DNA from: a candidate division KSB1 bacterium | GTDB lineage: Bacteria > Zhuqueibacterota > Zhuqueibacteria > Oleimicrobiales > Geothermoviventaceae | DNA: 64,000 bases | Assembly: GCA_034506315.1 (NCBI GenBank) | Contig: JAPDPT010000002.1 | Coordinates: forward strand, 1-64,000 | Direction: 5' to 3' | Notes under the pieces: model-generated | Told to the model about the DNA's origin: nothing | The model's database searches: none | The model's input: only the letters and a program-made list of their open reading frames with translations | Program-made: the position numbers and the translations under genes | In this document: one piece after another, positions 1 through 64,000 of the stretch | How the letters are laid out: each line of letters starts with the position of its first letter | Numbering within the stretch: position 1 is the first letter of the stretch

Positions 1-1290
1 TAACCCGGCCAGAGCCCAAAAGCACATCAGGAAGGGTTCCTGGTACATGTTAGGGCTGGCGAACATGACTACTGAGAAAGCAAACAGCCCACCCAAGGCA
101 CCCAGCCCTATGTTTTGGATAAGGCCGGTAGCCCGCCACCCGAGGAGGAAAGCGTCTCGCAGAAGCCATAGAATCATGAGTACGAAGCAGAGGAGGGCAA
201 AAGCTCCTCCCTCGGAAGACAGAAGTAAGTAGGAATTGTGCACCACCTGCATGAGTTCGTCCCAGGAGTCGAAGCCAATCGCTTCGGCGCGGGGATACAC
301 CTTTGGGACATACCTCCAGCTATTGTTCCTGTAGTTCCCGAGCCCGACTCCAAAAAGAGCCCGGTCCTTCGACATCTCCATGGCTACCCAACTCAGGGGT
401 TTCCGCACATTGGCGGACCGCTTGCGCGCAGGATCCGTGAACTGCTTCTGTAGCACGGGCGCGTAACGCACGATGCCCAGCGCGCCTATGAGGACCAGGA
501 CGATCAGGGGTCCCTTGTAGCGCGCGATAAGCTTGGCCCGCATCTTGAGCAGGGGCAGACCAAATGCCACGACAACACCCATGCCGGTGCCTAGCCATCC
601 GGCCCGGGCGTAGGAGCCCAGAAGGCCCCCGAGTACAATCAGGAAACCTGCGGTGAAAAGACCCCTTTTCCAGGGAGGACGGAAGGGATGAGTAACCAGC
701 AGGCGGACGGTCAGAGGAGCAAGCATGGCGACATACTCGCCAAACATGGTGGGATGTGCAAAAAGCCCCGTAGCCCTCCAGGCTATCCTTTGCTCGCCCA
801 GGAACGCCAATCCGGCGTAGCCTCTTCGCCACTGCAGAAAAGCAACGAACCCTTCCCAGAACACCCCGGCCACAAGGGCCCAAAGAATGCGACGGAAGCG
901 CGCCGGCTGAAGACTGGCCGAGAACACCACCACAAACATCAAGTATCCGCGCAAAAACCGCGTCCATTCGCTCAGGGCTACGCTGCGCGAACTCGGATAC
1001 TGGGCGACGAGGGAGCTGATGAGGAGCCAGGCCAGAAACAAGACGAAAGGAATACCCAAACCCCTGGGACTCCAGCGCAAGCGCTCCCTCGACGACGCAA
1101 GGAACAGAAACAGGGCCCCCAACAGGAAGAAGTCCGAGACAAACAACCCGTTGTAGTAGTAGACGATCAGACCGATTTGGAGGGGACAGAATGCCACGGC
1201 AAGCGCCACCAGCCACCCCAGTGGGTCCGGTGTGCTGAAAGCCCACACGTAGCCCCCGAGAACGATCAAGATCTCCGCGACAATGCGCAC
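1..1290 (-). CDS. O-antigen ligase/polymerase family membrane protein (Wzy/WaaL-like), 3' end cut by window edge
   Basis: This polytopic inner-membrane protein would polymerise or ligate lipid-linked sugar repeats on the periplasmic side. The visible 430 residues are mostly hydrophobic helices, with a family-typical segment GVGLGNY near residue 314 and VHNSYL near residue 350, where O-antigen ligase family proteins carry their conserved glycine-rich and histidine motifs. The frame is open to the window edge, so the C-terminus is missing. I chose the GTG start at 1290 because GGAG lies 8 nt upstream and it begins 29 nt after the flippase stop. Position beside a flippase and GT39 gene favours a Wzy polymerase, but Wzy and WaaL cannot be told apart from sequence alone. 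Confidence 0.8.
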   Translation of the reverse strand, partial: MRIVAEILIVLGGYVWAFSTPDPLGWLVALAVAFCPLQIGLIVYYYNGLFVSDFFLLGALFLFLASSRERLRWSPRGLGIPFVLFLAWLLISSLVAQYPSSRSVALSEWTRFLRGYLMFVVVFSASLQPARFRRILWALVAGVFWEGFVAFLQWRRGYAGLAFLGEQRIAWRATGLFAHPTMFGEYVAMLAPLTVRLLVTHPFRPPWKRGLFTAGFLIVLGGLLGSYARAGWLGTGMGVVVAFGLPLLKMRAKLIARYKGPLIVLVLIGALGIVRYAPVLQKQFTDPARKRSANVRKPLSWVAMEMSKDRALFGVGLGNYRNNSWRYVPKVYPRAEAIGFDSWDELMQVVHNSYLLLSSEGGAFALLCFVLMILWLLRDAFLLGWRATGLIQNIGLGALGGLFAFSVVMFASPNMYQEPFLMCFWALAGL

Positions 1291-1319
1291 GGGCTTGTCT
1301 CCGCTACCTCAGGTTCTCG

Positions 1320-2588
1320 TCACACCCGGCGGGCAAGGACGTAGCCGAGAGCCATGGCCGAGGCAAAGGCCATAGCTGCGCCCAGGGCACCCGCCCGGTA
1401 AGCGCCGTAAACCACCGCCACCACGGTCACGACGGTCGTAAGCGCAACGGTCCTCAATGTTGGAACCATGCCGTGTATGGCCATCACGCGGGTGTTCTCG
1501 AGAAGAAGAAACGAGTAAAGCACCGTCCCGGGAAACAGGATGCGCAAGATCGGTAGAGCGCCCAGGTACGCTGAACCGAAAAGAATCACGATTAGCGGCC
1601 GGGCAAAGAGCTCGACCAGGAGCACCATAGGCAGAAAGGTCAATAGGGCCGAGGTGTGAACGGCTCGCCAATGCCTGCGGAGGGCCGCGCCATCGTGGAG
1701 AACCTCTCCCACCTGCGAGGCCAGGGAGGGTAGTGCAAAGGACATGAACGCCAGGGCCAGAAAGTACGGCACCTTAGCGATCGAACCTGCAACCGTGTAC
1801 AACCCCGCCTGATAGTCCGTCCCGAAATAGCGCACGCACCACAGGTCCACGCTGGGCAGGAGAGAGGTCAGGAGGCCGTAGACAACGTTCCATCGGGAAA
1901 AGCTCCAGAATTCTTCGGCCTCGGACCACTCGCTGAGCCCCAGCTGGGCTCGGCTGACGAAGGCCATCCCCACAGCGGCACCCACTGCTGAGGCCAGGGC
2001 ATTGGCCAGAAGAGCGCCCTCCGCGCGCAGGCCCATCCCTATCAGGACAATGGTCAGCACGCATTTGCCCAGGGCATAGCCCGTGATCATCCAGAAGAGA
2101 TCGCCAAATCGCTTTAGGCCGTGGAGAACCCCATTGACGTACCAGTAGGCCGCGTAGAGCAAGACGTCGAGGAAAGCGATCTGGAAGAGAAAGGTATACG
2201 ACGAATCCCTCAATGCCCGCGCAAGCAAAGGCGAGGACAGAAAGGAAGCCGCGAACACCAGCAACGCGAACCGGAGCTGAGCAGGGGTCGTGGCTAGGAC
2301 AATTGTCCGGGCACTCTGGGGGCGCATCGCCACGTATCTCCGCAAAGCCTGGGGCGCCCCGTCAATGATCAGCACCTCAATCCACGTGAGGATGGACATC
2401 ACCACGCCAAACCGACCGGTCTCTTCCGGCCCCAGGCTGCGCGCAACGAACACATTCGTGACGTAGCCCAGGAGCACCAGGCTTGCCTGGCCGGCCACGA
2501 GGTAGAGAAGCCCCACTTGCTCCCGTAGCGGTCCTACCCAGCGGCGGGGCCGCCATCGTCCTCGGAGGCCCGGAGTGAACCGGGTCAC
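1320..2588 (-). CDS. Wzx-like polysaccharide flippase (MOP superfamily)
   Basis: This 422-residue membrane protein is predicted to flip undecaprenyl-linked oligosaccharide across the inner membrane. It is built of many hydrophobic helices, and the N-terminal stretch around residues 40-70 (VTNVFVARSLGPEETGRFG) is the typical first-helix pattern of oligosaccharide flippases. Length fits the family, which usually has 12-14 helices and 400-500 residues. The GTG start overlaps the stop of the upstream GT39 gene by 4 bp (GTGA), implying translational coupling. With the neighbouring polymerase/ligase gene it forms the export end of the polysaccharide locus. The transported substrate cannot be read from the sequence. 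Confidence 0.85.
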   Translation of the reverse strand: MTRFTPGLRGRWRPRRWVGPLREQVGLLYLVAGQASLVLLGYVTNVFVARSLGPEETGRFGVVMSILTWIEVLIIDGAPQALRRYVAMRPQSARTIVLATTPAQLRFALLVFAASFLSSPLLARALRDSSYTFLFQIAFLDVLLYAAYWYVNGVLHGLKRFGDLFWMITGYALGKCVLTIVLIGMGLRAEGALLANALASAVGAAVGMAFVSRAQLGLSEWSEAEEFWSFSRWNVVYGLLTSLLPSVDLWCVRYFGTDYQAGLYTVAGSIAKVPYFLALAFMSFALPSLASQVGEVLHDGAALRRHWRAVHTSALLTFLPMVLLVELFARPLIVILFGSAYLGALPILRILFPGTVLYSFLLLENTRVMAIHGMVPTLRTVALTTVVTVVAVVYGAYRAGALGAAMAFASAMALGYVLARRV

Positions 2589-4348
2589 GGTAACACCCCC
2601 GTACCGTTCCGCGGATCCCAGGCCATTTCTCCCCTCGCAGGAGCGCCGGAGGGGCGACCAGGGGAGACCACGGCGGCCTTCTCCCCCCAGGGAGTGGCTT
2701 TCGGATCCCTCAGCGTGGAGAGAGCTGTGGAGCTGTTCCCACAGTCCTCAGGCGGCCAGCAGTACACATCTACAGTCTCGTACGGGTCCTGCCAGGCCGA
2801 TCGGAAATTCTGCCGGACAAAAGAGGCGATGTCCGGGGGCACGTATCCGGCCTTCGAGAAGCGGTAGCGGTCGACAATGACCCACAGATGACCCGGAAGC
2901 GAGTCCAGAACCGCACACAATTGCCCCAGGCTTCCCACATTCGCGGCCCCGGAGTAGAAGTCGATTTTTCCGACGCGGGACGTATCTGTCCATTCCAGGT
3001 CGCCCCGCGCATTTGCCAGATTGAGGTTATACTCACATCGGCCCAGGTAATACTGGACGGTGAGGGGCAGCGTGGACATGATTCGGTCTCCCTGGCGCAG
3101 GTGCTGCTGCACGAAGCGCGTCGCCCCTTTCCAGTTGTTGTGTCCTTCGGCCCCGTTGTCACCCGCCTCCCCAATCTGCGACACCTTGATCCCGTAGCGG
3201 AACCACACCGTCAGAGGTAGCCAACCGATCGTCAGGATCAGCGCCAGGCGCTCCAGAGAGGCGCGACGGAGGTGCCGCCAGGAGGACTGGGCCATTTCCG
3301 CTGCCAGCCACTCGGCCACGCGCACGAATCCTGTCGCGGCGCCCATCAGGAAAAACGGGAAAACGTGAAAGATGTAGTTCGAGAGCCGGTAGGAGAACAG
3401 GAACGTGTGCAATCCCACGGGCAGGAGAAAGGCCACGACCCAGAACCAGCCCTTTCGGTCATTCCGGGCAACGACAGAGAGAATCCCGATGAGGAAAAAG
3501 CTGAGGAGGGGCCACCGCTTGCTCTCACTGAGGAACCAGAAGTAGTAGTGACTGTCGACGGCCATGCCCCAGCCGGCCCAGGCGGGTTTGTACTGGAGCA
3601 CCCAGAGCAAACGTTCGCGAGCGGGTGGCACCAGCACCCCCACAACAAGACCCACGATCCCTCCTACCAGTACAGCCGCCTGCCAGAGGGCAAGTTTCAC
3701 GCGCCTGTTCTGGAGGCTCTCCAGTCCAACGAGCACCAGAAGGTAAACGTAGAGAATGGCCACTATCTCCGTGGTCAAGATGTGAACCGCGGTTCCCAGG
3801 GCCAGCGCGACGAGTCCGACCGCTACCCTTGCTGCCCGCACTCCTTTTGGAATGGACCGCCGATCAATCCGCACTACCTCCCAGAACAGAGGCAGGAAGG
3901 CCCACACCGCCAGGAGAAACGCGACCTGGAACACGGTGTACATTCGGCACAAGCGGGACCAGCCGATCTCGAAGTGGCTGAACGTCACCAGGAACGCTGC
4001 CAGAAGCGCGATCCGGCGCGATCCGAATAGGCTGCCTACGAGGTAGGTCAAAGGGATGGCAAGTACGCCAAAAACCGCGCTCGGGACCCGGGCTGGCCCC
4101 TCGCCCTCCCCGAACAAGCGGAACGAAAGGGCGACAAGTTTGCTGTACAGAATAGCGCGGTCGTTGGGCTCGCCCGAAGGGAAGACAGGGGATCTGCCCA
4201 CCACAAGATCCCGCGCGGCCAAGACGTGATTCACCTCGTCCACCCATAAGCTGGGACGACCGAGGCCATGGAAGCGCAGATACGTTCCGGCCGCTACGAG
4301 CACAACGAGGGCGAGGGCAACTCCCCTCCGTTCAGCGTTCCACTTCAC
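2585..4348 (-). CDS. GT39/ArnT-like integral membrane glycosyltransferase
   Basis: This 587-residue protein belongs to the dolichyl-phosphate-mannose/ArnT (PMT_2) type of glycosyltransferases, which move a sugar from a polyprenyl-phosphate carrier to a lipid, glycan or protein outside the cytoplasmic membrane. The hallmark first-loop acidic pair is seen as WVDEVNH with Asp37-Glu38, following an N-terminal hydrophobic helix. Numerous further helices and a soluble C-terminal region of about 170 residues follow. I chose the GTG at 4348 because GAGG lies 8 nt upstream; another GTG at 4357 is possible but puts the ribosome site inside the gene. Polyprenyl-phosphate-sugar synthases encoded downstream-to-upstream in the same locus could supply its donor. 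Confidence 0.8.
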   Translation of the reverse strand: MKWNAERRGVALALVVLVAAGTYLRFHGLGRPSLWVDEVNHVLAARDLVVGRSPVFPSGEPNDRAILYSKLVALSFRLFGEGEGPARVPSAVFGVLAIPLTYLVGSLFGSRRIALLAAFLVTFSHFEIGWSRLCRMYTVFQVAFLLAVWAFLPLFWEVVRIDRRSIPKGVRAARVAVGLVALALGTAVHILTTEIVAILYVYLLVLVGLESLQNRRVKLALWQAAVLVGGIVGLVVGVLVPPARERLLWVLQYKPAWAGWGMAVDSHYYFWFLSESKRWPLLSFFLIGILSVVARNDRKGWFWVVAFLLPVGLHTFLFSYRLSNYIFHVFPFFLMGAATGFVRVAEWLAAEMAQSSWRHLRRASLERLALILTIGWLPLTVWFRYGIKVSQIGEAGDNGAEGHNNWKGATRFVQQHLRQGDRIMSTLPLTVQYYLGRCEYNLNLANARGDLEWTDTSRVGKIDFYSGAANVGSLGQLCAVLDSLPGHLWVIVDRYRFSKAGYVPPDIASFVRQNFRSAWQDPYETVDVYCWPPEDCGNSSTALSTLRDPKATPWGEKAAVVSPGRPSGAPARGEMAWDPRNGTGVLP

Positions 4349-4486
4349 GCTCCCCACCTCGCTTACTGTTGAGGTTAGGCCCGCTGCGCCGGGACTTTCC
4401 CCTCCCCCTTCTGCCGGCGCTAAAGGATTCTTTCGGGGGTACTCTCGTTACCGCCCGGGTCCTGCCATCCTCACCTTTGCCATGGA

Positions 4487-4507
4487 GCCAGGCTTGCAAT
4501 GCCTGGC
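4487..4507 (-). other. Hairpin after the epimerase gene
   Basis: A perfect 7-bp inverted repeat (GCCAGGC/GCCTGGC, 7-nt loop) begins 15 nt past the stop of the epimerase gene in the 174-nt gap before the GT39 gene. No T-run follows on the minus strand, so it could slow or process transcripts but is not a classical intrinsic terminator. Nothing else recognisable was seen in this gap. Confidence 0.35.
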
Positions 4508-4522
4508 CGCAGATGGGGACCC

Positions 4523-5539
4523 TCACGCCCGCAGCCGCTCCTGACGCTGGAGATACAGGGGCAAGCGGTCCAGGTAATACTCGTAGGTTCGTCGAACCCC
4601 CTCTTCGAGGGAAACCTTTGGGACCCAGCCCGTGTCCCTCTTCAGCTTCTCGTAGGTTACGACGAAACGCCGAATATCAATCCGCTCCCTCTCAGGAGGG
4701 AAGGGGACGTGCACGTAGCTGCCACGCCCCACCACGCGGAGGATGGTTTTCACCATGTCGAGGAAGATTGTCTCTACCCCGGAGCCGACGAAATAGGCCT
4801 GACCATTGGTGGCCGACGTTACAGCCGCGCGCACAAAGGCATCGACCACGTCGTCCACGTAGATGTAGTCCCGGGTCTGGAGGCCATCGCCGTAGACCGT
4901 GATGACTTCCCCCACCATCGCATTTTTCAGGAACCAGTTCAGGATGCCGTAGTAGCCGTGGTGCATCTGACAGCGTGGCCCGTACACGTTGTTCAGCCGG
5001 AGCGAGACGACAGGAAACTGGAAGGCCCTGCCGTAGACGAAGAGATAGTTCTCCGCTGCCAGCTTGTTCGCCCCGTACACGTCGGTGGGATTTAGCGGAT
5101 GGTTCTCGTCCACGGGGAGGTAAATGGGCTCGCCCACCTGTCCGCGACTTCCCGCATAGATTACCTTGCAATCCCGGTTGTAGCGCGCCAGGGCCTCGCA
5201 GAGATTGAGGGTGCCGTTGCAATTGATGGCCACGTCCAGGGCCGGGTCACTCATCGAGATCTCGCGTCCCACCTGCGCTGCCAGATGGAACACAAAATCC
5301 ACTTTTCGGACCTGTGCTGCCAGAGTGTCAAAGTCGCGCACGTCACCCCGCACAAAGCTTATCTGGTCCCAGATCCCGTCGAGATTGGCCTCGTTCCAGC
5401 CGTACGGATCGAGGCAAGCATCGTAGATGATGACGCGTGCGCCCTCCGCCACAAGGCGATGGGCAAGATTACTCCCGATGAAGCCCATGCCCCCTGTGAT
5501 GAGCACCTTGCTGTTTTTCAGGCTAAGAGTCGCGGTCAT
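4523..5539 (-). CDS. NAD-dependent sugar epimerase/dehydratase (extended SDR, GalE/RmlB superfamily)
   Basis: This 338-residue enzyme should epimerise or dehydrate a nucleotide sugar in the cytoplasm. The Rossmann motif TGGMGFIGSN lies at residues 15-24 and the catalytic YxxxK is seen as YGANK near residue 155. A sugar-contact region with NVYGPR and the late motif YGDGLQTRDYIYVDDV are typical for extended SDRs. The ATG overlaps the end of the preceding glycosyltransferase gene by 17 bp. The exact substrate is not evident; UDP-sugar 4-epimerisation is the commonest activity among close-looking enzymes. It sits between glycosyltransferases, so it most likely makes a donor for the same polymer. 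Confidence 0.85.
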   Translation of the reverse strand: MTATLSLKNSKVLITGGMGFIGSNLAHRLVAEGARVIIYDACLDPYGWNEANLDGIWDQISFVRGDVRDFDTLAAQVRKVDFVFHLAAQVGREISMSDPALDVAINCNGTLNLCEALARYNRDCKVIYAGSRGQVGEPIYLPVDENHPLNPTDVYGANKLAAENYLFVYGRAFQFPVVSLRLNNVYGPRCQMHHGYYGILNWFLKNAMVGEVITVYGDGLQTRDYIYVDDVVDAFVRAAVTSATNGQAYFVGSGVETIFLDMVKTILRVVGRGSYVHVPFPPERERIDIRRFVVTYEKLKRDTGWVPKVSLEEGVRRTYEYYLDRLPLYLQRQERLRA

Positions 5540-6584
5540 GGTTCACCATCCCTTCCAGTATCGTTCGAAATTGAGCTCCGAGAACAGCCGTGGTGCAATT
5601 CTCTAAGAATGTCGCTCGTGCGCGCTTACCCATCTCGTCGCGAAGGTCAGGGTCCTCTCGAAGCGTCCGCACAGCCTCAGCCAGGGCCTCTCCGCTCCCC
5701 GGTTCGCAGAGGAAAGCATTCCACCGGTGACGCAGGAGTTCCTGGACCGGCTTATTGACGCGGGTGATCAGGGGTCGTCCGGCCCCCAGCGACTCCACCA
5801 CTTTGTTGGTGAACACCCTCTCGGCGCGCGGGTTATTGCCGAAGAAACCCAGGCAGATGTGAGCCCTGGACATGTACTCCGCCAATGCTTCGTACGGCAC
5901 GCGATCGATGAACTCGATATTGCGAAGGCCCAGCCGCTGTGCATAGGCTCGGTCCTCCTCGCTGGTGATCCCCCGGCCGATGATCCGGAACCTCACCCCC
6001 TCGGGAGCGAGTAGCCGCGCCGCATCGATGATATGCCGGACGCCGTGGAACGGCGCGTACTCCCCGTGGAAATGGACCCAGAAGCCATCGCCACTGGGGA
6101 GGCCGCGCGGGTAGATCACGTCCTCGTCCGCGCACAGGAAGACGCGGTGAAACTTGTTCTCGGGAACGCGAAACTTGCGGGCGTAATCCCGGATGTGGTC
6201 CTGGGTCTCCAAGACAACTCGGTCTGCCAGGCGGAGCGAAAGATGGTCCAAGAGCCAGCTCAATTTGGCGAGGGGGGATCCTACCGACGCAAGCCTCCGG
6301 TCCAGAATCAGTGTGTCGAAGGTAGAGATGTACACGTCGAAGAGGATGGGTTTGCCGGTCAACTTCAGCAAGGGAAGTAGGATCTGCCCGTAGAAGCCGA
6401 CGACGATCGCATCCACCGTGCGACAGGCAGCCCAGGCTCGCCGGAGCAAGAAGGGATAGTAGCGGAGATTATGCCTGGGAGGGGAAACGGAAATTACTTC
6501 CAGGCCCGCCTTTTCCATCCCCTTCCGGACGTTGCGCGTGCGCGAGTAGCTGGCTTCCCTTCCCGTCACGTACAAGATCTTCAT
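5523..6584 (-). CDS. GT4-type glycosyltransferase
   Basis: This 353-residue cytoplasmic or membrane-peripheral enzyme has the GT-B two-domain layout. The N-terminal half starts with a short beta-strand pattern (ILYVTGREAS). The C-terminal half carries the nucleotide-sugar binding region of GT4 enzymes (HFHGEYAPFHGVRHIIDAA near residue 190), VPYEALAEYMSRAHI and the segment FTNKVVESLGAGRPLI around residues 280-295, where the donor-phosphate-binding Glu lies. A longer frame exists upstream, but the ATG at 6584 begins 1 nt after the preceding stop (TAACATG) and matches the family N-terminus. The sugar added is unknown. Confidence 0.82.
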   Translation of the reverse strand: MKILYVTGREASYSRTRNVRKGMEKAGLEVISVSPPRHNLRYYPFLLRRAWAACRTVDAIVVGFYGQILLPLLKLTGKPILFDVYISTFDTLILDRRLASVGSPLAKLSWLLDHLSLRLADRVVLETQDHIRDYARKFRVPENKFHRVFLCADEDVIYPRGLPSGDGFWVHFHGEYAPFHGVRHIIDAARLLAPEGVRFRIIGRGITSEEDRAYAQRLGLRNIEFIDRVPYEALAEYMSRAHICLGFFGNNPRAERVFTNKVVESLGAGRPLITRVNKPVQELLRHRWNAFLCEPGSGEALAEAVRTLREDPDLRDEMGKRARATFLENCTTAVLGAQFRTILEGMVNHDRDS

Positions 6585-6585
6585 G

Positions 6586-7596
6586 TTAAGCCTGCGTTTC
6601 CGGAGAAAGCTGGCTGGTCCGGGCCCGGGTTTTCTCGCCGTCCGTCCTCGAGACGAGACCATTGAGCTCCAGTCGCTTGAGCCGGTAGAGGGCGTCCTCC
6701 AGGAGGCGGCGGTTGGAACCGATCAGATCGGCCAGGAGGCCGATCATCCCCACCTGAAAGCCGACGATCGTCAGAATGGCCGCGAGGATCAGGCTCTGGA
6801 CATGCCCCTCGCCGCGCCCGGTGAAGTAGAAGTACAGGAAACGCACCCCGATGAGCACGCCGGACGCGAACAGCAGCCCACCGATCATGGCGAAGGTGCG
6901 CAGCGGTTCGTACATCGTGTAGATGCGGAAGATGGTGCTCACCGAGCGCTTGATGTAGTTCCAGTTGCTTCGGAACAGTCGCGACTCGCGAAGCTTGTCA
7001 TTGGTGCTTACCGGCACGCTGGTAAGGGCGATGTTTTTCTTCCCCGCCTGGATGATGGTCTCCAGAGTGTAGGTGAATCGGGAGACCACGTTCATCCTCA
7101 TGGCCGCCTCTCGGCTCAGCGCCCGGAAACCGCTGGTGGCATCGGGAACATTGGTATTCGAGACCTGGCGAACCACCCAGCTGCCGAGCTTTTGCAGCCT
7201 CTTCTTCAGGGGCGAGAAGTGGGGGACGCGGTCCACCTGCCGATCCCCGATCACCATATCCGCTTTGCCCTCGAGGATGGGCTGGATGAGGCGGCCTATA
7301 TCGCGCCCATTGTACTGATTGTCGGCGTCGGTATTCACGATGATATCGGCGCCGAGGCGCAGCGAGGCGTCCAGCCCGGCCATAAAGGCTTCGGCTAACC
7401 CCTTATTGTTGGTCAGGCGGACAATGTGGTGGACCCCGTGGGCTCGTGCCACCTCCACGGTGCGGTCGGTGCTGCCGTCGTCGATAACCAGAACCTCGAC
7501 CTCGTCCACGCCCGGTATCTCTCGGGGTAGATGGGCGAGGGTGATGGGCAAGGTCGCTTCCTCATTGTAGCAGGGGATCTGGATGATCAGCTTCAC
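6586..7596 (-). CDS. GT2 polyprenyl-phosphate glycosyltransferase (DPM1/GtrB-like) with C-terminal membrane helices
   Basis: This 336-residue GT2 enzyme probably loads a hexose from a nucleotide sugar onto polyprenyl phosphate at the inner membrane. The GT-A fold shows IPCYNEE at residues 7-13, VIDDGSTD at 38-45 and an intact metal-binding D90-A-D92. The conserved SGFRALSR segment and two hydrophobic helices near residues 240-310 follow, as in GtrB-like enzymes, and the protein ends in a basic amphipathic tail. It overlaps the next upstream gene by 4 bp (7593-7596). Together with two paralogues at 7593-9610 it makes a trio of related GT2 genes in one operon. Confidence 0.87.
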   Translation of the reverse strand: MKLIIQIPCYNEEATLPITLAHLPREIPGVDEVEVLVIDDGSTDRTVEVARAHGVHHIVRLTNNKGLAEAFMAGLDASLRLGADIIVNTDADNQYNGRDIGRLIQPILEGKADMVIGDRQVDRVPHFSPLKKRLQKLGSWVVRQVSNTNVPDATSGFRALSREAAMRMNVVSRFTYTLETIIQAGKKNIALTSVPVSTNDKLRESRLFRSNWNYIKRSVSTIFRIYTMYEPLRTFAMIGGLLFASGVLIGVRFLYFYFTGRGEGHVQSLILAAILTIVGFQVGMIGLLADLIGSNRRLLEDALYRLKRLELNGLVSRTDGEKTRARTSQLSPETQA

Positions 7597-8609
7597 GGCA
7601 CCATCCCATCCGCTTGTCCAATGATCTTCTCGATGCTGTACTCCCGGATGTCCCGGGCGTGGGTGAAGATGATCATTTCACCCAGGAGCCCGATGGAGAT
7701 CATCTGGATGCCGATCACCAGCAGGAGCACCCCCAGGAGAAGGAGGGGGCGCCCGGCGATAGCGCCGAATCCCAAAAGCCGGTAGAAGAACAAGTAGCCG
7801 GAGATCACCGTCCCTACCAGAGCGAACACCGCGCCCAAGAACCCCAGAAAGTGCAGAGGCTTCTTCGAATACCGGGTCAGGAAGATCACCGTGATGATGT
7901 CCAGGGCACGATGGAGGTACTCGCGGGGATAGCGGGACTGGCGGAACCAGCCGGGCAGCTGCTCGATCCGCTCTTCGGAGACCCGATAGCCCTGGCGTTC
8001 GGCCATGACGGCCAGAAAGCTATTGAGGTCGCCGTACAGTTGCAGCGATTCCAGGACCTGCCGGCGCACCGCGAACACCCCGCTGTTCACATCGTGGAGT
8101 CGAAGGCCGGTGAGCCGGTTCACCATCCAGTTGAAGGCACGCGAGATGGCGCGATTCAGGAGGGAGTCGCGACGCGGGTAGCGCCAGCCGACGACCATGT
8201 CGTAGCCCTCCTCGAGGCGCTGGAGAAGCCGGCGCAGGTCGCGCGGATTGGGACGAACGCGCACAGTCTGGTAAAGGATGATCTCTCCCCGCGATAGCTG
8301 GAGTGCCGCAGCCAGAGCGGCGGCCTCACCGAAGCGGGCACGCAGACGAACTGCCTGCGCCTCCGGCCAACCTTCAATCCCGGAGGTCAAGCGTTCGAAG
8401 GTGCTGTCGCGGCTTCCGTCGTCCACGAACAGCACCTCGTACGAGAGGCCGAGTTCGCCCGTCAACTGCCGAATCCCTGCGGCGACCTCCGCCACCTCCT
8501 CCGCGTTGTCGCTCAAGACCACGACAACAGAGACACGGGGCCGGCGACGGTTCTCCGCCCCGCCCGCTTTGCTCAACGATGGCTGCAACCGAGCCTCCAC
8601 CTCTGCCAT
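7593..8609 (-). CDS. GT2 paralogue of the GtrB/DPM type lacking the DxD motif (possible pseudo-enzyme)
   Basis: This 338-residue protein aligns along its whole length with the adjacent GT2 at 8657-9610. It has VDDGSRD at residues 62-68, RGEII near 107, a VGWRYPRRDSLLNR segment and two C-terminal membrane helices. The metal-binding DxD of the neighbour (D100-G-D102) is replaced here by T115-V-R117, and the following LQNDP becomes VRPNP. The frame is fully open and spacing is conserved, so this looks like adaptation rather than a frameshift. It could bind partners or lipid without transferring sugar, or use metal-independent chemistry. The ATG at 8609 has GGAGAGG 9 nt upstream; a TTG at 8627 is also in frame. 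Confidence 0.85.
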   Translation of the reverse strand: MAEVEARLQPSLSKAGGAENRRRPRVSVVVVLSDNAEEVAEVAAGIRQLTGELGLSYEVLFVDDGSRDSTFERLTSGIEGWPEAQAVRLRARFGEAAALAAALQLSRGEIILYQTVRVRPNPRDLRRLLQRLEEGYDMVVGWRYPRRDSLLNRAISRAFNWMVNRLTGLRLHDVNSGVFAVRRQVLESLQLYGDLNSFLAVMAERQGYRVSEERIEQLPGWFRQSRYPREYLHRALDIITVIFLTRYSKKPLHFLGFLGAVFALVGTVISGYLFFYRLLGFGAIAGRPLLLLGVLLLVIGIQMISIGLLGEMIIFTHARDIREYSIEKIIGQADGMVP

Positions 8610-8656
8610 GAAACGCAACCTCTCCAACCGTTACCAGCCAGCCGAATCGCGCCAAC

Positions 8657-9610
8657 TCACCTTCTGCGGACTACCCGGTACGGCACAGGACGGTCCCCGA
8701 GCGCTACAATGAGTTTGCCCACCAGGCCGAGCAGGACGAACTGCATGGCCGCTGCCAGGAGCAGGAATACCAGGCTCGCCAAGATGTTGAGCTCGCTTGC
8801 GTCCGGACTGCCGCTTGTCAGCTTGGTGGCCATTGCCACCCCGAAGCCCAATGCCGCCAGGAGGCAAACGGCCGCGAGCTTGCCGAAAAAGTGCAGGGGA
8901 TTCCGCTCGTACTTCAGCAACAAGCTCAGCGTGAACAGGTCCATGATCACCTTGTAGGTGCGCGTGATGTTGTACTTGGACTTGCCCGCCACCCGGGGAT
9001 GATGCCGGACCGGCACTTCCGCAATCCGCCCCTCCTCCAAACGGGACAGAGCGGGAATAAACCGATGGAGCTCTCCGTAGAGCCGGATGCGATCGATGAT
9101 CTCCCGCCGGTACGCCTTGAGGGCGCAGCCGGTGTCGTGGAGCCGGACACCCGTCACGGAGCAGATGAGGCGATTGGCAAGCCAGCTCGGGACCTTCCGG
9201 ATGAGAAGCTTATCTTTGCGGTGGCGTCGCCAGCCGCTCACCACGTCAAACCCTTCCTCAAGCTTTTCCAGCAGAAAGGGGATATCCGCGGGATCGTTTT
9301 GCAAGTCCCCGTCCATGGTGATGATGATGCGTCCGCGGGCGTTTTCGAACCCTGCAGCCAGGGCAGCCGATTGACCGAAGTTGCGACGCAGGCGCACCAC
9401 GCGTACCCGCGGGTCGACCGCTGCCAGGTGCTCCAGAAGGCGCGGCGAGGCGTCGCGACTGCCGTCGTCGACGAGGATAAACTCCCACGGGAGTCCAAGC
9501 TGATCCATCGTCTCCGTAACCCGGCGGTGAAGGGCCTGGATGTTCCCTTCCTCATTGTAGATCGGAACCACGATGGAAAGATCAACCGCGGCCGGCTCAG
9601 TCGTAGGCAT
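8657..9610 (-). CDS. GT2 polyprenyl-phosphate glycosyltransferase (GtrB/ArnC-like)
   Basis: This 317-residue enzyme is a canonical polyprenyl-phosphate hexosyl- or aminoarabinosyl-transferase type GT2. It has VPIYNEEGN at residues 15-23, VDDGSRD at 47-53, an intact D100-G-D102-L-Q and NDP motif, VSGWRRHRKD, the VRLHDTGC segment, and two C-terminal hydrophobic helices that anchor it in the inner membrane. I chose the ATG at 9610, since upstream in-frame residues do not resemble the family and a GGGA lies about 6 nt before it. A 229-nt gap precedes it. Its product could be the lipid-linked donor for the GT39-like enzyme at 2585-4348. Confidence 0.88.
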   Translation of the reverse strand: MPTTEPAAVDLSIVVPIYNEEGNIQALHRRVTETMDQLGLPWEFILVDDGSRDASPRLLEHLAAVDPRVRVVRLRRNFGQSAALAAGFENARGRIIITMDGDLQNDPADIPFLLEKLEEGFDVVSGWRRHRKDKLLIRKVPSWLANRLICSVTGVRLHDTGCALKAYRREIIDRIRLYGELHRFIPALSRLEEGRIAEVPVRHHPRVAGKSKYNITRTYKVIMDLFTLSLLLKYERNPLHFFGKLAAVCLLAALGFGVAMATKLTSGSPDASELNILASLVFLLLAAAMQFVLLGLVGKLIVALGDRPVPYRVVRRR

Positions 9611-9839
9611 GGTTGTCCCATCCAGATACAATTTCTTCCCTCTACCGCGCCATCCAGGAAGCGAAGGACCGAAGAGTGCCCGCCACAAACTCGGCCACAA
9701 TCGCAGCCGCCTCCACGAATGGGAGGCTATCGCTTATACTCCAGGCTGAAACGGCTCTCTACCTTTGCCGACGCAGGTTGCCTGCGATGCGACCAGAGGC
9801 GTTGCCAAGATGGTGCCAAATGCGGGGCCGTCGGTGGGC
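9611..9839 (-). other. 229-nt intergenic stretch with two short hairpins
   Basis: No coding sequence with a ribosome site was found here. It contains a 6-bp stem with a 3-nt loop (CGCAGG/CCTGCG at 9772-9786) and a second 6-bp stem (GCCTCC/GGAGGC near 9710-9730). TATAAG near 9736 resembles a -10 box on the minus strand but lacks a matching -35. It may hold a weak internal promoter for the GT2 trio. Confidence 0.3.
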
Positions 9840-10802
9840 TTAGGCGGAGGAATCCGCGGCGTGCTGGTCCAAGGCCGAGGCCCAGTGAACCAATCCCCCC
9901 AGCGCTGCCAGGAAGAGAGCTTGCACGAAGAACAGGAGCGAGACAGAGAAAGCCACCTCCGCCGGCACGCCGACCTGCCCGAGCAGGGCCACAAAACTGG
10001 CTTCCCTGACGCCCAGCCCGGCAAAAGCGATCGGGATGGCCGTCAGAATCGTCACAGCGGGCACGACGAAAAGGTACACCGCAGGAGAAGCAATGGCCCC
10101 CACACTGAGTCCCAGCAAATACACAATGATCACCCCCAGACACTGGTAGACGATGCTGAGGGCGAACACCAGGAGGATGCTCTGTCCCCCTCGGAAACTG
10201 GCCGCGAAGGCCTGCCGGATTCCGGCCACCGTTTGGGCCAGGCGGCTGGCCCGCGTTCTTTGAAGGGCGCGCTCCAGAGGCAGGAGGACGCGCGGCCACG
10301 CGACGGCAGCCAGACAGCAAAGGAACACGCCGAAACACAGAACGAGAGCGGGACCGAATCGATAGAGCATTTCCCGCGAAGACGGGAAAAAGTAGGCGCA
10401 CCCAGCCAGGAAAAACAGAGCCCCGAAGCCAATCGCCCGCGTGGTCACCAGAGTGGCGGCCGCCTCGGTTACGGGGGTCCCGAACCTCTTCAGGTACAGA
10501 GCCCGGACCACATCGATCCCGAGGCTACTCGGAAGGAGGGTCCCGTAGAAGTTGCCAACCAGGTGGGCGTACAGCACGGCGCGAAGTCGCATTGGTCCAG
10601 CCGCGTGCCGGATGACCAGGAGCCAGGTCAGCACCATCAGGAACTGCTGGACGAAGAGCACCAAAAAAGCCCCGGCCAGAACCGCGCGTCTCACCGACCC
10701 GAGGACCGCCGTCAGCTTGGGCCAATCGATGCGGGTCGCCAAAATCCAGAGGATCAGACCGCTCAGAACAACTTTGGCTGCCAATTTCAACCGCGCGGAC
10801 AT
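9840..10802 (-). CDS. UPF0104/LPG-synthase-TM family membrane protein
   Basis: This 320-residue protein is an integral membrane protein of the family that includes the transmembrane part of lysylphosphatidylglycerol synthase (MprF). About eight hydrophobic helices are visible, with family-typical segments NFYGTLLPSSLGIDVVRA near residues 85-105 and IPIAFAGLGVREASFVALL near residues 250-270. Members lacking the soluble synthetase domain are often encoded beside polyprenyl-phosphate glycosyltransferases, as here, where they may be lipid-related transporters; that role is not proven. The ATG at 10802 directly precedes the first hydrophobic helix. An earlier in-frame ATG would reach into the upstream gene. 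Confidence 0.82.
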   Translation of the reverse strand: MSARLKLAAKVVLSGLILWILATRIDWPKLTAVLGSVRRAVLAGAFLVLFVQQFLMVLTWLLVIRHAAGPMRLRAVLYAHLVGNFYGTLLPSSLGIDVVRALYLKRFGTPVTEAAATLVTTRAIGFGALFFLAGCAYFFPSSREMLYRFGPALVLCFGVFLCCLAAVAWPRVLLPLERALQRTRASRLAQTVAGIRQAFAASFRGGQSILLVFALSIVYQCLGVIIVYLLGLSVGAIASPAVYLFVVPAVTILTAIPIAFAGLGVREASFVALLGQVGVPAEVAFSVSLLFFVQALFLAALGGLVHWASALDQHAADSSA

Positions 10803-10891
10803 GCCGTTGTACCCGTTCCTCTTGGCCGGGACCGAGACCGCCTGTTCCGGGGATAGCGGCTGAGGCCTAAGGTGCCCACTGCCGCAACGGT

Positions 10892-12691
10892 TCAGGCAAC
10901 TGGATCCTGGAGGTTCAACTCCTCCCAGCTCCTCAGCCACAGCTCCAGCACGTAAAGCGCCCAAAGCCGGTGCGAATGATCGTGGCGCCCTTCGGAGGTC
11001 TCCCTGATCATTTCCTCGAGGCGATCGGCCCGGACGAGCTCCCACTGGACAATCCTCGGATTCCGGAGCAGGGTCTGCCGCACCTCTGCGCTGAGGACGT
11101 TGTCTTCGCGCAGCCACTTACGCATCGGAACGCTGTGCCCAAGCTTGTCCTTCCGATAGACGATCGCGTCCGGGAGGATCCCCTCCATGGCCTTCTTCTG
11201 GATGTACTTCTGTTCCCTGGAGTTGGGAATCTTCAGCTCTCCCGGAATGCGAGCGCAGAAGTCCACCAGCTGCGGATCGAGCAGCGGACACCGTGCACGG
11301 ATCCCGAAGGCGCGAAGGAGAGAAAGCCGCCGCAGGTAGAATTGCACCACGGTGTAATAGTCGCCGAAGAGGGCGCGGTCGAGCTCGTCCGGCCAGGGAA
11401 GCGCCGCGTAGAGTTCACGGAGCCAGGCAAGCTGGGCGCCTTCCCGTACCTGGGGCCACAGTCCGGGTGACAGCAACGCTTCCAGTTCCCTGGGCGAGTA
11501 GTAGAGACGCCAGCGGTTGCTGTGGAACGCGCGCGGAAACCTCTGTCCCTGAACGAAGCGCTTGAGCTTCACGCTGAGACTGCTCTTCCGGTGCGACTCC
11601 GGGATCAGCCTGGCAACCCACGTTACGGGCCAACGGGCGAAGGCAGGGACTCTTTCCCAGGCTCTGGCCGCGCGGTCAGCCAGATAGACGGGATGGCCGG
11701 CAAAGAGCTCGTCGCCCCCATCGCCCGTCAGCAAGACCTCGATCTTGCCTGATGCGTGCTGACCCAGCAGGAAGGTGGCCACCTCGATGCCCAGGTCGGC
11801 CTGCGGCTCGTCCATGTGGCGCACCATCTCCGCGGCGGCCAGGGCTCGCTCGGGCGTGTACTCGACCTGTTCGTACGTCGCCCCGTAGTGACGAGCCACC
11901 AGGGAAGCGTAGTGGGACTCATCGTAGGTCTCCACCGGGCAACGGAAGGAGAAGGCGCGCAGTTGCCCGGGCCGATATTGGCTCGCAAAGGCCATCACCG
12001 TGCTCGAGTCCATTCCCCCGCTCACCGACACACCTACCTGCTCATTTTCCGGCAGGCGAACTCGCACGGCGCGGTCGAACTGACTCCGCAGCTCCGCAAT
12101 TAGTTCGCCGACGCTTCCGGAGAACTTGTTTCCAAAGTCCGGGGACCAGTACCGCTCGCAGGTGACTTGGCTCCCCTGGATCCGTACAAGACATCCCGGC
12201 GGCACCTTGTGCACGTTGCGGATGAGCGTTCTGCCCGAGGGATTGTAGTTCAAAGTCAAGTAGGTCGCGAGGGCATCGTAATCGAGAGCCTCGGGAAAGC
12301 GAGCCCCTGCTGCCAAGGCCCGTAAGGAGGTGCTGAATTCTGTGTGGCCTTCGTCCGTGAGGCGAAAGTACAGCGCCTCCACGCCCAGATGGTCCCGCAC
12401 CAGGATCAGTTCTCCGCTCTGGCGGTCGAACAGAGCGGCGGCGAATCCCCCGTTGAGCTTCCGAAATAGGGCTGGTCCCTCCTGGCTCAAACGGTCGAGG
12501 AGACGTTTGGCGCACCCCGCAGGGGCCTCACCCCCAGGGCACCCCAGGAGGTCGCCCCTGATCGCCAGCTGATAACGCTCGTTGGCGGCCAACTCGGAGA
12601 ACAGAGACCGATCCGCGGGTCCAGAGGTCCGAAACTTGACCTGAAGCTCTTTGCGACCATCCGGAGTGACCAACACAGCGCCGTGCATCAT
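10892..12691 (-). CDS. Asparagine-synthetase-like amide ligase lacking the glutaminase cysteine
   Basis: This 599-residue protein has the two-domain architecture of AsnB. The ATP-pyrophosphatase domain is intact, with SGGMDSS at residues 224-230 and GDGGDELFAG near 320. The N-terminal class II amidotransferase domain is shortened and degenerate: it starts MMHGAV instead of MCG, and lacks the RLSI and NGEIYN glutamine-binding motifs, although RDHLGVEALYF (99-109) remains. It therefore should not hydrolyse glutamine. Known family members without the cysteine include beta-lactam synthetases, which join an internal or external amine after adenylation. A good ribosome site (GAGGTG) precedes the ATG. 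The substrate here is probably a polysaccharide precursor or peptide substituent, by context only. Confidence 0.82.
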   Translation of the reverse strand: MMHGAVLVTPDGRKELQVKFRTSGPADRSLFSELAANERYQLAIRGDLLGCPGGEAPAGCAKRLLDRLSQEGPALFRKLNGGFAAALFDRQSGELILVRDHLGVEALYFRLTDEGHTEFSTSLRALAAGARFPEALDYDALATYLTLNYNPSGRTLIRNVHKVPPGCLVRIQGSQVTCERYWSPDFGNKFSGSVGELIAELRSQFDRAVRVRLPENEQVGVSVSGGMDSSTVMAFASQYRPGQLRAFSFRCPVETYDESHYASLVARHYGATYEQVEYTPERALAAAEMVRHMDEPQADLGIEVATFLLGQHASGKIEVLLTGDGGDELFAGHPVYLADRAARAWERVPAFARWPVTWVARLIPESHRKSSLSVKLKRFVQGQRFPRAFHSNRWRLYYSPRELEALLSPGLWPQVREGAQLAWLRELYAALPWPDELDRALFGDYYTVVQFYLRRLSLLRAFGIRARCPLLDPQLVDFCARIPGELKIPNSREQKYIQKKAMEGILPDAIVYRKDKLGHSVPMRKWLREDNVLSAEVRQTLLRNPRIVQWELVRADRLEEMIRETSEGRHDHSHRLWALYVLELWLRSWEELNLQDPVA

Positions 12692-12717
12692 CTTCTTTCA
12701 CCTCGGAATCTCTTTCT

Positions 12718-13947
12718 TCACTTCGCATTGCTGGAGGCTGTGCGGCCCAGGGCCCCTTGTCTTCGACTGCTCTCCCTCCAAAGCCGAGTGGCCTCGCGAA
12801 ACCGGATTCGCAGTGCCTCCCCCATGGATATCGACCCTTCTCCTGGGAGAGTGCGCAGGAAGACCTCATCGAGCCTCCAAAGATGGCGCAAGCCGCCCTC
12901 CTGATGATTTCGCCACGATGCGGGCTGGGCACCCCAGTGAACCGCCCTGTACCCACATTGCCGCATCGCCCCGAAGTGGCGCCGGGAAGCTGTGAACCAA
13001 GGCAAACAGAGGTGCTGCACCGGCTGGCCCATCCTCGCTTCGAGTTCAGCCCGTGCCCGGCCGAGCTCCTCACGGACCAGGCCCTGGAGCTCGTCCGCGG
13101 TCGCCCAATCGAAGGCATCGCGGACGCTCCGGAGAGCGCGTTCGTACGCCTCCCGCAGTCTATTGCGCCATCCCGGGTCTTCGAAGAACCTCCTTCCGCC
13201 CCCGCGGCGGACGACTTCTGTACAGAGCCCCGTGAGCTTTGGCGACACCCGGAGGCAACGATCCGTTGCGAGGAGCGGCGCCGAGAGGAACACAGGGGCA
13301 CCGAGCACTGCCTCCTCGCCCCTCTCGGTGATCAGCTCCCGCACCCGGAGTGGCAGATGCGTGTTGGCAAATTCCCTGCCGAGCGCAGCCGGTGTGACAA
13401 ATCCCACCAGAACGGGTTCTGTCTCCACCAGGACGTGGCGGTGGGTGTGAGACTGAAACTCGATCCGCCCCGTGGCAGCCATCGCCTCCATTTCCGGCCA
13501 GGTGCAGAGACGGGTCTCGGGTAAGCCCGTCTCCGCTTCCCTTTCGTGGCCAGAAGCGTGTCCCGCTTCGCCGGGAACGCAGCCTGTCACCACGAAGGCC
13601 GTCGCCTGGAACCCGAACTCCCTGAGCAGGGGGAACGCAGAATCAAAGAGGGACCGCCGCGCGTCGTCAAAGGTCAGGGCTACGCACCTCTCGGCTGCCG
13701 CTGCAGGGGAAGAAAGCTCGCTCACCCGCAAGGTCTTGTAGCCATTGGCCGCCAGAAACGCCAGTTGATCCCGAAAGCGATCCGCCTTCACCGTGTGGAA
13801 TACGAAGATAGGCGGCTGCCCCCCGGGTAATATTCCGCCGCTCTGGAGTCTGCGCCACAGCCCGCTGCGGAGCATCCAGTAGAGGTCGTCGAGATTCTTG
13901 CGGTACATCCACGCAACACGATGGCGCCAGCGCCGATACACGTCCAT
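12718..13947 (-). CDS. NodB-type polysaccharide deacetylase family protein with large insertion
   Basis: This 409-residue protein contains a carbohydrate esterase 4-like core. It has FHTV at residues 50-53, the metal-site motif TFDDA at 92-96 (usually TFDDG) and SHTHRH at 166-171, matching the H(S/T)xxH zinc-binding motif. About 120 residues of charged, arginine-rich sequence are inserted before a C-terminal motif (LCLPWFTASRRH near 315) that resembles the family's late RxPxG region but lacks its consensus. No signal peptide is visible, suggesting cytoplasmic or membrane-associated action on an N-acetylated lipid-linked sugar. It starts 7 nt after the upstream glycosyltransferase stop. Confidence 0.75.
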   Translation of the reverse strand: MDVYRRWRHRVAWMYRKNLDDLYWMLRSGLWRRLQSGGILPGGQPPIFVFHTVKADRFRDQLAFLAANGYKTLRVSELSSPAAAAERCVALTFDDARRSLFDSAFPLLREFGFQATAFVVTGCVPGEAGHASGHEREAETGLPETRLCTWPEMEAMAATGRIEFQSHTHRHVLVETEPVLVGFVTPAALGREFANTHLPLRVRELITERGEEAVLGAPVFLSAPLLATDRCLRVSPKLTGLCTEVVRRGGGRRFFEDPGWRNRLREAYERALRSVRDAFDWATADELQGLVREELGRARAELEARMGQPVQHLCLPWFTASRRHFGAMRQCGYRAVHWGAQPASWRNHQEGGLRHLWRLDEVFLRTLPGEGSISMGEALRIRFREATRLWRESSRRQGALGRTASSNAK

Positions 13948-13954
13948 GGGATCT

Positions 13955-15106
13955 TCAGCGACTCAGGAGATTCCGGTACAGTTCTCCCAGTTGAGCGGCG
14001 CTCTGCTGGATGCTGAAGCGTTGCGCGTTGCGGCGCCCCTTTTCCCCCAGCTCCGCGGCCAGCTGGGGATCCTCGTAAAGCCGCCGGATCCCCTTCGCCA
14101 GAGCCTCAGGGTCCGCCGGTGGCACCAGAATGGCATTCTCCGGCGAGCCTACTGCCTCGGGGATACCCCCCACCGCGGTGGCCACAACCGGCTTCCCACA
14201 AGCCATTGCTTCCACGACGCTCAGGCCAAAACCCTCTCGGATCGAAGGGACCACCACCGCATCCAGCGCCGTAAGAAGCGACGGGATCTCGTCCACATGC
14301 CCCAGGAACTGAAGGGTCCCGCTGTCGAGGCCCAGGGCCCTGGCCTGAGCCAGCAGATCCTCCCTCTGGGGTCCGTCGCCCGCGACCACAAAGTGCATTT
14401 GGGGAAGTTCCTGGTGCAAGCGGTGGGCAGCCTGGACAAAGAAGTGCACTCCCTTTTCCTCGCGCAGCCGAGCGGCGACGCCCGCAATCCAAGCTTCCTC
14501 AGGCAGGCCGAACTTGCGCCTCAGGGATGGAGGTGGGACATTCACGCTGAATCGGCCCAGGTCGATGCCGTCGTAGATAACCGCGATCTTCTCCTCCGGC
14601 ACGCAACGTGCGTTGGCCATAAAGTCGCGGACTCCGTGGGAGACGGCCACGCCGCAGTCGGTCCGGTTCCTCAGGAGCCAGTCGCCTATCCAGAACCATG
14701 GCTTCTTTTTGAGCACGGCGTGCTCGTGGATCACCGCTCGGCACCCACAGCCCGGCGCAGCCAGTCGGACCAGGTAGGATGCGTAGTACCCATGGCCGTG
14801 CAGAATCTGGGCACGGTGCTTCTCGGCAAGTTCGCGCACCTTTCGCACGTCCCGGGGCAGGCGGAAAGCGCCGGAGCGAAACCACTCGAGCCTAACCCCG
14901 TTCTCCTCGACGAAATCACACCCGCGGTCGTAGCGGAGGTTCACCACGACCATCTCGAAGCCAGAGGAAGGGGCCCAGCGGTTCCAGTCTACCAGCAGCC
15001 GGGCAACGCTGCTCGGGTTCACCCCATCCATCGAGAGCTTATCGATGACGTGAAGGACCCGGATGAAGCTCGGGCGCTCCAGGAGGGCGCGATCAGGCTC
15101 CTGCAT
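13955..15106 (-). CDS. GT4 glycosyltransferase
   Basis: This 383-residue GT-B enzyme is a typical retaining GT4 transferase. The N-terminal domain has VLHVIDKLSMDG and HGHGYYASY. The C-terminal domain shows GVAARLREEKGVHFFVQA around residues 207-225, VVAGDGPQRE, FLGHVDEIPSLLTALDAVV, and the EGFGLSVVEAMACGKPVVAT segment with its EX7E catalytic pattern near 295. The ATG at 15106 overlaps the upstream acyltransferase gene by 14 bp and has GGAG 8 nt before it; an ATG 18 nt earlier lacks this. It likely adds one sugar of the repeat unit on the cytoplasmic face. Confidence 0.88.
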   Translation of the reverse strand: MQEPDRALLERPSFIRVLHVIDKLSMDGVNPSSVARLLVDWNRWAPSSGFEMVVVNLRYDRGCDFVEENGVRLEWFRSGAFRLPRDVRKVRELAEKHRAQILHGHGYYASYLVRLAAPGCGCRAVIHEHAVLKKKPWFWIGDWLLRNRTDCGVAVSHGVRDFMANARCVPEEKIAVIYDGIDLGRFSVNVPPPSLRRKFGLPEEAWIAGVAARLREEKGVHFFVQAAHRLHQELPQMHFVVAGDGPQREDLLAQARALGLDSGTLQFLGHVDEIPSLLTALDAVVVPSIREGFGLSVVEAMACGKPVVATAVGGIPEAVGSPENAILVPPADPEALAKGIRRLYEDPQLAAELGEKGRRNAQRFSIQQSAAQLGELYRNLLSR

Positions 15107-15866
15107 TGGCCTTCTCCGCAGCACTTTCCAGGCGGGATCTCACCACGCGAGCGGGCATTCCGACGGCAATGGCATAGTCGGGGATGTCGGAGTTCACGAC
15201 CGCTCCTGCCCCAATGATGGCGTCGCGGCCTACCCGGCAGCCGTCCAGCACAACCACGTGGGCACCGATCCAGGCGTTATCGCCGATCTCGATGCCTCGC
15301 GCTTCGCGAGGCTGGTCGATGATGGGAACATCGGTGCGGGCAAACGTGTGGGTGCCGCCCACGAAGTAACTGTATGCAGCCACCAGGATGTTCTTTCCCA
15401 GCCTCACAGATCCCGCCGAGAAAACCTCGCAGTTGAAACCGATATTGGCGCCGTCGTCGATCGCGATGTCGCCGTTCTTGCAACTGAGGATCGTGTTCCT
15501 GCCCAGAAATACCCCGTTGCCGATGCGAATGCCTTGATTTGCCCAGCCCTTGGCGTCCAGGACGCAGTTGTCGTCGATCACCACGTTGTCACCGATCTCG
15601 ATCTTGCGAGGGTGACGAATGACCACGTTGGTGCCAAACGTCACATTGCGGCCTACCCTGCCCAGGACTAATGGGTAGAGTTTGGCGCGGAGCACCATTC
15701 CCAGCGCCCCCGGAACCCACGAAGCCAGGAGCATAATAAGCTCGTACTTCAGCAGAAACCAGAGGCTCGTACTGCCTACGACCAGCTCCTGATATTTCCT
15801 GAGCTTTCCTCCCTTCTTGTCGAAAAGCTCTTTCTGGATATCGATGTGATCGCGCTCATCGCCCAT
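15093..15866 (-). CDS. Left-handed beta-helix acyltransferase (hexapeptide repeat)
   Basis: This 257-residue protein is predicted to O- or N-acetylate a sugar of the surface polymer with acetyl-CoA. From about residue 75 the sequence shows imperfect hexapeptide repeats ([IV]GxNxx type), such as IEIGDNVVIDDN and VRLGKNILVAAYSYFVGGTHTF, whose histidine lies where the catalytic His of the family is found. A C-terminal VGMPARVVR cap is typical. The N-terminal 70 residues include a hydrophobic amphipathic stretch (WFLLKYELIMLLASW) that could attach it to the membrane. The ATG has a strong AAGGAGG 7 nt upstream. Confidence 0.87.
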   Translation of the reverse strand: MGDERDHIDIQKELFDKKGGKLRKYQELVVGSTSLWFLLKYELIMLLASWVPGALGMVLRAKLYPLVLGRVGRNVTFGTNVVIRHPRKIEIGDNVVIDDNCVLDAKGWANQGIRIGNGVFLGRNTILSCKNGDIAIDDGANIGFNCEVFSAGSVRLGKNILVAAYSYFVGGTHTFARTDVPIIDQPREARGIEIGDNAWIGAHVVVLDGCRVGRDAIIGAGAVVNSDIPDYAIAVGMPARVVRSRLESAAEKANAGA

Positions 15867-15944
15867 CCCACGACCTCCTTAAAGCTCCGCCTCGTCGGCC
15901 GTCGGGTCTACCGACCTGCCTAATCTGCAGGCGCACCCCCGGTT

Positions 15945-17003
15945 CTACAGCCAGCCGTGAGCCCGGTACCATTCCGCTGTCCGTTTCAGCCCCGTGTCGA
16001 GATCTACCTTGGGTCGATAGCCAAGCAGGGTTTTGGCTTTGGAGATATCGAAAGCGCGGTTTTTGGTGAAGAAATCGAGTCGACGTGGGTAGAGGGGCGG
16101 CTCCACCCGGAGCAAGCGGCAAAGCCTCTCGCAAAGGTAGGCGGCCGCCAGGACGGGCCCGACCGGTACATGCCGGATTCTGACCTCTACGCCCAGAGCT
16201 CGGCCGATGCGGCGCACCAGTTCGTTCAAGGACAAATACTCCTCACCCGCCAGGGTGAACACTTCGCCCTGGATCTCTCGCCGCTCGGCTGCCAGGATCA
16301 TCCCCTCCACCAGATCTTCGACGTAGGTCATCTGATAGAGGACCTCCCCGTCGCCGATCATCGTGAAGGTCCCTCGCGCGGCTCCGCGGAAAAGCTTCAG
16401 GAAGCGGCGGTCGCCTGGACCGTAGATCCCAGCCGGGCGCACCACGATCCCCGACAGACGGGTCGAACGGAAGAATTCCAGAGCGGCCAGCTCTCCCAGC
16501 ATCTTGCTTCGCTGATAGTGATCCCCAGGATTGTAAGGGGTCTCTTCGGTGGCCGGGGGATGGCGGATTTCCCCTTGTACCCCCACGGTGCTGCAGTGCA
16601 GGAATCGTGCTACGCCTGCCGAGACAGCGGCCTCCAGAAGCCGGCGCGTCCCCTCGACGTTTACCTCGTAGAATTCGCGGACGGAGCGCCCCTCGCGGCG
16701 GTAGAGGGCGGCCACATGGTACACTGTCTCCACCCCTTCGCAGGCCCGGCGCAGCGATTCCTGGTCCGCGAGGTCCCCTACGACAATTTCGATCCCATCG
16801 GGCTCCAGCAAGCCCAGTCTTCCCGGGTCCCGGACCAGCGCCCGCACCCGGTAGCCCTTCTGTCGGAGCGCCTGGGTGAGGTGACTGCCCGTAAATCCCG
16901 TTGCGCCGGTCACCAAAACCGGCCCATTCGCCGACCCGTTTGCCACTACGGCCACTCCAGCTTTCGCCTGTACGACCCTCGGGATTAACCCATACCACTT
17001 CAC
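15945..17003 (-). CDS. NAD(P)-dependent epimerase/reductase (extended/atypical SDR, HpnA-like)
   Basis: This 352-residue SDR has a Rossmann motif GATGFTGSHL near residues 33-42, a VGDLAD acidic segment, and catalytic Y-x-x-x-K as YQRSK near residue 165. Its overall pattern resembles dihydroflavonol-reductase/HpnA-type sugar or sterol-like SDRs rather than GalE. About 30 residues precede the Rossmann fold. The GTG at 17003 is used here, but another GTG at 16946 has GGAG 8 nt upstream and would give a family-like N-terminus, so the shorter form is quite possible. It lies between asnB and the acyltransferase, so a sugar-nucleotide or lipid-sugar substrate is likely. Confidence 0.75.
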   Translation of the reverse strand: MKWYGLIPRVVQAKAGVAVVANGSANGPVLVTGATGFTGSHLTQALRQKGYRVRALVRDPGRLGLLEPDGIEIVVGDLADQESLRRACEGVETVYHVAALYRREGRSVREFYEVNVEGTRRLLEAAVSAGVARFLHCSTVGVQGEIRHPPATEETPYNPGDHYQRSKMLGELAALEFFRSTRLSGIVVRPAGIYGPGDRRFLKLFRGAARGTFTMIGDGEVLYQMTYVEDLVEGMILAAERREIQGEVFTLAGEEYLSLNELVRRIGRALGVEVRIRHVPVGPVLAAAYLCERLCRLLRVEPPLYPRRLDFFTKNRAFDISKAKTLLGYRPKVDLDTGLKRTAEWYRAHGWL

Positions 17004-17012
17004 GCCTTGCGG

Positions 17013-18899
17013 TCAGGCAAAGCGCTCGCGCCACTTCATGAACATGAACAGCGCCCAGAGGCGATGGCTGTGGTTCTCCACCCCGCGCATATGCTCATCG
17101 AGCAGTCTGTGCACATAGGAAACGTTGAACAGCCCCGTCGCTCGCAGCTTATCGGGCGCCAGGACCGAAAGAACCATGTCGCGCAGCTCATCTCGAATCC
17201 AATTCTTGATCGGGATACTGAACCCTTCTTTGCCGCGCGTGAGGATCTCGGTTGGCAGCGCATCGCGGAACGCCTCTTTGAGGATGCGCTTGCGTACCCC
17301 TTTCCAGACCTTATAGGGGGCGGGCATCCTTAGGGCCAGCTCCACGATCCGATAGTCCAGGAGGGGGACGCGGACCTCGAGGCTGGTGGCCATGCTCATT
17401 CGGTCAACCTTGACCAGGATATCATCGACGAGATAGGTGCGCACGTCGACGTAGATATCGCGGTTTAGCCAGTCGAGGTCAGAAGCCTCCTGGAAGTATC
17501 TCCAGATGTGCTGGAATCGAGCCTCCTCGTCGTTCTGAGCCATAAGGTCGGGGCTGAGGAGCTGCCGTCGGTCCTCCTCGCTCAGGAAAATCATCCAGCG
17601 AACGTGATGGAGGGACGCGGGATAGCGAGCGCCTTCGACGAAGCGCTTGTAGGTGTTAATCACGCCCTTCTTCTTCGAGGTGGGTGGCAAAGCACGAGCC
17701 AGAGGCTCCGCCACTCCTCTCCACAGGAAGCCGGGTACAATCGGCAGATAGCGCTGGGCCAGACGATCCGCCACGTAGGTGTCGTAGCCGCCGAAGAGCT
17801 CATCGCCGCCGTCGCCCGAGAGGGCGACCTTGACGTTCTGGCGCGCGTTCTGGGAAACGAGATAGGTCGGGAAGACGCTGAAATCGCCAAGGGGCTCGTC
17901 CAGGTGGTAGATCAGTTTCTCCACGAGCTCCACGGCTCGCGGCTCGATGATCGCCTCGTGATGGCGGGTGGCGTAGCGTGTGGCTACGAGCCGCGCGTAG
18001 TGAAGCTCGTTGTAGCTGCTTTCCCGGAAGCCGATGGAAAACGAGCGCACCGGCTCCGAGGCTTCCCTGGCCATGGCCGCCGTCACGACGCTGGAGTCGA
18101 TTCCGCCGCTCAGAAACACGCCCAGGGGCACATCGGCAATCAGGCGCAGGCGCACGCTGTCGTGCACCAGCCGGCGCAGCTCCTCAACGGCCTCCTCATA
18201 GCCCACAGGGCCAAGCTCGCGATAGGGGCGTAGCGGGTCCCAGAAGGGCCGCAGCTGCGGCTCGCGTCCGTCGAAGACCAGATTGTGTCCCGGCGGAAGC
18301 TTGCGAATCCAGCGGAAAATGCTGTACGGTGCGGGGATGTACTCGTACGTGAGGAAAAGCTCCAGGGCCAGAGGATCCAGGTCCCGTTTGACACCCGGCA
18401 CCTCCAGAATGGACTTGATCTCTGATCCCCAGGCGAAGAGCTTCCCGTCCCAGTAATAGTACAGGGGCTTGATCCCCACGCGATCCCGCGACAGGAAAAG
18501 CTGGTGGCGCCGCGAATCCCAGATCGCGAACGCCCACATTCCGTTGAAGCGGGTCACACACTCGTGCCCGTACTCCTCGTAGGCGTGGACGATCGATTCG
18601 GTGTCGCTGCGGGTGACGAACCGGTGGCCGCGACGGACAAGCTCCTCCCGAATCTCCCGGTAGTTGTAGATCTCGCCGTTGAAGACGACGGCGATGGTCC
18701 CGTCCTCGTTGAAGATGGGCTGGCTACCGGAGCTCAGGTCGATGATGCTCAGGCGACGCATGGCCAGACCTACCCGGCCGTCCCAATAGAAGCCGTCCTC
18801 GTCGGGGCCGCGATGGGTGATGACCTTGGCCATGCGGCCAAGCAGGGTTTTCTTGTCCTCGGGCCAGTTCTCGCAGTAAAGGCCGGCTATGCCGCACAT
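17013..18899 (-). CDS. asnB: Glutamine-hydrolysing asparagine synthetase homologue
   Basis: This 628-residue enzyme has a complete AsnB architecture. The nucleophile Cys2 is present (MCGIAGLY), with RRLSI at 48-52, NGEIYN at 74-79, and RDRVGIKPLYY at 138-148 in the glutaminase domain. The synthetase domain has SGGIDSS at 264-270 and GDGGDELFGGYD. It should transfer glutamine-derived ammonia to an ATP-activated carboxylate. In polysaccharide loci such enzymes (for example WbpS in Pseudomonas O-antigen clusters) amidate uronic acids, which fits the UDP-uronate genes nearby; plain asparagine synthesis is the alternative. It overlaps the upstream glycosyltransferase gene by 13 bp and has a GAAGGAAG ribosome site. 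Confidence 0.88.
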   Translation of the reverse strand: MCGIAGLYCENWPEDKKTLLGRMAKVITHRGPDEDGFYWDGRVGLAMRRLSIIDLSSGSQPIFNEDGTIAVVFNGEIYNYREIREELVRRGHRFVTRSDTESIVHAYEEYGHECVTRFNGMWAFAIWDSRRHQLFLSRDRVGIKPLYYYWDGKLFAWGSEIKSILEVPGVKRDLDPLALELFLTYEYIPAPYSIFRWIRKLPPGHNLVFDGREPQLRPFWDPLRPYRELGPVGYEEAVEELRRLVHDSVRLRLIADVPLGVFLSGGIDSSVVTAAMAREASEPVRSFSIGFRESSYNELHYARLVATRYATRHHEAIIEPRAVELVEKLIYHLDEPLGDFSVFPTYLVSQNARQNVKVALSGDGGDELFGGYDTYVADRLAQRYLPIVPGFLWRGVAEPLARALPPTSKKKGVINTYKRFVEGARYPASLHHVRWMIFLSEEDRRQLLSPDLMAQNDEEARFQHIWRYFQEASDLDWLNRDIYVDVRTYLVDDILVKVDRMSMATSLEVRVPLLDYRIVELALRMPAPYKVWKGVRKRILKEAFRDALPTEILTRGKEGFSIPIKNWIRDELRDMVLSVLAPDKLRATGLFNVSYVHRLLDEHMRGVENHSHRLWALFMFMKWRERFA

Positions 18900-20086
18900 G
18901 TCGTCTTCCTTCTGGCGATGGCCTCCGTCGCCGCTGCCAGGAGCGTCTGTCGATAGCGCTGGTCGCTGAAACGCGTAGCGGCGTACCGCTTTGCTCGTTC
19001 GCCGAGGTCTCGTCGCAGTCCCTCATCGTGCAGGAGCCTGGAGAGGGCCGCAGCGAAGGCCTCCGGCTCGGGTGCGACCAGTGCACACACGTCCGGGCTC
19101 AGGACCTGAGTGTGGCTCCAGATGTCGGTGGCCACAATCGGCTTGCCCGAGCGGAGGTACGAGTAGATCTTCAAAGGCGTATTGGTCCCCGATACCCGCG
19201 GAGAGACCAGGACATCGGCCGCACGCACGAGGTGGTCGGCCGCACCCGGATGAACCGTTCCGAGGAAGTGTACGAGCCCGTCGAGACCCAGCTCTTGCGC
19301 AAGGCCCCGGTACGCTTCAACCTGGTCGGTGTGGCCGCCGGCGATCAGTAGGCTCCCCACCCAGGCGCTCCGATCACGCAGGATTCGCACGCTGGAGAGC
19401 AACAACTCCATTCCCTGGTAAGGCTCAAGGGTGCCCACGTACACAACCCAGGGACGCGGAAGAGCGCTGTCCAGTGTCAGGGAACCCGGCGTTCCCTCAT
19501 CCCAAAGGAAGCTGTAATCGAGGGTGTTTTCCAGCAGGTAGAGCTTGTGGCCAAAGCCCAGGGCCTGGACGTAGCGGCGCAAGTCTTCGCAGATCACGAG
19601 CACAGAATCGCAATGGGACAGGATAAATCGTTCGAGGCTTTCCATGGTCCGGATCGCCCAGCGGGAGGAGGAGAAACGGAAGTTGGTCATCTGCTGCGCC
19701 AGACTGGAGTGCATGTCGTAAACGTGAGCACAGCCGGTGAATTCCCGGAGGAAGGCACCCACAAGCCCCGCTTCCTCGTGCGTGTGGACCAGGTCGTACC
19801 GGAAGGGCCGCCAGACGCTCAGCGTCCTGGCCAGAAGGAGTGCGTCCAGCACGGGCTTAATCCAGCTGGGACCCACCTTCACGCGGCGCACTCCGGGCAG
19901 CGCCCAGATGCGGTGAAACCTCACCCCCGGCAGGGCCACGTCCTGACCCAGGTGGTAGGTCACCAGATCGACCCTCACACCCTCGTCGGAGTACGCTTTG
20001 AGGCGCCCCACGACGCTAAAGGGGGTTCCCCGCGGCGTAAAGACCGGTTCGGGAGCAAGCATTAGGACACGTCTGGGCACTTCCAC
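18887..20086 (-). CDS. GT4 glycosyltransferase
   Basis: This 399-residue GT-B glycosyltransferase shows VLMLAPEPVFTPRGTPFS at its N-terminus, HTHEEAGLVG near residue 95, and in the C-terminal domain VVYVGTLEPYQGMELLLSS, FLGTVHPGAADHLVRAADV and GTNTPLKIYSYLRSGKPIVA, the GT4 donor-binding segment. I chose the GTG at 20086 because GGAGGA lies 9 nt upstream and the protein then starts like the family; a longer in-frame extension is arginine-rich and unlike a real N-terminus. It overlaps asnB by 13 bp, indicating coupling. Confidence 0.85.
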   Translation of the reverse strand: MEVPRRVLMLAPEPVFTPRGTPFSVVGRLKAYSDEGVRVDLVTYHLGQDVALPGVRFHRIWALPGVRRVKVGPSWIKPVLDALLLARTLSVWRPFRYDLVHTHEEAGLVGAFLREFTGCAHVYDMHSSLAQQMTNFRFSSSRWAIRTMESLERFILSHCDSVLVICEDLRRYVQALGFGHKLYLLENTLDYSFLWDEGTPGSLTLDSALPRPWVVYVGTLEPYQGMELLLSSVRILRDRSAWVGSLLIAGGHTDQVEAYRGLAQELGLDGLVHFLGTVHPGAADHLVRAADVLVSPRVSGTNTPLKIYSYLRSGKPIVATDIWSHTQVLSPDVCALVAPEPEAFAAALSRLLHDEGLRRDLGERAKRYAATRFSDQRYRQTLLAAATEAIARRKTTCAA

Positions 20087-20153
20087 CGCGACGATCCTCC
20101 GACGCAGGCATGGCCTGAGACGAGAACGTACGGGTCGGCATCCTCCGCGCCGC

Positions 20154-20178
20154 GCCCGGGGGTATCGGCCCCGCGGGC
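20154..20178 (-). other. GC-rich hairpin after UDP-glucose dehydrogenase gene
   Basis: A 9-bp stem with one bulge and a 6-nt loop lies 24 nt past the dehydrogenase stop in a 115-nt gap. No T-run follows on the minus strand, so it is at best a partial terminator or an RNA-processing element. Confidence 0.3.
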
Positions 20179-20201
20179 GGAGCACGGCCTTCTCGACGGC
20201 T

Positions 20202-21506
20202 CTACCGCCCTACCCCTTCGTACACGAAGCCCTCTTTCTCCATTTTCGGACGATCGTAAACATTCTTCAAATCGACCATGATGGGTTGCTTCATCACTGC
20301 CTTGAGGCGGGCAAGGTCCAGGCTGCGGAACTGGTTCCACTCCACAGCCAGTACCACGCAGTCGGCGCCAGTAGCTGCCTCGTAGGCATCGGTACAATAG
20401 GTGACGCCGTCGGCGTTCAGGACCTTCTTCGCTTCTTCCATGGCTGCGGGGTCGTAGGTTCGCAGCTTGGCCCCCATCTTGAGCAGCTGCTGCCCGATCC
20501 AGATGGCAGGGGCTTCCCGAACATCGCTGGTGTTCGGCTTGAAGGAAAGACCCAGGAGGGCGATGGTTTTCCCTTCCACTTCCCCCAGGACTTTCTTGAT
20601 TTTGTCGAGCATGCGACGCCGCTGCCGTTCGTTGACTTCGATGACCGCCTTCACGATCTGCAGCTCCACCCCGTACTTCTCCGCCACTTTTACGATGGCC
20701 CGGGTATCCTTCGGGAAACAGGAGCCGCCGAAGCCGGGGCCGGGATGGAGGAACTTGCGACCAATCCGATTGTCCAGGCCCATGCCCTTGGCCACGTGGT
20801 GCACATCGGCGCCCACGGCCTCGCAGAGATTGGCGATCTCGTTGATAAAGGAGATCTTGGTCGCGAGGAAGGCGTTGCTGGCGTACTTGATGAGCTCCGC
20901 CGTTTCGAGGTTGGTGATGACGAACGGCGTCTCAATGAGGTACAGGGGCGAGTACAGATCTTTCAGGATCGCGATGGCCTCCTCGCTGTCGCTCCCGATC
21001 ACCACCCGGTCCGGCCGCATGAAGTCTTCGATCGCGGAGCCCTCCCGCAGGAACTCGGGATTGGAGGCCACGGCGAAGTGGCTGGGGGTCGTCTGGTGCT
21101 TCTTGATCAGCTCTTTAATCCACTTGCCGGCCCCGACGGGCACGGTACTCTTGTTGACGATCACCTTAAAGCCGTTCATGTAGCGGGCGATGTCCTTCGC
21201 CACTTGCTCGACGTACTGCATATCCGCCGAGCCGTCCTCTCGGGATGGCGTGCCCACGGTAATGAAGATCACCAGGGAGTTCTCGACGGCCGACTTGAGA
21301 TCCGTGGTAAACGTCAGCCTCCCTTCCTTCACGTTGCGGGCGACCATTACGTCCAGGCCCGGTTCGTAGATGGGCAGCACGCCGCGGTTCAGGTTGTCGA
21401 TCTTCTCCTTGTCGATATCCACGCAGACGACAAAGTTTCCGAACTCGGCGAAGCACGCGCCCGTGACCAGTCCAACATAGCCGGTTCCCACCACACAGAC
21501 GTTCAT
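20202..21506 (-). CDS. ugd: UDP-glucose 6-dehydrogenase
   Basis: This 434-residue enzyme oxidises UDP-glucose to UDP-glucuronate with two NAD+. The N-terminal NAD-binding motif GTGYVGLVTG is at residues 7-16, the substrate-loop segment ASNPEFLREGSA follows near 147-158, and the catalytic cysteine is C263 in FGGSCFPKD. The C-terminal domain has GLSFKPNTSDVREAP, also diagnostic. Length matches the TuaD/Ugd family. A GGGAGG ribosome site lies 6 nt before the ATG. With the UDP-glucuronate 4-epimerase-like gene at 23004 it supplies UDP-GlcA and UDP-GalA for the polymer. Confidence 0.96.
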   Translation of the reverse strand: MNVCVVGTGYVGLVTGACFAEFGNFVVCVDIDKEKIDNLNRGVLPIYEPGLDVMVARNVKEGRLTFTTDLKSAVENSLVIFITVGTPSREDGSADMQYVEQVAKDIARYMNGFKVIVNKSTVPVGAGKWIKELIKKHQTTPSHFAVASNPEFLREGSAIEDFMRPDRVVIGSDSEEAIAILKDLYSPLYLIETPFVITNLETAELIKYASNAFLATKISFINEIANLCEAVGADVHHVAKGMGLDNRIGRKFLHPGPGFGGSCFPKDTRAIVKVAEKYGVELQIVKAVIEVNERQRRRMLDKIKKVLGEVEGKTIALLGLSFKPNTSDVREAPAIWIGQQLLKMGAKLRTYDPAAMEEAKKVLNADGVTYCTDAYEAATGADCVVLAVEWNQFRSLDLARLKAVMKQPIMVDLKNVYDRPKMEKEGFVYEGVGR

Positions 21507-21536
21507 GCCGTCCTCCCGTCACACTCTGAGTAGCCC

Positions 21537-22994
21537 TCAAGCCGCTCCGTAGCCCGTCAGGACCACGAAGACGGTCTTGAGCATAATCTTGAAGTCCAAC
21601 CACAGGGACCAGTTGTCGATGTACTCGAGGTCCATTTGCATCCAGCGCTCGAAGGGAACCTTGTTACGCCCGCTCACCTGCCAGATGCAGGTCAGGCCCG
21701 GTTTCAGGCTCAGCCGGCGCCGTTGCCAGACCTCGTACAACTCCACCTCGACGGGCAAAGCTGGCCTCGGGCCCACAATGCTCATATCCCCCTTCAGGAC
21801 GTTGAAGAGCTGCGGCAACTCGTCGATGCTGAACTTCCGCAGGATTCGACCAATGGGCGTCACGCGAGGATCCCGCTTCATCTTGAACACGGGCCCGTTC
21901 ATCTCGTTCATGCGCAGAAGCTCTTGCTTCTTTCTTTCTGCTCCCGGAACCATCGTCCGGAACTTGTAGAGGGTAAACTTGCGCCCGTTGAGGCCGCAGC
22001 GCTTCTGCTTGAACAGGACCGGTCCGGGCGAGGTAAGCTTGATCAGAATGGCGACCACCAGCATCAGGGGGGAAAACGCAATTAGCATCAAGGAGGCCAG
22101 CACGATGTCCAGCAATCGCTTGATAAACAGTTGCCACTGCTTAGCCCGGAACGTCTCGAATTCCAGCAGCGGGAAGCCATTGAAGTCGGTCTGACGAATT
22201 TTGGCGATCTTGAGGTTGTAGAGATCGAGGGAGACGGCCGTGCTGATCCCCAGGTTCTCGCAGGCCATGATGGCCTCGTCGATCCGGTGCAGCCAGAGGC
22301 GAGGAACCACGAAAATCACGCGGTCGATCACCTTCCGTTGCAGAATGAAGGGAATGTCCTGGATACGCCCAAGGACGCGGTAGCCCTCCACCTCTTTCCC
22401 GAACATCCCGTGTTCATCGTCGATGAGACCGACGATCCGCAGGCCCCAATGCGAGTTCTCCTTCACGGCGCGGATGAATTCGCGGGCACGCTTACCCGTC
22501 CCCACGATGAGCAAGTTGATCTGGTTGTACCCCTTGCGGTGTACACTGTCCAGGAATTTGATGAGCAGGTACTTCTCCCCCATCAGGATGACCATCGCCA
22601 CCACCGAGCAGGTCACCAGGTAGAGCCGGCTGGTGAGCTGCCACTTGAACAGGAAGGCGATGGCCGAGGTGGACAGGGTGGCCAGGATCATCCCCTTGCC
22701 GATCGCCGCATTGATCTCCCTCAGGCGGCGCATCCGGAAATGGGAGTAGATGCCCTGGGCTGCCAGCAGGATCAGCCAGGAGGCCACAAAGGCCACCAGC
22801 AGCCCGACATTCCGGAGGGTGAAGTAGTAGAGGCCCGACCAGTCGGGGGCGATGGCAAACGCCTTCTGCGAAAGGCCGAACGCGCTGCGGATGTACTCAT
22901 CCACAAAATACGCCAGCTCGAAGCCCACCACGAGCATCGTGGCGTCCAGGATGCGCATTACGTGGACGAGGAATTTTTCCCTTTCGCTGATCAT
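21537..22994 (-). CDS. Undecaprenyl-phosphate glucose/galactose phosphotransferase, WcaJ-like (polyprenyl glycosylphosphotransferase)
   Basis: This 485-residue membrane enzyme should start repeat-unit synthesis by moving a hexose-1-phosphate from UDP-hexose to undecaprenyl phosphate. About four N-terminal helices are followed by a CoA-binding-like domain (LLIVGTGKRAREFIRAV near 170). The catalytic C-terminal domain is complete: KRLLDIVLAS membrane hairpin, GPVLFKQKRCG, LYKFRTM, SIDELPQLFNVLKGDMS, VGPRPALP, and LKPGLTCIWQVSGRN. This is the only intact initiating transferase in the window. It lies 9 nt downstream of the epimerase gene. Confidence 0.93.
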   Translation of the reverse strand: MISEREKFLVHVMRILDATMLVVGFELAYFVDEYIRSAFGLSQKAFAIAPDWSGLYYFTLRNVGLLVAFVASWLILLAAQGIYSHFRMRRLREINAAIGKGMILATLSTSAIAFLFKWQLTSRLYLVTCSVVAMVILMGEKYLLIKFLDSVHRKGYNQINLLIVGTGKRAREFIRAVKENSHWGLRIVGLIDDEHGMFGKEVEGYRVLGRIQDIPFILQRKVIDRVIFVVPRLWLHRIDEAIMACENLGISTAVSLDLYNLKIAKIRQTDFNGFPLLEFETFRAKQWQLFIKRLLDIVLASLMLIAFSPLMLVVAILIKLTSPGPVLFKQKRCGLNGRKFTLYKFRTMVPGAERKKQELLRMNEMNGPVFKMKRDPRVTPIGRILRKFSIDELPQLFNVLKGDMSIVGPRPALPVEVELYEVWQRRRLSLKPGLTCIWQVSGRNKVPFERWMQMDLEYIDNWSLWLDFKIMLKTVFVVLTGYGAA

Positions 22995-23003
22995 ACCGCT
23001 TGC

Positions 23004-23987
23004 CTAACCCACCTCCTTCTCGTCCTCGGGGTAAAGGAAACGCTTCTCCTCCTGATACCATTGGACAAAGCGCCGCAGGCCCTCCTCAATCGGCACCTGC
23101 GGATCGTAGCCCAGCTTCTCCCGCGCCTTGCGGATGTCGGCGAAGGTTACGGGTACATCTCCGGGCTGCTCCGGCAACTGCTGGATTTTCGCCTTCTTGC
23201 CGAGGAGTCCCTCCAGCAGCCGGATGAGCTCCGCGAGGGCCACGGTCCGCGCCTCGCCCAGATTGTAGATCTCGTAGCCTTCGCATCCATCAATGGCGCG
23301 GAGGACCCCCTGTAGCACATCGTCGATGTACGTGTAGTCCCGGCGCGAGGTGCCATCGCCGTACATGGGCACCGGCTTTCCTGTGTCGATCAGCCGCGTG
23401 AAGCGGTGGATCGCCATGTCCGGCCGCTGCCTGGGACCATACACGGTGAAGAAGCGGAGGCAGGTGGTGTGAATGCCGAACAGGTGGTAGTACGTGTAGC
23501 AGATGAGCTCACAGGCCTTCTTGGTGGCCGCGTACGGCGAGATGGGATTGTCCACGGGGTCGGTTTCGGAAAACGGGACCTTCCGGTTGGCTCCATATAC
23601 CGAGGAGGTGCTGGCGAAGACCATCCGCTGAACCCCCGTCCTCCGCATCCACTCGAGAAGCAGGGTGGTTCCGTGGACGTTTACCTGCTCGTAGAGCAAC
23701 GGGTCACGGATGCTTGGCCGAACGCCCGCTCGTGCCGCCAAGTGAGCCACCACATCAAAGGGGCCCATGGAGAAGGCTTCTTCGAGAACGCGCTCCTCCC
23801 GAATATCCCCCTCCACAAGGCGGAAGCGCGGGTCCCCCACGCACCCAGCCAGGTTACGCCGCTTAATCCTCGGATCGTAGTAGTCGTTGAAGTCGTCGAT
23901 GCAGACTACCGTGTCACCGCGCGCCAAGAGCTTCTCGCAGAGGTGGGACCCAATGAATCCCGCTCCTCCCGTGACCAAGATCCTCAT
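23004..23987 (-). CDS. UDP-glucuronate 4-epimerase-like SDR
   Basis: This 327-residue extended SDR has GGAGFIGSHLCEKL at residues 7-20, the active-site SPYAATKK near 147-154, and DDFNDYYDP at 36-44. The segments FFTVYGPRQRPDMAIHRF and DGTSRRDYTYIDDV are characteristic of the CapI/LspL UDP-glucuronate 4-epimerases, which make UDP-galacturonate. The paired UDP-glucose dehydrogenase gene in the same operon supports this over plain UDP-glucose 4-epimerase. A GAGGATC ribosome site precedes the ATG. Confidence 0.85.
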   Translation of the reverse strand: MRILVTGGAGFIGSHLCEKLLARGDTVVCIDDFNDYYDPRIKRRNLAGCVGDPRFRLVEGDIREERVLEEAFSMGPFDVVAHLAARAGVRPSIRDPLLYEQVNVHGTTLLLEWMRRTGVQRMVFASTSSVYGANRKVPFSETDPVDNPISPYAATKKACELICYTYYHLFGIHTTCLRFFTVYGPRQRPDMAIHRFTRLIDTGKPVPMYGDGTSRRDYTYIDDVLQGVLRAIDGCEGYEIYNLGEARTVALAELIRLLEGLLGKKAKIQQLPEQPGDVPVTFADIRKAREKLGYDPQVPIEEGLRRFVQWYQEEKRFLYPEDEKEVG

Positions 23988-24003
23988 CGTCGATCCTCGG
24001 CGA

Positions 24004-26322
24004 TCAGTAATGGTAGTAGCTGTACGCCTCGTGGCCGAACTCCTGCGTGGCCCCGTTGATCACCACCCCCAGCAGCTTGACGGGAACATTGGCGAAGAGG
24101 CCGAGTCGGCGTTTGGCGTCGCGATGGCTGGTCCGTTTGGCCCGCACAACCAGGGCCACGCCGTCCACCTGAGCGCCAAGCACAATGGCGTCGGTAGCGG
24201 CCGCCAGGGGAGGCGTGTCGAAAACGATGAAGTCAAAGCGCCGCCCCACCTCGTCCAGGAATCGCTTCATCATCGGCGAGCCCAGAAGCTCGCTCGGATT
24301 GGGGAACATCGGGCCGCATGTGACCAACTTCAGATTGGGCACGTGCGTCTCCCGCAGGACCTCGTTGAGCGTAGCCGCACCCGACAGATAGTTCGTCAGG
24401 CCTGGCTCCTTGGGGACGAGGAACGTGTTGTGAAGCACGCCTCGCCGCAGATCCGCGTCCACCAGCAGTGTGCTGTGCCGCTGCTGGGCCATGATGATGG
24501 CCAGATTGGCGGCGGTGAAGGACTTGCCATCCCCCGGTTCCAAACTGGTGAGCACCAACGTGTGGATTCTGCCGTGCGTCTTGCTGAACACGAGGTTGGT
24601 GCGCAGAGATCGGTACGCCTCGCTGATGGGCGTGGGTCGATAATCGTCCGTGACCAGCTGCCGATCGATCCGCCGGATCTTCTCGTCGTCCCGGTAGGCG
24701 GGCACGTCGTCGAATTCCGCCAGTGGGATTACGCCCAGCACGGGAAGGCCCAGGTGACGCCGGGCGTCCTCCACCGTCTTGATTCGCGGATCGAGGAGCT
24801 CCAGAACACCGGCCACCCCCACCCCTATGGCGAAGGAAAACATCAGACCTATCAAGGCGCGCTTTTTCTTGTTGGCGTTAATGGGATACTCCGGCGGGAT
24901 CGCTGGGTCAAGGATCTCCACATCTTTCTCTTCTGCGGCCTCCTCGATCCGCGCCTTACTCACCTCGATCTGCAGGTTGGTGTACAGTTCCTCGCTCACC
25001 TTGAGGTCGCGCTCCAAGTCGGACAGCTGGGCCTGTACCTGCGGGACCTGGTAGATCCTCTGGTCCATCACGGACAGCTCGCGCCGTTTCTTCTGGATAT
25101 CGATGGTCAGACGTCGCAGGTACCCTTCGGCCACCTCCCGGATCTGGTCGAACACGGAATCGAGCCGGGCCGAGGCGAGGCGGACATCGGGATTGGTAGC
25201 CGGCAGCGTCTTCCGGAGCTCCAGGTACTCCTGGGCGCGATGATCCACCTGCTCGGCCAGGACCATCGCCCGCGGATCCCTGGCCAGATCGCCAATGCGG
25301 ACCAGTTGCTGGTGGAGGTAGATATCCTGAGGCTCGACCATCTTCCCTGAGCGGCCCACTACAGCGGCCCGATCGACCAGATCGCTCAGGCTGCGGTGCA
25401 GGTTCTCGAGCGCCTCGATCTCCTGCTCCATCTTGTCGCGATCGACGAATTTGTCGCCGGAGGCCTTCGCCAGGTCGGCCGCGTACATCTGGCGGAAGTT
25501 TTTCAGCCGCTCCTTCGCCTGCTCCAGACGGTCCCTGGCCGCCTCCAGCTGCTTTTCCAGTAGCTCCCGCCGTGCGCGCAGATTCTTGTAGCGCAGGGAG
25601 ATGCTCCGGTCCACAAAGATCTCCGCGAGGCGGTTCACAGTGAAGGCGGCAAGGCGTGGATCATCGCTCTGCACCTTCAGCGAAAGAACCGTTCCCGGGT
25701 CGCGGAGGGACATGTCCACAGAGTTGCGGAAGTTCTTAACAGCGCGATCAAAGCGGCTTACCTCGAGGGTGATGCGCTGGGGCAGCGGGCGCAGGGCCGG
25801 GTTGACCCGGAAGGAAAACCCCGCCACCGACACCGTGTCGTTGAGGATTTTCCACACCGATCCGGTGCGCAGCCGAAGGGTGCGTGTCTCGTCCACGCGG
25901 CGCAGGACCTCGAACGTGCTGTCGCCGATCAGGATCTCGTACTGTCCAGGCCAGGGCTGGCGCGTGCACGTCAGCTCCGAGAAGACGTCCGTGCGGCGCA
26001 GCTCCCCCATCTCGGGCCCGAGCTGGACCGCAAGACCGAGTTTCTGGACAACTTCCTCCGCAAACGTGCGGCTGGTAAGCTGAGTGAGGCGGGTCTCGTT
26101 GAGGAGTTGCCCGGTTCGATCGGAGGAGTCCTTGAACTGAACCAGACACTCGGCCTCGTACACCACCGGCAGGCGCTTCAGATAGACGACCCAGAGCGCC
26201 GTCAAAACGAAGGTGATCCCCACCACCAGCCAGCGGCGCTCCCAGATCCCGCGCATCAGCCGGGCCAGGTCGATTCCGCCCCCCGCCTCGTGCACTTCAG
26301 CATCGACAAGCAGCTCGTCCAT
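24004..26322 (-). CDS. Wzc-type polysaccharide co-polymerase and tyrosine autokinase
   Basis: This 772-residue protein controls polymer length and export. It has an N-terminal Wzz region with a helix near residues 28-50, a long periplasmic coiled-coil-rich segment (about 190-460), and a second helix near 500. The cytoplasmic BY-kinase domain has Walker A LEPGDGKS near residue 600, Walker A' LLVDADLRRG and Walker B FIVFDTPPL, and it ends with a tyrosine cluster (YSYYHY) for autophosphorylation. I chose the ATG at 26322, with GGGGAT about 10 nt upstream; a TTG 12 nt earlier is in frame. It is encoded directly after wza. Confidence 0.93.
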   Translation of the reverse strand: MDELLVDAEVHEAGGGIDLARLMRGIWERRWLVVGITFVLTALWVVYLKRLPVVYEAECLVQFKDSSDRTGQLLNETRLTQLTSRTFAEEVVQKLGLAVQLGPEMGELRRTDVFSELTCTRQPWPGQYEILIGDSTFEVLRRVDETRTLRLRTGSVWKILNDTVSVAGFSFRVNPALRPLPQRITLEVSRFDRAVKNFRNSVDMSLRDPGTVLSLKVQSDDPRLAAFTVNRLAEIFVDRSISLRYKNLRARRELLEKQLEAARDRLEQAKERLKNFRQMYAADLAKASGDKFVDRDKMEQEIEALENLHRSLSDLVDRAAVVGRSGKMVEPQDIYLHQQLVRIGDLARDPRAMVLAEQVDHRAQEYLELRKTLPATNPDVRLASARLDSVFDQIREVAEGYLRRLTIDIQKKRRELSVMDQRIYQVPQVQAQLSDLERDLKVSEELYTNLQIEVSKARIEEAAEEKDVEILDPAIPPEYPINANKKKRALIGLMFSFAIGVGVAGVLELLDPRIKTVEDARRHLGLPVLGVIPLAEFDDVPAYRDDEKIRRIDRQLVTDDYRPTPISEAYRSLRTNLVFSKTHGRIHTLVLTSLEPGDGKSFTAANLAIIMAQQRHSTLLVDADLRRGVLHNTFLVPKEPGLTNYLSGAATLNEVLRETHVPNLKLVTCGPMFPNPSELLGSPMMKRFLDEVGRRFDFIVFDTPPLAAATDAIVLGAQVDGVALVVRAKRTSHRDAKRRLGLFANVPVKLLGVVINGATQEFGHEAYSYYHY

Positions 26323-26373
26323 CCCTATCCCCAACTCGCTGATTCAGCGTAGACGCGAAAGATGGCCTGCCTA

Positions 26374-27063
26374 CTACCATCGCTCCACCAAGCGCAGGTA
26401 CAGCAGCACCAGGGTCGAAACGTAGGATGTGTACTCCAGCGCCGTGCGCAGGTCCAACCGGCGACGGTACGGCACAACCAGAACATCCCCCGATTGGACC
26501 CCGATCTGGGCCAGGGTCTGGCCGGCACGAAAGGCCTCTCGCAGTCCATCTATCACCTTCCGATTCCCCCTCTGGACGTACATCCCTTCCAGATTGGCCT
26601 GCATCTCGGGGCCCCCGCTCAGCTGCAGCACCTCCCACAACGCCGAGGAAGGTTCCGCAAGGTAACTCCCCGGCTCCTTGACCGCCCCCCAGATGAGAAC
26701 ACGGATGAGCGGCCTGGCCATCACGACCGGCCGCTTGGAGATCTCGGACAGCCTCGCTTCGATGGCCTTCTCCACGGCGAGCATGGGCTGCCCGGCCACC
26801 CGAAAGGTCCCCAGGCGAGGGATGAGGATGTCGCCGTTGCCGTCGACGGTGTAATCCCCGCTGAAGGCCGTGAGAACATCCTCACGGGACGAGGTCTGCG
26901 CCGCATCCCAGACACGCAGCCGTACGGCGTCCCCTGGTCCCACCGTGCGCGTCGAGGAAGATGTCTCGGGAGGGTTGCATCTGCCCGCCGACAATACACC
27001 CCAAAGGCCGACGAGGAAAAGTGCCGCTACAACCGGCTTTCCAACGCAGTGTTTTTTCGCCAT
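26374..27063 (-). CDS. Wza-like polysaccharide export protein
   Basis: This 229-residue protein is a short member of the outer-membrane polysaccharide export family. An N-terminal signal sequence (hydrophobic core near residues 10-24) is followed by a polysaccharide export domain (VGPGDAVRLRVWD, then DGNGDILIPRLGTF) and a SLBB-like segment (RVLIWGAVKEPGSYLAEP). The C-terminus has a hydrophobic helix, as in the Wza pore. The cysteine after the signal is preceded by Arg (LSAGRC), so the lipobox is non-canonical and lipidation is uncertain. The ATG has GAGGG 6-7 nt upstream. It is much shorter than E. coli Wza, like many exporters with one SLBB unit. Confidence 0.88.
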   Translation of the reverse strand: MAKKHCVGKPVVAALFLVGLWGVLSAGRCNPPETSSSTRTVGPGDAVRLRVWDAAQTSSREDVLTAFSGDYTVDGNGDILIPRLGTFRVAGQPMLAVEKAIEARLSEISKRPVVMARPLIRVLIWGAVKEPGSYLAEPSSALWEVLQLSGGPEMQANLEGMYVQRGNRKVIDGLREAFRAGQTLAQIGVQSGDVLVVPYRRRLDLRTALEYTSYVSTLVLLYLRLVERW

Positions 27064-27324
27064 CTCTACCCTCACAGCTGGCGCGTTCGTTCTGCCCCCG
27101 CTCGATGGGCAAGAGCTGTGCCATTCGATCCGGTTCGAGGCCGTCTCTGAGCCTCCGTGTTCGGCTCGCTCCCAGAGCTTCCCGGAGCGGGAGATCCGCC
27201 CGGCTTGCCCGCCGATGTCTGGGGGATCCTGCAGCGAAGGGGGCCCTGCGTTCGCGCAGGGGGAAAGCTTCCGGGCAGCAGGCATCCTGTCTGCCGCTGG
27301 CCGCCGCATAGCCAGCACCCGGAG
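27064..27324 (-). other. GC-rich 261-nt leader before wza
   Basis: This gap between the STAS gene and wza contains no convincing gene. It has a perfect 7-bp hairpin with a tetraloop (CCCTGCG/CGCAGGG at 27244-27261) and several shorter inverted repeats. No T-run follows the hairpin on the minus strand, and no known riboswitch consensus was recognised. It may be an untranslated leader or carry a promoter that I cannot identify. Confidence 0.35.
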
Positions 27325-28029
27325 TCAGCGCGAGCGATAGAAACGGAACCTCTTCTCTTTGGTTTCGAGGTTCAGTTCCCGGAGAATGCGGTACAGGCGG
27401 AATGGGTTGATCCGCGTTCTTCCGAACCTGGGACTGCGAAGCGTCTTCCAGATGTACCACAGGCCCCCCAGGGGGAATTCGATCACGATTCTTCGGATCT
27501 TTTCGTGGATGGGGAGAAGCTCGTCGGGCAGCGGCTCGGCCTTCCCGGCCATTGGGGAGGAGGTCGGCTGGGCGGGGACCAGAACTTCGGGGCTCGCCTC
27601 ACCTTCTGCGGGTGCGGTCCGCATCACCCCGGCGGTGATGTCGAGCCCGAGGGCCAGGTCGAAGTCGTCGATCGCCTCTTCGATGTGGTCATAGGCCTCG
27701 ATGATGCGGTCGAACTCGAGCATCTCGAATACCTCGCGCACCTCCGGGGACATGTGGGCCACCCGCAAATCTCCGCCTTTCTCGCGGAGGTCCCGGATCT
27801 CTCCCACAAAGGCGCCCCAACCGGCACTCGACACGTACCCCACCCCCGCCATGTCGACGAGGATGTTCACGAGGCCCTCCTTCTGGAGCTGCGCGAGGAT
27901 GCGATGGACTTCTGGGGCCGTTGTGGTGTCGATGAAGCCGCGGAGACGGAGAAGGGCAATATCTTCCCTCGCCCCCACCCGTAACACTTCCACTTGGATG
28001 CCTTCGGGTCGCGCAGGATCAGCGCTCAA
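27325..28029 (-). CDS. STAS-domain anti-sigma-antagonist-like protein with basic C-terminal tail
   Basis: This 234-residue cytoplasmic protein has an N-terminal STAS domain (residues 12-125) of the SpoIIAA/anti-sigma factor antagonist type. The phosphorylation loop reads GVGYVSSAGWG, with Ser67/Ser68 at the site phosphorylated by partner kinases. Residues 130-165 form a linker rich in Pro, Ala and Glu, followed by a basic tail of about 70 residues (IRRIVIEFPLGGLWYIWK onwards, ending KRFRFYRSR) that I do not recognise. The start is TTG, with GAGGG 12 nt upstream. Its place just before wza and wzc suggests a partner-switching control of polysaccharide production, which is inference. Confidence 0.85.
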   Translation of the reverse strand: MSADPARPEGIQVEVLRVGAREDIALLRLRGFIDTTTAPEVHRILAQLQKEGLVNILVDMAGVGYVSSAGWGAFVGEIRDLREKGGDLRVAHMSPEVREVFEMLEFDRIIEAYDHIEEAIDDFDLALGLDITAGVMRTAPAEGEASPEVLVPAQPTSSPMAGKAEPLPDELLPIHEKIRRIVIEFPLGGLWYIWKTLRSPRFGRTRINPFRLYRILRELNLETKEKRFRFYRSR

Positions 28030-28102
28030 GGCCTATCGCCCTCGCGTTGTGCGCGTTTCTGCCCCGCTCTCCGTTCACGCGTCGAAAACCCGCGGAGCCA
28101 GC

Positions 28103-28135
28103 CCAACAAGACGGCCCTTGCTTCGGGCAAGGGCC
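28103..28135 (-). terminator. Probable intrinsic terminator after glgA
   Basis: A perfect 9-bp stem (GGCCCTTGC/GCAAGGGCC, 5-nt loop) at 28113-28135 is followed on the minus strand by a short T-rich run (GTCTTGTT). It lies about 97 nt past the glgA stop and separates glgA from the STAS/export genes. Confidence 0.65.
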
Positions 28136-28231
28136 TCCTCACGGATCCGGTTCGAAAAACTCTCGCCCCCCGGCAATTTCGATCTCGACCTCCCGGTCCC
28201 TCCTGCCGCCAGCGCCGGGCGCTTCACCGGT

Positions 28232-29719
28232 TTACCTGCTGGTGATGAGCTTCTTGTAGAGGGCCACGTACTTCCGTGCCGAAGCTTGCCAGGAGAAATC
28301 CTGGCGCATGGCATTCTTCACCAGTTTCGTCCAGGTTGTCCGATCCTGATACACCTTTAGAGCTCTGCCGATGGCATCCAGGAGAGCCGCCGCGCTGTAC
28401 TCCTGAAAAACGAATCCGTTTCCACGCCCGGTTTCCGGATCGAAGTCCTGAATCGTGTCGGCCAGGCCCCCCGTGGCGCGCACGATGGGGATCGTCCCGT
28501 ATCGAAGGCTGTAGATCTGGTTCAGGCCGCACGGTTCGTAGCGGGAGGGCATGAGGAACATGTCGCTACCGGCCTCGATGAGGTGGGCCAGTGGTTCGTC
28601 AAAACGGAGGTTCACCGAGAGCTTGCTCGGGTATTTCTTGGCGAATTTCTCGAAGATCTTGTGGTACTTGGGGTCGCCCGTACCGAGCAGCACCATCTGG
28701 ACATCCATGGCCAGAATTGAGTCCATCGCCTCGGCCAGGATGTCAAAACCCTTCTGCTCAGCGAGGCGGGAGATCATCCCGATGACTGGCACGTCCGGGC
28801 GAAAGGCCAGGCCCACGTGCGTAAGGAGGGCCTCCTTGTCTCGGAGCTTCCCGGAGAGGTCAGACGCGCTGTACTTGTGCGGAATGAACTCATCGGTCTC
28901 CGGGTTCCAAACCGTGTAGTCGACGCCGTTCAGGATGCCGTGGATATCGGCTGCCCGTTGACGCAGCACACCGTCCAATCCAGCCCCGAATTCCTCCGTC
29001 TGGATTTCCTCTGCGTATTTCTCACTCACCGTGCTGATCGCATCGGCGTAGACAATGCCGGCCTTGAGGAAGTTGACCTTCCCGTAGAATTCCAGGGGCC
29101 CGCCTGGCTGGAACAGCTCCGGGGGGAGATCGATCACTTCCGCTACACTGGCGTCGAATACCCCCTGGTACGCCAGATTGTGAATGGTCAAGAGGGTGCT
29201 CACCTTAGCGAAAAAGGGATCGCCCTGGAGGCGAGTCTTCAGGTAGGCTGGGATCAGGGCTGTCTGCCAGTCGTTGCAATGGATCACGTCGGGCTGCCAG
29301 TGCAGTACCTTCAGGACCTCAATCACAGCTCGGCAAAAGAGGGCGAACCTTTCCGGGTTGTCGCTCCAATCCTGACCCGTCGAGGGGTTGACGTAGAGGG
29401 AGTCGCGATCGAAGTACGGCGGGTAGTCGACGAAGTACACCTGCACCTTTGCATCGGGGAGGAAAGCGGACTTGGCGCTCACGACGTACTGCCGCTGGCC
29501 GAGGCGAACGGGAATCTCGCGCAGACGAATGACCTCGCGCAGGACGTATTTTCGTTCGCTGATGCAACCGTACTTGGGCATCATGATCCGGATGTCGTGG
29601 CCCATCTCCTTGAGGGCCTTTGGCAAGGCACCGGCCACGTCGGCCAGGCCTCCGGTCTTGGCAAACGGGGCTACCTCGGGACTGACGTAAAGGATATTGT
29701 ACACGTTCTTCATTGCCAC
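28232..29719 (-). CDS. glgA: Glycogen synthase (ADP-glucose type)
   Basis: This 495-residue GT5 enzyme elongates alpha-1,4-glucan from ADP-glucose (or UDP-glucose). The N-terminal donor-site motif KTGGLADVAG is at residues 21-30, and the C-terminal domain has SRLAEQKGFDIL and SRYEPCGLNQIYSLRYGTIPIVRATGG-type sequence with the EX7E catalytic pattern. Length is normal for bacterial GlgA. The GTG at 29719 has GGGGAG 8 nt upstream; an ATG 6 nt later is also plausible. It lies 45 nt downstream of galT, so the pair is probably co-transcribed and links galactose-1-phosphate use with glucan storage. Confidence 0.95.
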   Translation of the reverse strand: MAMKNVYNILYVSPEVAPFAKTGGLADVAGALPKALKEMGHDIRIMMPKYGCISERKYVLREVIRLREIPVRLGQRQYVVSAKSAFLPDAKVQVYFVDYPPYFDRDSLYVNPSTGQDWSDNPERFALFCRAVIEVLKVLHWQPDVIHCNDWQTALIPAYLKTRLQGDPFFAKVSTLLTIHNLAYQGVFDASVAEVIDLPPELFQPGGPLEFYGKVNFLKAGIVYADAISTVSEKYAEEIQTEEFGAGLDGVLRQRAADIHGILNGVDYTVWNPETDEFIPHKYSASDLSGKLRDKEALLTHVGLAFRPDVPVIGMISRLAEQKGFDILAEAMDSILAMDVQMVLLGTGDPKYHKIFEKFAKKYPSKLSVNLRFDEPLAHLIEAGSDMFLMPSRYEPCGLNQIYSLRYGTIPIVRATGGLADTIQDFDPETGRGNGFVFQEYSAAALLDAIGRALKVYQDRTTWTKLVKNAMRQDFSWQASARKYVALYKKLITSR

Positions 29720-29764
29720 CTTCGCTCTCCCCGGTAGACGTGTCTCCGGCCCGGTAACGACGGC

Positions 29765-30763
29765 TCAGGAAAAGCTCTCGCGCAGGTATTTCGCGGCGTC
29801 CTCAGGCGGAGTCGTATTGATGTAGAAGCCTGAACCCCATTCGAAACCGGCCACCTTGGTCAGCTTGGGGATGATCTCGATATGCCAGTGGTACTCAGGA
29901 TAGTCTGCTTCCTGAATCGGTGAGGAGTGGAGGATGAAGTTGTACGGTGGCCGGTCCAGCGTCAGATTAATGCGGGTGAGGATATCTTTGAGCGCCTCGG
30001 CCAGGTGCTGCAGCTGCTCCTCCGGCATTCGCTCGAAATGGGACTGATGGTCTGTGGGCAGAACCCACGTCTCGAACGGGAAACGGGGGGCAAAGGGCTC
30101 GATCACCAGATACCCATTGTGCTGGCTCACCACTCGCTTCTCGGTGAGCAGCTCCTGCCGAACGATGTCGCAGAAGATGCAGCGCTCTTTGTAGTTGTAA
30201 TAGTTCCGGCTGCCGTCGATTTCCTCCTGGACCCTCTTGGGGACGATCGGCATCGCGATGAGCTGGGAGTGAGAGTGCTCCAGGGAGGCACCTGCGGCCG
30301 AACCGTGATTCTTGAACACCAGGATGTAGCGGAAACGAATGTCCTTGCGCAGATCCAGCATCCGCTCGCGGAAGGCCCAGAGCACAAGCCGAATCTGCTC
30401 CACCGGTAGGTCGGCCAGATCCAGCTCGTGGTCCGTGGTCTCGATGACCACCTCATGGGCCCCGATGCCGTTCATCAGATCGTAGATCCCTTCACCCCTC
30501 CGATTGAGATCCCCCTCAATTTGGAGAGCCGGGAACTTGTTGGAAACCACCCGTAACGTCCAGCCTGGAGTATTAGGCGGGGATCCGTCGGGGCGAACGG
30601 CGATGAGCTCCGGAGGTGTCTTGTCTTCGTTGCCGGGACAGAAGGGACAGAACCCCCCTCGTTTTCTCTCCGGTTCCACCGCCCAGTCGTGAGGCCTTTT
30701 ACCGCGCTCCGATGAGATGATCACCCATCGCCCGATGACCGGATCCTTCCGTAGCTCCGGCAT
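29765..30763 (-). CDS. galT: Galactose-1-phosphate uridylyltransferase
   Basis: This 332-residue HIT-superfamily enzyme exchanges UMP between UDP-glucose and galactose-1-phosphate. The zinc site begins with CPFC at residues 39-42, and the active-site motif HSHSQ is at 163-167 with the nucleophilic histidine H165. The preceding KNHGSAAGASLEH segment is conserved. A second CxxC pair (RCIFCD) near 195 is also typical. The ATG has GAGGAAC about 5-9 nt upstream. A candidate promoter lies at 30812-30840. The product could feed UDP-galactose to the polymer locus. Confidence 0.93.
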   Translation of the reverse strand: MPELRKDPVIGRWVIISSERGKRPHDWAVEPERKRGGFCPFCPGNEDKTPPELIAVRPDGSPPNTPGWTLRVVSNKFPALQIEGDLNRRGEGIYDLMNGIGAHEVVIETTDHELDLADLPVEQIRLVLWAFRERMLDLRKDIRFRYILVFKNHGSAAGASLEHSHSQLIAMPIVPKRVQEEIDGSRNYYNYKERCIFCDIVRQELLTEKRVVSQHNGYLVIEPFAPRFPFETWVLPTDHQSHFERMPEEQLQHLAEALKDILTRINLTLDRPPYNFILHSSPIQEADYPEYHWHIEIIPKLTKVAGFEWGSGFYINTTPPEDAAKYLRESFS

Positions 30764-30804
30764 ACCGTTCCTCGGCCTGCTCGCTCGCGGTTAGCTTCCC
30801 TTGC

Positions 30805-30840
30805 CGGTCCAAATGTACCACATTTGCGCCACTTAACCAA
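30805..30840 (-). promoter_or_regulatory. Candidate sigma70-type promoter for galT-glgA
   Basis: On the minus strand TTGGTT (30835-30840) and TACATT (30812-30817) are separated by exactly 17 nt, in the gap downstream of the CpoB-like gene's terminator. The boxes match the consensus at 3/6 and 4/6 positions. The spacing and location are good, but it is only a sequence match. Confidence 0.45.
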
Positions 30841-30872
30841 CCCAAAATGGGGTGAGTATTCCCTCACCCCAT
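30841..30872 (-). terminator. Intrinsic terminator after the CpoB/YbgF-like gene
   Basis: A perfect 10-bp stem (ATGGGGTGAG/CTCACCCCAT, 6-nt loop) at 30847-30872 is followed on the minus strand by TTTGGGTT. It starts 36 nt past the stop of the lipoprotein gene and ends the outer-membrane protein operon. Confidence 0.75.
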
Positions 30873-30908
30873 GTCCATCCGTCCGCACCGGGATGTGAAC
30901 CGGCTACC

Positions 30909-31727
30909 TCAGAGCTGGGACAGGTAGCTGCGCGCCTTGCTGACGTACTCGCTGTCAGGATAGTTATCGATCAATCGCTGGAATTCCTGACGGGCGCGCG
31001 CGCGATCGCCCAGCTTGAGGTAGCAGAGCCCGATCTTGAGCTGGGCATCGGCTGCCTTGTTTGTGCCCGGAAAGCTGAACACCTTCTCGAAGGCCACCAG
31101 AGCCTGATTGTAGTCCTCCATCCCGTAATAACATTCGCCGATCCAGTACTGGCAGTTGTCGGAGAGGGTATTGTTGGGGTCCGTTTGAAGCAGCTCCTGG
31201 AAGATCGCCAGGGCCGCCTTGAAGTTGCGGGCTTTGTACTCGGCCAGGGCATCTTCGTAGCGGACGCGGAACTCCGATGAGGGTGCGCGACCCTCGCCCG
31301 CGGCCTTCGGGCGGGCTCCGGCTGCAACCGGCGCAGAAATCCGCGCGCGGGCTTCCAGATCAGAGATCGTCTTTTCCTTCGCCGCCAGGTCCGCTTTCAG
31401 GCTGGCAATCTGGGCCTCGCGTTCCCGAAGTTGCCGCTCCAACTCCTGTACCCGATCTTTGAGAATATCGGTCTCGCTCTTCTGAACGGTGGTTTGCCCG
31501 GTTGCGGTCTTTTCCGCTTCGCCGCCCCTCGGGGTGATGCCGAGCAAGCGGAGAACCTCGTCTTCGGAGGGCGCCTGCTCTTGCTGGCCTTCGACGCCCA
31601 GAACCTCCTCTACCCCTGGCTGCTTGGCGGCCTCCTCCTTCTTACGCGTCCCGGCGCAGCCCAAAAGAGCCGCGCAGACCAACACGGACAAACCCAGCCC
31701 GCACAATCGAAAACGCAGAAGCGCCAT
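30909..31727 (-). CDS. CpoB/YbgF-like TPR lipoprotein
   Basis: This 272-residue protein has a lipoprotein signal with lipobox LLGC near residue 23, an Ala/Glu-rich linker, a coiled coil (about 80-130), and a C-terminal TPR region (VRYEDALAEYKARNFKAA onward) typical of YbgF/CpoB of the Tol-Pal and cell-constriction system. The ATG at 31727 was chosen because AGGAGG lies 7 nt upstream; a GTG 6 nt earlier is too close to that site. No tol or pal genes are seen nearby. It follows the outer-membrane protein gene by 17 nt and is closed by a terminator. Confidence 0.8.
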   Translation of the reverse strand: MALLRFRLCGLGLSVLVCAALLGCAGTRKKEEAAKQPGVEEVLGVEGQQEQAPSEDEVLRLLGITPRGGEAEKTATGQTTVQKSETDILKDRVQELERQLREREAQIASLKADLAAKEKTISDLEARARISAPVAAGARPKAAGEGRAPSSEFRVRYEDALAEYKARNFKAALAIFQELLQTDPNNTLSDNCQYWIGECYYGMEDYNQALVAFEKVFSFPGTNKAADAQLKIGLCYLKLGDRARARQEFQRLIDNYPDSEYVSKARSYLSQL

Positions 31728-31744
31728 CTTCACGCCTCCTTTGG

Positions 31745-32872
31745 CTATTCACGATGCCAGAGCAAATACCCTACGGATCCCCATCCCGCCACCCCCATGG
31801 CGCCCCCCAGAATCTTCCAGCCAACCCCGCTGGAAATTGGGCGCACCACATGAGGGCGATCTATCATGCCGCTAAACCCCAGGTTGGAGGCCTGATCCAC
31901 CGCGACAATCGCGTACTCTGTTCCCGGGAAACGCACGTCAAAACCCGGGATCCGAGCTTCGTACCATTCCCCCTCCCCCGGCTTCATTCGCACCACGTTC
32001 CAGCGTGGTGTGCCGATCGGACGGTAAAGCAATGCGACGGTCCGCAGCGCCCGATCCTCGTAGACCTGGGCGCGCAGGAAGATCGTATTCCCCACCGGGG
32101 CAACATACACGGGCCTGTGGATCACGACGGGGCGCGACCGATCTTCCCCTTCCCCAGCTTTCTCCGGCGCCGGCGGTCCGGCCTCCGGAACCCCATCATG
32201 ATCCTGGTAGCCGTCCGGATCTTCGGGCCGTGTGGGCTCAAGGTCCAGGGCGTTCGGCACCCCGTCGTCGTCCGGATCATCCGCAAACCAATGGCCAAAG
32301 CGGAGAACCAAGCCGACAAAGCCAGCCGCGATCTGATCCTTTTCCGAGCCACCCGGTTTCCCCTCGAGGTCATCGCTAAGAACGTAGTCGTACCGCACAC
32401 CGATCTGGAAGGAGAACTTGGGGCTAAGGAGGTACTCCACACCCCCGCTTGTCCCAATGTGAACCTCTTTGTCCCAAGGCTCCTTGACCCAGGAGCCCCT
32501 GGATCCGTCCGTCTGCCAGCCGGTCACACCGCCCCCTGCCCCCAGAAAGGGCGACAAGCGCGACACAGGTCGAAAGTAGACCCGGAGTTCCCCCCCGAAC
32601 TGCGCCGTTGCCGTCCGATTCCATCCCACGCCTCCTCCGGTTCCACCGGAGAGGCCCGTGCTTGCGTAAAGCGAAACGGCTGCGTAGGGGGAAATGTGGT
32701 AGCCCAGGGAGACGGCAGCCATCGGGCCGGGACGGCGAGAGACCTGATCACCCTCGACCTGGGAGATACCCACCCCCAGGGAAAGCCACCATGGCTTCAG
32801 CAGGTTCTGGGCAAACCCCACATTGCAAACTACGGCCCCCGCGAAGAGAAACCACGGCAACCCGCGCCTCAT
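31745..32872 (-). CDS. Outer-membrane beta-barrel protein with TSP3-like repeats and C-terminal hydrophobic helix
   Basis: This 375-residue exported protein has a signal peptide ending near AQN (residue 22). A predicted OmpA-like barrel (about 30-190) with alternating hydrophobic residues follows, then a short Asp-rich segment (DDPDDDGVPNALD near 205) like thrombospondin type 3 calcium-binding repeats. The next part is an Ig/Fn3-like beta-domain (about 255-340), and the protein ends with a glycine-rich hydrophobic stretch of about 22 residues. It lacks the OmpA peptidoglycan-binding domain. The ATG at 32872 follows GGGAGG and a near-consensus promoter at 32901-32929. Its function is unknown. 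Confidence 0.72.
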   Translation of the reverse strand: MRRGLPWFLFAGAVVCNVGFAQNLLKPWWLSLGVGISQVEGDQVSRRPGPMAAVSLGYHISPYAAVSLYASTGLSGGTGGGVGWNRTATAQFGGELRVYFRPVSRLSPFLGAGGGVTGWQTDGSRGSWVKEPWDKEVHIGTSGGVEYLLSPKFSFQIGVRYDYVLSDDLEGKPGGSEKDQIAAGFVGLVLRFGHWFADDPDDDGVPNALDLEPTRPEDPDGYQDHDGVPEAGPPAPEKAGEGEDRSRPVVIHRPVYVAPVGNTIFLRAQVYEDRALRTVALLYRPIGTPRWNVVRMKPGEGEWYEARIPGFDVRFPGTEYAIVAVDQASNLGFSGMIDRPHVVRPISSGVGWKILGGAMGVAGWGSVGYLLWHRE

Positions 32873-32894
32873 TGCCAATGCTCCCTCCCGGTTT

Positions 32895-32929
32895 GTGCGC
32901 AATCTACCCAACACAGGGGAAAATGTCAA
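32895..32929 (-). promoter_or_regulatory. Near-consensus sigma70-type promoter for the outer-membrane protein gene
   Basis: On the minus strand a perfect TTGACA (32924-32929) and TAGATT (32901-32906, 4/6) are spaced by 17 nt. Transcription would start near 32894, leaving a 22-nt leader with GGGAGG before the ATG. This is one of the best promoter matches in the window. Confidence 0.8.
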
Positions 32930-33261
32930 GGCCTAAATCCGCACCCCCAACAACATCTTGACGGGTCGCAGTTCCACCTACAAGAAATTTGGGTGCCTTT
33001 TCGGTACACTCGGCCGAGCGTAGGGCGGTACGGGCGATCCGAAAAGGGACGATGGTTTCCAGCTGAGGGATGGGCAGCCACGTTCAGCAAGAAGCCCGTG
33101 GTCGCGCAGGCATCGGATCTGGGCGCTTCTCCGGTACCAGGCGGCGTCGGACCCGGGGTGGAAATCGGTCTCACTCTTACGGTACAGGGGGAGGGACAAG
33201 ACGGCCTTCGGCAGACCGGCCCTACGGCAACTTAGTCCATAGGCTGAAAACGGTAGTCAGC
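32930..33261. other. 332-bp stretch without a recognised gene
   Basis: Between the outer-membrane protein promoter and the PspC gene no open frame has both a ribosome site and a family-like sequence. Minus-strand frames here start at TTG or lack Shine-Dalgarno sequences. Only short imperfect inverted repeats were seen, such as CTGACTACCG around 33240-33260. A decayed gene or untranslated 3' region are both possible. Confidence 0.4.
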
Positions 33262-33987
33262 TCACGGCTCAGGCTGCAACCTTTGGGCAGGGCGTTCAGG
33301 CGTGATCAGGGCCACCACCAGGTAGGCAATGATCCCCAGCACGAAGCTGGTCAACAGCGCGGCCAGAATCCAAAGGAGACGCACAAGGGTGGGGTCGAGG
33401 CGGAAATGGCGAGCCATGCCCGAGCAAACGCCAGCCAGAATTCTGCCTTCTGGCTCCCTGTAAAACCTCTCACGCTCAGGAGCCTGACCTTCCGCCCCGA
33501 CGGCAGGCCCGGGCTGCTCTGTTTTCGCTTTCGGTTCCGGTCCGCGCCTCTCGGGCGCTGACAAGAGGTAGGCGATATAGGCGACCCCTGCCAGGATGAT
33601 GAGCAGAGGCAGGAGATCGATGCCCCGGTCCCAGCCCCAGAAGGAATGGAGATGTCCGCGCCAGGGATGCCAGTAGGGGAAGAATCCGAAGGGGAACCGG
33701 AGGCGGGTCAAGAACCAGAGGCCCAACAAGATCAGGACCACACCCACAGCCGCACCCGTACTGGCTGCTTGCTTATCCGGGGCCGCTGGTTCCTCAGCGC
33801 GCCGGGGAATGAGGAGCCAGCTTGCCAGGTACATCCACACCCCCACGCCGCCGGCCAAAGCGGCCAGGACCCAAAGAATGCGGACTACGGTGGGATCGGT
33901 GTTCAGGTACTCGGCCACCCCCCCGCACACGCCGGCGATCATGCGATGGCTTGAGGAACGATAAAGACGTCGCGTCTGGTCTGCCAT
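33262..33987 (-). CDS. Tandem PspC-domain membrane protein
   Basis: This 241-residue protein carries two PspC domains. The first (residues 8-62) starts YRSSSHRMIAGVCGGVAEYL and includes a membrane helix. The middle has two more hydrophobic segments, and a second PspC unit (about 175-235) starts FYREPEGRILAGVCSGMARH and ends in another helix. PspC proteins sense or stabilise the inner membrane in the phage-shock response. No PspA or PspB gene is seen nearby. The ATG has GGAGG 5 nt upstream. Confidence 0.85.
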   Translation of the reverse strand: MADQTRRLYRSSSHRMIAGVCGGVAEYLNTDPTVVRILWVLAALAGGVGVWMYLASWLLIPRRAEEPAAPDKQAASTGAAVGVVLILLGLWFLTRLRFPFGFFPYWHPWRGHLHSFWGWDRGIDLLPLLIILAGVAYIAYLLSAPERRGPEPKAKTEQPGPAVGAEGQAPERERFYREPEGRILAGVCSGMARHFRLDPTLVRLLWILAALLTSFVLGIIAYLVVALITPERPAQRLQPEP

Positions 33988-34093
33988 TATAGCCTCCAGT
34001 TACCAAGCGCCAGAGCTGCCAACCGGTGGTACGTGCGCGCAGGAAGATGGTTGCACCCGGGGTCTGAGCGCCGGCAGCTCGAAAGGCCACCCC

Positions 34094-34834
34094 TCAGCGT
34101 CTCTGCGCTTCCCCCGTCATCGGCACGAACCGAACCGGAATCACGCTCTTGCGACGCACGCGCCCCTGTTCGTCCTTGCTCACAACAACGAGGTCCTGGC
34201 TCCATTCCCCTACGGGAATCACCAGCCGGCCCCCGGGCTTCAGCTGGTCAATCAGGGGTTGCGGGACTTCTTCCGGGGCGGCGGTGACGATGATGCCGTC
34301 GAAAGGCGCCTCTTCCGGCCACCCAAAGTACCCATCGCCATGGCGGATGTGGACGTTCTTGTACCCGAGCCGGGCCAGCCGCTCGGCCGCCTCTTCCGCC
34401 AGCGGCTTGACGATCTCGATCGAGTAAACCTCACCCGCGATCTGGGCCAATATAGCGGCCTGATAACCAGAGCCAGTCCCCACCTCCAGGACCTTCTCGC
34501 CCCCCTTGAGCTGCAGACATTCGGTCATCAGCGCGACGATATAGGGTTGAGAAATGGTCTGCCCGTATCCGATGGGTAGGGGGGTATCGTCGTAGGCGGA
34601 GTCGCGCAGGTTCGAGGGGACGAACTCGTGGCGGGGCACCGTGAGCATCGCCTCCAGCACACGGGGATCCCGCACCCCCCGCGCCGCAATCTGCTCGTCC
34701 ACCATCCGCCGGCGGAGCACCGTGTAAGGATCTTCGTGCGTCATGGGGCTCCGACCCGGCCCCCGGCGACCGATGCAGCCGTCGCCTCGGACCAACGCCA
34801 GTACGACCACACACCAGAGAACGGCACGCAACAC
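34094..34834 (-). CDS. pcm: Exported protein-L-isoaspartate O-methyltransferase
   Basis: This 246-residue protein repairs isoaspartyl residues by S-adenosylmethionine-dependent methylation. The catalytic domain shows [11 protein letters not shown] near residue 43, [17 protein letters not shown], the SAM-binding motif [16 protein letters not shown] near 114, and late motifs. Unusually, a hydrophobic signal-like N-terminus ([12 protein letters not shown]) precedes it. The GTG at 34834 was chosen because GGGGAGG lies 9 nt upstream. A cysteine follows the core (RGDGC), but the lipobox is not canonical. Export of PIMT is known in some lineages, yet less common than the cytoplasmic form. Confidence 0.9.
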
Positions 34835-34905
34835 AAAGGACCACCTCCCCGAACTTCTACCGCTCCCTGTCCCGCTGGGGAGACAACCCCTTCGGGCAGG
34901 CCGCC

Positions 34906-35928
34906 TTACCTCGGTCCCTGCCCACGGGTCGCCCACTGGAGAAGCGCGTCAACGTGTGCACACACATTGCGCCGCAAAGGATCCAGCGCGTACCCTCCTT
35001 CCAGAACGGAAACCAACCGGCCTTGCGCAGGGCTGGCTGTCGCGATCTCACAAACGATCTCCGTGAGTCTCCGGATCCCGGCCTCCGAAACCCGCATGGA
35101 TCCCAGAAGATCGCCTTGCTGAAGATCGAAGCCCGCGGAGACCAGCACGAACTCCGGCTCAAAGTCCATTGCCTTTGGCCGCAGCTCGTCCAGGAATATC
35201 CTCTCATAGACCCGGTCGTCCGCTCCCGCAGGCAAGGGCACGTTGCACGTAGTCCCTTCTCCCTCGCCGTATCCCGTCTCCGTGCGCGTTCCGGTTCCCG
35301 GGTAGTGAGGGAACTGGTGTACGCTAAAGTAGAACACCGAGCCGTCGTCGTAGAACGCCTCCTGCGTACCGTTGCCGTGATGTACATCCCAGTCGACGAT
35401 CAGTACGCGGTGGATTCCGTGCCTACCCTGCAGGTAACGAGCGGCAATGGCCACGTTGTTGAAAATGCAGAAGCCCATGCCACGGTCAGGGCAAGCGTGA
35501 TGCCCGGGAGGGCGCACCGCGCAGAAGGCGTTGGCCACCTTTCCGGAAAGGACCGCGTCCACAGCTTCCAATACCCCTCCCACCGCGTACAGGGCTACCT
35601 CGAAGGAGTCCGGGGAAAGGGGCGTGTCCGCATCGAGGGCGCCGCCGCCTGCTTGGCAGAGCTCCTGTACCGCGCGCACGTAACGTGAGCGGTGCACCTG
35701 CTCCACCCACTCCATCTCGGCACGCCGTGGCTGCAGAAGGACAAGGCGGGACCATAGGGAGCGCTCTTTCAGCGCCTCAACAATCGCGCGTAGCCGATCC
35801 GGTGACTCCGGGTGCATGGGCCCCGTGAGATGCCGCAGGTACACATCCCCGTAGACCAGAGCCGTGCCTCGGCCGCTGCTCCGACCGGACACGCCTGTCC
35901 CTTCGACGTCGGTACCGGCTTCACTCAT
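34906..35928 (-). CDS. Histone-deacetylase-family hydrolase (acetoin-utilisation/acetylpolyamine type)
   Basis: This 340-residue zinc hydrolase has the full HDAC signature: RPPGHHA with the catalytic His pair near 140, [15 protein letters not shown], the metal-binding [10 protein letters not shown], and [10 protein letters not shown] near 275. Bacterial relatives deacetylate acetylpolyamines or proteins such as acetyl-CoA synthetase (AcuC-like). The substrate here is unknown. It overlaps the endonuclease V gene by 8 bp, so it is translationally coupled in the same operon. The first 25 residues before YGDVYLRH are low in conservation. Confidence 0.9.
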
Positions 35929-36634
35929 CGTGCAGATCCGCAGCTTCTCCGCTTTTCTGTTCTGCCTCACACCGCACGCGATTCGTGATCACGTGCGCTA
36001 GCCGCACAGGCTCCGGGAGTCGAAAGCGCGTGCAACAGCTCAGCACAAGCTCGCCTGCCCGTTCCAGACTGATTTTGTGCCCCACGGAGACAAAGACCGG
36101 CTTCACGCCGCGCCGGGTGCGCAGGACAAGCCCAATCACCTCCTCTCCGTCCCGGAGGGGGGAAAAGTCGCCAGGCTCCGGTCCTGGCTCCTCGAACTCC
36201 CCAATCAGCCGGCTCTTCGCGCAGCCGACGCAGGGCAGGTCCAAGAACAGGCCGATGTGAGAGGCCAGGCCGAATCGGCGCGGGTGCGCAATTCCTTGCC
36301 CGTCCAGGAGAACGGCGTCTGGGACAATTTCCAGCTTGCGGAACGCGCGCAGTAGGATGGGCGCCTCCCGGAAGCTGAGCAGCCCGGGGATGTACGGAAA
36401 CGGACTTTCCCCCTCTGCTGTAGCCACCTCGACTGGACGATGCTCAGACAGGTCGTAGACAACCACCGCTGCGAAGACCCGACCACTCGACTTGGCAAAA
36501 CTGACATCGGCTCCGGCCACATACCGCACCTTTTCCGGCCCCCCAACGGCGCACACCCGGCCGCGGAGCTCTTGCTGAAGGGCCACGGCTTGCGAGTAGT
36601 CGACCTGCCAGGGATGAAGATCCAGGACTCTCAT
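35921..36634 (-). CDS. nfi: Endonuclease V
   Basis: This 237-residue enzyme nicks DNA next to deoxyinosine and other deaminated bases. It has AGADVSFAKSSGRVFAAVVV near residue 43, with the active-site aspartate D45, and the motif VLLDGQGIAHPRRFGLASHIG near 112 with the catalytic D115. The pocket segment DLPCVGCAKS is conserved too. Length is normal for the family. I chose the ATG at 36634, preceded by AAGGGGTGG; a longer frame to 36712 overlaps the Nudix gene and lacks similarity. It follows the Nudix hydrolase by 74 nt. Confidence 0.93.
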   Translation of the reverse strand: MRVLDLHPWQVDYSQAVALQQELRGRVCAVGGPEKVRYVAGADVSFAKSSGRVFAAVVVYDLSEHRPVEVATAEGESPFPYIPGLLSFREAPILLRAFRKLEIVPDAVLLDGQGIAHPRRFGLASHIGLFLDLPCVGCAKSRLIGEFEEPGPEPGDFSPLRDGEEVIGLVLRTRRGVKPVFVSVGHKISLERAGELVLSCCTRFRLPEPVRLAHVITNRVRCEAEQKSGEAADLHDE

Positions 36635-36708
36635 GGTCCACCCCTTCGGCAGCCTGCCCTTCGCGTGCTCATTCCCCCAAGGTCCCGCCGGAGCCTGCCA
36701 GCGTCTCA

Positions 36709-37257
36709 TCACATCTCGCTGCGGTGCCGGATCTCTTCCAGCACCTGGCGATGCACACGAAAGGCAAAGTCATCAGGAAGCGAAGCGAGGGGGAAGAAGC
36801 GGACTTCGGAGGCGTCGTCGCCGGCTTGGAGCCTGCCCCCGAGAAGTTCGCCGCGGAACACGATCAAGACCACATGGGTGCGCTCGTCGTCGAAAGCCGA
36901 ATACACGCCGAGGAGCTCCCGCACGGCCACGTCGCAACCCGTTTCCTCCTTCGTTTCCCGTACCGCCGCTTCGCGAATGTCCTCGTCCCACTCCACAAAG
37001 CCTGCTGGCAGGCTCCAAAGCCCTTGCCTCGGTTCGTACTTGCGCCGCACCAGCAGGACCTGGCCGTTCTGGAGAATGACCACTGCCACAGCCGGCGCCG
37101 GGTTCCAGTAGTGAACGTAGCCGCAGCGGCTGCAGACGGGCCGTCTTCGCCCCTCCCTCATTTCGTGGACCATGGACGCGCCGCACTTGGGACAATAGAG
37201 GATCTCCGGCTCCGCCATTGGTCCGGCGGGCTTTTGGCCGCAGCCAGCGGGGCTCAT
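36709..37257 (-). CDS. Zinc-ribbon Nudix hydrolase
   Basis: This 182-residue protein hydrolyses a nucleoside diphosphate derivative, NADH pyrophosphatase-like enzymes being the nearest resemblance. A CPKC/CSRC zinc ribbon at about residues 20-45 precedes a complete Nudix box (GFVEWDEDIREAAVRETKEE) near residues 85-104. The ATG at 37257 overlaps the amidase stop by 4 bp (ATGA) with GGAG 7 nt upstream. A second ATG at 37218 begins nearer to the zinc ribbon. The exact substrate is not evident. Confidence 0.88.
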   Translation of the reverse strand: MSPAGCGQKPAGPMAEPEILYCPKCGASMVHEMREGRRRPVCSRCGYVHYWNPAPAVAVVILQNGQVLLVRRKYEPRQGLWSLPAGFVEWDEDIREAAVRETKEETGCDVAVRELLGVYSAFDDERTHVVLIVFRGELLGGRLQAGDDASEVRFFPLASLPDDFAFRVHRQVLEEIRHRSEM

Positions 37258-39080
37258 TCGGTCGCTCCGCGGACGAACTTCTCCATCGCGGCAACCACCG
37301 CCTTGGCTACCTTTCGTCGGTACTCGGGACATCGGATTTGCATCTCCTCCGGGGGGTACATCATGAACCCTGGCTCCGCCAGCACAGCGGGCATCTGGGT
37401 CGGGCGGCACAGGGCCAGGTTGTCGTAGTAGAGACCAAAGTTCTGGAAGCCGAGTTCGCGCAAGAGCTCGCGCTGCAATTCGACCGCCAGGGCATAGCTC
37501 TGCGGGTGATAGTAGTACACACTCGTGCCGTGGTTCTGAAAAGGATTCACGCCGTCGGGCAGCGCATTGTGGTGGAGGCTCAAGAGGATATCCGGCTTGA
37601 GCACCCGAGCTAGAATGGGGCGAGCGCGGAGGCTGGCCGGGCGCTGGTCGTCGCGCGTCAGGAAGACTGTGGCTCCCTTTCGTTCCAGGGCGTGCTTCAC
37701 GACCAGAGCAAGCTGGAAGTTGGCATCCCTCTCCGCAAAGCCGTCCGGGCCCACAGCGCCCGGATCCGGAAAATGTCCTGGGTCCAAAAGAATTGTAAGT
37801 CCCTTGAGCGGGGAATGGGGCCAGGGGCGCGGCTGCGGTGGTTTTCGAATGTCGAGCACGAATTGCGTCCCTTCGTAGTCAGCGTCGTAGCCCCAGTGGG
37901 CATGGCTCGCCAGCCGGATGTGAAGCTCGTATGCGTCCCGTGACCGTTGCTTCCAACGAATATCTTGGATCAGTGGGTTGGGAAACTCGTGGCGGATCCA
38001 GTCCGTCTCCGCTTTGGCGCCGTAGAAGGTGACGATGAGCTCCGAGGGTGAAGTGCGCTGTTCGACCCGGTAGGGCAGGCGATCCTGCGTAAATACGCGA
38101 ACCCTGCTCCAAGCGCCCCGATCCTCTGTACGGATGACCTGAATCACGCTGAACGCCGGCGGGGTTCCGGAAGGAAGGAACTCCACGGCGTCCTGAGGGA
38201 CCCACGCCTCCTCGTCGTCCGAGAGGCGGGCCCGCAGGAAGTTCCCCTCCCTACCTGTGATCCACAGCTTTACCCCCTCGGGGAGGAACAGATCGTACCC
38301 CAGGCCGGGGCCTGTGCGGGCAACCGTCTGCTGCCAGCGGAGCCTGGCGACTCTGGGGACGCGCTCCGGAAGGATGGTGACCCGCCCGCGCGCGTACATC
38401 CGTACGGTGTCGCCCGTCCCGCGCGTGAGGAAAAACCGGATCCGCGCGCCACGCACAGAGTCATCCGGCAACAGCCGCACCACCCCGGTGTACATCCCGC
38501 GCAGAAGAGGCGCCTCCCGGAGCCTTGCGCTGCCAAAAACCGTTTCGCCCCAGTAGAATTCACGGGCCGGAGGCTGCTCCACCATCGGAAGCCAGCCGGT
38601 GAGGCCTTCGATCTGAAAGCCGGCGCTACAGCCCGGCGTGCCCTTCATAGCCACCCGCACCAACTCCCCCGCACACAACTCGAGGTCCTCGCGGGGAAAC
38701 AGATAAGCTCCGTCGATCATCAACGTGTCCTCGGGGCATGGAGCCATGGGGGACTGGACCGACACCGTGCGCTTCACCACAGCGGAGTCCTTTCCCAGGC
38801 GCGCCACGCAGTGAAACACAAACGCGCCGCTCCGCACCGGAAGATGGGCCAGAAAGCTGCCGTCGGGATAAAGGGGAACGGGCGCCCCGTTGATGGACAG
38901 AGCCGCCTCGGGTGGTTGCACCTGACCAAAAATGAATGTGGAGTCCACGGCTACAATTCGCGTCCCCTCCCGGGGGTATATCACGCTGAGGCGGACTTCA
39001 CCGCCCTGGGCGAAAACGGCAATCGCTCCTGTGAAGGCCAGGGCTATAGCGGCCCGCTGCACTTTTCCACGCAAGATCAC
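37254..39080 (-). CDS. N-acetylmuramoyl-L-alanine amidase (Amidase_3) with AMIN-like domain
   Basis: This 608-residue exported enzyme cleaves the amide bond between MurNAc and stem peptides. It has a signal peptide ending near residue 26, a poorly conserved beta-rich region, an SH3-like segment near 245-300 (TVARTGPGLGYDL), an AMIN-like domain around 330-425, and a C-terminal Amidase_3 domain from about 430 with ILLDPGHFPDPGAVG, FAERDANFQLAL, SLHHNALP and VLAEPGFM carrying zinc and catalytic residues. The GTG start has AGGAGG 10 nt upstream. It is probably a cell-separation or envelope-remodelling enzyme. The N-terminal 240 residues are unrecognised. Confidence 0.88.
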   Translation of the reverse strand: MILRGKVQRAAIALAFTGAIAVFAQGGEVRLSVIYPREGTRIVAVDSTFIFGQVQPPEAALSINGAPVPLYPDGSFLAHLPVRSGAFVFHCVARLGKDSAVVKRTVSVQSPMAPCPEDTLMIDGAYLFPREDLELCAGELVRVAMKGTPGCSAGFQIEGLTGWLPMVEQPPAREFYWGETVFGSARLREAPLLRGMYTGVVRLLPDDSVRGARIRFFLTRGTGDTVRMYARGRVTILPERVPRVARLRWQQTVARTGPGLGYDLFLPEGVKLWITGREGNFLRARLSDDEEAWVPQDAVEFLPSGTPPAFSVIQVIRTEDRGAWSRVRVFTQDRLPYRVEQRTSPSELIVTFYGAKAETDWIRHEFPNPLIQDIRWKQRSRDAYELHIRLASHAHWGYDADYEGTQFVLDIRKPPQPRPWPHSPLKGLTILLDPGHFPDPGAVGPDGFAERDANFQLALVVKHALERKGATVFLTRDDQRPASLRARPILARVLKPDILLSLHHNALPDGVNPFQNHGTSVYYYHPQSYALAVELQRELLRELGFQNFGLYYDNLALCRPTQMPAVLAEPGFMMYPPEEMQIRCPEYRRKVAKAVVAAMEKFVRGATE

Positions 39081-39208
39081 GTGCGATCCCCTCCTTTCCC
39101 GTCTCGGGCAGCGGAAACCTCGCTCCTCCGCGCGCGAACAAGCCCTTCTGCCAAGCTGGAAGCGGGAGGTGTTGAGAAAGCACGCGGCCGCGTCCCGCCG
39201 GCGTCGCG

Positions 39209-39553
39209 TCAGCAGGTGAGGTGGAAGGCGCCAAGTACCCTTCTCTTGTCCACCAAACGATTGAACTCCTCGACCGCCGCAGCCGTTGGGGCGGCCTGCA
39301 ACTCAATACCCTTCTCGGCCAGGTAGCGCTCGACCTCCGGGCTTACGCGCATCATTCCGAATTTGCCTTTCCCCACGACCACGACTTCGGGGGCCACCTC
39401 TTCGATGACCTGCTGCAGGTCCTCCAGCTGCAGCTTGTGACCCTCCTTGCGCCACCAGTTGGGCCGCACCGAGTGATTGTCCACGATCACATCCGCCCGG
39501 TATTCCTTGTCGCCGATGACGATACGTCCAAAGCTGTAGTCCGTGATCTTCAC
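39209..39553 (-). CDS. Mth938/DUF498-family small protein
   Basis: This 114-residue cytoplasmic protein belongs to the Mth938-like fold family (NDUFAF3-related in mitochondria). Conserved parts are FGRIVIGDKEYRADVIV near the start, a WWRKEGH segment, and the VVVGKGKFGMMRV motif near residue 60. Its bacterial role is unknown. The GTG start has GAGG 7 nt upstream. It is followed by the amidase gene after 128 nt and preceded by the UbiE-type gene by 31 nt, but no functional link is evident. Confidence 0.85.
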   Translation of the reverse strand: MKITDYSFGRIVIGDKEYRADVIVDNHSVRPNWWRKEGHKLQLEDLQQVIEEVAPEVVVVGKGKFGMMRVSPEVERYLAEKGIELQAAPTAAAVEEFNRLVDKRRVLGAFHLTC

Positions 39554-39584
39554 CCCACTCCCTCACAGCAAGGTCGACGGTGAA

Positions 39585-40367
39585 TCAGCGGCCTTGGTCT
39601 GCACGGGCGTCTCCACCCTGCCCTTTGATTGCTACGTACACCCGACATACTCCAAGGCAAAGCGGCTCCTGCCACGCCTGGGCAAAGCCGGCGGCTCGCA
39701 GCAGCTCCACGATCTGCTGCGGCGGCTTGAATCCCCGCACCGAGGCGCTGAGATACTGGAGCGCCTTCCGTTTCCCCAGAATCGGCATCCCCAGAAGCGG
39801 CAGGACCTGGTCCATGTACAGCCAGAAGCCTTTGCGCAGCAGGGGGGAGTCCGGCTGGGCCAGCTCCAGCAAGACCGCACGACCCCCTTCACGAAGGACG
39901 CGGTGCATCTCGCGGAAAGTCCGCTCGAGACTATCCACGTTCCGCAGGGCAAATCCGCAGGTCACGGCGTCCGCCTGACCGGAGGGCAGACCGGTAGCTT
40001 CTACATTGCAAAGCCTGAGCTCCAGTCGGCCGTTCAGTTCGAGTCCTCGTAGCCTCGCTCGCGCCACGCCCAGCATCTGCGGCGAGAAGTCCAGACCGAC
40101 GAGCCGCACGTTGGCCCCGAAGCGACGCGCCGCGAGCTCCAGGAAGTCGCCCGTCCCGCAGCAGAAATCGACCAGCGTACCGTCCGGCGGCAGTTGGGTT
40201 TGCCGAAGGGCCCTATCCCTCCAGCGCCGGTGAAGTCCAAGGCTGGCCAGGGTGTTGAATGCGTCGTATCGGCGAGAGAGGGAGTCGAAGAGGTCCCTCA
40301 CGAACAGCTCTTTTCGCGAACGGGTAAGCCCACGCTCGTCATCGGAGGAAAAATGATTGCTGTCCAT
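39585..40367 (-). CDS. UbiE/MenG-type quinone C-methyltransferase
   Basis: This 260-residue SAM-dependent enzyme should methylate demethylmenaquinone or a ubiquinone precursor at the membrane. The UbiE pattern includes VRDLFDSLSRRYDAFN near residue 23, the SAM-site DFCCGTGDFLELAARR near 67, GLDFSPQML, and the DAVTCGFALRNV motif near 135 followed by LLELAQP. It is a little longer than the E. coli enzyme (251 residues). The neighbouring genes do not include other menaquinone genes, so substrate choice is open; menaquinone is likelier if the host is in the FCB group. Confidence 0.9.
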   Translation of the reverse strand: MDSNHFSSDDERGLTRSRKELFVRDLFDSLSRRYDAFNTLASLGLHRRWRDRALRQTQLPPDGTLVDFCCGTGDFLELAARRFGANVRLVGLDFSPQMLGVARARLRGLELNGRLELRLCNVEATGLPSGQADAVTCGFALRNVDSLERTFREMHRVLREGGRAVLLELAQPDSPLLRKGFWLYMDQVLPLLGMPILGKRKALQYLSASVRGFKPPQQIVELLRAAGFAQAWQEPLCLGVCRVYVAIKGQGGDARADQGR

Positions 40368-40384
40368 GCGAGTGTTTCTGCCCT

Positions 40385-41275
40385 CTACCTGCGTGCAAGG
40401 GTGTCCAGGGCCAAGCGAAAAAGCCGGATGTGCTCGGGAGTCGTGCCGCAGCAGCCGCCGACAACCTGCGCACCGGCCTGGATCAAGCTTGCCAGCTTAG
40501 CGGCCATCTCTTCGGCGGTTTCCTTGTAAACCGTCCGCCCCTGCTCCAGTTGCGGAAGGCCGGCGTTGGGCTCAGCCAAAATGGGACGATGGGCAACCTG
40601 TTTCATCTCCCGAACCACCTGAATCATGTCGTCGATGCCGGTACCACAGTTAGTCCCCACCAGGTCAGCCCCCGCTGCCTCCAGCGCCTGTACACACTCC
40701 TGCACAGTGTTCCCCATCAGCGTTCGATAGCCGGCCTTCCCCGGGCTGTAGGTCATGTTGGCGATGACGGGGAGCTGGCTGACCGCCCGAGCAGCCTCCA
40801 CGGCCACCAGCGCTTCGTTCAGATCCATCTGTGTTTCGATGATGATAAGGTCCGCGCCCCCCTCGGCCAATCCCTGCACCTGTTCCGCGAAGGCCTCCCA
40901 CATCTCCTGGCGGGAAACAGGGCCCAAGGGTTCGAGAAATACGCCGGTCGGTCCCACGGAGCCTGCTACGTATGCCCGGTCAGCAGCCGCTTCCCGGGCC
41001 AACTGGGCCGCCAAGCGGTTCACCTCGCGGGCACGGGAGGGATCCAGCCAGTTTGAGAGCTTGAAACGCGATCCGCCAAAGCTGTTTGTGGTGAGGACCT
41101 GCGCTCCCGCGGCAACGTAATCCCGATGCAGGCGGACGACCTCCTCCGGATGATCCAGCAGCCACCTCTCCGCAGGGTCGCCAGGAGCCAGACCCCTTGC
41201 CTGCAACATGGTGCCGATGGCCCCGTCGAAGAGCACGACCTCCCCACTCTGCACGAGCTCAAGAAACGGTTTCAT
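40385..41275 (-). CDS. Homocysteine S-methyltransferase-family protein (MetH N-domain/BHMT type)
   Basis: This 296-residue TIM-barrel protein resembles the homocysteine-binding domain of MetH and BHMT. It has FDGAIGTMLQARGL near residue 16, TNSFGGSRFKL near 63, an NCGTGID motif near residue 210 and the GGCCGTTPEHI zinc motif near 275-285, which supplies two of the three zinc-binding cysteines; the third is C209. It lacks cobalamin and folate domains, so it is either a stand-alone methyltransferase or a component with other subunits. A GAGGC ribosome site lies 5-8 nt before the ATG. Confidence 0.85.
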   Translation of the reverse strand: MKPFLELVQSGEVVLFDGAIGTMLQARGLAPGDPAERWLLDHPEEVVRLHRDYVAAGAQVLTTNSFGGSRFKLSNWLDPSRAREVNRLAAQLAREAAADRAYVAGSVGPTGVFLEPLGPVSRQEMWEAFAEQVQGLAEGGADLIIIETQMDLNEALVAVEAARAVSQLPVIANMTYSPGKAGYRTLMGNTVQECVQALEAAGADLVGTNCGTGIDDMIQVVREMKQVAHRPILAEPNAGLPQLEQGRTVYKETAEEMAAKLASLIQAGAQVVGGCCGTTPEHIRLFRLALDTLARR

Positions 41276-41343
41276 CTTTGCCTCGCTGCCCGGCCCTAAC
41301 CCTTTTGAGGTAGCATCTCGCCCCTACCGTTCCAATGCCGTCG

Positions 41344-42240
41344 CTAAGGGAGCGGCACCACCCGGTGCGGTAGTCCGAGCCGCCGGTTGAGGTCGCGGCC
41401 GAACTCCTCCGCCTCCCGGACCGACCGGAACGTGCCAACGCAGACCACGTAGAACACCGCTCCATCGACCTGCTTTTCCCGGATCTGCCCTTCGTAACCT
41501 GCCTCCTTCAGGATTCGTACCTGACGCTGGGCATTGGCGCGGTCCCGGAAGGCCCCCACCTGGACCGTGTAGTCAACCACTTCGCTCTTCTGCCCCCCTG
41601 GAGTCTCGGACTCAGAGGGAGTGGCGCGGGGTCGCTCGCCTGAACGGCCTTCGGGACCGAGCCGAGCCGCTCTCTCCTCAAACGATGCCAGATCCGTCTC
41701 CACGGCTGCACGCAAAGGTGAGTTCGGGAAGCGGCGCCTCCAATCCTGGAGGATAGCGCGAGCCGAGTCGCGCTCGCCCCGCGCAAAAAACGCCGATGCC
41801 AGCAAGTATTCCACCCGGTCACGGAGCTCGGAACGAGGGTAGTCGCGAAGGAACTGCCGGCATCGAAGCTCGCAGCTTGCGTACAGACCCTTGGCGAAGG
41901 CGTACTGGCAGATGCGGTAGAGGGCGTCATCGGCGTAGGCGCTCTGGGGATTCTTGCTCAGGAGCTGCTCGTAATAGGTCACGGCCTGATCAGCGTCCTC
42001 CGTCAGAAGACCCCGGAGGTAAAGCACGGTGGGGTGGCCTGGGTAGCGCGCCTCCGCCTCCGGCAGGATCCGGAGCAGTTCCTCGCGCCGGTGTTCATCC
42101 ATCGCGCGCAGAATCCGGTCCAAATCCTGGGCAAAGGAAAGCCTGCCGCCGGGACATGCTCCGCCGACGAACCAGCCCAACAGGGTTCCGCAAAGGGCCC
42201 ATCTTGTTACGGCGAGCTTCTTTGTGCAGGCCGGAAGCAC
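41344..42240 (-). CDS. TPR and SPOR-domain exported protein
   Basis: This 298-residue protein has an N-terminal signal (ALCGTLLGWFVGG), TPR-like repeats between about 40 and 180 (EAEARYPGHPTVLYLRGLL and similar) and a C-terminal SPOR domain (VDYTVQVGAFRDRANAQRQV near 215 onward). SPOR domains bind denuded glycan strands of peptidoglycan, so a periplasmic role in cell division or wall remodelling is likely. The GTG start at 42240 has GGAGGGG 8 nt upstream; the longer frame upstream lacks a signal peptide. It lies 46 nt downstream of lapB. Confidence 0.82.
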   Translation of the reverse strand: MLPACTKKLAVTRWALCGTLLGWFVGGACPGGRLSFAQDLDRILRAMDEHRREELLRILPEAEARYPGHPTVLYLRGLLTEDADQAVTYYEQLLSKNPQSAYADDALYRICQYAFAKGLYASCELRCRQFLRDYPRSELRDRVEYLLASAFFARGERDSARAILQDWRRRFPNSPLRAAVETDLASFEERAARLGPEGRSGERPRATPSESETPGGQKSEVVDYTVQVGAFRDRANAQRQVRILKEAGYEGQIREKQVDGAVFYVVCVGTFRSVREAEEFGRDLNRRLGLPHRVVPLP

Positions 42241-42286
42241 TTTCGTCGCCCCTCCCTGGCGGGCCCGCTGTCCTCCGAGAAGCCAC

Positions 42287-43438
42287 CTACAGGCGCTCGA
42301 AGGCACCCTGCCAGGCGCCACACTTCGGACAGCGCCAGAAATAATCCGGCGAGAGGAACCCACACTCTCCGCAGGCAAACTGGCCGTCGCGGCGGTCGGC
42401 CATGTCGGCCACTTCAACGACCAGCTTGGTGGCCACGTCCGTATCCCCCCGGCGCAGGTAGAGGCGGATCAGCTGGGAACGTACCGACAGGGAATCGGGC
42501 TCGCGTTCCAACGCTTCCTCGCACAGCTGGATAGCGCGGTCCACTTCGCCCTTTTTCTCCAGGATGCGCGCGAGGGCTAAGCGGGCCCGTACCGCATCAG
42601 GGTGGGCGCTGATGAGCTCTTCCAGGATATTCTCCACCTCCCCGAACTGCCCCACGCTGAAGAGCACGTTCTCGATCCGCGAGAAGGCCAGGTAGGCCTG
42701 CTTGGGTGCACGGTGAATGAACATGCGGAGCACGCGCAAAGAGTCGCGCTCACGCCCCTCGCGGATGTAGGAATCGGCAAGCTCCAAGTAGGCCGGGGCA
42801 CAGGTCGGGTCCAGCTTAATGGCCTCGCGGAAGCGCACCCGCGCTGCCCTTTCCTTCCCGGCCCTCACATTCTCCCTGCCTTCTTCCACTTTGTACAGGG
42901 CCAGGATGGCCGATTGGTCGGCCCCCTGCAGCTGGCGCAATTTCTCCCGCCACTCCGCTGCTTTCTTCCAGTCGCCGAGGTCCTCGTAGATGCGGACAAG
43001 CTTCTGTACCGCCCACGGGTTCTCGCGCTGCAGCTCCAGCGTACGCAGAAGCACGGCGATCGCTTTCTCCCGATCGCCGGCCGCTAAGTAGTCTTCGGCA
43101 AGGCTGCGGTGGATGGCCACTTGCTGATCTTTGCTAAGGCCCGTGCGGATCGTCAATTCGCGGTGGATCTTGATGGCCCGCGACACCTGTCCTTTCTGAC
43201 GCAGGATGTCGCCGATTCGGAGGTAGGCGTCCACGTTGGACGTATTCTGAGCCACGCAGCGGCGAAAGGCCTCCAGCGCCTTGTTCTGCTCGCCGGCCAG
43301 GAGATAGTTGAGCCCCGCCGTGTAAAGGTCCTCGGCCGTCGGCGCCGGGCGGCGTCTTCGGAGATGCCGGATCGCCAGCCCTACCGCCACCAGAATCGCC
43401 GCAACGAGTACAAGGTAGGTAAAGTCGGAACCCTGCAT
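42287..43438 (-). CDS. lapB: LapB/YciM-like TPR protein
   Basis: This 383-residue inner-membrane-anchored protein has one N-terminal helix (LVLVAAILVAVGLAI), many TPR repeats from residue 35 to 330, and a rubredoxin-like metal knuckle at the C-terminus (CGECGF, then CPKCGAWQ). In E. coli LapB controls LpxC turnover and lipopolysaccharide synthesis. This domain order is the LapB signature. The lapA gene lies just upstream, as in other bacteria. An AGAGGA ribosome site precedes the ATG. Whether the host makes lipopolysaccharide cannot be decided from this window. Confidence 0.92.
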   Translation of the reverse strand: MQGSDFTYLVLVAAILVAVGLAIRHLRRRRPAPTAEDLYTAGLNYLLAGEQNKALEAFRRCVAQNTSNVDAYLRIGDILRQKGQVSRAIKIHRELTIRTGLSKDQQVAIHRSLAEDYLAAGDREKAIAVLLRTLELQRENPWAVQKLVRIYEDLGDWKKAAEWREKLRQLQGADQSAILALYKVEEGRENVRAGKERAARVRFREAIKLDPTCAPAYLELADSYIREGRERDSLRVLRMFIHRAPKQAYLAFSRIENVLFSVGQFGEVENILEELISAHPDAVRARLALARILEKKGEVDRAIQLCEEALEREPDSLSVRSQLIRLYLRRGDTDVATKLVVEVADMADRRDGQFACGECGFLSPDYFWRCPKCGAWQGAFERL

Positions 43439-43474
43439 CCGCGTCCTCTGCCCTTTCGCTGTTGTCGTATCCCC

Positions 43475-43795
43475 TTAGACTCCCGCCGGTCCCTCTTCAG
43501 GCTCCTCTTCCTCAATGGCCAGATTGCGTAGCCGGTCCAGTTCTTCGCGCAAGCGCTTGGCCTCTCGCTGGGCGCGTCGCACCTCCGCCTGGAGCGAGAG
43601 GAAGCGGGAAATGCTGAGCAGAAGCCACGTCAGAACCCCGAAGGCGAACGCCGCGTACAGGAACACCCAAAGAGGTAAATTCGGGGTCTCCCAGGTCAGA
43701 AATCGGATCGATACCTGCTGCTCCGTGTTCTGGAGGGCGAATCCGACGATCACCAGCAGGATCAGGGAGCCGAAAACCCAGCGCAAGATCCACAT
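43475..43795 (-). CDS. lapA: LapA-domain membrane protein
   Basis: This 106-residue protein is a LapA (DUF1049) family inner-membrane protein. It has two hydrophobic helices (residues 4-22 and 42-64), the conserved FALQNTEQQVSIRFL and WVFLYAAFAFGVL segments, and a charged C-terminal coiled coil ending in glutamates. It partners LapB in lipopolysaccharide assembly. It begins 1 nt after the miaB stop (TGAAATG) with GAGGAG about 8 nt upstream, and lapB follows after 36 nt. The coupling to a tRNA modification gene is probably only operon convenience. Confidence 0.9.
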   Translation of the reverse strand: MWILRWVFGSLILLVIVGFALQNTEQQVSIRFLTWETPNLPLWVFLYAAFAFGVLTWLLLSISRFLSLQAEVRRAQREAKRLREELDRLRNLAIEEEEPEEGPAGV

Positions 43796-43796
43796 T

Positions 43797-45173
43797 TCAG
43801 AGCTCCTCGTCTGGTTCCGACCCGCTACCTGCCTCCACGGGGAGAAACTCCCCGGCGCGGCCCTCGGGGGCCCGCAGCTCTCCGAAAAGGGTGTGGGCAG
43901 TCACCTCGACGACGCGCACAGGTACAAACGCCCCCGCCGGCAGAGGAGCCGGGGGCGAGAAGACCACGATCTTGTTCGTGTCCGTGCGGCCTAGCCACTG
44001 GCCCGGGCGCTTGCGATTGGGACCTTCCACGAGAACCTCTACCCAGCGCCCCAGGTAGGCACGATTGCGCTTCAGGGAGATCTTCTTCTGCAGACGGTTC
44101 AGTTCCTCCAGGCGTGCAATCTTTTCCGGCTCGGGAACATCGTCCTCCATCTGTGCGGCAGCCGTTCCCTCCCGCACCGAGTACCGGAAAATGAAGGCCC
44201 CATCGAACTCCACTTCCTCCAGGAGGGACCGGGTAAGCTGGAAATCTTCCGGCGTTTCCCCAGGGAATCCCACGATCACGTCCGTCGTAAGAGCCACGTC
44301 GGGAATGCGGTTTCGGATGCGCTCCACCAAGCGGAGATAACTCTGGCGGGTGTAGCGTCGGTTCATTCGCTCCAGGATACGGTCCGAGCCCGACTGCACC
44401 GGCAGATGCACATGATGGCAGATGTGCGGATGAGCGGCAATGGTCTCGATCAGCTTGTCCGAAAGATCTTTCGGGTGCGAGGTGGCAAAACGTACGCGCC
44501 GAATCCCAGGTACATCAGCCACCTTGCGCAGGAGGTCGGCAAAGTCGTGCCGGCCGTCCCAGTAGCTGTTCACGTTCTGGCCCAGTAGGGTCACTTCCAC
44601 ATAGCCGGCCTCCGCCAGCCGCTCCACCTCCTGCACGACGTTTTCGGCCGGCCGGCTGCGCTCTCTTCCCCGCACGTACGGGACGATGCAGTAGGCACAG
44701 AAGTTATCGCACCCGCGCATCACCGCGACCCAGGCACTCACGCCCGGGCGGTGCGAGGGAACAACATCGCTATAGGTCTCCAGCTCCTCCCTGGACCCCG
44801 ACAGCCCGTTCCCCAGACCGAGCAAGTGGGGGAGTTCCCGATAGCGATCCGGACCTACGGCGAAATCGACGAAGGGCTTGCTGGCGAGAAGGCGTTCTCC
44901 AAGGCGCTCCGCCATGCAGCCGATCACCGCCAAACGCTGCCCTTGTCTCTTCGTCTTCAAAGGGCGAAGCTGCTCCAGATAGCCGAGAACACGCTGCTCC
45001 GCGTGTTCCCGCACGCTGCAGGTGTTGACCAGAATCACGTCCGCCCTTTCGGGTGACGAGACCTCCTGCAGGCCGTGTTGTTCCAGGATGCCAGCCACGA
45101 TCTCCGAGTCGTACTTGTTCATCTGGCATCCGTACGTCCGAATGTAGAAGGTTGTCGGTTTGCGATCGGGCAT
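43797..45173 (-). CDS. miaB: tRNA-2-methylthio-N6-dimethylallyladenosine synthase
   Basis: This 458-residue radical-SAM enzyme adds a methylthio group to i6A37 of tRNA. The N-terminal MTTase domain has YIRTYGCQMNKYDSE near residue 10, with three cluster cysteines including NTCSVREHAE. The radical-SAM motif CDNFCAYCIVPYVRGRE appears near 155, and a TRAM domain closes the protein. The GCQMN motif separates MiaB from MtaB and RimO. I chose the ATG at 45173, matching the family N-terminus. It follows mtaB by 11 nt. Confidence 0.94.
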   Translation of the reverse strand: MPDRKPTTFYIRTYGCQMNKYDSEIVAGILEQHGLQEVSSPERADVILVNTCSVREHAEQRVLGYLEQLRPLKTKRQGQRLAVIGCMAERLGERLLASKPFVDFAVGPDRYRELPHLLGLGNGLSGSREELETYSDVVPSHRPGVSAWVAVMRGCDNFCAYCIVPYVRGRERSRPAENVVQEVERLAEAGYVEVTLLGQNVNSYWDGRHDFADLLRKVADVPGIRRVRFATSHPKDLSDKLIETIAAHPHICHHVHLPVQSGSDRILERMNRRYTRQSYLRLVERIRNRIPDVALTTDVIVGFPGETPEDFQLTRSLLEEVEFDGAFIFRYSVREGTAAAQMEDDVPEPEKIARLEELNRLQKKISLKRNRAYLGRWVEVLVEGPNRKRPGQWLGRTDTNKIVVFSPPAPLPAGAFVPVRVVEVTAHTLFGELRAPEGRAGEFLPVEAGSGSEPDEEL

Positions 45174-45184
45174 ACGTTTCTGCG

Positions 45185-46525
45185 CTAGCCGGCCAGAAGC
45201 TCGGCGTGCATCTGCCCTGCGCCAGCCACCTTTTCGGATTGCGATCCTCGCCTCCCGCAAAGTGCGCCGTCCCTCACGCTCTCGATCCAGACCGGGACGA
45301 TCTCCCCCACTTCCGACTCGGCACCGGCAAACTCCACGCGAACGTACGTGTCGGTAAGCCCGCTCAGGAGATCGCGCCGGGCCTTCTTCTCTACCAGCAC
45401 CTGCTGGAGCGTTCCCACCAGGCGTTCGAGGAAGGCGCGCCGTTTGGCAGCGACCAACTTACGCAGTTCCTGGCTCCGTCCTTCCTTGACGGACTTGGGC
45501 ACTTCGTCCGCAACGCCGTACATCGCAGTTCCCGGACGGCGCGAGAACGGAAAGACGTGAACGTAGGTGAACGGGAATTCCTCGAGGAGTTCGGCTGTGA
45601 GACGAAAATCGGCGTCGCTCTCTCCCGGGAAACCCACAATTACGTCGGTTCCGAGCCCCATGGTGTCCAGCCGTTGGCACAGTGCCGCCAAACGTCCGCG
45701 CACGAACTGAGAGTCGTAGGGGCGACGCATCTTCCGGAGGACGCGGTCGCTGCCGCTCTGAATCGGAATGTGCCAGTGACGGCACACCTGGGGGAGGCTG
45801 GCGGCCACCTCAATCAGTTCGTCGGTCACCTCCGTCGGTTCCACAGAGCTCAGGCGAATGCGGACGTTTGGGAGTTGCTCTGCAAGGCGGCCCAGCAACC
45901 AAGCAAGGGACCTCCGCGGACGGAGGTCCAGTCCGTAACTGCCGATATCGACGCCGGTGACTACGATTTCGCGGTGGCCCCTTTCCGCCAGCTCGCAGGC
46001 CTGTTCCACGACCTTGTCCGGGTCGACACTGCGGCTGACGCCGCGTACCAGGGGAACAACGCAGTAACTGCAACCAAAGCGGCAGCCATCCTGGATCTTC
46101 ACAAAGGCCCGGGTACGGCTCCAGAAAAGGCCGACGCTCGGGGCAGGGTCAACCTCACCCCGAGGAACCGGGTCCACCGTCGGAGCATCCAGCAGGTCGG
46201 GTAGCTGGAACTTCGCCTTGACCCCAAGGACCCAGCGCACGTTCGGTAGCTCCCGAAAGGCACGGGGGCGAAGCTCGGCAGCACACCCCACCAGCGCGAT
46301 GGGCACCTGTGGGTGCTCTCTGGCCATCCGCCGAACGGCCTGTCGGACCTTGGCTTCGCTGCGCGCCGTCACCGCGCACGAGTTGACCACGATGAGGTCC
46401 GGCTCGCGGCTGCTGCCATCGCCCTCCACGCGCCAACCGCGGCGCGCAAACAGCGCCGCCAGCATCGCACTGTCGGCCTGGTTGAGCTTGCAACCGAAGG
46501 TTTGTAGTAGAACCCTCCTGTCCAT
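45185..46525 (-). CDS. mtaB: tRNA t6A37 methylthiotransferase
   Basis: This 446-residue radical-SAM enzyme converts t6A37 to ms2t6A37 in tRNA. The N-terminal MTTase motif is TFGCKLNQADS near residue 9, the GCKLNQ form typical of MtaB, followed by NSCAVTARSEAK. The radical-SAM cysteines are in CRFGCSYCVVPLVRGV near 147. A TRAM-like tail follows. AAAGGGG lies a few nt before the ATG. It is next to miaB, a closely related enzyme, which suggests local duplication or simple functional clustering. Confidence 0.92.
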   Translation of the reverse strand: MDRRVLLQTFGCKLNQADSAMLAALFARRGWRVEGDGSSREPDLIVVNSCAVTARSEAKVRQAVRRMAREHPQVPIALVGCAAELRPRAFRELPNVRWVLGVKAKFQLPDLLDAPTVDPVPRGEVDPAPSVGLFWSRTRAFVKIQDGCRFGCSYCVVPLVRGVSRSVDPDKVVEQACELAERGHREIVVTGVDIGSYGLDLRPRRSLAWLLGRLAEQLPNVRIRLSSVEPTEVTDELIEVAASLPQVCRHWHIPIQSGSDRVLRKMRRPYDSQFVRGRLAALCQRLDTMGLGTDVIVGFPGESDADFRLTAELLEEFPFTYVHVFPFSRRPGTAMYGVADEVPKSVKEGRSQELRKLVAAKRRAFLERLVGTLQQVLVEKKARRDLLSGLTDTYVRVEFAGAESEVGEIVPVWIESVRDGALCGRRGSQSEKVAGAGQMHAELLAG

Positions 46526-46602
46526 CCCCTTTACGTCTGCTTCCGTTTTCGAAGCACAAGGGATCGACGTGCCCCCTACTTTAGCGCCTTCCCATCGGAA
46601 CG

Positions 46603-46635
46603 GGCGGGAACGCGCATCCGGCAGGTCCCCGCCCT
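46603..46635 (-). terminator. Possible terminator hairpin after rpsA
   Basis: A 10-bp stem with one G-T pair (GGGCGGG core) and a 13-nt loop lies 29 nt past the rpsA stop in the 138-nt gap before mtaB. No T-run follows on the minus strand, so termination efficiency is doubtful. Confidence 0.35.
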
Positions 46636-46663
46636 TCTCCCTTGGCTGATCTCCGGCACTACC

Positions 46664-48652
46664 TTACTCCGCGGCGTTTTCCCCAGCCGAGGCCTCGGCC
46701 GCGTTTTCTTCTCCGGCATCCGGGCTTTCAGAAGTCGTGGACTTGTTCCTGCGACCACCCCGCTTTGCCTTGGCCGCTTTCTCGGGAGCTTCGCCCGTTG
46801 CACTCACCGACTCGGCCGATCCGGCAGCATCGCCCTGTTCCCCTGGCGTCTCCCCTTCGGGGGCCTCGGCTCCCTCGGGCTTGCTTTCGGCCTGCTCGCC
46901 AACCTGTTTCTCCAGGGCCTTCTTCTCCGAGAGGACGATGCGCTTGTTGTCCTTGCTGAACTCGATCACGTAAAGGTCCAGTTCCTCCCCGAGCTGGTAG
47001 GCATCGGCCGGCTTGCGGATGCCCGTCCGGGCCAGGTGGGACATCGGCACAAAGCCTTCCACGTCCTCCGGGAGATCGACGATCACGCCCTTTTCAAGCA
47101 TGCGGGCGATCTTGCCCCGGGTAAGCGTGCCGGGCTTGTAGATCTCTTCGAAACGATCCCAGGGGTTTTCCATCGTTTGTTTGTACCCGAGCGAGATCCG
47201 TCGACGTTCCCGGTCGACTTCCAGCACTCTGACCTTGACGACCTGGCCTTTCTCGAGCACTTCGCCCGGGTGCCGGATCTTCTTGGTCCACGACAGGTCG
47301 CTGATATGGATCAAGCCATCGATGCCCTCTTCGAGCTCCACGAAGGCGCCGAAGTTCGTGAGGTTGCGGACACGGCCCTCTACCTCAGCTCCCACCGGGT
47401 ACTTTTTCTCCAGCTCTTCCCACGGATCAGGCTCGAGCTGCTTGAGGCCAAGGGAAAGCTTCCGCTCATCCTTCTTGACGCTCAGGACTTTCGCCTTGAC
47501 GATCTGCCCTTCCTTCAGGATCTGGGAAGGATGTTTGATGTGCTGCGTCCAGGACATCTCGGAGATGTGGATCAGGCCCTCAACGCCCTTCTCGAGTTCC
47601 ACGAAGGCTCCGTAGTCGCACAGACTGACCACGCGGCCCTCGACGATCGAGCCCTCGGGATACTTCACGTCCACGTTGTCCCAAGGATGGGGCTGCAGTT
47701 GCTTCAGGCCCAGGGAGATCCGGTCCTTGGTCTCGTTGAAGTCGAGGACCATTACCTTGATTTTCTGATCCAGCTGGACGACTTCCGAGGGATGACTGAC
47801 CCGTCCCCAGGAGAGATCGTTGATGTGCAAGAGGCCGTCCACGCCGCCGAGGTCGATGAACACGCCGAAGTCGGTGATGTTCTTGACGGTCCCTTCGAGG
47901 ATCTGTCCCCGCTCGAGGTTGGCAAGGATCTTCTCGCGCTGCTCCTTGAGCTCGTCCTCGATCAGGACGCGGTGGCTTACGACCACGTTCTTCCGGAAGT
48001 CGTTCAGCTTGACGATCTTGAACTTCATCCGTTTGCCGATGTAGGCATCGAAATCCCGCACCGGGCGCACGTCCACCTGGGAACCGGGGAGGAAGGCATC
48101 TACCCCGCCGAGATCCACAATCAGCCCGCCTTTGATGCGGCGGGTGATCGTCCCTTCGATGATCTCGTCCCGTTCCCACATCTGTTTCACCCGATCCCAG
48201 GCGCGCATGAAGTCAGCCCTCCGCTTCGACAGGATGAGGTGCCCGTCGAGGTCTTCGATGCCGTCCAGATAGACCTCGATGTCGTCCCCGATCTTCAGGG
48301 ATTTGGGGTCGGGGAATTCCTCCAGAGGAATTACGCCCTCCGACTTGAACCCGATGTCGACCGTCACCCCATTCTCGTCGATTGAGAGCACCTTCCCCTT
48401 GACGATGGTCCCTTCCTCGAAGTCCATCAGGGTGCTGTCGTAGAGGCGAGCCATCAGCTGCGCCTCCTCGGGCGTGTACAGTCCCTCCTCCTCGTTTTCG
48501 AGGGCGAAAATCCGCCCCCCTCTCCGAGTCGGTCGGACACGCCAACGCCCGGCCTGGCGCGAGGGGTTCGCCCCCGCCTCCTCTGCTGCCTGCTCCTTAC
48601 CCGTCCACTCTTCCTGCACCGGGTTTTGCTGTTCGTTGCGGACCTCATCCAT
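46664..48652 (-). CDS. rpsA: 30S ribosomal protein S1
   Basis: This 662-residue protein has six S1 RNA-binding repeats between about residues 80 and 580. The repeats have typical segments such as GVFIDLGGVDGLLHINDLSW near 255 and GAFVELEEGIDGLIHISDLSW near 435. A charged alanine- and glutamate-rich tail follows from about 590. The N-terminal 45 residues are also polar. It recruits mRNA to the small ribosomal subunit. AAGGAGG lies 9 nt before the ATG, and it overlaps the ispH end by 8 bp. The cmk-ispH-rpsA order is a known conserved cluster. Confidence 0.96.
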   Translation of the reverse strand: MDEVRNEQQNPVQEEWTGKEQAAEEAGANPSRQAGRWRVRPTRRGGRIFALENEEEGLYTPEEAQLMARLYDSTLMDFEEGTIVKGKVLSIDENGVTVDIGFKSEGVIPLEEFPDPKSLKIGDDIEVYLDGIEDLDGHLILSKRRADFMRAWDRVKQMWERDEIIEGTITRRIKGGLIVDLGGVDAFLPGSQVDVRPVRDFDAYIGKRMKFKIVKLNDFRKNVVVSHRVLIEDELKEQREKILANLERGQILEGTVKNITDFGVFIDLGGVDGLLHINDLSWGRVSHPSEVVQLDQKIKVMVLDFNETKDRISLGLKQLQPHPWDNVDVKYPEGSIVEGRVVSLCDYGAFVELEKGVEGLIHISEMSWTQHIKHPSQILKEGQIVKAKVLSVKKDERKLSLGLKQLEPDPWEELEKKYPVGAEVEGRVRNLTNFGAFVELEEGIDGLIHISDLSWTKKIRHPGEVLEKGQVVKVRVLEVDRERRRISLGYKQTMENPWDRFEEIYKPGTLTRGKIARMLEKGVIVDLPEDVEGFVPMSHLARTGIRKPADAYQLGEELDLYVIEFSKDNKRIVLSEKKALEKQVGEQAESKPEGAEAPEGETPGEQGDAAGSAESVSATGEAPEKAAKAKRGGRRNKSTTSESPDAGEENAAEASAGENAAE

Positions 48653-49589
48653 TCGACGTTACCTCCTTGCACTCACCCATTGGCTGGGCTTTGATTTGAA
48701 TGTATCGTGCAACTTCTTCGAGTTGCCAGCGGGGTGTGGATGCACCTCCTGAAATGCCAATCCGCCTCGCCCCCTCCAGCCACTCCGGCTCCACCTCTTC
48801 CGCCGACTCGATCCAGTAGCTGCGCGGATTGACGGCCTGACACACGCGGTACAACTGCGCCGTGTTCGAGCTGTTCCTGCCGCCCACGAAAAGCACCACA
48901 TCGTTCCGGGCTGCGAACTCCCGCAGCCTTCCGTATCGGCCGGACACCGCCCGGCAGATCGTGTTCCGAAACGCCACACGCGGATGGAGCTCTCGCACTC
49001 GATCCAGAACGGACAGGAATTTGCCCTCGTCGATCGTCGTCTGCGCCAGCACGAACACCGGCCGCGACGGGTCAAGATCACCTACCTCATCGGGGCCGGA
49101 CACGGCTCGCGCCGCCTCCGGTGCCTGTCCGACCAGAGCGACCACCTCCGGGTGACGCGGCTTGCCTACCACGAGGACCTGGTAGCCCCTGGCTGCGTGC
49201 TGCCGCACCAGCTCCTGGGAGCGTCGAACCACGGGGCAGGTCCCGTCCACAAGTTCGAACCCTTCCCTTTGCAGCCTCTCCTGCAAGCCCCGCGGAAGTC
49301 CGTGCGTGCGAATCAACAAACGCCGGCAGCCGGCAAAAGGCTGCGGGCGACCCTCCCCATCCAATGCCCCTTGCTCGACCGTCCGTAAGCCGAGGGCGCG
49401 CAGCCGATCCACTTCCCGCCGGTTGTGGATAAGTTCTCCGATCACCGCCAGCGAGCCTCCGGCCCGCGTGTGCTCCTCCGCCATCCGCACGGCTCGCTGG
49501 ACGCCGGGACAGAACCCCGCTGTCCGGTCGATCTCTACGATGAGCCCGCCACGATCGCGCAGCTCAGCGCTTGCCTCCGGACGGCTCAC
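48645..49589 (-). CDS. ispH: 4-hydroxy-3-methylbut-2-enyl diphosphate reductase
   Basis: This 314-residue iron-sulfur enzyme catalyses the last step of the MEP isoprenoid pathway. The three cluster cysteines are C27 (AGFCPGV), C118 (DGTCPVV) and the one in RNTICRAVSGR near 210. The conserved HN (residues 55-56), THG (95-97), KPRHPEV and the SGGAST C-terminal region are also present. I chose the GTG at 49589, which begins 1 nt after the cmk stop with GGGGAG 7 nt upstream. It overlaps rpsA by 8 bp. Confidence 0.94.
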   Translation of the reverse strand: MSRPEASAELRDRGGLIVEIDRTAGFCPGVQRAVRMAEEHTRAGGSLAVIGELIHNRREVDRLRALGLRTVEQGALDGEGRPQPFAGCRRLLIRTHGLPRGLQERLQREGFELVDGTCPVVRRSQELVRQHAARGYQVLVVGKPRHPEVVALVGQAPEAARAVSGPDEVGDLDPSRPVFVLAQTTIDEGKFLSVLDRVRELHPRVAFRNTICRAVSGRYGRLREFAARNDVVLFVGGRNSSNTAQLYRVCQAVNPRSYWIESAEEVEPEWLEGARRIGISGGASTPRWQLEEVARYIQIKAQPMGECKEVTSNG

Positions 49590-49590
49590 C

Positions 49591-50304
49591 TCAGCACTCC
49601 CCGGCGCCGAGGCGCTGCTCGGCTTGCCGCACCAGCTCCACGACCTTCGCCACCTGTTCTTCGACACTGAGGCGCGTCGTGTCGAGTTCCACCGCGTCGG
49701 GGGCCTTTCGTAAAGCCCCTACGGGCCGGGAGACATCCTCCCCATCCCGCTTACGGATCTCCGCCTCCACCTCTTCCAGGGGGAGGTCCAAACCCTTGGC
49801 CCGGAGTTCGTGCCAGCGTCGGCGCACCCGTTCCTCGCGGCTTGCGGTCAGGAACACTTTAACCTCCGCATCGGGGAAGACGACCGTCCCCATGTCGCGG
49901 CCCTCGGCCACTACCCCACCCGCGGCGCCCAGGGCGCGCTGGCGCTCCACCAAAACTCTCCGCACGTGCACATTATCGGCGACGGGACCTATGCGGCGGC
50001 CCACCTCGGGGGCGCGGATCGCCTCCGTGACATCCTCCCCGTCCAGAAGGACGCGCAGGGTTCCGTCCCGCTCGCAGAATTGAATGTCGCAAGATTCCGC
50101 CAATTTGCCCAATGCTTCCTCGTCCCGAAGGTCCATGCCGAGGCGAAGGGCTTTGAGCGTTACCGCCCGGTACATGGCCCCGGTGTCCAGATACCGGTAG
50201 CCCAGATGGCGTGCCACCAGACGCGCTGTGGTGCTCTTTCCCGAGCCAGCCGGGCCGTCGATCGCCACCACGGGAAGCTTGCGACAGGGACGATCCTGGC
50301 TCAT
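49591..50304 (-). CDS. cmk: Cytidylate kinase
   Basis: This 237-residue enzyme phosphorylates CMP and dCMP. The P-loop GPAGSGKST is at residues 17-25, followed by YLDTGAMYRAVTL (38-50) and the AEGRDMGTVVFPDA segment near 131-144. The RRRWHEL lid region is also clear. Length is typical of bacterial Cmk. The ATG overlaps the rluB stop by 4 bp (ATGA), so the two are coupled. Confidence 0.95.
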   Translation of the reverse strand: MSQDRPCRKLPVVAIDGPAGSGKSTTARLVARHLGYRYLDTGAMYRAVTLKALRLGMDLRDEEALGKLAESCDIQFCERDGTLRVLLDGEDVTEAIRAPEVGRRIGPVADNVHVRRVLVERQRALGAAGGVVAEGRDMGTVVFPDAEVKVFLTASREERVRRRWHELRAKGLDLPLEEVEAEIRKRDGEDVSRPVGALRKAPDAVELDTTRLSVEEQVAKVVELVRQAEQRLGAGEC

Positions 50305-51026
50305 CCCTCTAACCCAACCTGGCGTCGCAGCGACGCTATCTCCTCAGGGGTAAGGTAGCGCCATTTCCCCACCGGCAGATCGCCGAGCTCGACGCCCCCA
50401 ATGCTCACCCGCCGCAGTTTCTCCACGCGATAGCCGAGGGCTCGGAACATTCGCCGCACCTGCCTCTTTTTCCCCTCGTGGAGCGTCAGCTCGATGGAGC
50501 GTGGTCCCTCAAGGTACCGTGCCTCGCACGGGGCCGTGGGCCCTGTCTCGATCACGACCCCCCGGCGCAGGCGCTCCAGATCCTCCGGTGTCACGGGCTT
50601 GTCGGTAACCGCGTGATAGACCTTCTTGACCTCGTATCTCGGGTGGGCGAGCCGGTAAGCGAGGGCGCCGTCGTTGGTGAGGAGAAGAGCTCCCTCGGTG
50701 TCCTCATCGAGGCGCCCCACCGGGAACACCCGCTGCGGGATACGCACCAGATCCAGGACCGTGGGCCGGCGCCGCTCGTCCTTGGCGGTGGTAATGTATC
50801 CCGGCGGCTTGTTCAGGAGCACGTACACCGTCTTCTCCTGCGGGCGCACGGGCCGGCCGTCAAACTCGACGACATCTCGGGCGGGGTCCACGCGCGTCCC
50901 GAGGGCTGTGACGACTTGGCCATTAAGCTTCACACGTCCGGCTCGCACCAATTCATCGGCCGCCCGTCGGGAGGCGATGCCGCAAAGGGCCAGGTAGCGG
51001 TTGATGCGAATCGGCTCGTTACTCAT
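50301..51026 (-). CDS. 23S rRNA pseudouridine synthase, RluB-like
   Basis: This 241-residue enzyme has an N-terminal S4 RNA-binding domain (RINRYLALCGIASRRAADEL near residue 6) and a RsuA/RluB catalytic domain with LNKPPGYITT near 75 and the catalytic-Asp motif GRLDEDTEGALLLTND near 105. This points to pseudouridylation of ribosomal RNA, most likely the 23S 2605 region as in RluB; RsuA or RluF-like site choice cannot be excluded. GGAGG lies 5 nt before the ATG at 51026, inside the scpB end, with an 8-bp overlap. Confidence 0.9.
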   Translation of the reverse strand: MSNEPIRINRYLALCGIASRRAADELVRAGRVKLNGQVVTALGTRVDPARDVVEFDGRPVRPQEKTVYVLLNKPPGYITTAKDERRRPTVLDLVRIPQRVFPVGRLDEDTEGALLLTNDGALAYRLAHPRYEVKKVYHAVTDKPVTPEDLERLRRGVVIETGPTAPCEARYLEGPRSIELTLHEGKKRQVRRMFRALGYRVEKLRRVSIGGVELGDLPVGKWRYLTPEEIASLRRQVGLEG

Positions 51027-51618
51027 CCTGACCTCCCGCGCGGCGCGCTGCGCTTTCGGCATCAGCCAGGATGGTGGCCCCCTCGCCGGAAGCCAGAAGC
51101 TCGTCAATTTCCTTCGGGCGGGGCAGCTCGTCGAGCGAGTTCAGGCCGAAGTACCGCAGAAACTCCTGCGTCGTTTTGTACAGGAGGGGCCTCCCGACGG
51201 TGTCGGCCCTTCCGGCCACCGTGATCAGGTTGCGTTCCAAGAGGGATTTCAGCACCCCGTCCGAATTTACCCCCCGGATGAAGTCGATCTCCACGCGGCT
51301 CACTGGCTGCTTAAAAGCGATGATGGCCAGGGTTTCCAGGGCAGCACGCGACAGACGCGGCCGCGAGCTCGCTTTGAGGACGCGGCGCACCCACGGCCCG
51401 TACTCCGGCCGCGTCACCATCTGATAGCCGCCCGCCAATTTGGCGAGAAAGAACGATCTCCCCGTAACCGCGTATTCCCGGTTCAGGCTGTCGATCGCTT
51501 CCTGCACGCGCTTCGCGGTGGATCCTTCGATCAGCTGGACGATGCGTTGAACACTGACGGGCTCGTCCGAGGCGAAGATGATCGCTTCCACGATAGGCTT
51601 GAGTTCCTCCAATTCCAT
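51019..51618 (-). CDS. scpB: Segregation and condensation protein B
   Basis: This 199-residue protein forms the kite subunit of the SMC-ScpA-ScpB condensin. It has two winged-helix domains, with the conserved segments EAIIFASDEPVSVQ near 13, ALETLAIIAFKQPVSR near 92, and TVAGRADTVGRPLLYKTT near 133. The Glu/Asp-poor C-terminus is short and variable. It lies 24 nt downstream of scpA. Confidence 0.94.
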   Translation of the reverse strand: MELEELKPIVEAIIFASDEPVSVQRIVQLIEGSTAKRVQEAIDSLNREYAVTGRSFFLAKLAGGYQMVTRPEYGPWVRRVLKASSRPRLSRAALETLAIIAFKQPVSRVEIDFIRGVNSDGVLKSLLERNLITVAGRADTVGRPLLYKTTQEFLRYFGLNSLDELPRPKEIDELLASGEGATILADAESAARRAGGQDE

Positions 51619-51642
51619 ATACGGGCTACGCTCCCAACATCC

Positions 51643-52383
51643 TCACACCTTCTGGATCCAGATCTCACCAAAGGGCGAAGCCTGGCGCACCTGGATCGTC
51701 CCCCGGCGGATGAGCTCCAGCAGGGCTACAAATGTGACCACCATCGTCAGGCGATCGGGCAGCGTGCGGATGAGGTCCGCAAAGAGCGCCTGCCCCCGTC
51801 CGGCCAGGTAAGTGAGCACGTACTCCATTTGTTCCTCTACCGACACGGGAACAACCGTCACTGCGTGGTAATCCCGTGCCGGCGCTTTGGCCATGACCTC
51901 GCGAAAGGCAGCGATCAGATCAAACAAGCTGACTCGCCGCGGTCCCTCCTGATCCTGATCCTGCCCGTCCCCCTCCAGGTAGAAGAAGGACCTCGGGTAG
52001 AGATCCCGGTGCTGCGCCTCGCGCTCCGCAAGCTCCTGGGCTACGGGCTGATAGCGTTGGTATTCCAAGAGCTTTTGCACCAGCTCCAGGCGCGGATCCT
52101 CGTATTCCTCTTCTTCCTCCCCCGCGGGACGGGGCAGGAGCATCTGCGCCTTGATGCGAATCAGGGTAGCGGCCATGAGAATAAAATCGCTGGCCCGATC
52201 CAGGTCCAGCATCTCGATGACCGCCAGATACTCCAGATACTGTCGGGTGATCTCTGCGATCGGGATGTCGTAAATGTCCACCTCATTCTTGCGGATGAGG
52301 TGGAGGAGAAGATCCAGGGGACCTTCGAAGCTCTCCAGCTGGACACGATAGGACATGCTGAACCCGACCGCCACCCCCTCCAC
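51643..52383 (-). CDS. scpA: Segregation and condensation protein A
   Basis: This 246-residue kleisin links the heads of SMC. The N-terminal motif FEGPLDLLLHLIRKNEVDIY is at about residues 19-38, and a winged-helix C-terminus (VVTFVALLELIRRGTIQV) follows a flexible middle with DQDQ and other charged residues. The ATG at 52383 has GAGGAA about 10 nt upstream; a second ATG at 52356 fits the family N-terminus slightly better but lacks a clear ribosome site. It starts 10 nt after the HNH gene stop. Confidence 0.93.
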   Translation of the reverse strand: MEGVAVGFSMSYRVQLESFEGPLDLLLHLIRKNEVDIYDIPIAEITRQYLEYLAVIEMLDLDRASDFILMAATLIRIKAQMLLPRPAGEEEEEYEDPRLELVQKLLEYQRYQPVAQELAEREAQHRDLYPRSFFYLEGDGQDQDQEGPRRVSLFDLIAAFREVMAKAPARDYHAVTVVPVSVEEQMEYVLTYLAGRGQALFADLIRTLPDRLTMVVTFVALLELIRRGTIQVRQASPFGEIWIQKV

Positions 52384-52393
52384 CAGCGGTTCC

Positions 52394-52906
52394 TCAGTTC
52401 ATGAACAAGTACGGCCTCCAGCGTTCATCCAGAACGCCGATGAAATGCTGAATAAAGAACAGGTGATTGGGCCGGCGGGGCTTGCGCAGAAGCTGCATCC
52501 CCGCTTCCTCAGGCGTCCGATTGCCCTTGCGCGCGTTGCACGCCAGACAGGCGCACACCAGATTCTCCCACGTGTCCCGGCCACCCCGGTCACGCGGGAT
52601 CACATGGTCGACGGTAAACGGGCCGGTCCGGGTGCCGCAATACTGGCATTGCCTTCCGTCGCGCTTCAGAATGTTCTTCCGCGTCAGAATGATTCGCTTG
52701 TGCGGCATCGGGATATAGCTCACCAGCCGCACAATGCTGGGCAACGGCATCCGCGTCGACACGCTGCGCACCCACGCATCGTATCGCTCGACCAGCTCCG
52801 CCTTGCCCAGATAAAGCAGCACGATGGCTTTCTTCGCCGGCACGACACTCAAAGGTTCGTAGTTGCAATTCAGCATCAAGACCTGCCGGGAAAGTACCGA
52901 ATCCAT
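52394..52906 (-). CDS. HNH endonuclease family protein
   Basis: This 170-residue protein resembles the small HNH nucleases found widely in bacterial chromosomes. It has an N-terminal region (VLMLNCNYEPLSVVPAKKA) and the HNH core CQYCG, TVDHVIPRDRGG with the catalytic histidine, ENLVCACLACNARKG with the zinc-binding cysteine pairs, then a short tail. Such genes often lie near scp, trm112 or repair genes; the role is unknown, and mobile-element origin is not needed. A candidate promoter is at 52957-52985 and GGAG lies 9 nt before the ATG. Confidence 0.88.
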   Translation of the reverse strand: MDSVLSRQVLMLNCNYEPLSVVPAKKAIVLLYLGKAELVERYDAWVRSVSTRMPLPSIVRLVSYIPMPHKRIILTRKNILKRDGRQCQYCGTRTGPFTVDHVIPRDRGGRDTWENLVCACLACNARKGNRTPEEAGMQLLRKPRRPNHLFFIQHFIGVLDERWRPYLFMN

Positions 52907-52949
52907 CGCACTCGTCTCCGGCCCAACTCCTCTTGCCTCCGCGCCTCGA

Positions 52950-52985
52950 TGGGCACAATTTAACTTCTCGGCCCCAATAAAACAA
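52950..52985 (-). promoter_or_regulatory. Candidate sigma70-type promoter for the HNH-scpAB operon
   Basis: On the minus strand TTGTTT (52980-52985) and TAAATT (52957-52962, 4/6) are separated by 17 nt. Transcription would start near 52950, about 44 nt before the HNH ATG. It shares the 17-nt spacing of the two best promoters in the window. Confidence 0.55.
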
Positions 52986-53024
52986 GCCGATTCCGGAAGT
53001 TACACTCATACCCCCGCGCACACC

Positions 53025-53189
53025 CTAAAAGGGCTCCGCCTCGTCAATCAGCATGATGGGGATGTCGTCCTCGATGCGGTATTTCAGTCTGCATCGGTGA
53101 CAGATTAGTTTCTGGTTGGCTTCGTCGTACTCGAGCTCGCCCTTGCACTTAGGGCAGGCCAGGATCTCAAGCAGCTCCTTGGACAGCAT
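53025..53189 (-). CDS. Trm112/YcaR-like zinc-ribbon protein
   Basis: This 54-residue protein was found by translation of the gap between the HNH and thioesterase genes. It has CPKC at residues 12-15 and CHRC at 30-33, a zinc ribbon, and the diagnostic ending [15 protein letters not shown]. These are features of the Trm112/UPF0434 family, which in eukaryotes activates methyltransferases; in bacteria its partner is unclear. The ATG has a perfect AGGAGG 7 nt upstream. A UbiE-type methyltransferase is elsewhere in the window but not adjacent. Confidence 0.9.
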
Positions 53190-53277
53190 AGACTTTCCTC
53201 CTCACTTATGGCTCGCGCGTAGCCTTCCACCACCTGTTGGCCGAACCCTCCGCCGCCCTGCTGGCTGGTTCACCAGC

Positions 53278-53784
53278 TCACCCTATTCGGTGTGTATCGC
53301 ACTCGGGGCCCCCGGAGAGGGCTTCCCTCCGGTCCGGCCCTTGCGTTGACGTCGACAACCTTCTGGCCAAGGCCTCCAGGAAAATCTGGGGTGGCTTACC
53401 GGGCTTACCCTCCTGATGGACAAAGGCGTGCACGGTGTAGCCCGTCGCAAGGACCTCCTGGCCTCGTCGCACGGTGTAGGTGAGGCGCAGCCGTGCTCCG
53501 GGCTTCCCGTCCACGGCCGTCTCAATCGTCAGAAGGTCGTCGTAACGAGCAGGGATCCGGTACTGGACGTAGGCCTCGATGACGGGCAGGTGATAGCCTG
53601 CCTCTTCCAGATCTCGATACGGCAGGCCCATTGCACGGATGAGTTCTGTACGGCCCATTTCGAACCACTCGAGGTAGCGTGCGTGATGGGCCACGCCCAT
53701 CTGGTCCGTGTCCACGTAGCGCACGCGCACCTCGATGGCATGTTGCACCCTGCCCTGCTCTGCCATGGACGCCGCCCACCTCAC
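53278..53784 (-). CDS. YbgC/FadM-like acyl-CoA thioesterase
   Basis: This 168-residue hotdog-fold enzyme should hydrolyse acyl-CoA. It has the 4-hydroxybenzoyl-CoA thioesterase motif [20 protein letters not shown] near residues 23-42, with the catalytic aspartate in DTDQMG, and the [11 protein letters not shown] segment near 78. The C-terminus is longer than usual and rich in Arg and Pro. The GTG start overlaps the accA stop by 4 bp (GTGA); an ATG at 53766 would give a shorter N-terminus. Pairing with accA suggests a link to fatty-acid metabolism. Confidence 0.85.
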
Positions 53785-54734
53785 TCTTTCCAGAAGCCCA
53801 TTCGCCCGTACTTGGCGATGCGATCCTGCACCAGCTTCTCCACTGGGATGGAGCGAAGGGACTCCAGTTCGCGGAGGATGGTTTCTTTCAGGATGCGCGC
53901 AGCGCCGTCAGGGTCATGGTGAGCCCCACCCACCGGCTCGGGGATGACGCCATCGATGACGCCCATCTCCAGCAGGTCGGCGGCGGTCAGCTTCATGGCC
54001 TCAGCAGCTTGGGGGGCCTTAGCCGCGTCGCGCCAAAGGATGGCGGCACACCCCTCGGGCGAGATCACGGAATACCAGGTGTTTTCCATCATCAGCACCC
54101 GATCACCCACCCCGATCCCGAGGGCACCGCCGCTGGCACCCTCGCCGATAATGATGACTACGATGGGCACGGGAAGCCGGGACATCTCGTAGAGATTGCG
54201 CGCGATGGCCTCGGCCTGTCCCCGCTCTTCGGCTCCGATCCCAGGGTAGGCCCCGGGGGTATCCACCAAGCTGATTACCGGCCGTCCGAACTTGGCCCCA
54301 AGCTTCATCACCCGCAAGGCCTTGCGATAGCCCTCCGGGTGGGGCATGCCGAAATTACGCAGGAGCTTTTGCTTGACGTCCCGACCCTTCTGATGGCCAA
54401 CGATGGTAACGGGCCACCCGCCGATATGCCCGACGCCCGCTACGATGGCTGGATCGTCGCCGAAGGCCCGATCGCCGTGCAGCTCCATGAAGTCATCGCA
54501 GATGCGCTCGATGTAGTCCAGGGTGTAGGGGCGGTTGGGGTGGCGGGCGAGCTGGACCCTCTGCCAGCGGGTCAGCTTGGAATAGATCTCCTGACGCAGT
54601 TTTCTGGCTTTGGCCTCCAGTCGCTCGATCTCCTCGCGCAGCTCGAGGTTCTGGCTGTCGGCCAGGTCCCGCATCTCGCGGATCCGCCGTTCCAGTTCGA
54701 GGATCGGCTTTTCGAAGTCCAGCACGAAACCCAT
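53781..54734 (-). CDS. accA: Acetyl-CoA carboxylase carboxyltransferase subunit alpha
   Basis: This 317-residue subunit is nearly the same length as E. coli AccA (319). It has [16 protein letters not shown] at the start, [15 protein letters not shown] near 82, [19 protein letters not shown] near 95-113, [21 protein letters not shown] near 153-173, and [20 protein letters not shown] near 192. It carboxylates acetyl-CoA with AccD in the first step of fatty-acid synthesis. A GGAG lies 6 nt before the ATG. The 5-bp inverted repeat CCGTA/TACGG just upstream overlaps the ribosome site. Confidence 0.95.
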
Positions 54735-54756
54735 CGCCTACTCCGTAGCCAGCTTA

Positions 54757-54780
54757 CGGAAAAGGGGAGTTGCCTCCCCT
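54757..54780 (-). terminator. Intrinsic terminator after the GT2-PGT fusion gene
   Basis: A perfect 7-bp stem (AGGGGAG/CTCCCCT) with a GCAA tetraloop on the minus strand is followed by TTTCC. It lies 35 nt past the stop of the fusion gene and isolates that gene from accA. Confidence 0.75.
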
Positions 54781-54814
54781 GACCCTTCGCCTTGTGTCCG
54801 GTCGCAGCAACCCC

Positions 54815-56893
54815 CTACAGGCTCCTGCTCCCTTGCCCAAAAAGGGCACGCAACAGGATCTCCACATCCAACAGCAGGGAGTAATTCCGGAGGTAATAGA
54901 GATGGTAACGCTCTCGCTCGTCCTCCGAAAGCTGGTTTCCGCCGTACAGCTGAACGAGCCCGGTGAGCCCCGGCTTGACCCTGACCCTCCCATCCGCCCG
55001 TGGGTCCTCCTCTATCTCCCGTCCGACAAAGCTCAACCTGCCGAGGAGGACGTCGACAAGCAACGGGAAATTGCGAAACCAACGGGGCCCGGAGCCGGGC
55101 AGAACACGTCGGCGGGACCTCCCGTTTGCGTCTACGTAGGCCAACGGCCTCCGCCCCCTTGACCAGAACAGCTTGCCTAGAACATAGGGCAACGCGCCCA
55201 CCCCAAGCAAGAGCATCGCCACAACGAGATCCAAACCGCGCTTCAGGGCGGGATTGGGTGGAGTCAGAAGCTTGTAGTCGAGCTCGACCATCGGGACTTC
55301 ATCGATGCGATCGATGCTGGCTTTGCCAATGATCACCCCAAAATCGTCCGCAACGAGTTTGAAGGAAGCGCCGGTACCTGCCGCGCTATCGATCACGGTC
55401 AGGATCTGGTCATGGCTGATCTTGTCCGTTGCGAACACGACCTCTTCGGCCCTCTCCCTGCGGATGAGGTCGGCGAGGTGGTCCAGCGTTCCAATCACCG
55501 GTACTCCCGCCACCTTGTCTCCGACCTCCTCCGGGACGAGAGTAACCAGGCCGGCGATGTCATAGAGACCGTCGGCGCGTCGATGAAGGCGTTCGACGAT
55601 GGCTCGACCCGAGCACGCGTCCCCCACGATGAGCGTTCTGCGGCCGAAAAAGGCCCTGCGCCCCTCATGCTGCCTGGAAGTCCCCGGTGGCCACCACAGG
55701 GCCAGAGCACGCCATCCCGTGAGGAACAGGAGGTTAAACACCCCTGCGTAGAGCACGACCGCACGGGAGAAAGCATATTGCTTGAAGAAGTACGTAAAGG
55801 TGGCGTTGATGAAGAGCCCCATCAGTACGGCCCAGCCCGCACGTACCACAGAAAGCCGGTAGCGACCATATAGCCCTGTCCCGTAGAGGCAGAGAAGCCA
55901 GATGCTCGAGTACACGAGGTCGACCAGCAGGTAACTCCGGAAGTGCATCAGGCCGCCGAACCGCAAGAGTTGGCCAAGCGCCAGCGACAGATTCATCAAG
56001 GCCAGATCGATCAGGGGCAATGTAACGCGCCTCAGGAGCCTCGCAAGTAGCGAAAGCGCCGCTCGTACCCAAATCGCCAGCGTCAGCGCCGTGACGACCG
56101 CGATTCCGTAGCGCCGATGGAAATGCTTGCGCACGAAAAGGCGCATGGCTTGGTAGAAATGGCGCAGACGATCGAGTTCGCTCCGTTTCCAGCTTTCTCC
56201 CTTGAAGTGTACGACCTGGGTCGTAGGCACGTAATAGATCTTCCAGCCCGCCGCTCGGAAGCGATAGCAGAAGTCGAGGTCCTCCCCGTACATGAAGAAG
56301 GCCTCGTCAAGGAGGCCGACCTGTTCGAGCGCTTCTCGCCGAAACAGCATGAACGATCCGGAGATGGCCTCGACCTCGTGAACTTCGTCCGGACTCAGGT
56401 AAGTTAGGTTGTACCGGCCAAAGAGACGGCTGCGGGGAAAAAGATAGCTCAGCCCCACAAGACGCGTGAAGGCGACCCACGGTGTCGGGTAACTGCGACG
56501 GCAAGCCAGTTGCAACGAGCCATCGGGGTTCAAAATCTTACAGCCCACCATTCCCGCTTCGGGATGCTCGTCCATAAATTCCAGAAGCCGCTGGAAAGTG
56601 TCCTTCTTGACCAGGGTGTCGGGATTCAGCAAGCAAATAAATCTACCGGCTGCGTGCCGCAAGGCCTGGTTGTTGGCACGGGCAAACCCCGCGTTCTCGG
56701 CATTCTCGATAAGCTTCACCTCCGGGAAGCGGCGGTGGACCATGCCCTGGCTCCCATCGCGAGAAGCATTGTCGACCACCCAGATTTCGTGGGGGATGCC
56801 CTGGAGCGCGCTCCGCAAAGACAAGAGACATTGCTCCAGGAAATCCCGCACATTGTAGCTCACGATGATAACGCTCAGGTCAACCGTCGCCAT
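54815..56893 (-). CDS. GT2 glycosyltransferase fused to a degenerate polyprenyl glycosylphosphotransferase
   Basis: This 692-residue protein joins two enzyme types. Residues 1-270 are a complete GT2 rhamnosyltransferase-like domain: VIIVSYNVRDFLEQCL near 8, VVDNASRDGS, LLNPDTLV with the metal-binding aspartate, and MYGEDLDFCYR. Residues 300-430 hold several membrane helices. A CoA-binding-like domain (TLIVGDACSGRAIVERL near 435) and a shortened transferase region follow. That last region keeps KRGLDLVVA, LLVDVLLGRLSFVGREIE and VKPGLTGLVQLYGG but lacks the KFRSM and S-DELPQ motifs of active enzymes. The ATG at 56893 follows a near-consensus promoter. It probably acts on lipid-linked glycan, with the second half as a membrane platform. 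Confidence 0.82.
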   Translation of the reverse strand: MATVDLSVIIVSYNVRDFLEQCLLSLRSALQGIPHEIWVVDNASRDGSQGMVHRRFPEVKLIENAENAGFARANNQALRHAAGRFICLLNPDTLVKKDTFQRLLEFMDEHPEAGMVGCKILNPDGSLQLACRRSYPTPWVAFTRLVGLSYLFPRSRLFGRYNLTYLSPDEVHEVEAISGSFMLFRREALEQVGLLDEAFFMYGEDLDFCYRFRAAGWKIYYVPTTQVVHFKGESWKRSELDRLRHFYQAMRLFVRKHFHRRYGIAVVTALTLAIWVRAALSLLARLLRRVTLPLIDLALMNLSLALGQLLRFGGLMHFRSYLLVDLVYSSIWLLCLYGTGLYGRYRLSVVRAGWAVLMGLFINATFTYFFKQYAFSRAVVLYAGVFNLLFLTGWRALALWWPPGTSRQHEGRRAFFGRRTLIVGDACSGRAIVERLHRRADGLYDIAGLVTLVPEEVGDKVAGVPVIGTLDHLADLIRRERAEEVVFATDKISHDQILTVIDSAAGTGASFKLVADDFGVIIGKASIDRIDEVPMVELDYKLLTPPNPALKRGLDLVVAMLLLGVGALPYVLGKLFWSRGRRPLAYVDANGRSRRRVLPGSGPRWFRNFPLLVDVLLGRLSFVGREIEEDPRADGRVRVKPGLTGLVQLYGGNQLSEDERERYHLYYLRNYSLLLDVEILLRALFGQGSRSL

Positions 56894-56914
56894 GGCCAAG
56901 AATCTACGCGCCTT

Positions 56915-56935
56915 ACGCCTGAAAAAAGCAGGCGT
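56915..56935 (-). promoter_or_regulatory. Leader hairpin in the GT2-PGT fusion transcript
   Basis: A perfect 7-bp stem (ACGCCTG/CAGGCGT) with a CTTTTTT loop lies about 22 nt before the ATG and about 10 nt after the expected transcription start. It could affect mRNA stability or translation. Confidence 0.45.
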
Positions 56936-56944
56936 CCCTATGGA

Positions 56945-56980
56945 ACGCGGCAACTTACGAAACCAACCCCAGTTTGTCAA
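56945..56980 (-). promoter_or_regulatory. Near-consensus sigma70-type promoter for the GT2-PGT fusion gene
   Basis: On the minus strand a perfect TTGACA (56975-56980) and TAAGTT (56952-56957, 4/6) are separated by 17 nt. Transcription would start near 56945, giving a leader of about 52 nt. This supports the start codon at 56893. Confidence 0.78.
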
Positions 56981-57346
56981 GGCGATTGGCCGGCTCGCCG
57001 TACTGGGCCTCACCGACGGGTAGAACACCCCTCAGGCCCACTTGGCCGCCTTCCCTCCCCGGCCCCGCAGATCGGATTCCCTCGGACAGCGAAGGAAACG
57101 TTCCGACCGCGTCTTCCTGCCCCCTGACGCTCTGAACCTCTGGCGGGAATCCATCGCTGCCGAATCAGTGACCAGCCGTAGGAGAGGGCCGTTCCTCGCC
57201 AGCTCGACGTAGACCGGTGTCAAAGGCCGCGTCGGATCCGTCCTCGGCATCCCACTTGAGGGCCTGCGCGGAGTGCCCTTCTTCAGCGGATCAAAGAGAG
57301 TTCGCGAAAGGCCGCGCCCGAGCCGGAAAAACCGGACGCGCCAGGA

Positions 57347-57931
57347 CTAGCGGTAGAGGCCGTGCCGCTCGATGTACTCCGCCACCGCGTCCGGCACGAG
57401 GTACCGGATGCTGCGCCCTTGCCGCACCCGGTTCCGGATATCCGTCGCACTGATTTCGATGAGAGGCGTCTCCAGGATACGCACGGCGGCCAGGTAGGAG
57501 GGCGGGACGTCGTGAAGCGGTGTGTGGCTGCGCCGGAACACCACCACCGTCGCGAGGCTCAGGATTCGCTCCGGCTCGCGCCAGTTCCGAAGATCGGCCA
57601 GACTGTCCTGGCCCATCAGGAAGAACAGCTCGTCCCTCTGGAGATTCCACCTCCGCCGCACAAATTCGAGGGTCTCGACGGTGTAGGAGATCCCGCCGCG
57701 TCGGATCTCAAGGTCCGAGGCCTCAAAATGGGGATTGGAAGAAAGGGCTCGCCTCACCATTTCCAGGCGGTGATGCGCGGGCGTAGCCACGGTGGACTGC
57801 TTGTGGGGCGGCTGGGCCGCCACAACGAAAAGCACCTTTTGCAGGCCCAGAGCCTCTCGTGCGAACTCGGCGGTGATCAGATGCCCCAGGTGGATGGGGT
57901 CAAAGGTGCCACCGTAGAGCCCGAGCTTCAC
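57347..57931 (-). CDS. nadD: Nicotinate-nucleotide adenylyltransferase
   Basis: This 194-residue enzyme makes nicotinate adenine dinucleotide in NAD synthesis. The nucleotidyl-transferase motif [12 protein letters not shown] is at residues 7-18, followed by PHKQ (43-46), MGQDSLADL near 108 and the C-terminal ISATDIRNR motif near 160. The GTG start has AAGGG about 7 nt upstream and begins 10 nt after the bamD stop. Length is typical. Confidence 0.95.
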
Positions 57932-57941
57932 CCCTGGACCC

Positions 57942-58790
57942 TTATCGCTTCGGGTTGGCTTGTGTAGCGGCCGACGGACTGGCGGCCGAGAGTTCGTCTC
58001 TCAACTTCTGGACCGCCCGGCGCGCCTCCCCCACGCGAGGGCTCTGCGGATGCCGTCGTAGGTAGCTCTGGTAGGCCTCCAGGGCTTCCTCTTTGCGGCC
58101 GAGGAGCTCCAGCATCCGCGCCTTTTGGAAAAGCGCTTTCTCAGCCCATTGCGTGTCGTAGTACTCATTCAACACCGCGTCGAAGTAGATCACGGCCGAC
58201 TCGTAGTAGCCCATCTTTCGGTACAGTTCGCCGGCCTTGAACTCCTTCTCGGCGAGCTTGTCGCGGCATTTGCGCAGGTACTCCTCTGCCTGCGGCCGCA
58301 ATTCGCTGGCGGGGTAGTCCTCGAGAAACACTTGGAGGGCCTGTACGGCTTTGCGGGTAAACTCCTGGTCCAACCCGGGCCCCGGTGAGAGTTCGTAGTA
58401 GCTCACCCCGACTTTGAATTGCGCGTCGTCCACCCAGGGGCTGTTCGGGTACATCCGAACAAACCTCTCGTATTCCGCAACGGCGGTGACGTAGTCCTTC
58501 AGGTGGAAGTAGCACTCGGCGAGGTAGAACTGCGCCTCATCGGCCAGCGCTGTGCCGCCCGCACTTGCCACAATTACCTGAAACTGGGTTTTGGCGTCCA
58601 GATAGTCGCCCTTCTCGAACATTTGCTTGGCAATCTTGAGGCGTTCTTCGAGGGTGATTCCGGCGCGAACTTTGCGGCCCGCGCAGCCCGTACCGAAAAG
58701 TAGCAGGGCCGCGGAGGAGACGAGGGCCAGCGCCACTGCAGCCCACGCCTGAACCCCTTTCCCCGTGCCGTTCAACCGTCCTTGTCCCAC
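57942..58790 (-). CDS. bamD: Outer-membrane assembly lipoprotein BamD
   Basis: This 282-residue lipoprotein has a signal peptide and lipobox (LLLFGTGC near residue 35) and five TPR-like repeats, starting with [20 protein letters not shown] and including [19 protein letters not shown], the usual BamD pattern. The tail of about 30 residues is Ser/Ala-rich. It helps insert beta-barrels into the outer membrane. The GTG start has GAGG 9 nt upstream. It lies 15 nt downstream of the unknown exported gene. Confidence 0.9.
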
Positions 58791-58805
58791 TCTGGTTGCC
58801 TCACG

Positions 58806-59477
58806 TTAGCGAGTGCGATAGATAAAGAAGAGGAGGGTCACTATTCCGAGGGCAGCGCCTGCGACCGCGCCCTCGACGATCGCCCCCAGCCTCGATCCCG
58901 ATGGCTGCCGGCGCGCGTATGTGAACTCGTAGGGGCTCTCTTCCACCCGCGCCAGATCCCTCGCGGCTATCACGTCGACGTGTCGCCTCTCCAGCAGCCC
59001 TCCCCAAAGGAGCCCTCCCCTCTGGTCCTTCAACCAACCCGATAGCCGCAAAAGGACCTCCCTCTGCAGAGAGTCCCTGCGGGCGTTGCTCGAGGGTCGC
59101 GTAGCCACGGCGAGCTGGTCGACGCGCAGGCTGAAGCGCAACGCCTCCGACGTCTGAGCCGTGCCGGCACTCACCAGCCTCAGGCCCCTGCGCGCCATCT
59201 CGTGCGCCAGGCGCGTCTCCACGAACCAGGCCCCTTCGCTTCCTTCTGGCCTCACCTCAAGAACCACCGGCAGAAGCCGAGGAACAGCCAGCGAGTCGAG
59301 TAAAGGCTCAACCGTCTCTCGCAGCAGGATCTCGAATACTTCCAGATTCGTCCTTGGTTGCGCTGCCAGGTGCTGAGGCGCCAGCCAGGGAAAAGCCGCT
59401 ACGACCCACGCTCCTACGCACGCAACCATTCTACGTCGACGGGCCATCCCCGGTTCACCCTTGGTGGGCAAGCTCAT
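58806..59477 (-). CDS. Unknown exported protein with C-terminal hydrophobic helix
   Basis: I do not recognise this 223-residue protein. It has a signal peptide (MVACVGAWVVAAF core, cleavage after about residue 40), a charged domain with FEILLRETVEPLLDSLAVP near 50 and VVLEVRPEGSEGAWFVE, and a C-terminal hydrophobic stretch of about 20 residues ending in basic IYRTR. The ATG at 59477 has GGGAGG 8-9 nt upstream; an ATG at 59447 would start nearer to the signal. Its place between a PorV-like gene and bamD suggests an envelope role. Confidence 0.6.
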   Translation of the reverse strand: MSLPTKGEPGMARRRRMVACVGAWVVAAFPWLAPQHLAAQPRTNLEVFEILLRETVEPLLDSLAVPRLLPVVLEVRPEGSEGAWFVETRLAHEMARRGLRLVSAGTAQTSEALRFSLRVDQLAVATRPSSNARRDSLQREVLLRLSGWLKDQRGGLLWGGLLERRHVDVIAARDLARVEESPYEFTYARRQPSGSRLGAIVEGAVAGAALGIVTLLFFIYRTR

Positions 59478-59572
59478 TCCCCAGGCCTCCCGGACCGTCC
59501 CGATCGGGTACGAAAGCTCCGTCCCCTCGGCAAGCCTTCGGACCTGCCACCCATGACCCGGGTTCACCGAAC

Positions 59573-60613
59573 CTAAAGGCGAAGCAGACAGGTGACAAAA
59601 TGATCGAACTGGAGCCTACCGTCTTCCGAGCCGACCACGCATGCCGCGTAGTCGAGGGCAAATGATCGCTCACCAAGCTGGCGGTTTACGGAGACAAAGC
59701 GATTCCGATCGATCAATCCAAAGCCGAGCGACAGATGCGTCTTCCCTTTCTCCGCCTGTCGCCAGAAGCCGGCGCGCAAAGCCAGGTGTCCCCAGGGGAC
59801 AACCTCTGCTCCTGCGTGCACTTCGCGGACGGTGGGCTTACCCTCGTCCGAAAGGTTCCGGATGTCGAGGGAAAGCGTGGCCCTCCGCCCCCAGTCGCGC
59901 GACAGGCCCAGATTCAAGGTCCCATGGGCCAGTCGCGCCTGCTGTAGGAACTGTTCACGGGCCGGGCTGGGGAAACGCAAATAGGCCAGCCCGAACCGTA
60001 GGCCTTCGTGGGAGGTGAGAAGCACTCCGTAGCTGATGGCGATCGACCGGGTCAGGCCGGACGTACCCTGGTCCTGAGCGTAGAAGACACTCGTGCCGAT
60101 GGCCACTTCTCGCTTGAAGCGCAAGCGCGCCGCCGCGAAGGAGCCGTGCCGATGAGGAAAGCTTCCCCAACCCAGTCCCTCGCGTTCCACCGGCTCTTCT
60201 ATGGCCTCAGTCACACACAAGACGGCGTCCAGCAGGTTCCACCGAACCAAGAGGCCCTTCACGGCCAGACCCGCGAGGGCTACCCGTTCGGTCGCGTCGA
60301 GATCCCGCCAGGCGGGGTGGGATGCCCATTTCGCAGCCACCGTGGCCATGCTTCCTGCATCGAGGGCGAGGCCGAGGCGAAACCTCTGCGGAAACCGGTA
60401 GAGCTCCACCGCTGCCGGATTAAAAAACGCCACGTCGAAGTCGCCCTCCAGGCTGGTGATCGCACCGCCCAGACCCAAGGCCCGTGCGCTCGCGAAAGAG
60501 AGCGTACGCCATCGATGGGACCCGACCGCTGACGTCGCTTCGCTGGTCGTCATCAGCCATAGGCCTGGGAGCGTGTAAAGTAGAACCGCGATTCGTGCCG
60601 TACGAGCTCTCAT
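59573..60613 (-). CDS. PorV/UPF0164-like outer-membrane beta-barrel protein
   Basis: This 346-residue exported protein has an N-terminal signal and the typical opening of the PorV/PorQ/UPF0164 family, ARALGLGGAITSLEGDFDVAFFNPAAV around residues 43-70, where a glycine-rich loop precedes NPAA. The rest alternates polar and hydrophobic residues as expected for a barrel of 14 or so strands. PorV anchors type IX cargo in Bacteroidota, but many homologues elsewhere have unknown roles, and no type IX genes are visible here. The ATG overlaps the lnt stop by 4 bp. Confidence 0.8.
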   Translation of the reverse strand: MRARTARIAVLLYTLPGLWLMTTSEATSAVGSHRWRTLSFASARALGLGGAITSLEGDFDVAFFNPAAVELYRFPQRFRLGLALDAGSMATVAAKWASHPAWRDLDATERVALAGLAVKGLLVRWNLLDAVLCVTEAIEEPVEREGLGWGSFPHRHGSFAAARLRFKREVAIGTSVFYAQDQGTSGLTRSIAISYGVLLTSHEGLRFGLAYLRFPSPAREQFLQQARLAHGTLNLGLSRDWGRRATLSLDIRNLSDEGKPTVREVHAGAEVVPWGHLALRAGFWRQAEKGKTHLSLGFGLIDRNRFVSVNRQLGERSFALDYAACVVGSEDGRLQFDHFVTCLLRL

Positions 60614-62178
60614 ACCGGCAGCGCCTTCGCCCCCGCCCTGGCCCGCAAATGCCTTCCCAGAGCCAGGGCAATCGGAACCACATTCCCTAAGGTGACTGCG
60701 CGGGTAAACACATTCCCGTATCGCAGGTAAAAGGTGTCCTCGTCGCGGAGCTCGACCTCCCCAACGACGACCGCTTCGCGATACAGATCGGTCTCTTTTT
60801 GCACCCGGCCCAAAGGATCAATGAGGCAGCTCAGACCCGTATTGGCGCAACGGGCGATCCAGCGCCGCGTTTCGATGGCGCGAAAGACGGCCGCGCGCTC
60901 GTGCTGGTAGGGTCCACTGGTTCGACCGAACCAGCCGTCGTTGGTGATCACCACCAGAAACTGCCCACCGGCCAGGACGAATTGGCGCACTAGATCGGGG
61001 AAGATGCTTTCGTAGCAGATCACGGTGGCCAAGCAAACTCGGCGGATCGCAGAGCTACCGGAAAGCGCCGCCTTCAGATGGAACACCCGAACCCCCGGCC
61101 CTGGGGAGAAGTCCCCCTGCCCCATCTCCAGCTTGTCGAGGAGATCTTTGAACCAACCCAGGGCCCCCTGGTAGGGTACGCGCTCGCCGAAGGGGACCAG
61201 CTGTAGCTTGGCGTACCACTGAAGGTCCGCCCTGCCGGGCTCAAAGAGGAACGCGGCGTTGTAGGTGCGCAGGACACCGTCCTCTCCGTACTCATAGTCC
61301 GGTGCCCCGGAGAGGACGGGGGTTTCCCAGCGGCCGATATGTTCGTACATCCACTGGAGGTAGCGAGGTTCGTGGCGGATGTACATCGGCAGTGCCGTCT
61401 CCGGCCAGATTATCAGAGCCGGCCGTGACTTCAGGGCCTCCTCCGTGAGGCGCTCGTAGGTGGACATGTTGTCGTCGAGAAACGCAGAGTCCCACTTGCG
61501 GTAGGGGTCGATATTTCCCTGAATCAAGGCTAGGCGGATCTTTTCCTGCGTCTCGCGGTACTGTCGCATTACGACGCGGCCGTGCACCCACGGGAGCAAG
61601 AACAGCACGGCCATCACCAGGATCAGGACCAGTCGCCTTTTCCAACCGGGTGCGCGCAGGTACAGGTAGATGAGCACGTTCAACCAGGCGACCCAGAAGC
61701 TGACCCCGAAGACGCTCGTCACGGAGGCGTACTGGATAAGCGAGGTGTAATAGGACTGGGTGTAACCGAGCGAAAGCCAGGGAAAGCCGATCTGGCCCAG
61801 GGATCGCAGGTATTCGATCCCGGTCCACAGGAAAGGCAAGGCGTAGACGAAGTGCGGGCCGAGGTGGCTGGCCAGCCAGTGATGGCCCAGGCCGTACAGC
61901 ACGAAGAAGAGGGGAAGCACGAGAAGGGCGCCCAGGGCGCCCGGGATCGTCACCCAGCTGATCCAGTACAGGGTGGCAAGGTGCGCGAGGAAACCGGCCA
62001 CGTACGACCAGCGCACGGCTTGGCGTCCGTTCTTCCCTTCGAGAAGGTAGAACAAAGGGACCAGGGCCCAGTAGGCCACAAAGCCCAGACGGAAGGGCGG
62101 AAAGGACAGACCGAAGGCCACGCCGGTCGCTCCCGCCAGGAGCAGATTCTTCCGCCGCTGTGTATTGCTTTCGCTCAC
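60610..62178 (-). CDS. lnt: Apolipoprotein N-acyltransferase
   Basis: This 522-residue inner-membrane enzyme adds the third acyl chain to lipoproteins. It has six or more N-terminal hydrophobic helices and a C-terminal nitrilase domain. The catalytic triad is visible in IWPETALPMY (Glu near 267), KLQLVPFGERVP (Lys near 333) and VICYESIFPD (Cys near 390). Its presence implies a Gram-negative outer membrane. The GTG start lies 41 nt after the ruvX terminator. The porV-like gene overlaps its end. Confidence 0.93.
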   Translation of the reverse strand: MSESNTQRRKNLLLAGATGVAFGLSFPPFRLGFVAYWALVPLFYLLEGKNGRQAVRWSYVAGFLAHLATLYWISWVTIPGALGALLVLPLFFVLYGLGHHWLASHLGPHFVYALPFLWTGIEYLRSLGQIGFPWLSLGYTQSYYTSLIQYASVTSVFGVSFWVAWLNVLIYLYLRAPGWKRRLVLILVMAVLFLLPWVHGRVVMRQYRETQEKIRLALIQGNIDPYRKWDSAFLDDNMSTYERLTEEALKSRPALIIWPETALPMYIRHEPRYLQWMYEHIGRWETPVLSGAPDYEYGEDGVLRTYNAAFLFEPGRADLQWYAKLQLVPFGERVPYQGALGWFKDLLDKLEMGQGDFSPGPGVRVFHLKAALSGSSAIRRVCLATVICYESIFPDLVRQFVLAGGQFLVVITNDGWFGRTSGPYQHERAAVFRAIETRRWIARCANTGLSCLIDPLGRVQKETDLYREAVVVGEVELRDEDTFYLRYGNVFTRAVTLGNVVPIALALGRHLRARAGAKALPV

Positions 62179-62218
62179 GGCCGCTTATCCCTGCTGGGAT
62201 CTCCCGTTCTCGGCTATC

Positions 62219-62243
62219 AAAAACGGCCCGCCGTAGCAGGCCG
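62219..62243 (-). terminator. Strong intrinsic terminator after ruvX
   Basis: An 8-bp stem (CGGCCTGC/GCGGGCCG, with one T-G pair) with a stable TACG tetraloop is followed on the minus strand by TTTTTG. It lies 49 nt past the ruvX stop and closes the rel-HU-ruvX unit. Confidence 0.85.
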
Positions 62244-62291
62244 AACAAGGCAAAGACGCTCCCTCAGCGGGTCACGAGCTCCCATCGACGG

Positions 62292-62801
62292 TCATTCCGA
62301 CGGGCCCCCCCGATCGGATTGTGCCCTCCCCCTGAGCCAGTCCAAGTAGCTCTGAAGAATTTCAACTGCAGCGATCTGGTCCACGATCGGCCGATTTCTG
62401 CTGGGACGTCGACCCGCGCTTCGAAGTTTGCGCTGGGCAGTTACTGTGGTCAGGCGCTCGTCCCAGGCACGGATCGGTACCGCGATTCTCTCTGCCAGTC
62501 GGGCCGCAAAGGCCCTTGCCCGTTCCGCTTCTTTCCCCTCCTCCCCCCGCATGGTCAGAGGCATACCCACGATCACCGCCTGAACGTCGAGTTGCCGAAT
62601 GATCTCCACCAACCGCTCCAGCCGACTGGTTTCACTTCCCCCTTCCAGAGTGGTTAGGGGATGGGCCAGGAGTCCCAGAGGATCACTGATCGCCACCCCA
62701 ATTCGCCGGGTCCCGTAATCAATCCCCAGGTAGCGTCTCCGCCCGTCGTCTGGGGTAGGCTTTCCACGGCATGGGGAAACCTCTTTGGGATCGGCTGTCA
62801 T
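62292..62801 (-). CDS. RuvX/YqgF pre-16S rRNA nuclease family
   Basis: This 169-residue protein belongs to the RuvX/YqgF family, known as a putative Holliday-junction resolvase and pre-16S rRNA nuclease. The RNase H-like fold shows YLGIDYGTRRIGVAIS near residue 24, with the active-site Asp, VIVGMPLTMRGEEG near 88, and WDERLTTVTA near 119. The DQIAAVEILQSYL end is conserved. The N-terminal 20 residues are polar. The ATG overlaps the HU stop by 4 bp (ATGA), so the two are coupled. Confidence 0.93.
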   Translation of the reverse strand: MTADPKEVSPCRGKPTPDDGRRRYLGIDYGTRRIGVAISDPLGLLAHPLTTLEGGSETSRLERLVEIIRQLDVQAVIVGMPLTMRGEEGKEAERARAFAARLAERIAVPIRAWDERLTTVTAQRKLRSAGRRPSRNRPIVDQIAAVEILQSYLDWLRGRAQSDRGGPSE

Positions 62802-63145
62802 TTACCCTGGCCGGACTGAAGCTCTGAGAGGGGTCTTTTGAGGATTTCCTTGAGTGCCTTGCCCGCTTTGAAGTGGGTTTTCCGCCGCGCGGGCACGTAG
62901 ATGATTTCCCCCGTCTTGGGGTTGCGGGCCTTGGGTTTCGGCTTGGTGGTCTTTACCTCGAACACCCCGAAGTCGCGGATCTCAATTCGGATTTCCGGAT
63001 CGGCTTCCGCCATGTAAGACCGCAGCGCTCGGAACACGCCGTCCACAATGCGCTCGGTCAGGTAGATCTTCTCGCCTACCAGCTCCGCAGTCCGTTTGGC
63101 CACGTCCTTCTTGGTAATCGTCCGCTTCTTCGTCGCCTGCTTCAT
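62798..63145 (-). CDS. HU/IHF-family DNA-binding protein
   Basis: This 115-residue protein has the bacterial histone-like fold. A basic N-terminal extension precedes TITKKDVAKRTAELVGE, then EIRDFGVFEVKTTKPKPKARNPKTGE with the RNPKTGE signature and the beta-arm proline region near residue 75. It is longer than E. coli HU (90) because of N- and C-terminal additions. It likely bends DNA or helps nucleoid organisation. AAGGAG lies 8 nt before the ATG, and ruvX follows with a 4-bp overlap. Confidence 0.93.
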   Translation of the reverse strand: MKQATKKRTITKKDVAKRTAELVGEKIYLTERIVDGVFRALRSYMAEADPEIRIEIRDFGVFEVKTTKPKPKARNPKTGEIIYVPARRKTHFKAGKALKEILKRPLSELQSGQGK

Positions 63146-63256
63146 CGATCCGACTCCTTTGCCTTTACCAGATCCCGCCTTTCGATTCCCTTCCTCCGTC
63201 TACGTTTACTCAGGCAATGGCGACCCCCTTCTTCGCCGAGGGCCATCGGTCAGCCC

Positions 63257-64000
63257 TTAAACCCCGGCCTCTTCGGCCCCCTCGGCTTCCACCGATCCCT
63301 CCAGGCGCGATACACTAAGCACCCCCCGCACCTTGCGGATCTTGTGCATGACTCGCGTCAGATGGGAGAGATTGCGAACCTCAATGATGAACGTACCGGA
63401 TGCCACGGAGTCGGCTGCTTTCATCTCCGCGCTGACGATGTTGGTGTCTACGCTGGCAATGGCCTGGGAGATGTCCGCCAGCAGCCCCTTTCGATTCTCG
63501 CCCAGGACGCGCAAGCTGGCCAGGAACTGATGGTCCTTGCTGACGTCCCACTCCACCTCGATGTAGCGGTTGGGGTCCTCCATCATGGCCAGGAGGTTCT
63601 TGCAGTCGGCGCGGTGCACTACGATCCCACGCCCACGGGTGATGAAGCCGATGATCCGGTCCCCGGGGACAGGCTGGCAGCACTTGCCGAAATGGATCAG
63701 CATGTCGCGGACACCGTCCACGCGCACCCCCTTCGCCGACCCGCGCGCCTTCTCCAGAAAGCGCTGGAAGATCGAGTCCTCCTTGGCCTTCTCGATCTTC
63801 TCCGGCGAAAGCTTGCGCGCCACGTTCTCAATGGACAGGTCGCCGCGCCCAATGGCCGCGTAGAGCTGCTCCACATCGCTCAGGCCAAAGGACTGGGCAA
63901 TCTCCTCCAGCTCCTGGTCGTCCTTCGGGATGCGGAAGCGCTTGAAGAAGCGATTCAGGATCTCCTGGCCCAGCTGGATGCTCTGCTCGTACTGAGCCTC
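63257..64000 (-). CDS. rel: RelA/SpoT-family (p)ppGpp synthetase/hydrolase, 5' end cut by window edge
   Basis: The visible 247 residues are the C-terminal part of a long Rel protein. The N-terminal hydrolase, synthetase and TGS domains lie beyond the window. The remaining sequence has helical segments, the zinc-finger-like MLIHFGKCCQPVPGDRI motif, the GFITRGRGIVVHRADCKNL loop, and a C-terminal ACT domain (LASLRVLGENRKGLLADISQ near 175). This domain senses uncharged tRNA on ribosomes. The gene is presumably the stringent-response regulator. A 111-nt gap with no obvious terminator separates it from the HU gene. Confidence 0.92.
   Translation of the reverse strand, partial: EAQYEQSIQLGQEILNRFFKRFRIPKDDQELEEIAQSFGLSDVEQLYAAIGRGDLSIENVARKLSPEKIEKAKEDSIFQRFLEKARGSAKGVRVDGVRDMLIHFGKCCQPVPGDRIIGFITRGRGIVVHRADCKNLLAMMEDPNRYIEVEWDVSKDHQFLASLRVLGENRKGLLADISQAIASVDTNIVSAEMKAADSVASGTFIIEVRNLSHLTRVMHKIRKVRGVLSVSRLEGSVEAEGAEEAGV

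Follow-up and report, generated by a model that had tools for sequence, protein, structure and literature searches.

A cysteine-less asparagine synthetase homologue in the surface-polysaccharide cluster of candidate division KSB1 bacteria: a putative glutamine-independent amide synthetase

A polysaccharide cluster of a candidate division KSB1 bacterium encodes two homologues of the asparagine synthetase AsnB, one of which (protein A) has lost the glutaminase site and kept the ATP site, while the other (protein B) is intact. We propose, with moderate confidence, that A is catalytically active as a glutamine-independent amide synthetase in the surface-polysaccharide pathway, working with an SDR and a hexapeptide acyltransferase, and that B is the amidotransferase of the basal pathway. 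The window, i.e. the whole stretch of 64,000 nucleotides analysed here (contig JAPDPT010000002.1), belongs to a genome of 3.4 Mb that is 99% complete. Its segment from 1.3 to 27 kb, on the minus strand, is a Wzx/Wzz/Wza-type polysaccharide cluster that holds both A and B and comprises the following genes:

1320..2588, minus strand, Wzx-type flippase
4523..5539, minus strand, NAD-dependent epimerase/dehydratase
5523..6662, minus strand, GT4-type glycosyltransferase
6586..7596, minus strand, GT2 glycosyltransferase
7593..8627, minus strand, GT2 glycosyltransferase
8657..9700, minus strand, GT2, polyprenyl-phosphate glycosyltransferase-like
9840..11117, minus strand, LPG_synthase_TM flippase-like membrane protein (mechanical ORF, overlapping A; the true start is probably near 10829)
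10892..12691, minus strand, protein A, Cys2-less AsnB paralogue, 599 aa
12718..13947, minus strand, polysaccharide deacetylase (PF01522; signal peptide not obvious on inspection by eye)
13955..15124, minus strand, GT4 glycosyltransferase
15093..15866, minus strand, left-handed beta-helix (hexapeptide) acyltransferase, WcaF-like
15945..17003, minus strand, HpnA-like NAD-dependent SDR (TIGR03466, 189 bits, below cut-off)
17013..18899, minus strand, protein B, intact glutamine-dependent AsnB-type amidotransferase, 628 aa
18887..20185, minus strand, GT4 glycosyltransferase, upstream of B
20202..21506, minus strand, UDP-glucose 6-dehydrogenase (Ugd/TuaD-like; TIGR03026, 489 bits)
21537..22994, minus strand, initiating polyprenyl glycosylphosphotransferase (WcaJ/EpsZ-like)
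23004..23987, minus strand, UDP-glucuronate 4-epimerase-type SDR (SSVYG and RFFTVYGPRQRPDM motifs; 6zl6 group, 199 bits)
24004..26334, minus strand, Wzz and BY-kinase chain-length protein
26374..27318, minus strand, Wza-type export protein

Thus the HpnA-like SDR, the hexapeptide acyltransferase, a GT4 and the deacetylase lie between B and A, and a GT4, Ugd, the WcaJ-type initiating transferase and the UDP-glucuronate 4-epimerase-type SDR lie 5' of B. The original prediction, made from the sequence of this locus, had described an intact AsnB accompanied by a homologue without Cys2 and by UDP-glucose dehydrogenase and epimerase-like genes nearby, and all four genes are confirmed, the two AsnB genes with correct coordinates and reading frames. 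That reading had passed over the HpnA-like SDR that lies between this pair.

Protein A consists of a dead glutaminase domain (residues ~1-190) and an intact ATP-pyrophosphatase synthetase domain (~195-590). Its N-terminus reads MMHGAV, and the 601-codon open frame starts just two codons ahead of the Met, which rules out an upstream start that would restore the cysteine. A Cys2 hidden by start misannotation or a frameshift was likewise rejected, as the open frame and the orthologues agree. All A members in an alignment of 34 distinct A and 22 B sequences have lost Cys2 through a common two-residue deletion (Cys2-Gly3); R49, L50, S51, N74 and E76 are lost as well, and D99 in all but four, whereas these seven residues are invariant in B (22/22). 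Protein A thus lacks both the catalytic cysteine position and the glutamine-binding residues of an AsnB glutaminase, as had been predicted, although the domain itself persists: PF13537 still scores 41.5 bits in A and is recovered in 32 of 32 orthologues. The synthetase half is different. PF00733 matches over its full length in A (228 bits) as in B (350 bits), both with SGGxDSS and the PPi loop, and the SGGxDSS and GDGGDE loops together with a catalytic-type Lys (the counterpart of K557 in B) are invariant in 34/34 A sequences, the ATP loop taking the form SGGMDSS except for two members with Leu in place of Met. In addition, A has its own (nearly) invariant pocket residues, HPVY, RC, RWRxYY and FYLRR, where B has YDTY and KVDRMSMA. 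Judged from these sequences, the loss of the glutaminase is real and old.

Protein B, by contrast, begins with MCGIAG and holds MRRLSIIDL, NGEIYN and LSGGIDSS. It reaches 498 bits against TIGR01536 (cut-off 267), and the features of a glutamine-dependent AsnB are present in all 22 B sequences.

Pairwise dN/dS values, which are approximate given that several dS exceed 1, are 0.06-0.11 for the synthetase domain of A in six of seven pairs (the remaining one is saturated) and 0.04-0.08 for the C-terminal domain of B. For the N-terminal domain they are 0.13-0.24 in A, again in six of seven pairs, with one aberrant pair at 0.048 whose dS is almost saturated, and 0.07-0.09 in B. Hence the synthetase domain of A is constrained as strongly as that of B, and its glutaminase domain is relaxed yet still constrained; these values also dismiss the notion that A is a recent pseudogene. 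In a tree of 39 rows A forms a single clade (SH-aLRT 99) outside B; the tree search was a rapid one and several branches are long, so that it speaks to the clade rather than to its exact sister.

Orthologues of A occur in 45 of the 82 KSB1 genomes searched, as counted by hand from the match table, where the A class begins at 330 bits and the next class ends at 289 bits. Of these 45 genomes, 34 also have a B-class match 6-28 kb upstream of A on the same contig and strand; in the other 11 the two are on different or short contigs. Among the 82 genomes, no A was found without B on contigs of sufficient length. All 26 A-bearing loci compared (~20 kb each) keep the order B, SDR, hexapeptide acyltransferase, A. 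Besides B, the HpnA-like SDR and the acyltransferase accompany A in every one of them, the other companions being the deacetylase (18 loci), a GlpD-like dehydrogenase (15), Ugd (13) and P5CR (9).

Twelve further loci are devoid of A and retain B, the SDR, the acyltransferase and most of the cluster. Their SDR is 38-48% identical to that of the window, compared with 52-61% in A-bearing loci outside the window's genus, and their acyltransferase 39-50% compared with 52-68%, while B, GT4, GT2 and WcaJ display no such drop. This points to A, the SDR and the acyltransferase as one sub-module, with the shift counting as a single, unreplicated phylogenetic event because the A-less loci form one clade in the trees. 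Since A is present in other classes of the phylum, it was probably ancestral there and lost once. Outside KSB1, A-type proteins were absent from 297 Bacteroidota genomes (the two matches carry Cys2), and viral contigs yielded generic AsnB only, with no GHPVY-type member. Spread of A by plasmids was rejected, the best plasmid matches having 31.5% identity and being mostly annotated as ordinary AsnB. On these comparisons, the A-type branch is best read as specific to phylum KSB1.

The 4-epimerase-type gene, whose match is the 6zl6 "epimerase domain" group, presumably a UDP-glucuronate 4-epimerase, is found in most loci, A-plus and A-less alike. Ugd passes a strict threshold in 50 of the 82 genomes, including most A-bearing genomes whose locus is without it. 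With the epimerase in most loci and Ugd inside or outside the locus, UDP-uronates are likely to be available, but no specific tie of A to them emerges. The AsnB pair, for which a search in other loci with ugd and epimerase had been suggested, recurs in 34 genomes, mostly with the epimerase in the locus, whereas Ugd is present in only half of the 26 loci.

The AlphaFold2 model of A (pLDDT 90.2, pTM 0.92) was ranked by Foldseek closest to TsnB9, then beta-lactam synthetase, then AsnB, while for B the order was TsnB9, AsnB, beta-lactam synthetase. In both fold and profile, A matches the hydroxyamidotransferase TsnB9 (7ylz) best, at 16% identity. TsnB9 is an AsnB homologue that uses a non-ammonia nitrogen nucleophile and keeps an active glutaminase-type site for its release, a site that A has lost. 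Beta-lactam and carbapenam synthetases (1jgt, 1q15) are structural neighbours of A that share the AsnB fold, a non-functional glutaminase and an intact ATP site, but they are only ~15-20% identical and belong to antibiotic loci, unlike the polysaccharide cluster of A. Moreover, where beta-lactam synthetase presumably has Tyr348, A has the Asp of GDGGDE (Asp324, invariant and aligned with AsnB Glu348), so that the Tyr-Glu dyad (Tyr348/Glu382), judged at its Tyr position, is missing. The beta-lactam synthetase-like logic originally ascribed to A gains support from the dead glutaminase and from the Foldseek ranking ahead of AsnB, while the dyad speaks against membership of the family; likeness of logic, not family membership, is the best reading. 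By analogy, A may reasonably be read as using another amine. The NCBIfam models gave no closer assignment. The XrtA/PEP-CTERM amidotransferase TIGR03108 is the best for both proteins (A 240.1 bits, B 629.1 bits), but its cut-off of 816.9 is not reached and no exosortase was found in the genome; N-acetylglutaminylglutamine amidotransferase TIGR03104 (185.6 and 437.3 bits; cut-off 570.1) and the lasso peptide cyclase NF033535 (148.9 and 259.5 bits; cut-off 525) were rejected as well.

For B, a plausible model by analogy is WbpS of Pseudomonas aeruginosa O6 and Helicobacter pullorum, which like B is an AsnB-family protein of a glycan pathway that includes a nucleotide-sugar dehydrogenase. WbpS is a uronamide-forming AsnB homologue, a role supported by a wbpS mutant of H. 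pullorum, which is read as having HexNAcA in place of HexNAcAN (PMC6025236). The accessible portions of the WbpS descriptions present it as an amidotransferase, a type to which A does not belong, and mention no Cys-less paralogue. Exopolysaccharide clusters with several AsnB genes are already known: two such genes in Zoogloea/Aquincola (PMC9012009) and three in Rubrivivax, where a wbpS-like mutant changes the growth mode (PMC3684757), which removes the novelty of the pair as such. One asparagine synthase gene of Thauera has a polysaccharide deacetylase gene close by (PMC4784049). These clusters come from other phyla and are compared here by their descriptions, which, in the parts available, do not state the Cys2 status; in the Zoogloea-type cluster PEP-CTERM proteins accompany the genes, unlike in the exosortase-less genome of the window. 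The same partial literature on multi-AsnB clusters yielded no conserved Cys-less branch, and nothing specific was found on enzymes making amino-acyl uronates.

How might A act? Its intact AsnB-type ATP-pyrophosphatase site would activate a carboxylate as acyl-AMP, which would then be attacked by an amine other than glutamine-derived ammonia to give an amide. A candidate amine is a sugar amine unmasked by the adjoining deacetylase, or an amino compound. However, the deacetylase, Ugd and P5CR are each missing from some A-bearing loci, and therefore none of them fixes the amine or the carboxylate. The SDR, the acyltransferase and A would together carry out one modification step, while B would be the glutamine-dependent amidotransferase, most likely forming a WbpS-like uronamide on UDP-GlcA or UDP-GalA supplied by Ugd and the 4-epimerase. 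The earlier suggestion that A is a ligase without glutamine as nitrogen donor gains in plausibility from the invariant ATP and PPi loops, the strong purifying selection and the location in a polysaccharide locus with UDP-uronate genes. Going further, A might found a new class of AsnB-derived ligase that couples an amine other than ammonia, from an amino sugar or amino acid, to a carboxylate on the exopolysaccharide, so that the conserved polymer of the phylum would bear two kinds of amide, one due to B and one to A; this is a reading we entertain only tentatively.

Other explanations deserve consideration. An AsnB-type synthetase domain can also take free NH3, as established for Cys mutants of AsnB, and A might accordingly be an ammonia-dependent synthetase of a primary amide (uronamide or other), whose glutaminase decayed as ammonia was plentiful or delivered by another protein. 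The fully conserved synthetase site would fit this, as would the Ntn domain, which every member retains as a folded remnant, as though glutaminase catalysis were all that had gone. We deem this serious rival rather unlikely, as loss of the glutaminase alone does not require the A-wide pocket changes relative to B, and the loss is common to the whole A clade, phylum-wide, while the adjoining B keeps a full glutaminase. Alternatively, A could assist B in a regulatory or non-catalytic role (e.g. as a subunit of a heteromer), B doing all the chemistry, in agreement with the closeness of the two genes and the lack of A without B noted above. This is improbable in view of the ATP and PPi loops and the Lys, invariant in 34/34, of a dN/dS as low as that of B, and of at least 12 loci with B and no A.

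A further possibility concerns B. Because AsnRS is present in the window's genome, AsnA was not found there, and B is the only intact AsnB, B may also make asparagine. It is conceivable, if on balance doubtful, that B does no more than serve the organism as its asparagine synthetase, with only A engaged in polysaccharide chemistry or both proteins making asparagine. Against this stand the presence of GatB, by which tRNA-dependent formation of Asn is possible, and the persistence of B in the polysaccharide locus throughout the phylum, in genomes with and without AsnA (26 of 82 genomes pass the AsnA cut-off, many of them with the A-B pair). Such a role of B would be compatible with our preferred reading of A as a glutamine-independent amide synthetase.

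To our knowledge, the characterised Cys-less relatives of AsnB all come from antibiotic and peptide pathways. If the preferred reading is true, a Cys-less clade found phylum-wide and fixed in a polysaccharide locus would carry such logic over to cell-surface glycans, and A would be a candidate for the enzyme that installs amide-linked substituents on polysaccharides, for which the same locus offers a natural comparison between A-plus and A-minus clusters.

The genome from which the window derives encodes a third AsnB-like protein on another of its contigs (G000:C1, ~120.7-122.6 kb; 8701-10566 in the extracted locus L092), which, like A, the 599-residue paralogue of the window, is devoid of Cys2 and in which the PPi loop is changed, reading SGVSGDL. 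Its gene lies in a second polysaccharide locus, which also encodes C-methyltransferases, Wzx, Wzy_C and a DUF3473 deacetylase.

Among the 26 A-bearing loci, a GlpD-like FAD dehydrogenase is located between B, the intact AsnB-type amidotransferase, and the HpnA-like SDR in 15, and a FemAB-like/GNAT protein is encoded downstream of A in six and directly upstream of it in one. Pfam searches with two ORFs within the polysaccharide clusters (window 320-1246; L054:7735-9300) returned no match.

Accessory genes of the A-bearing loci (L-numbers, extracted loci)
L007:5110-6840, and 14 further loci: GlpD-like FAD dehydrogenase
L042:2302-3447, and 6 further loci: FemAB-like/GNAT protein (PF13480)
L007:11732-12547, L042:3468-4289, and 7 further A-bearing loci: pyrroline-5-carboxylate reductase

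The reductase gene adjoins A or lies close to it in 9/26 loci, a proximity that possibly hints at an amino-acid or cyclic-imine substrate.
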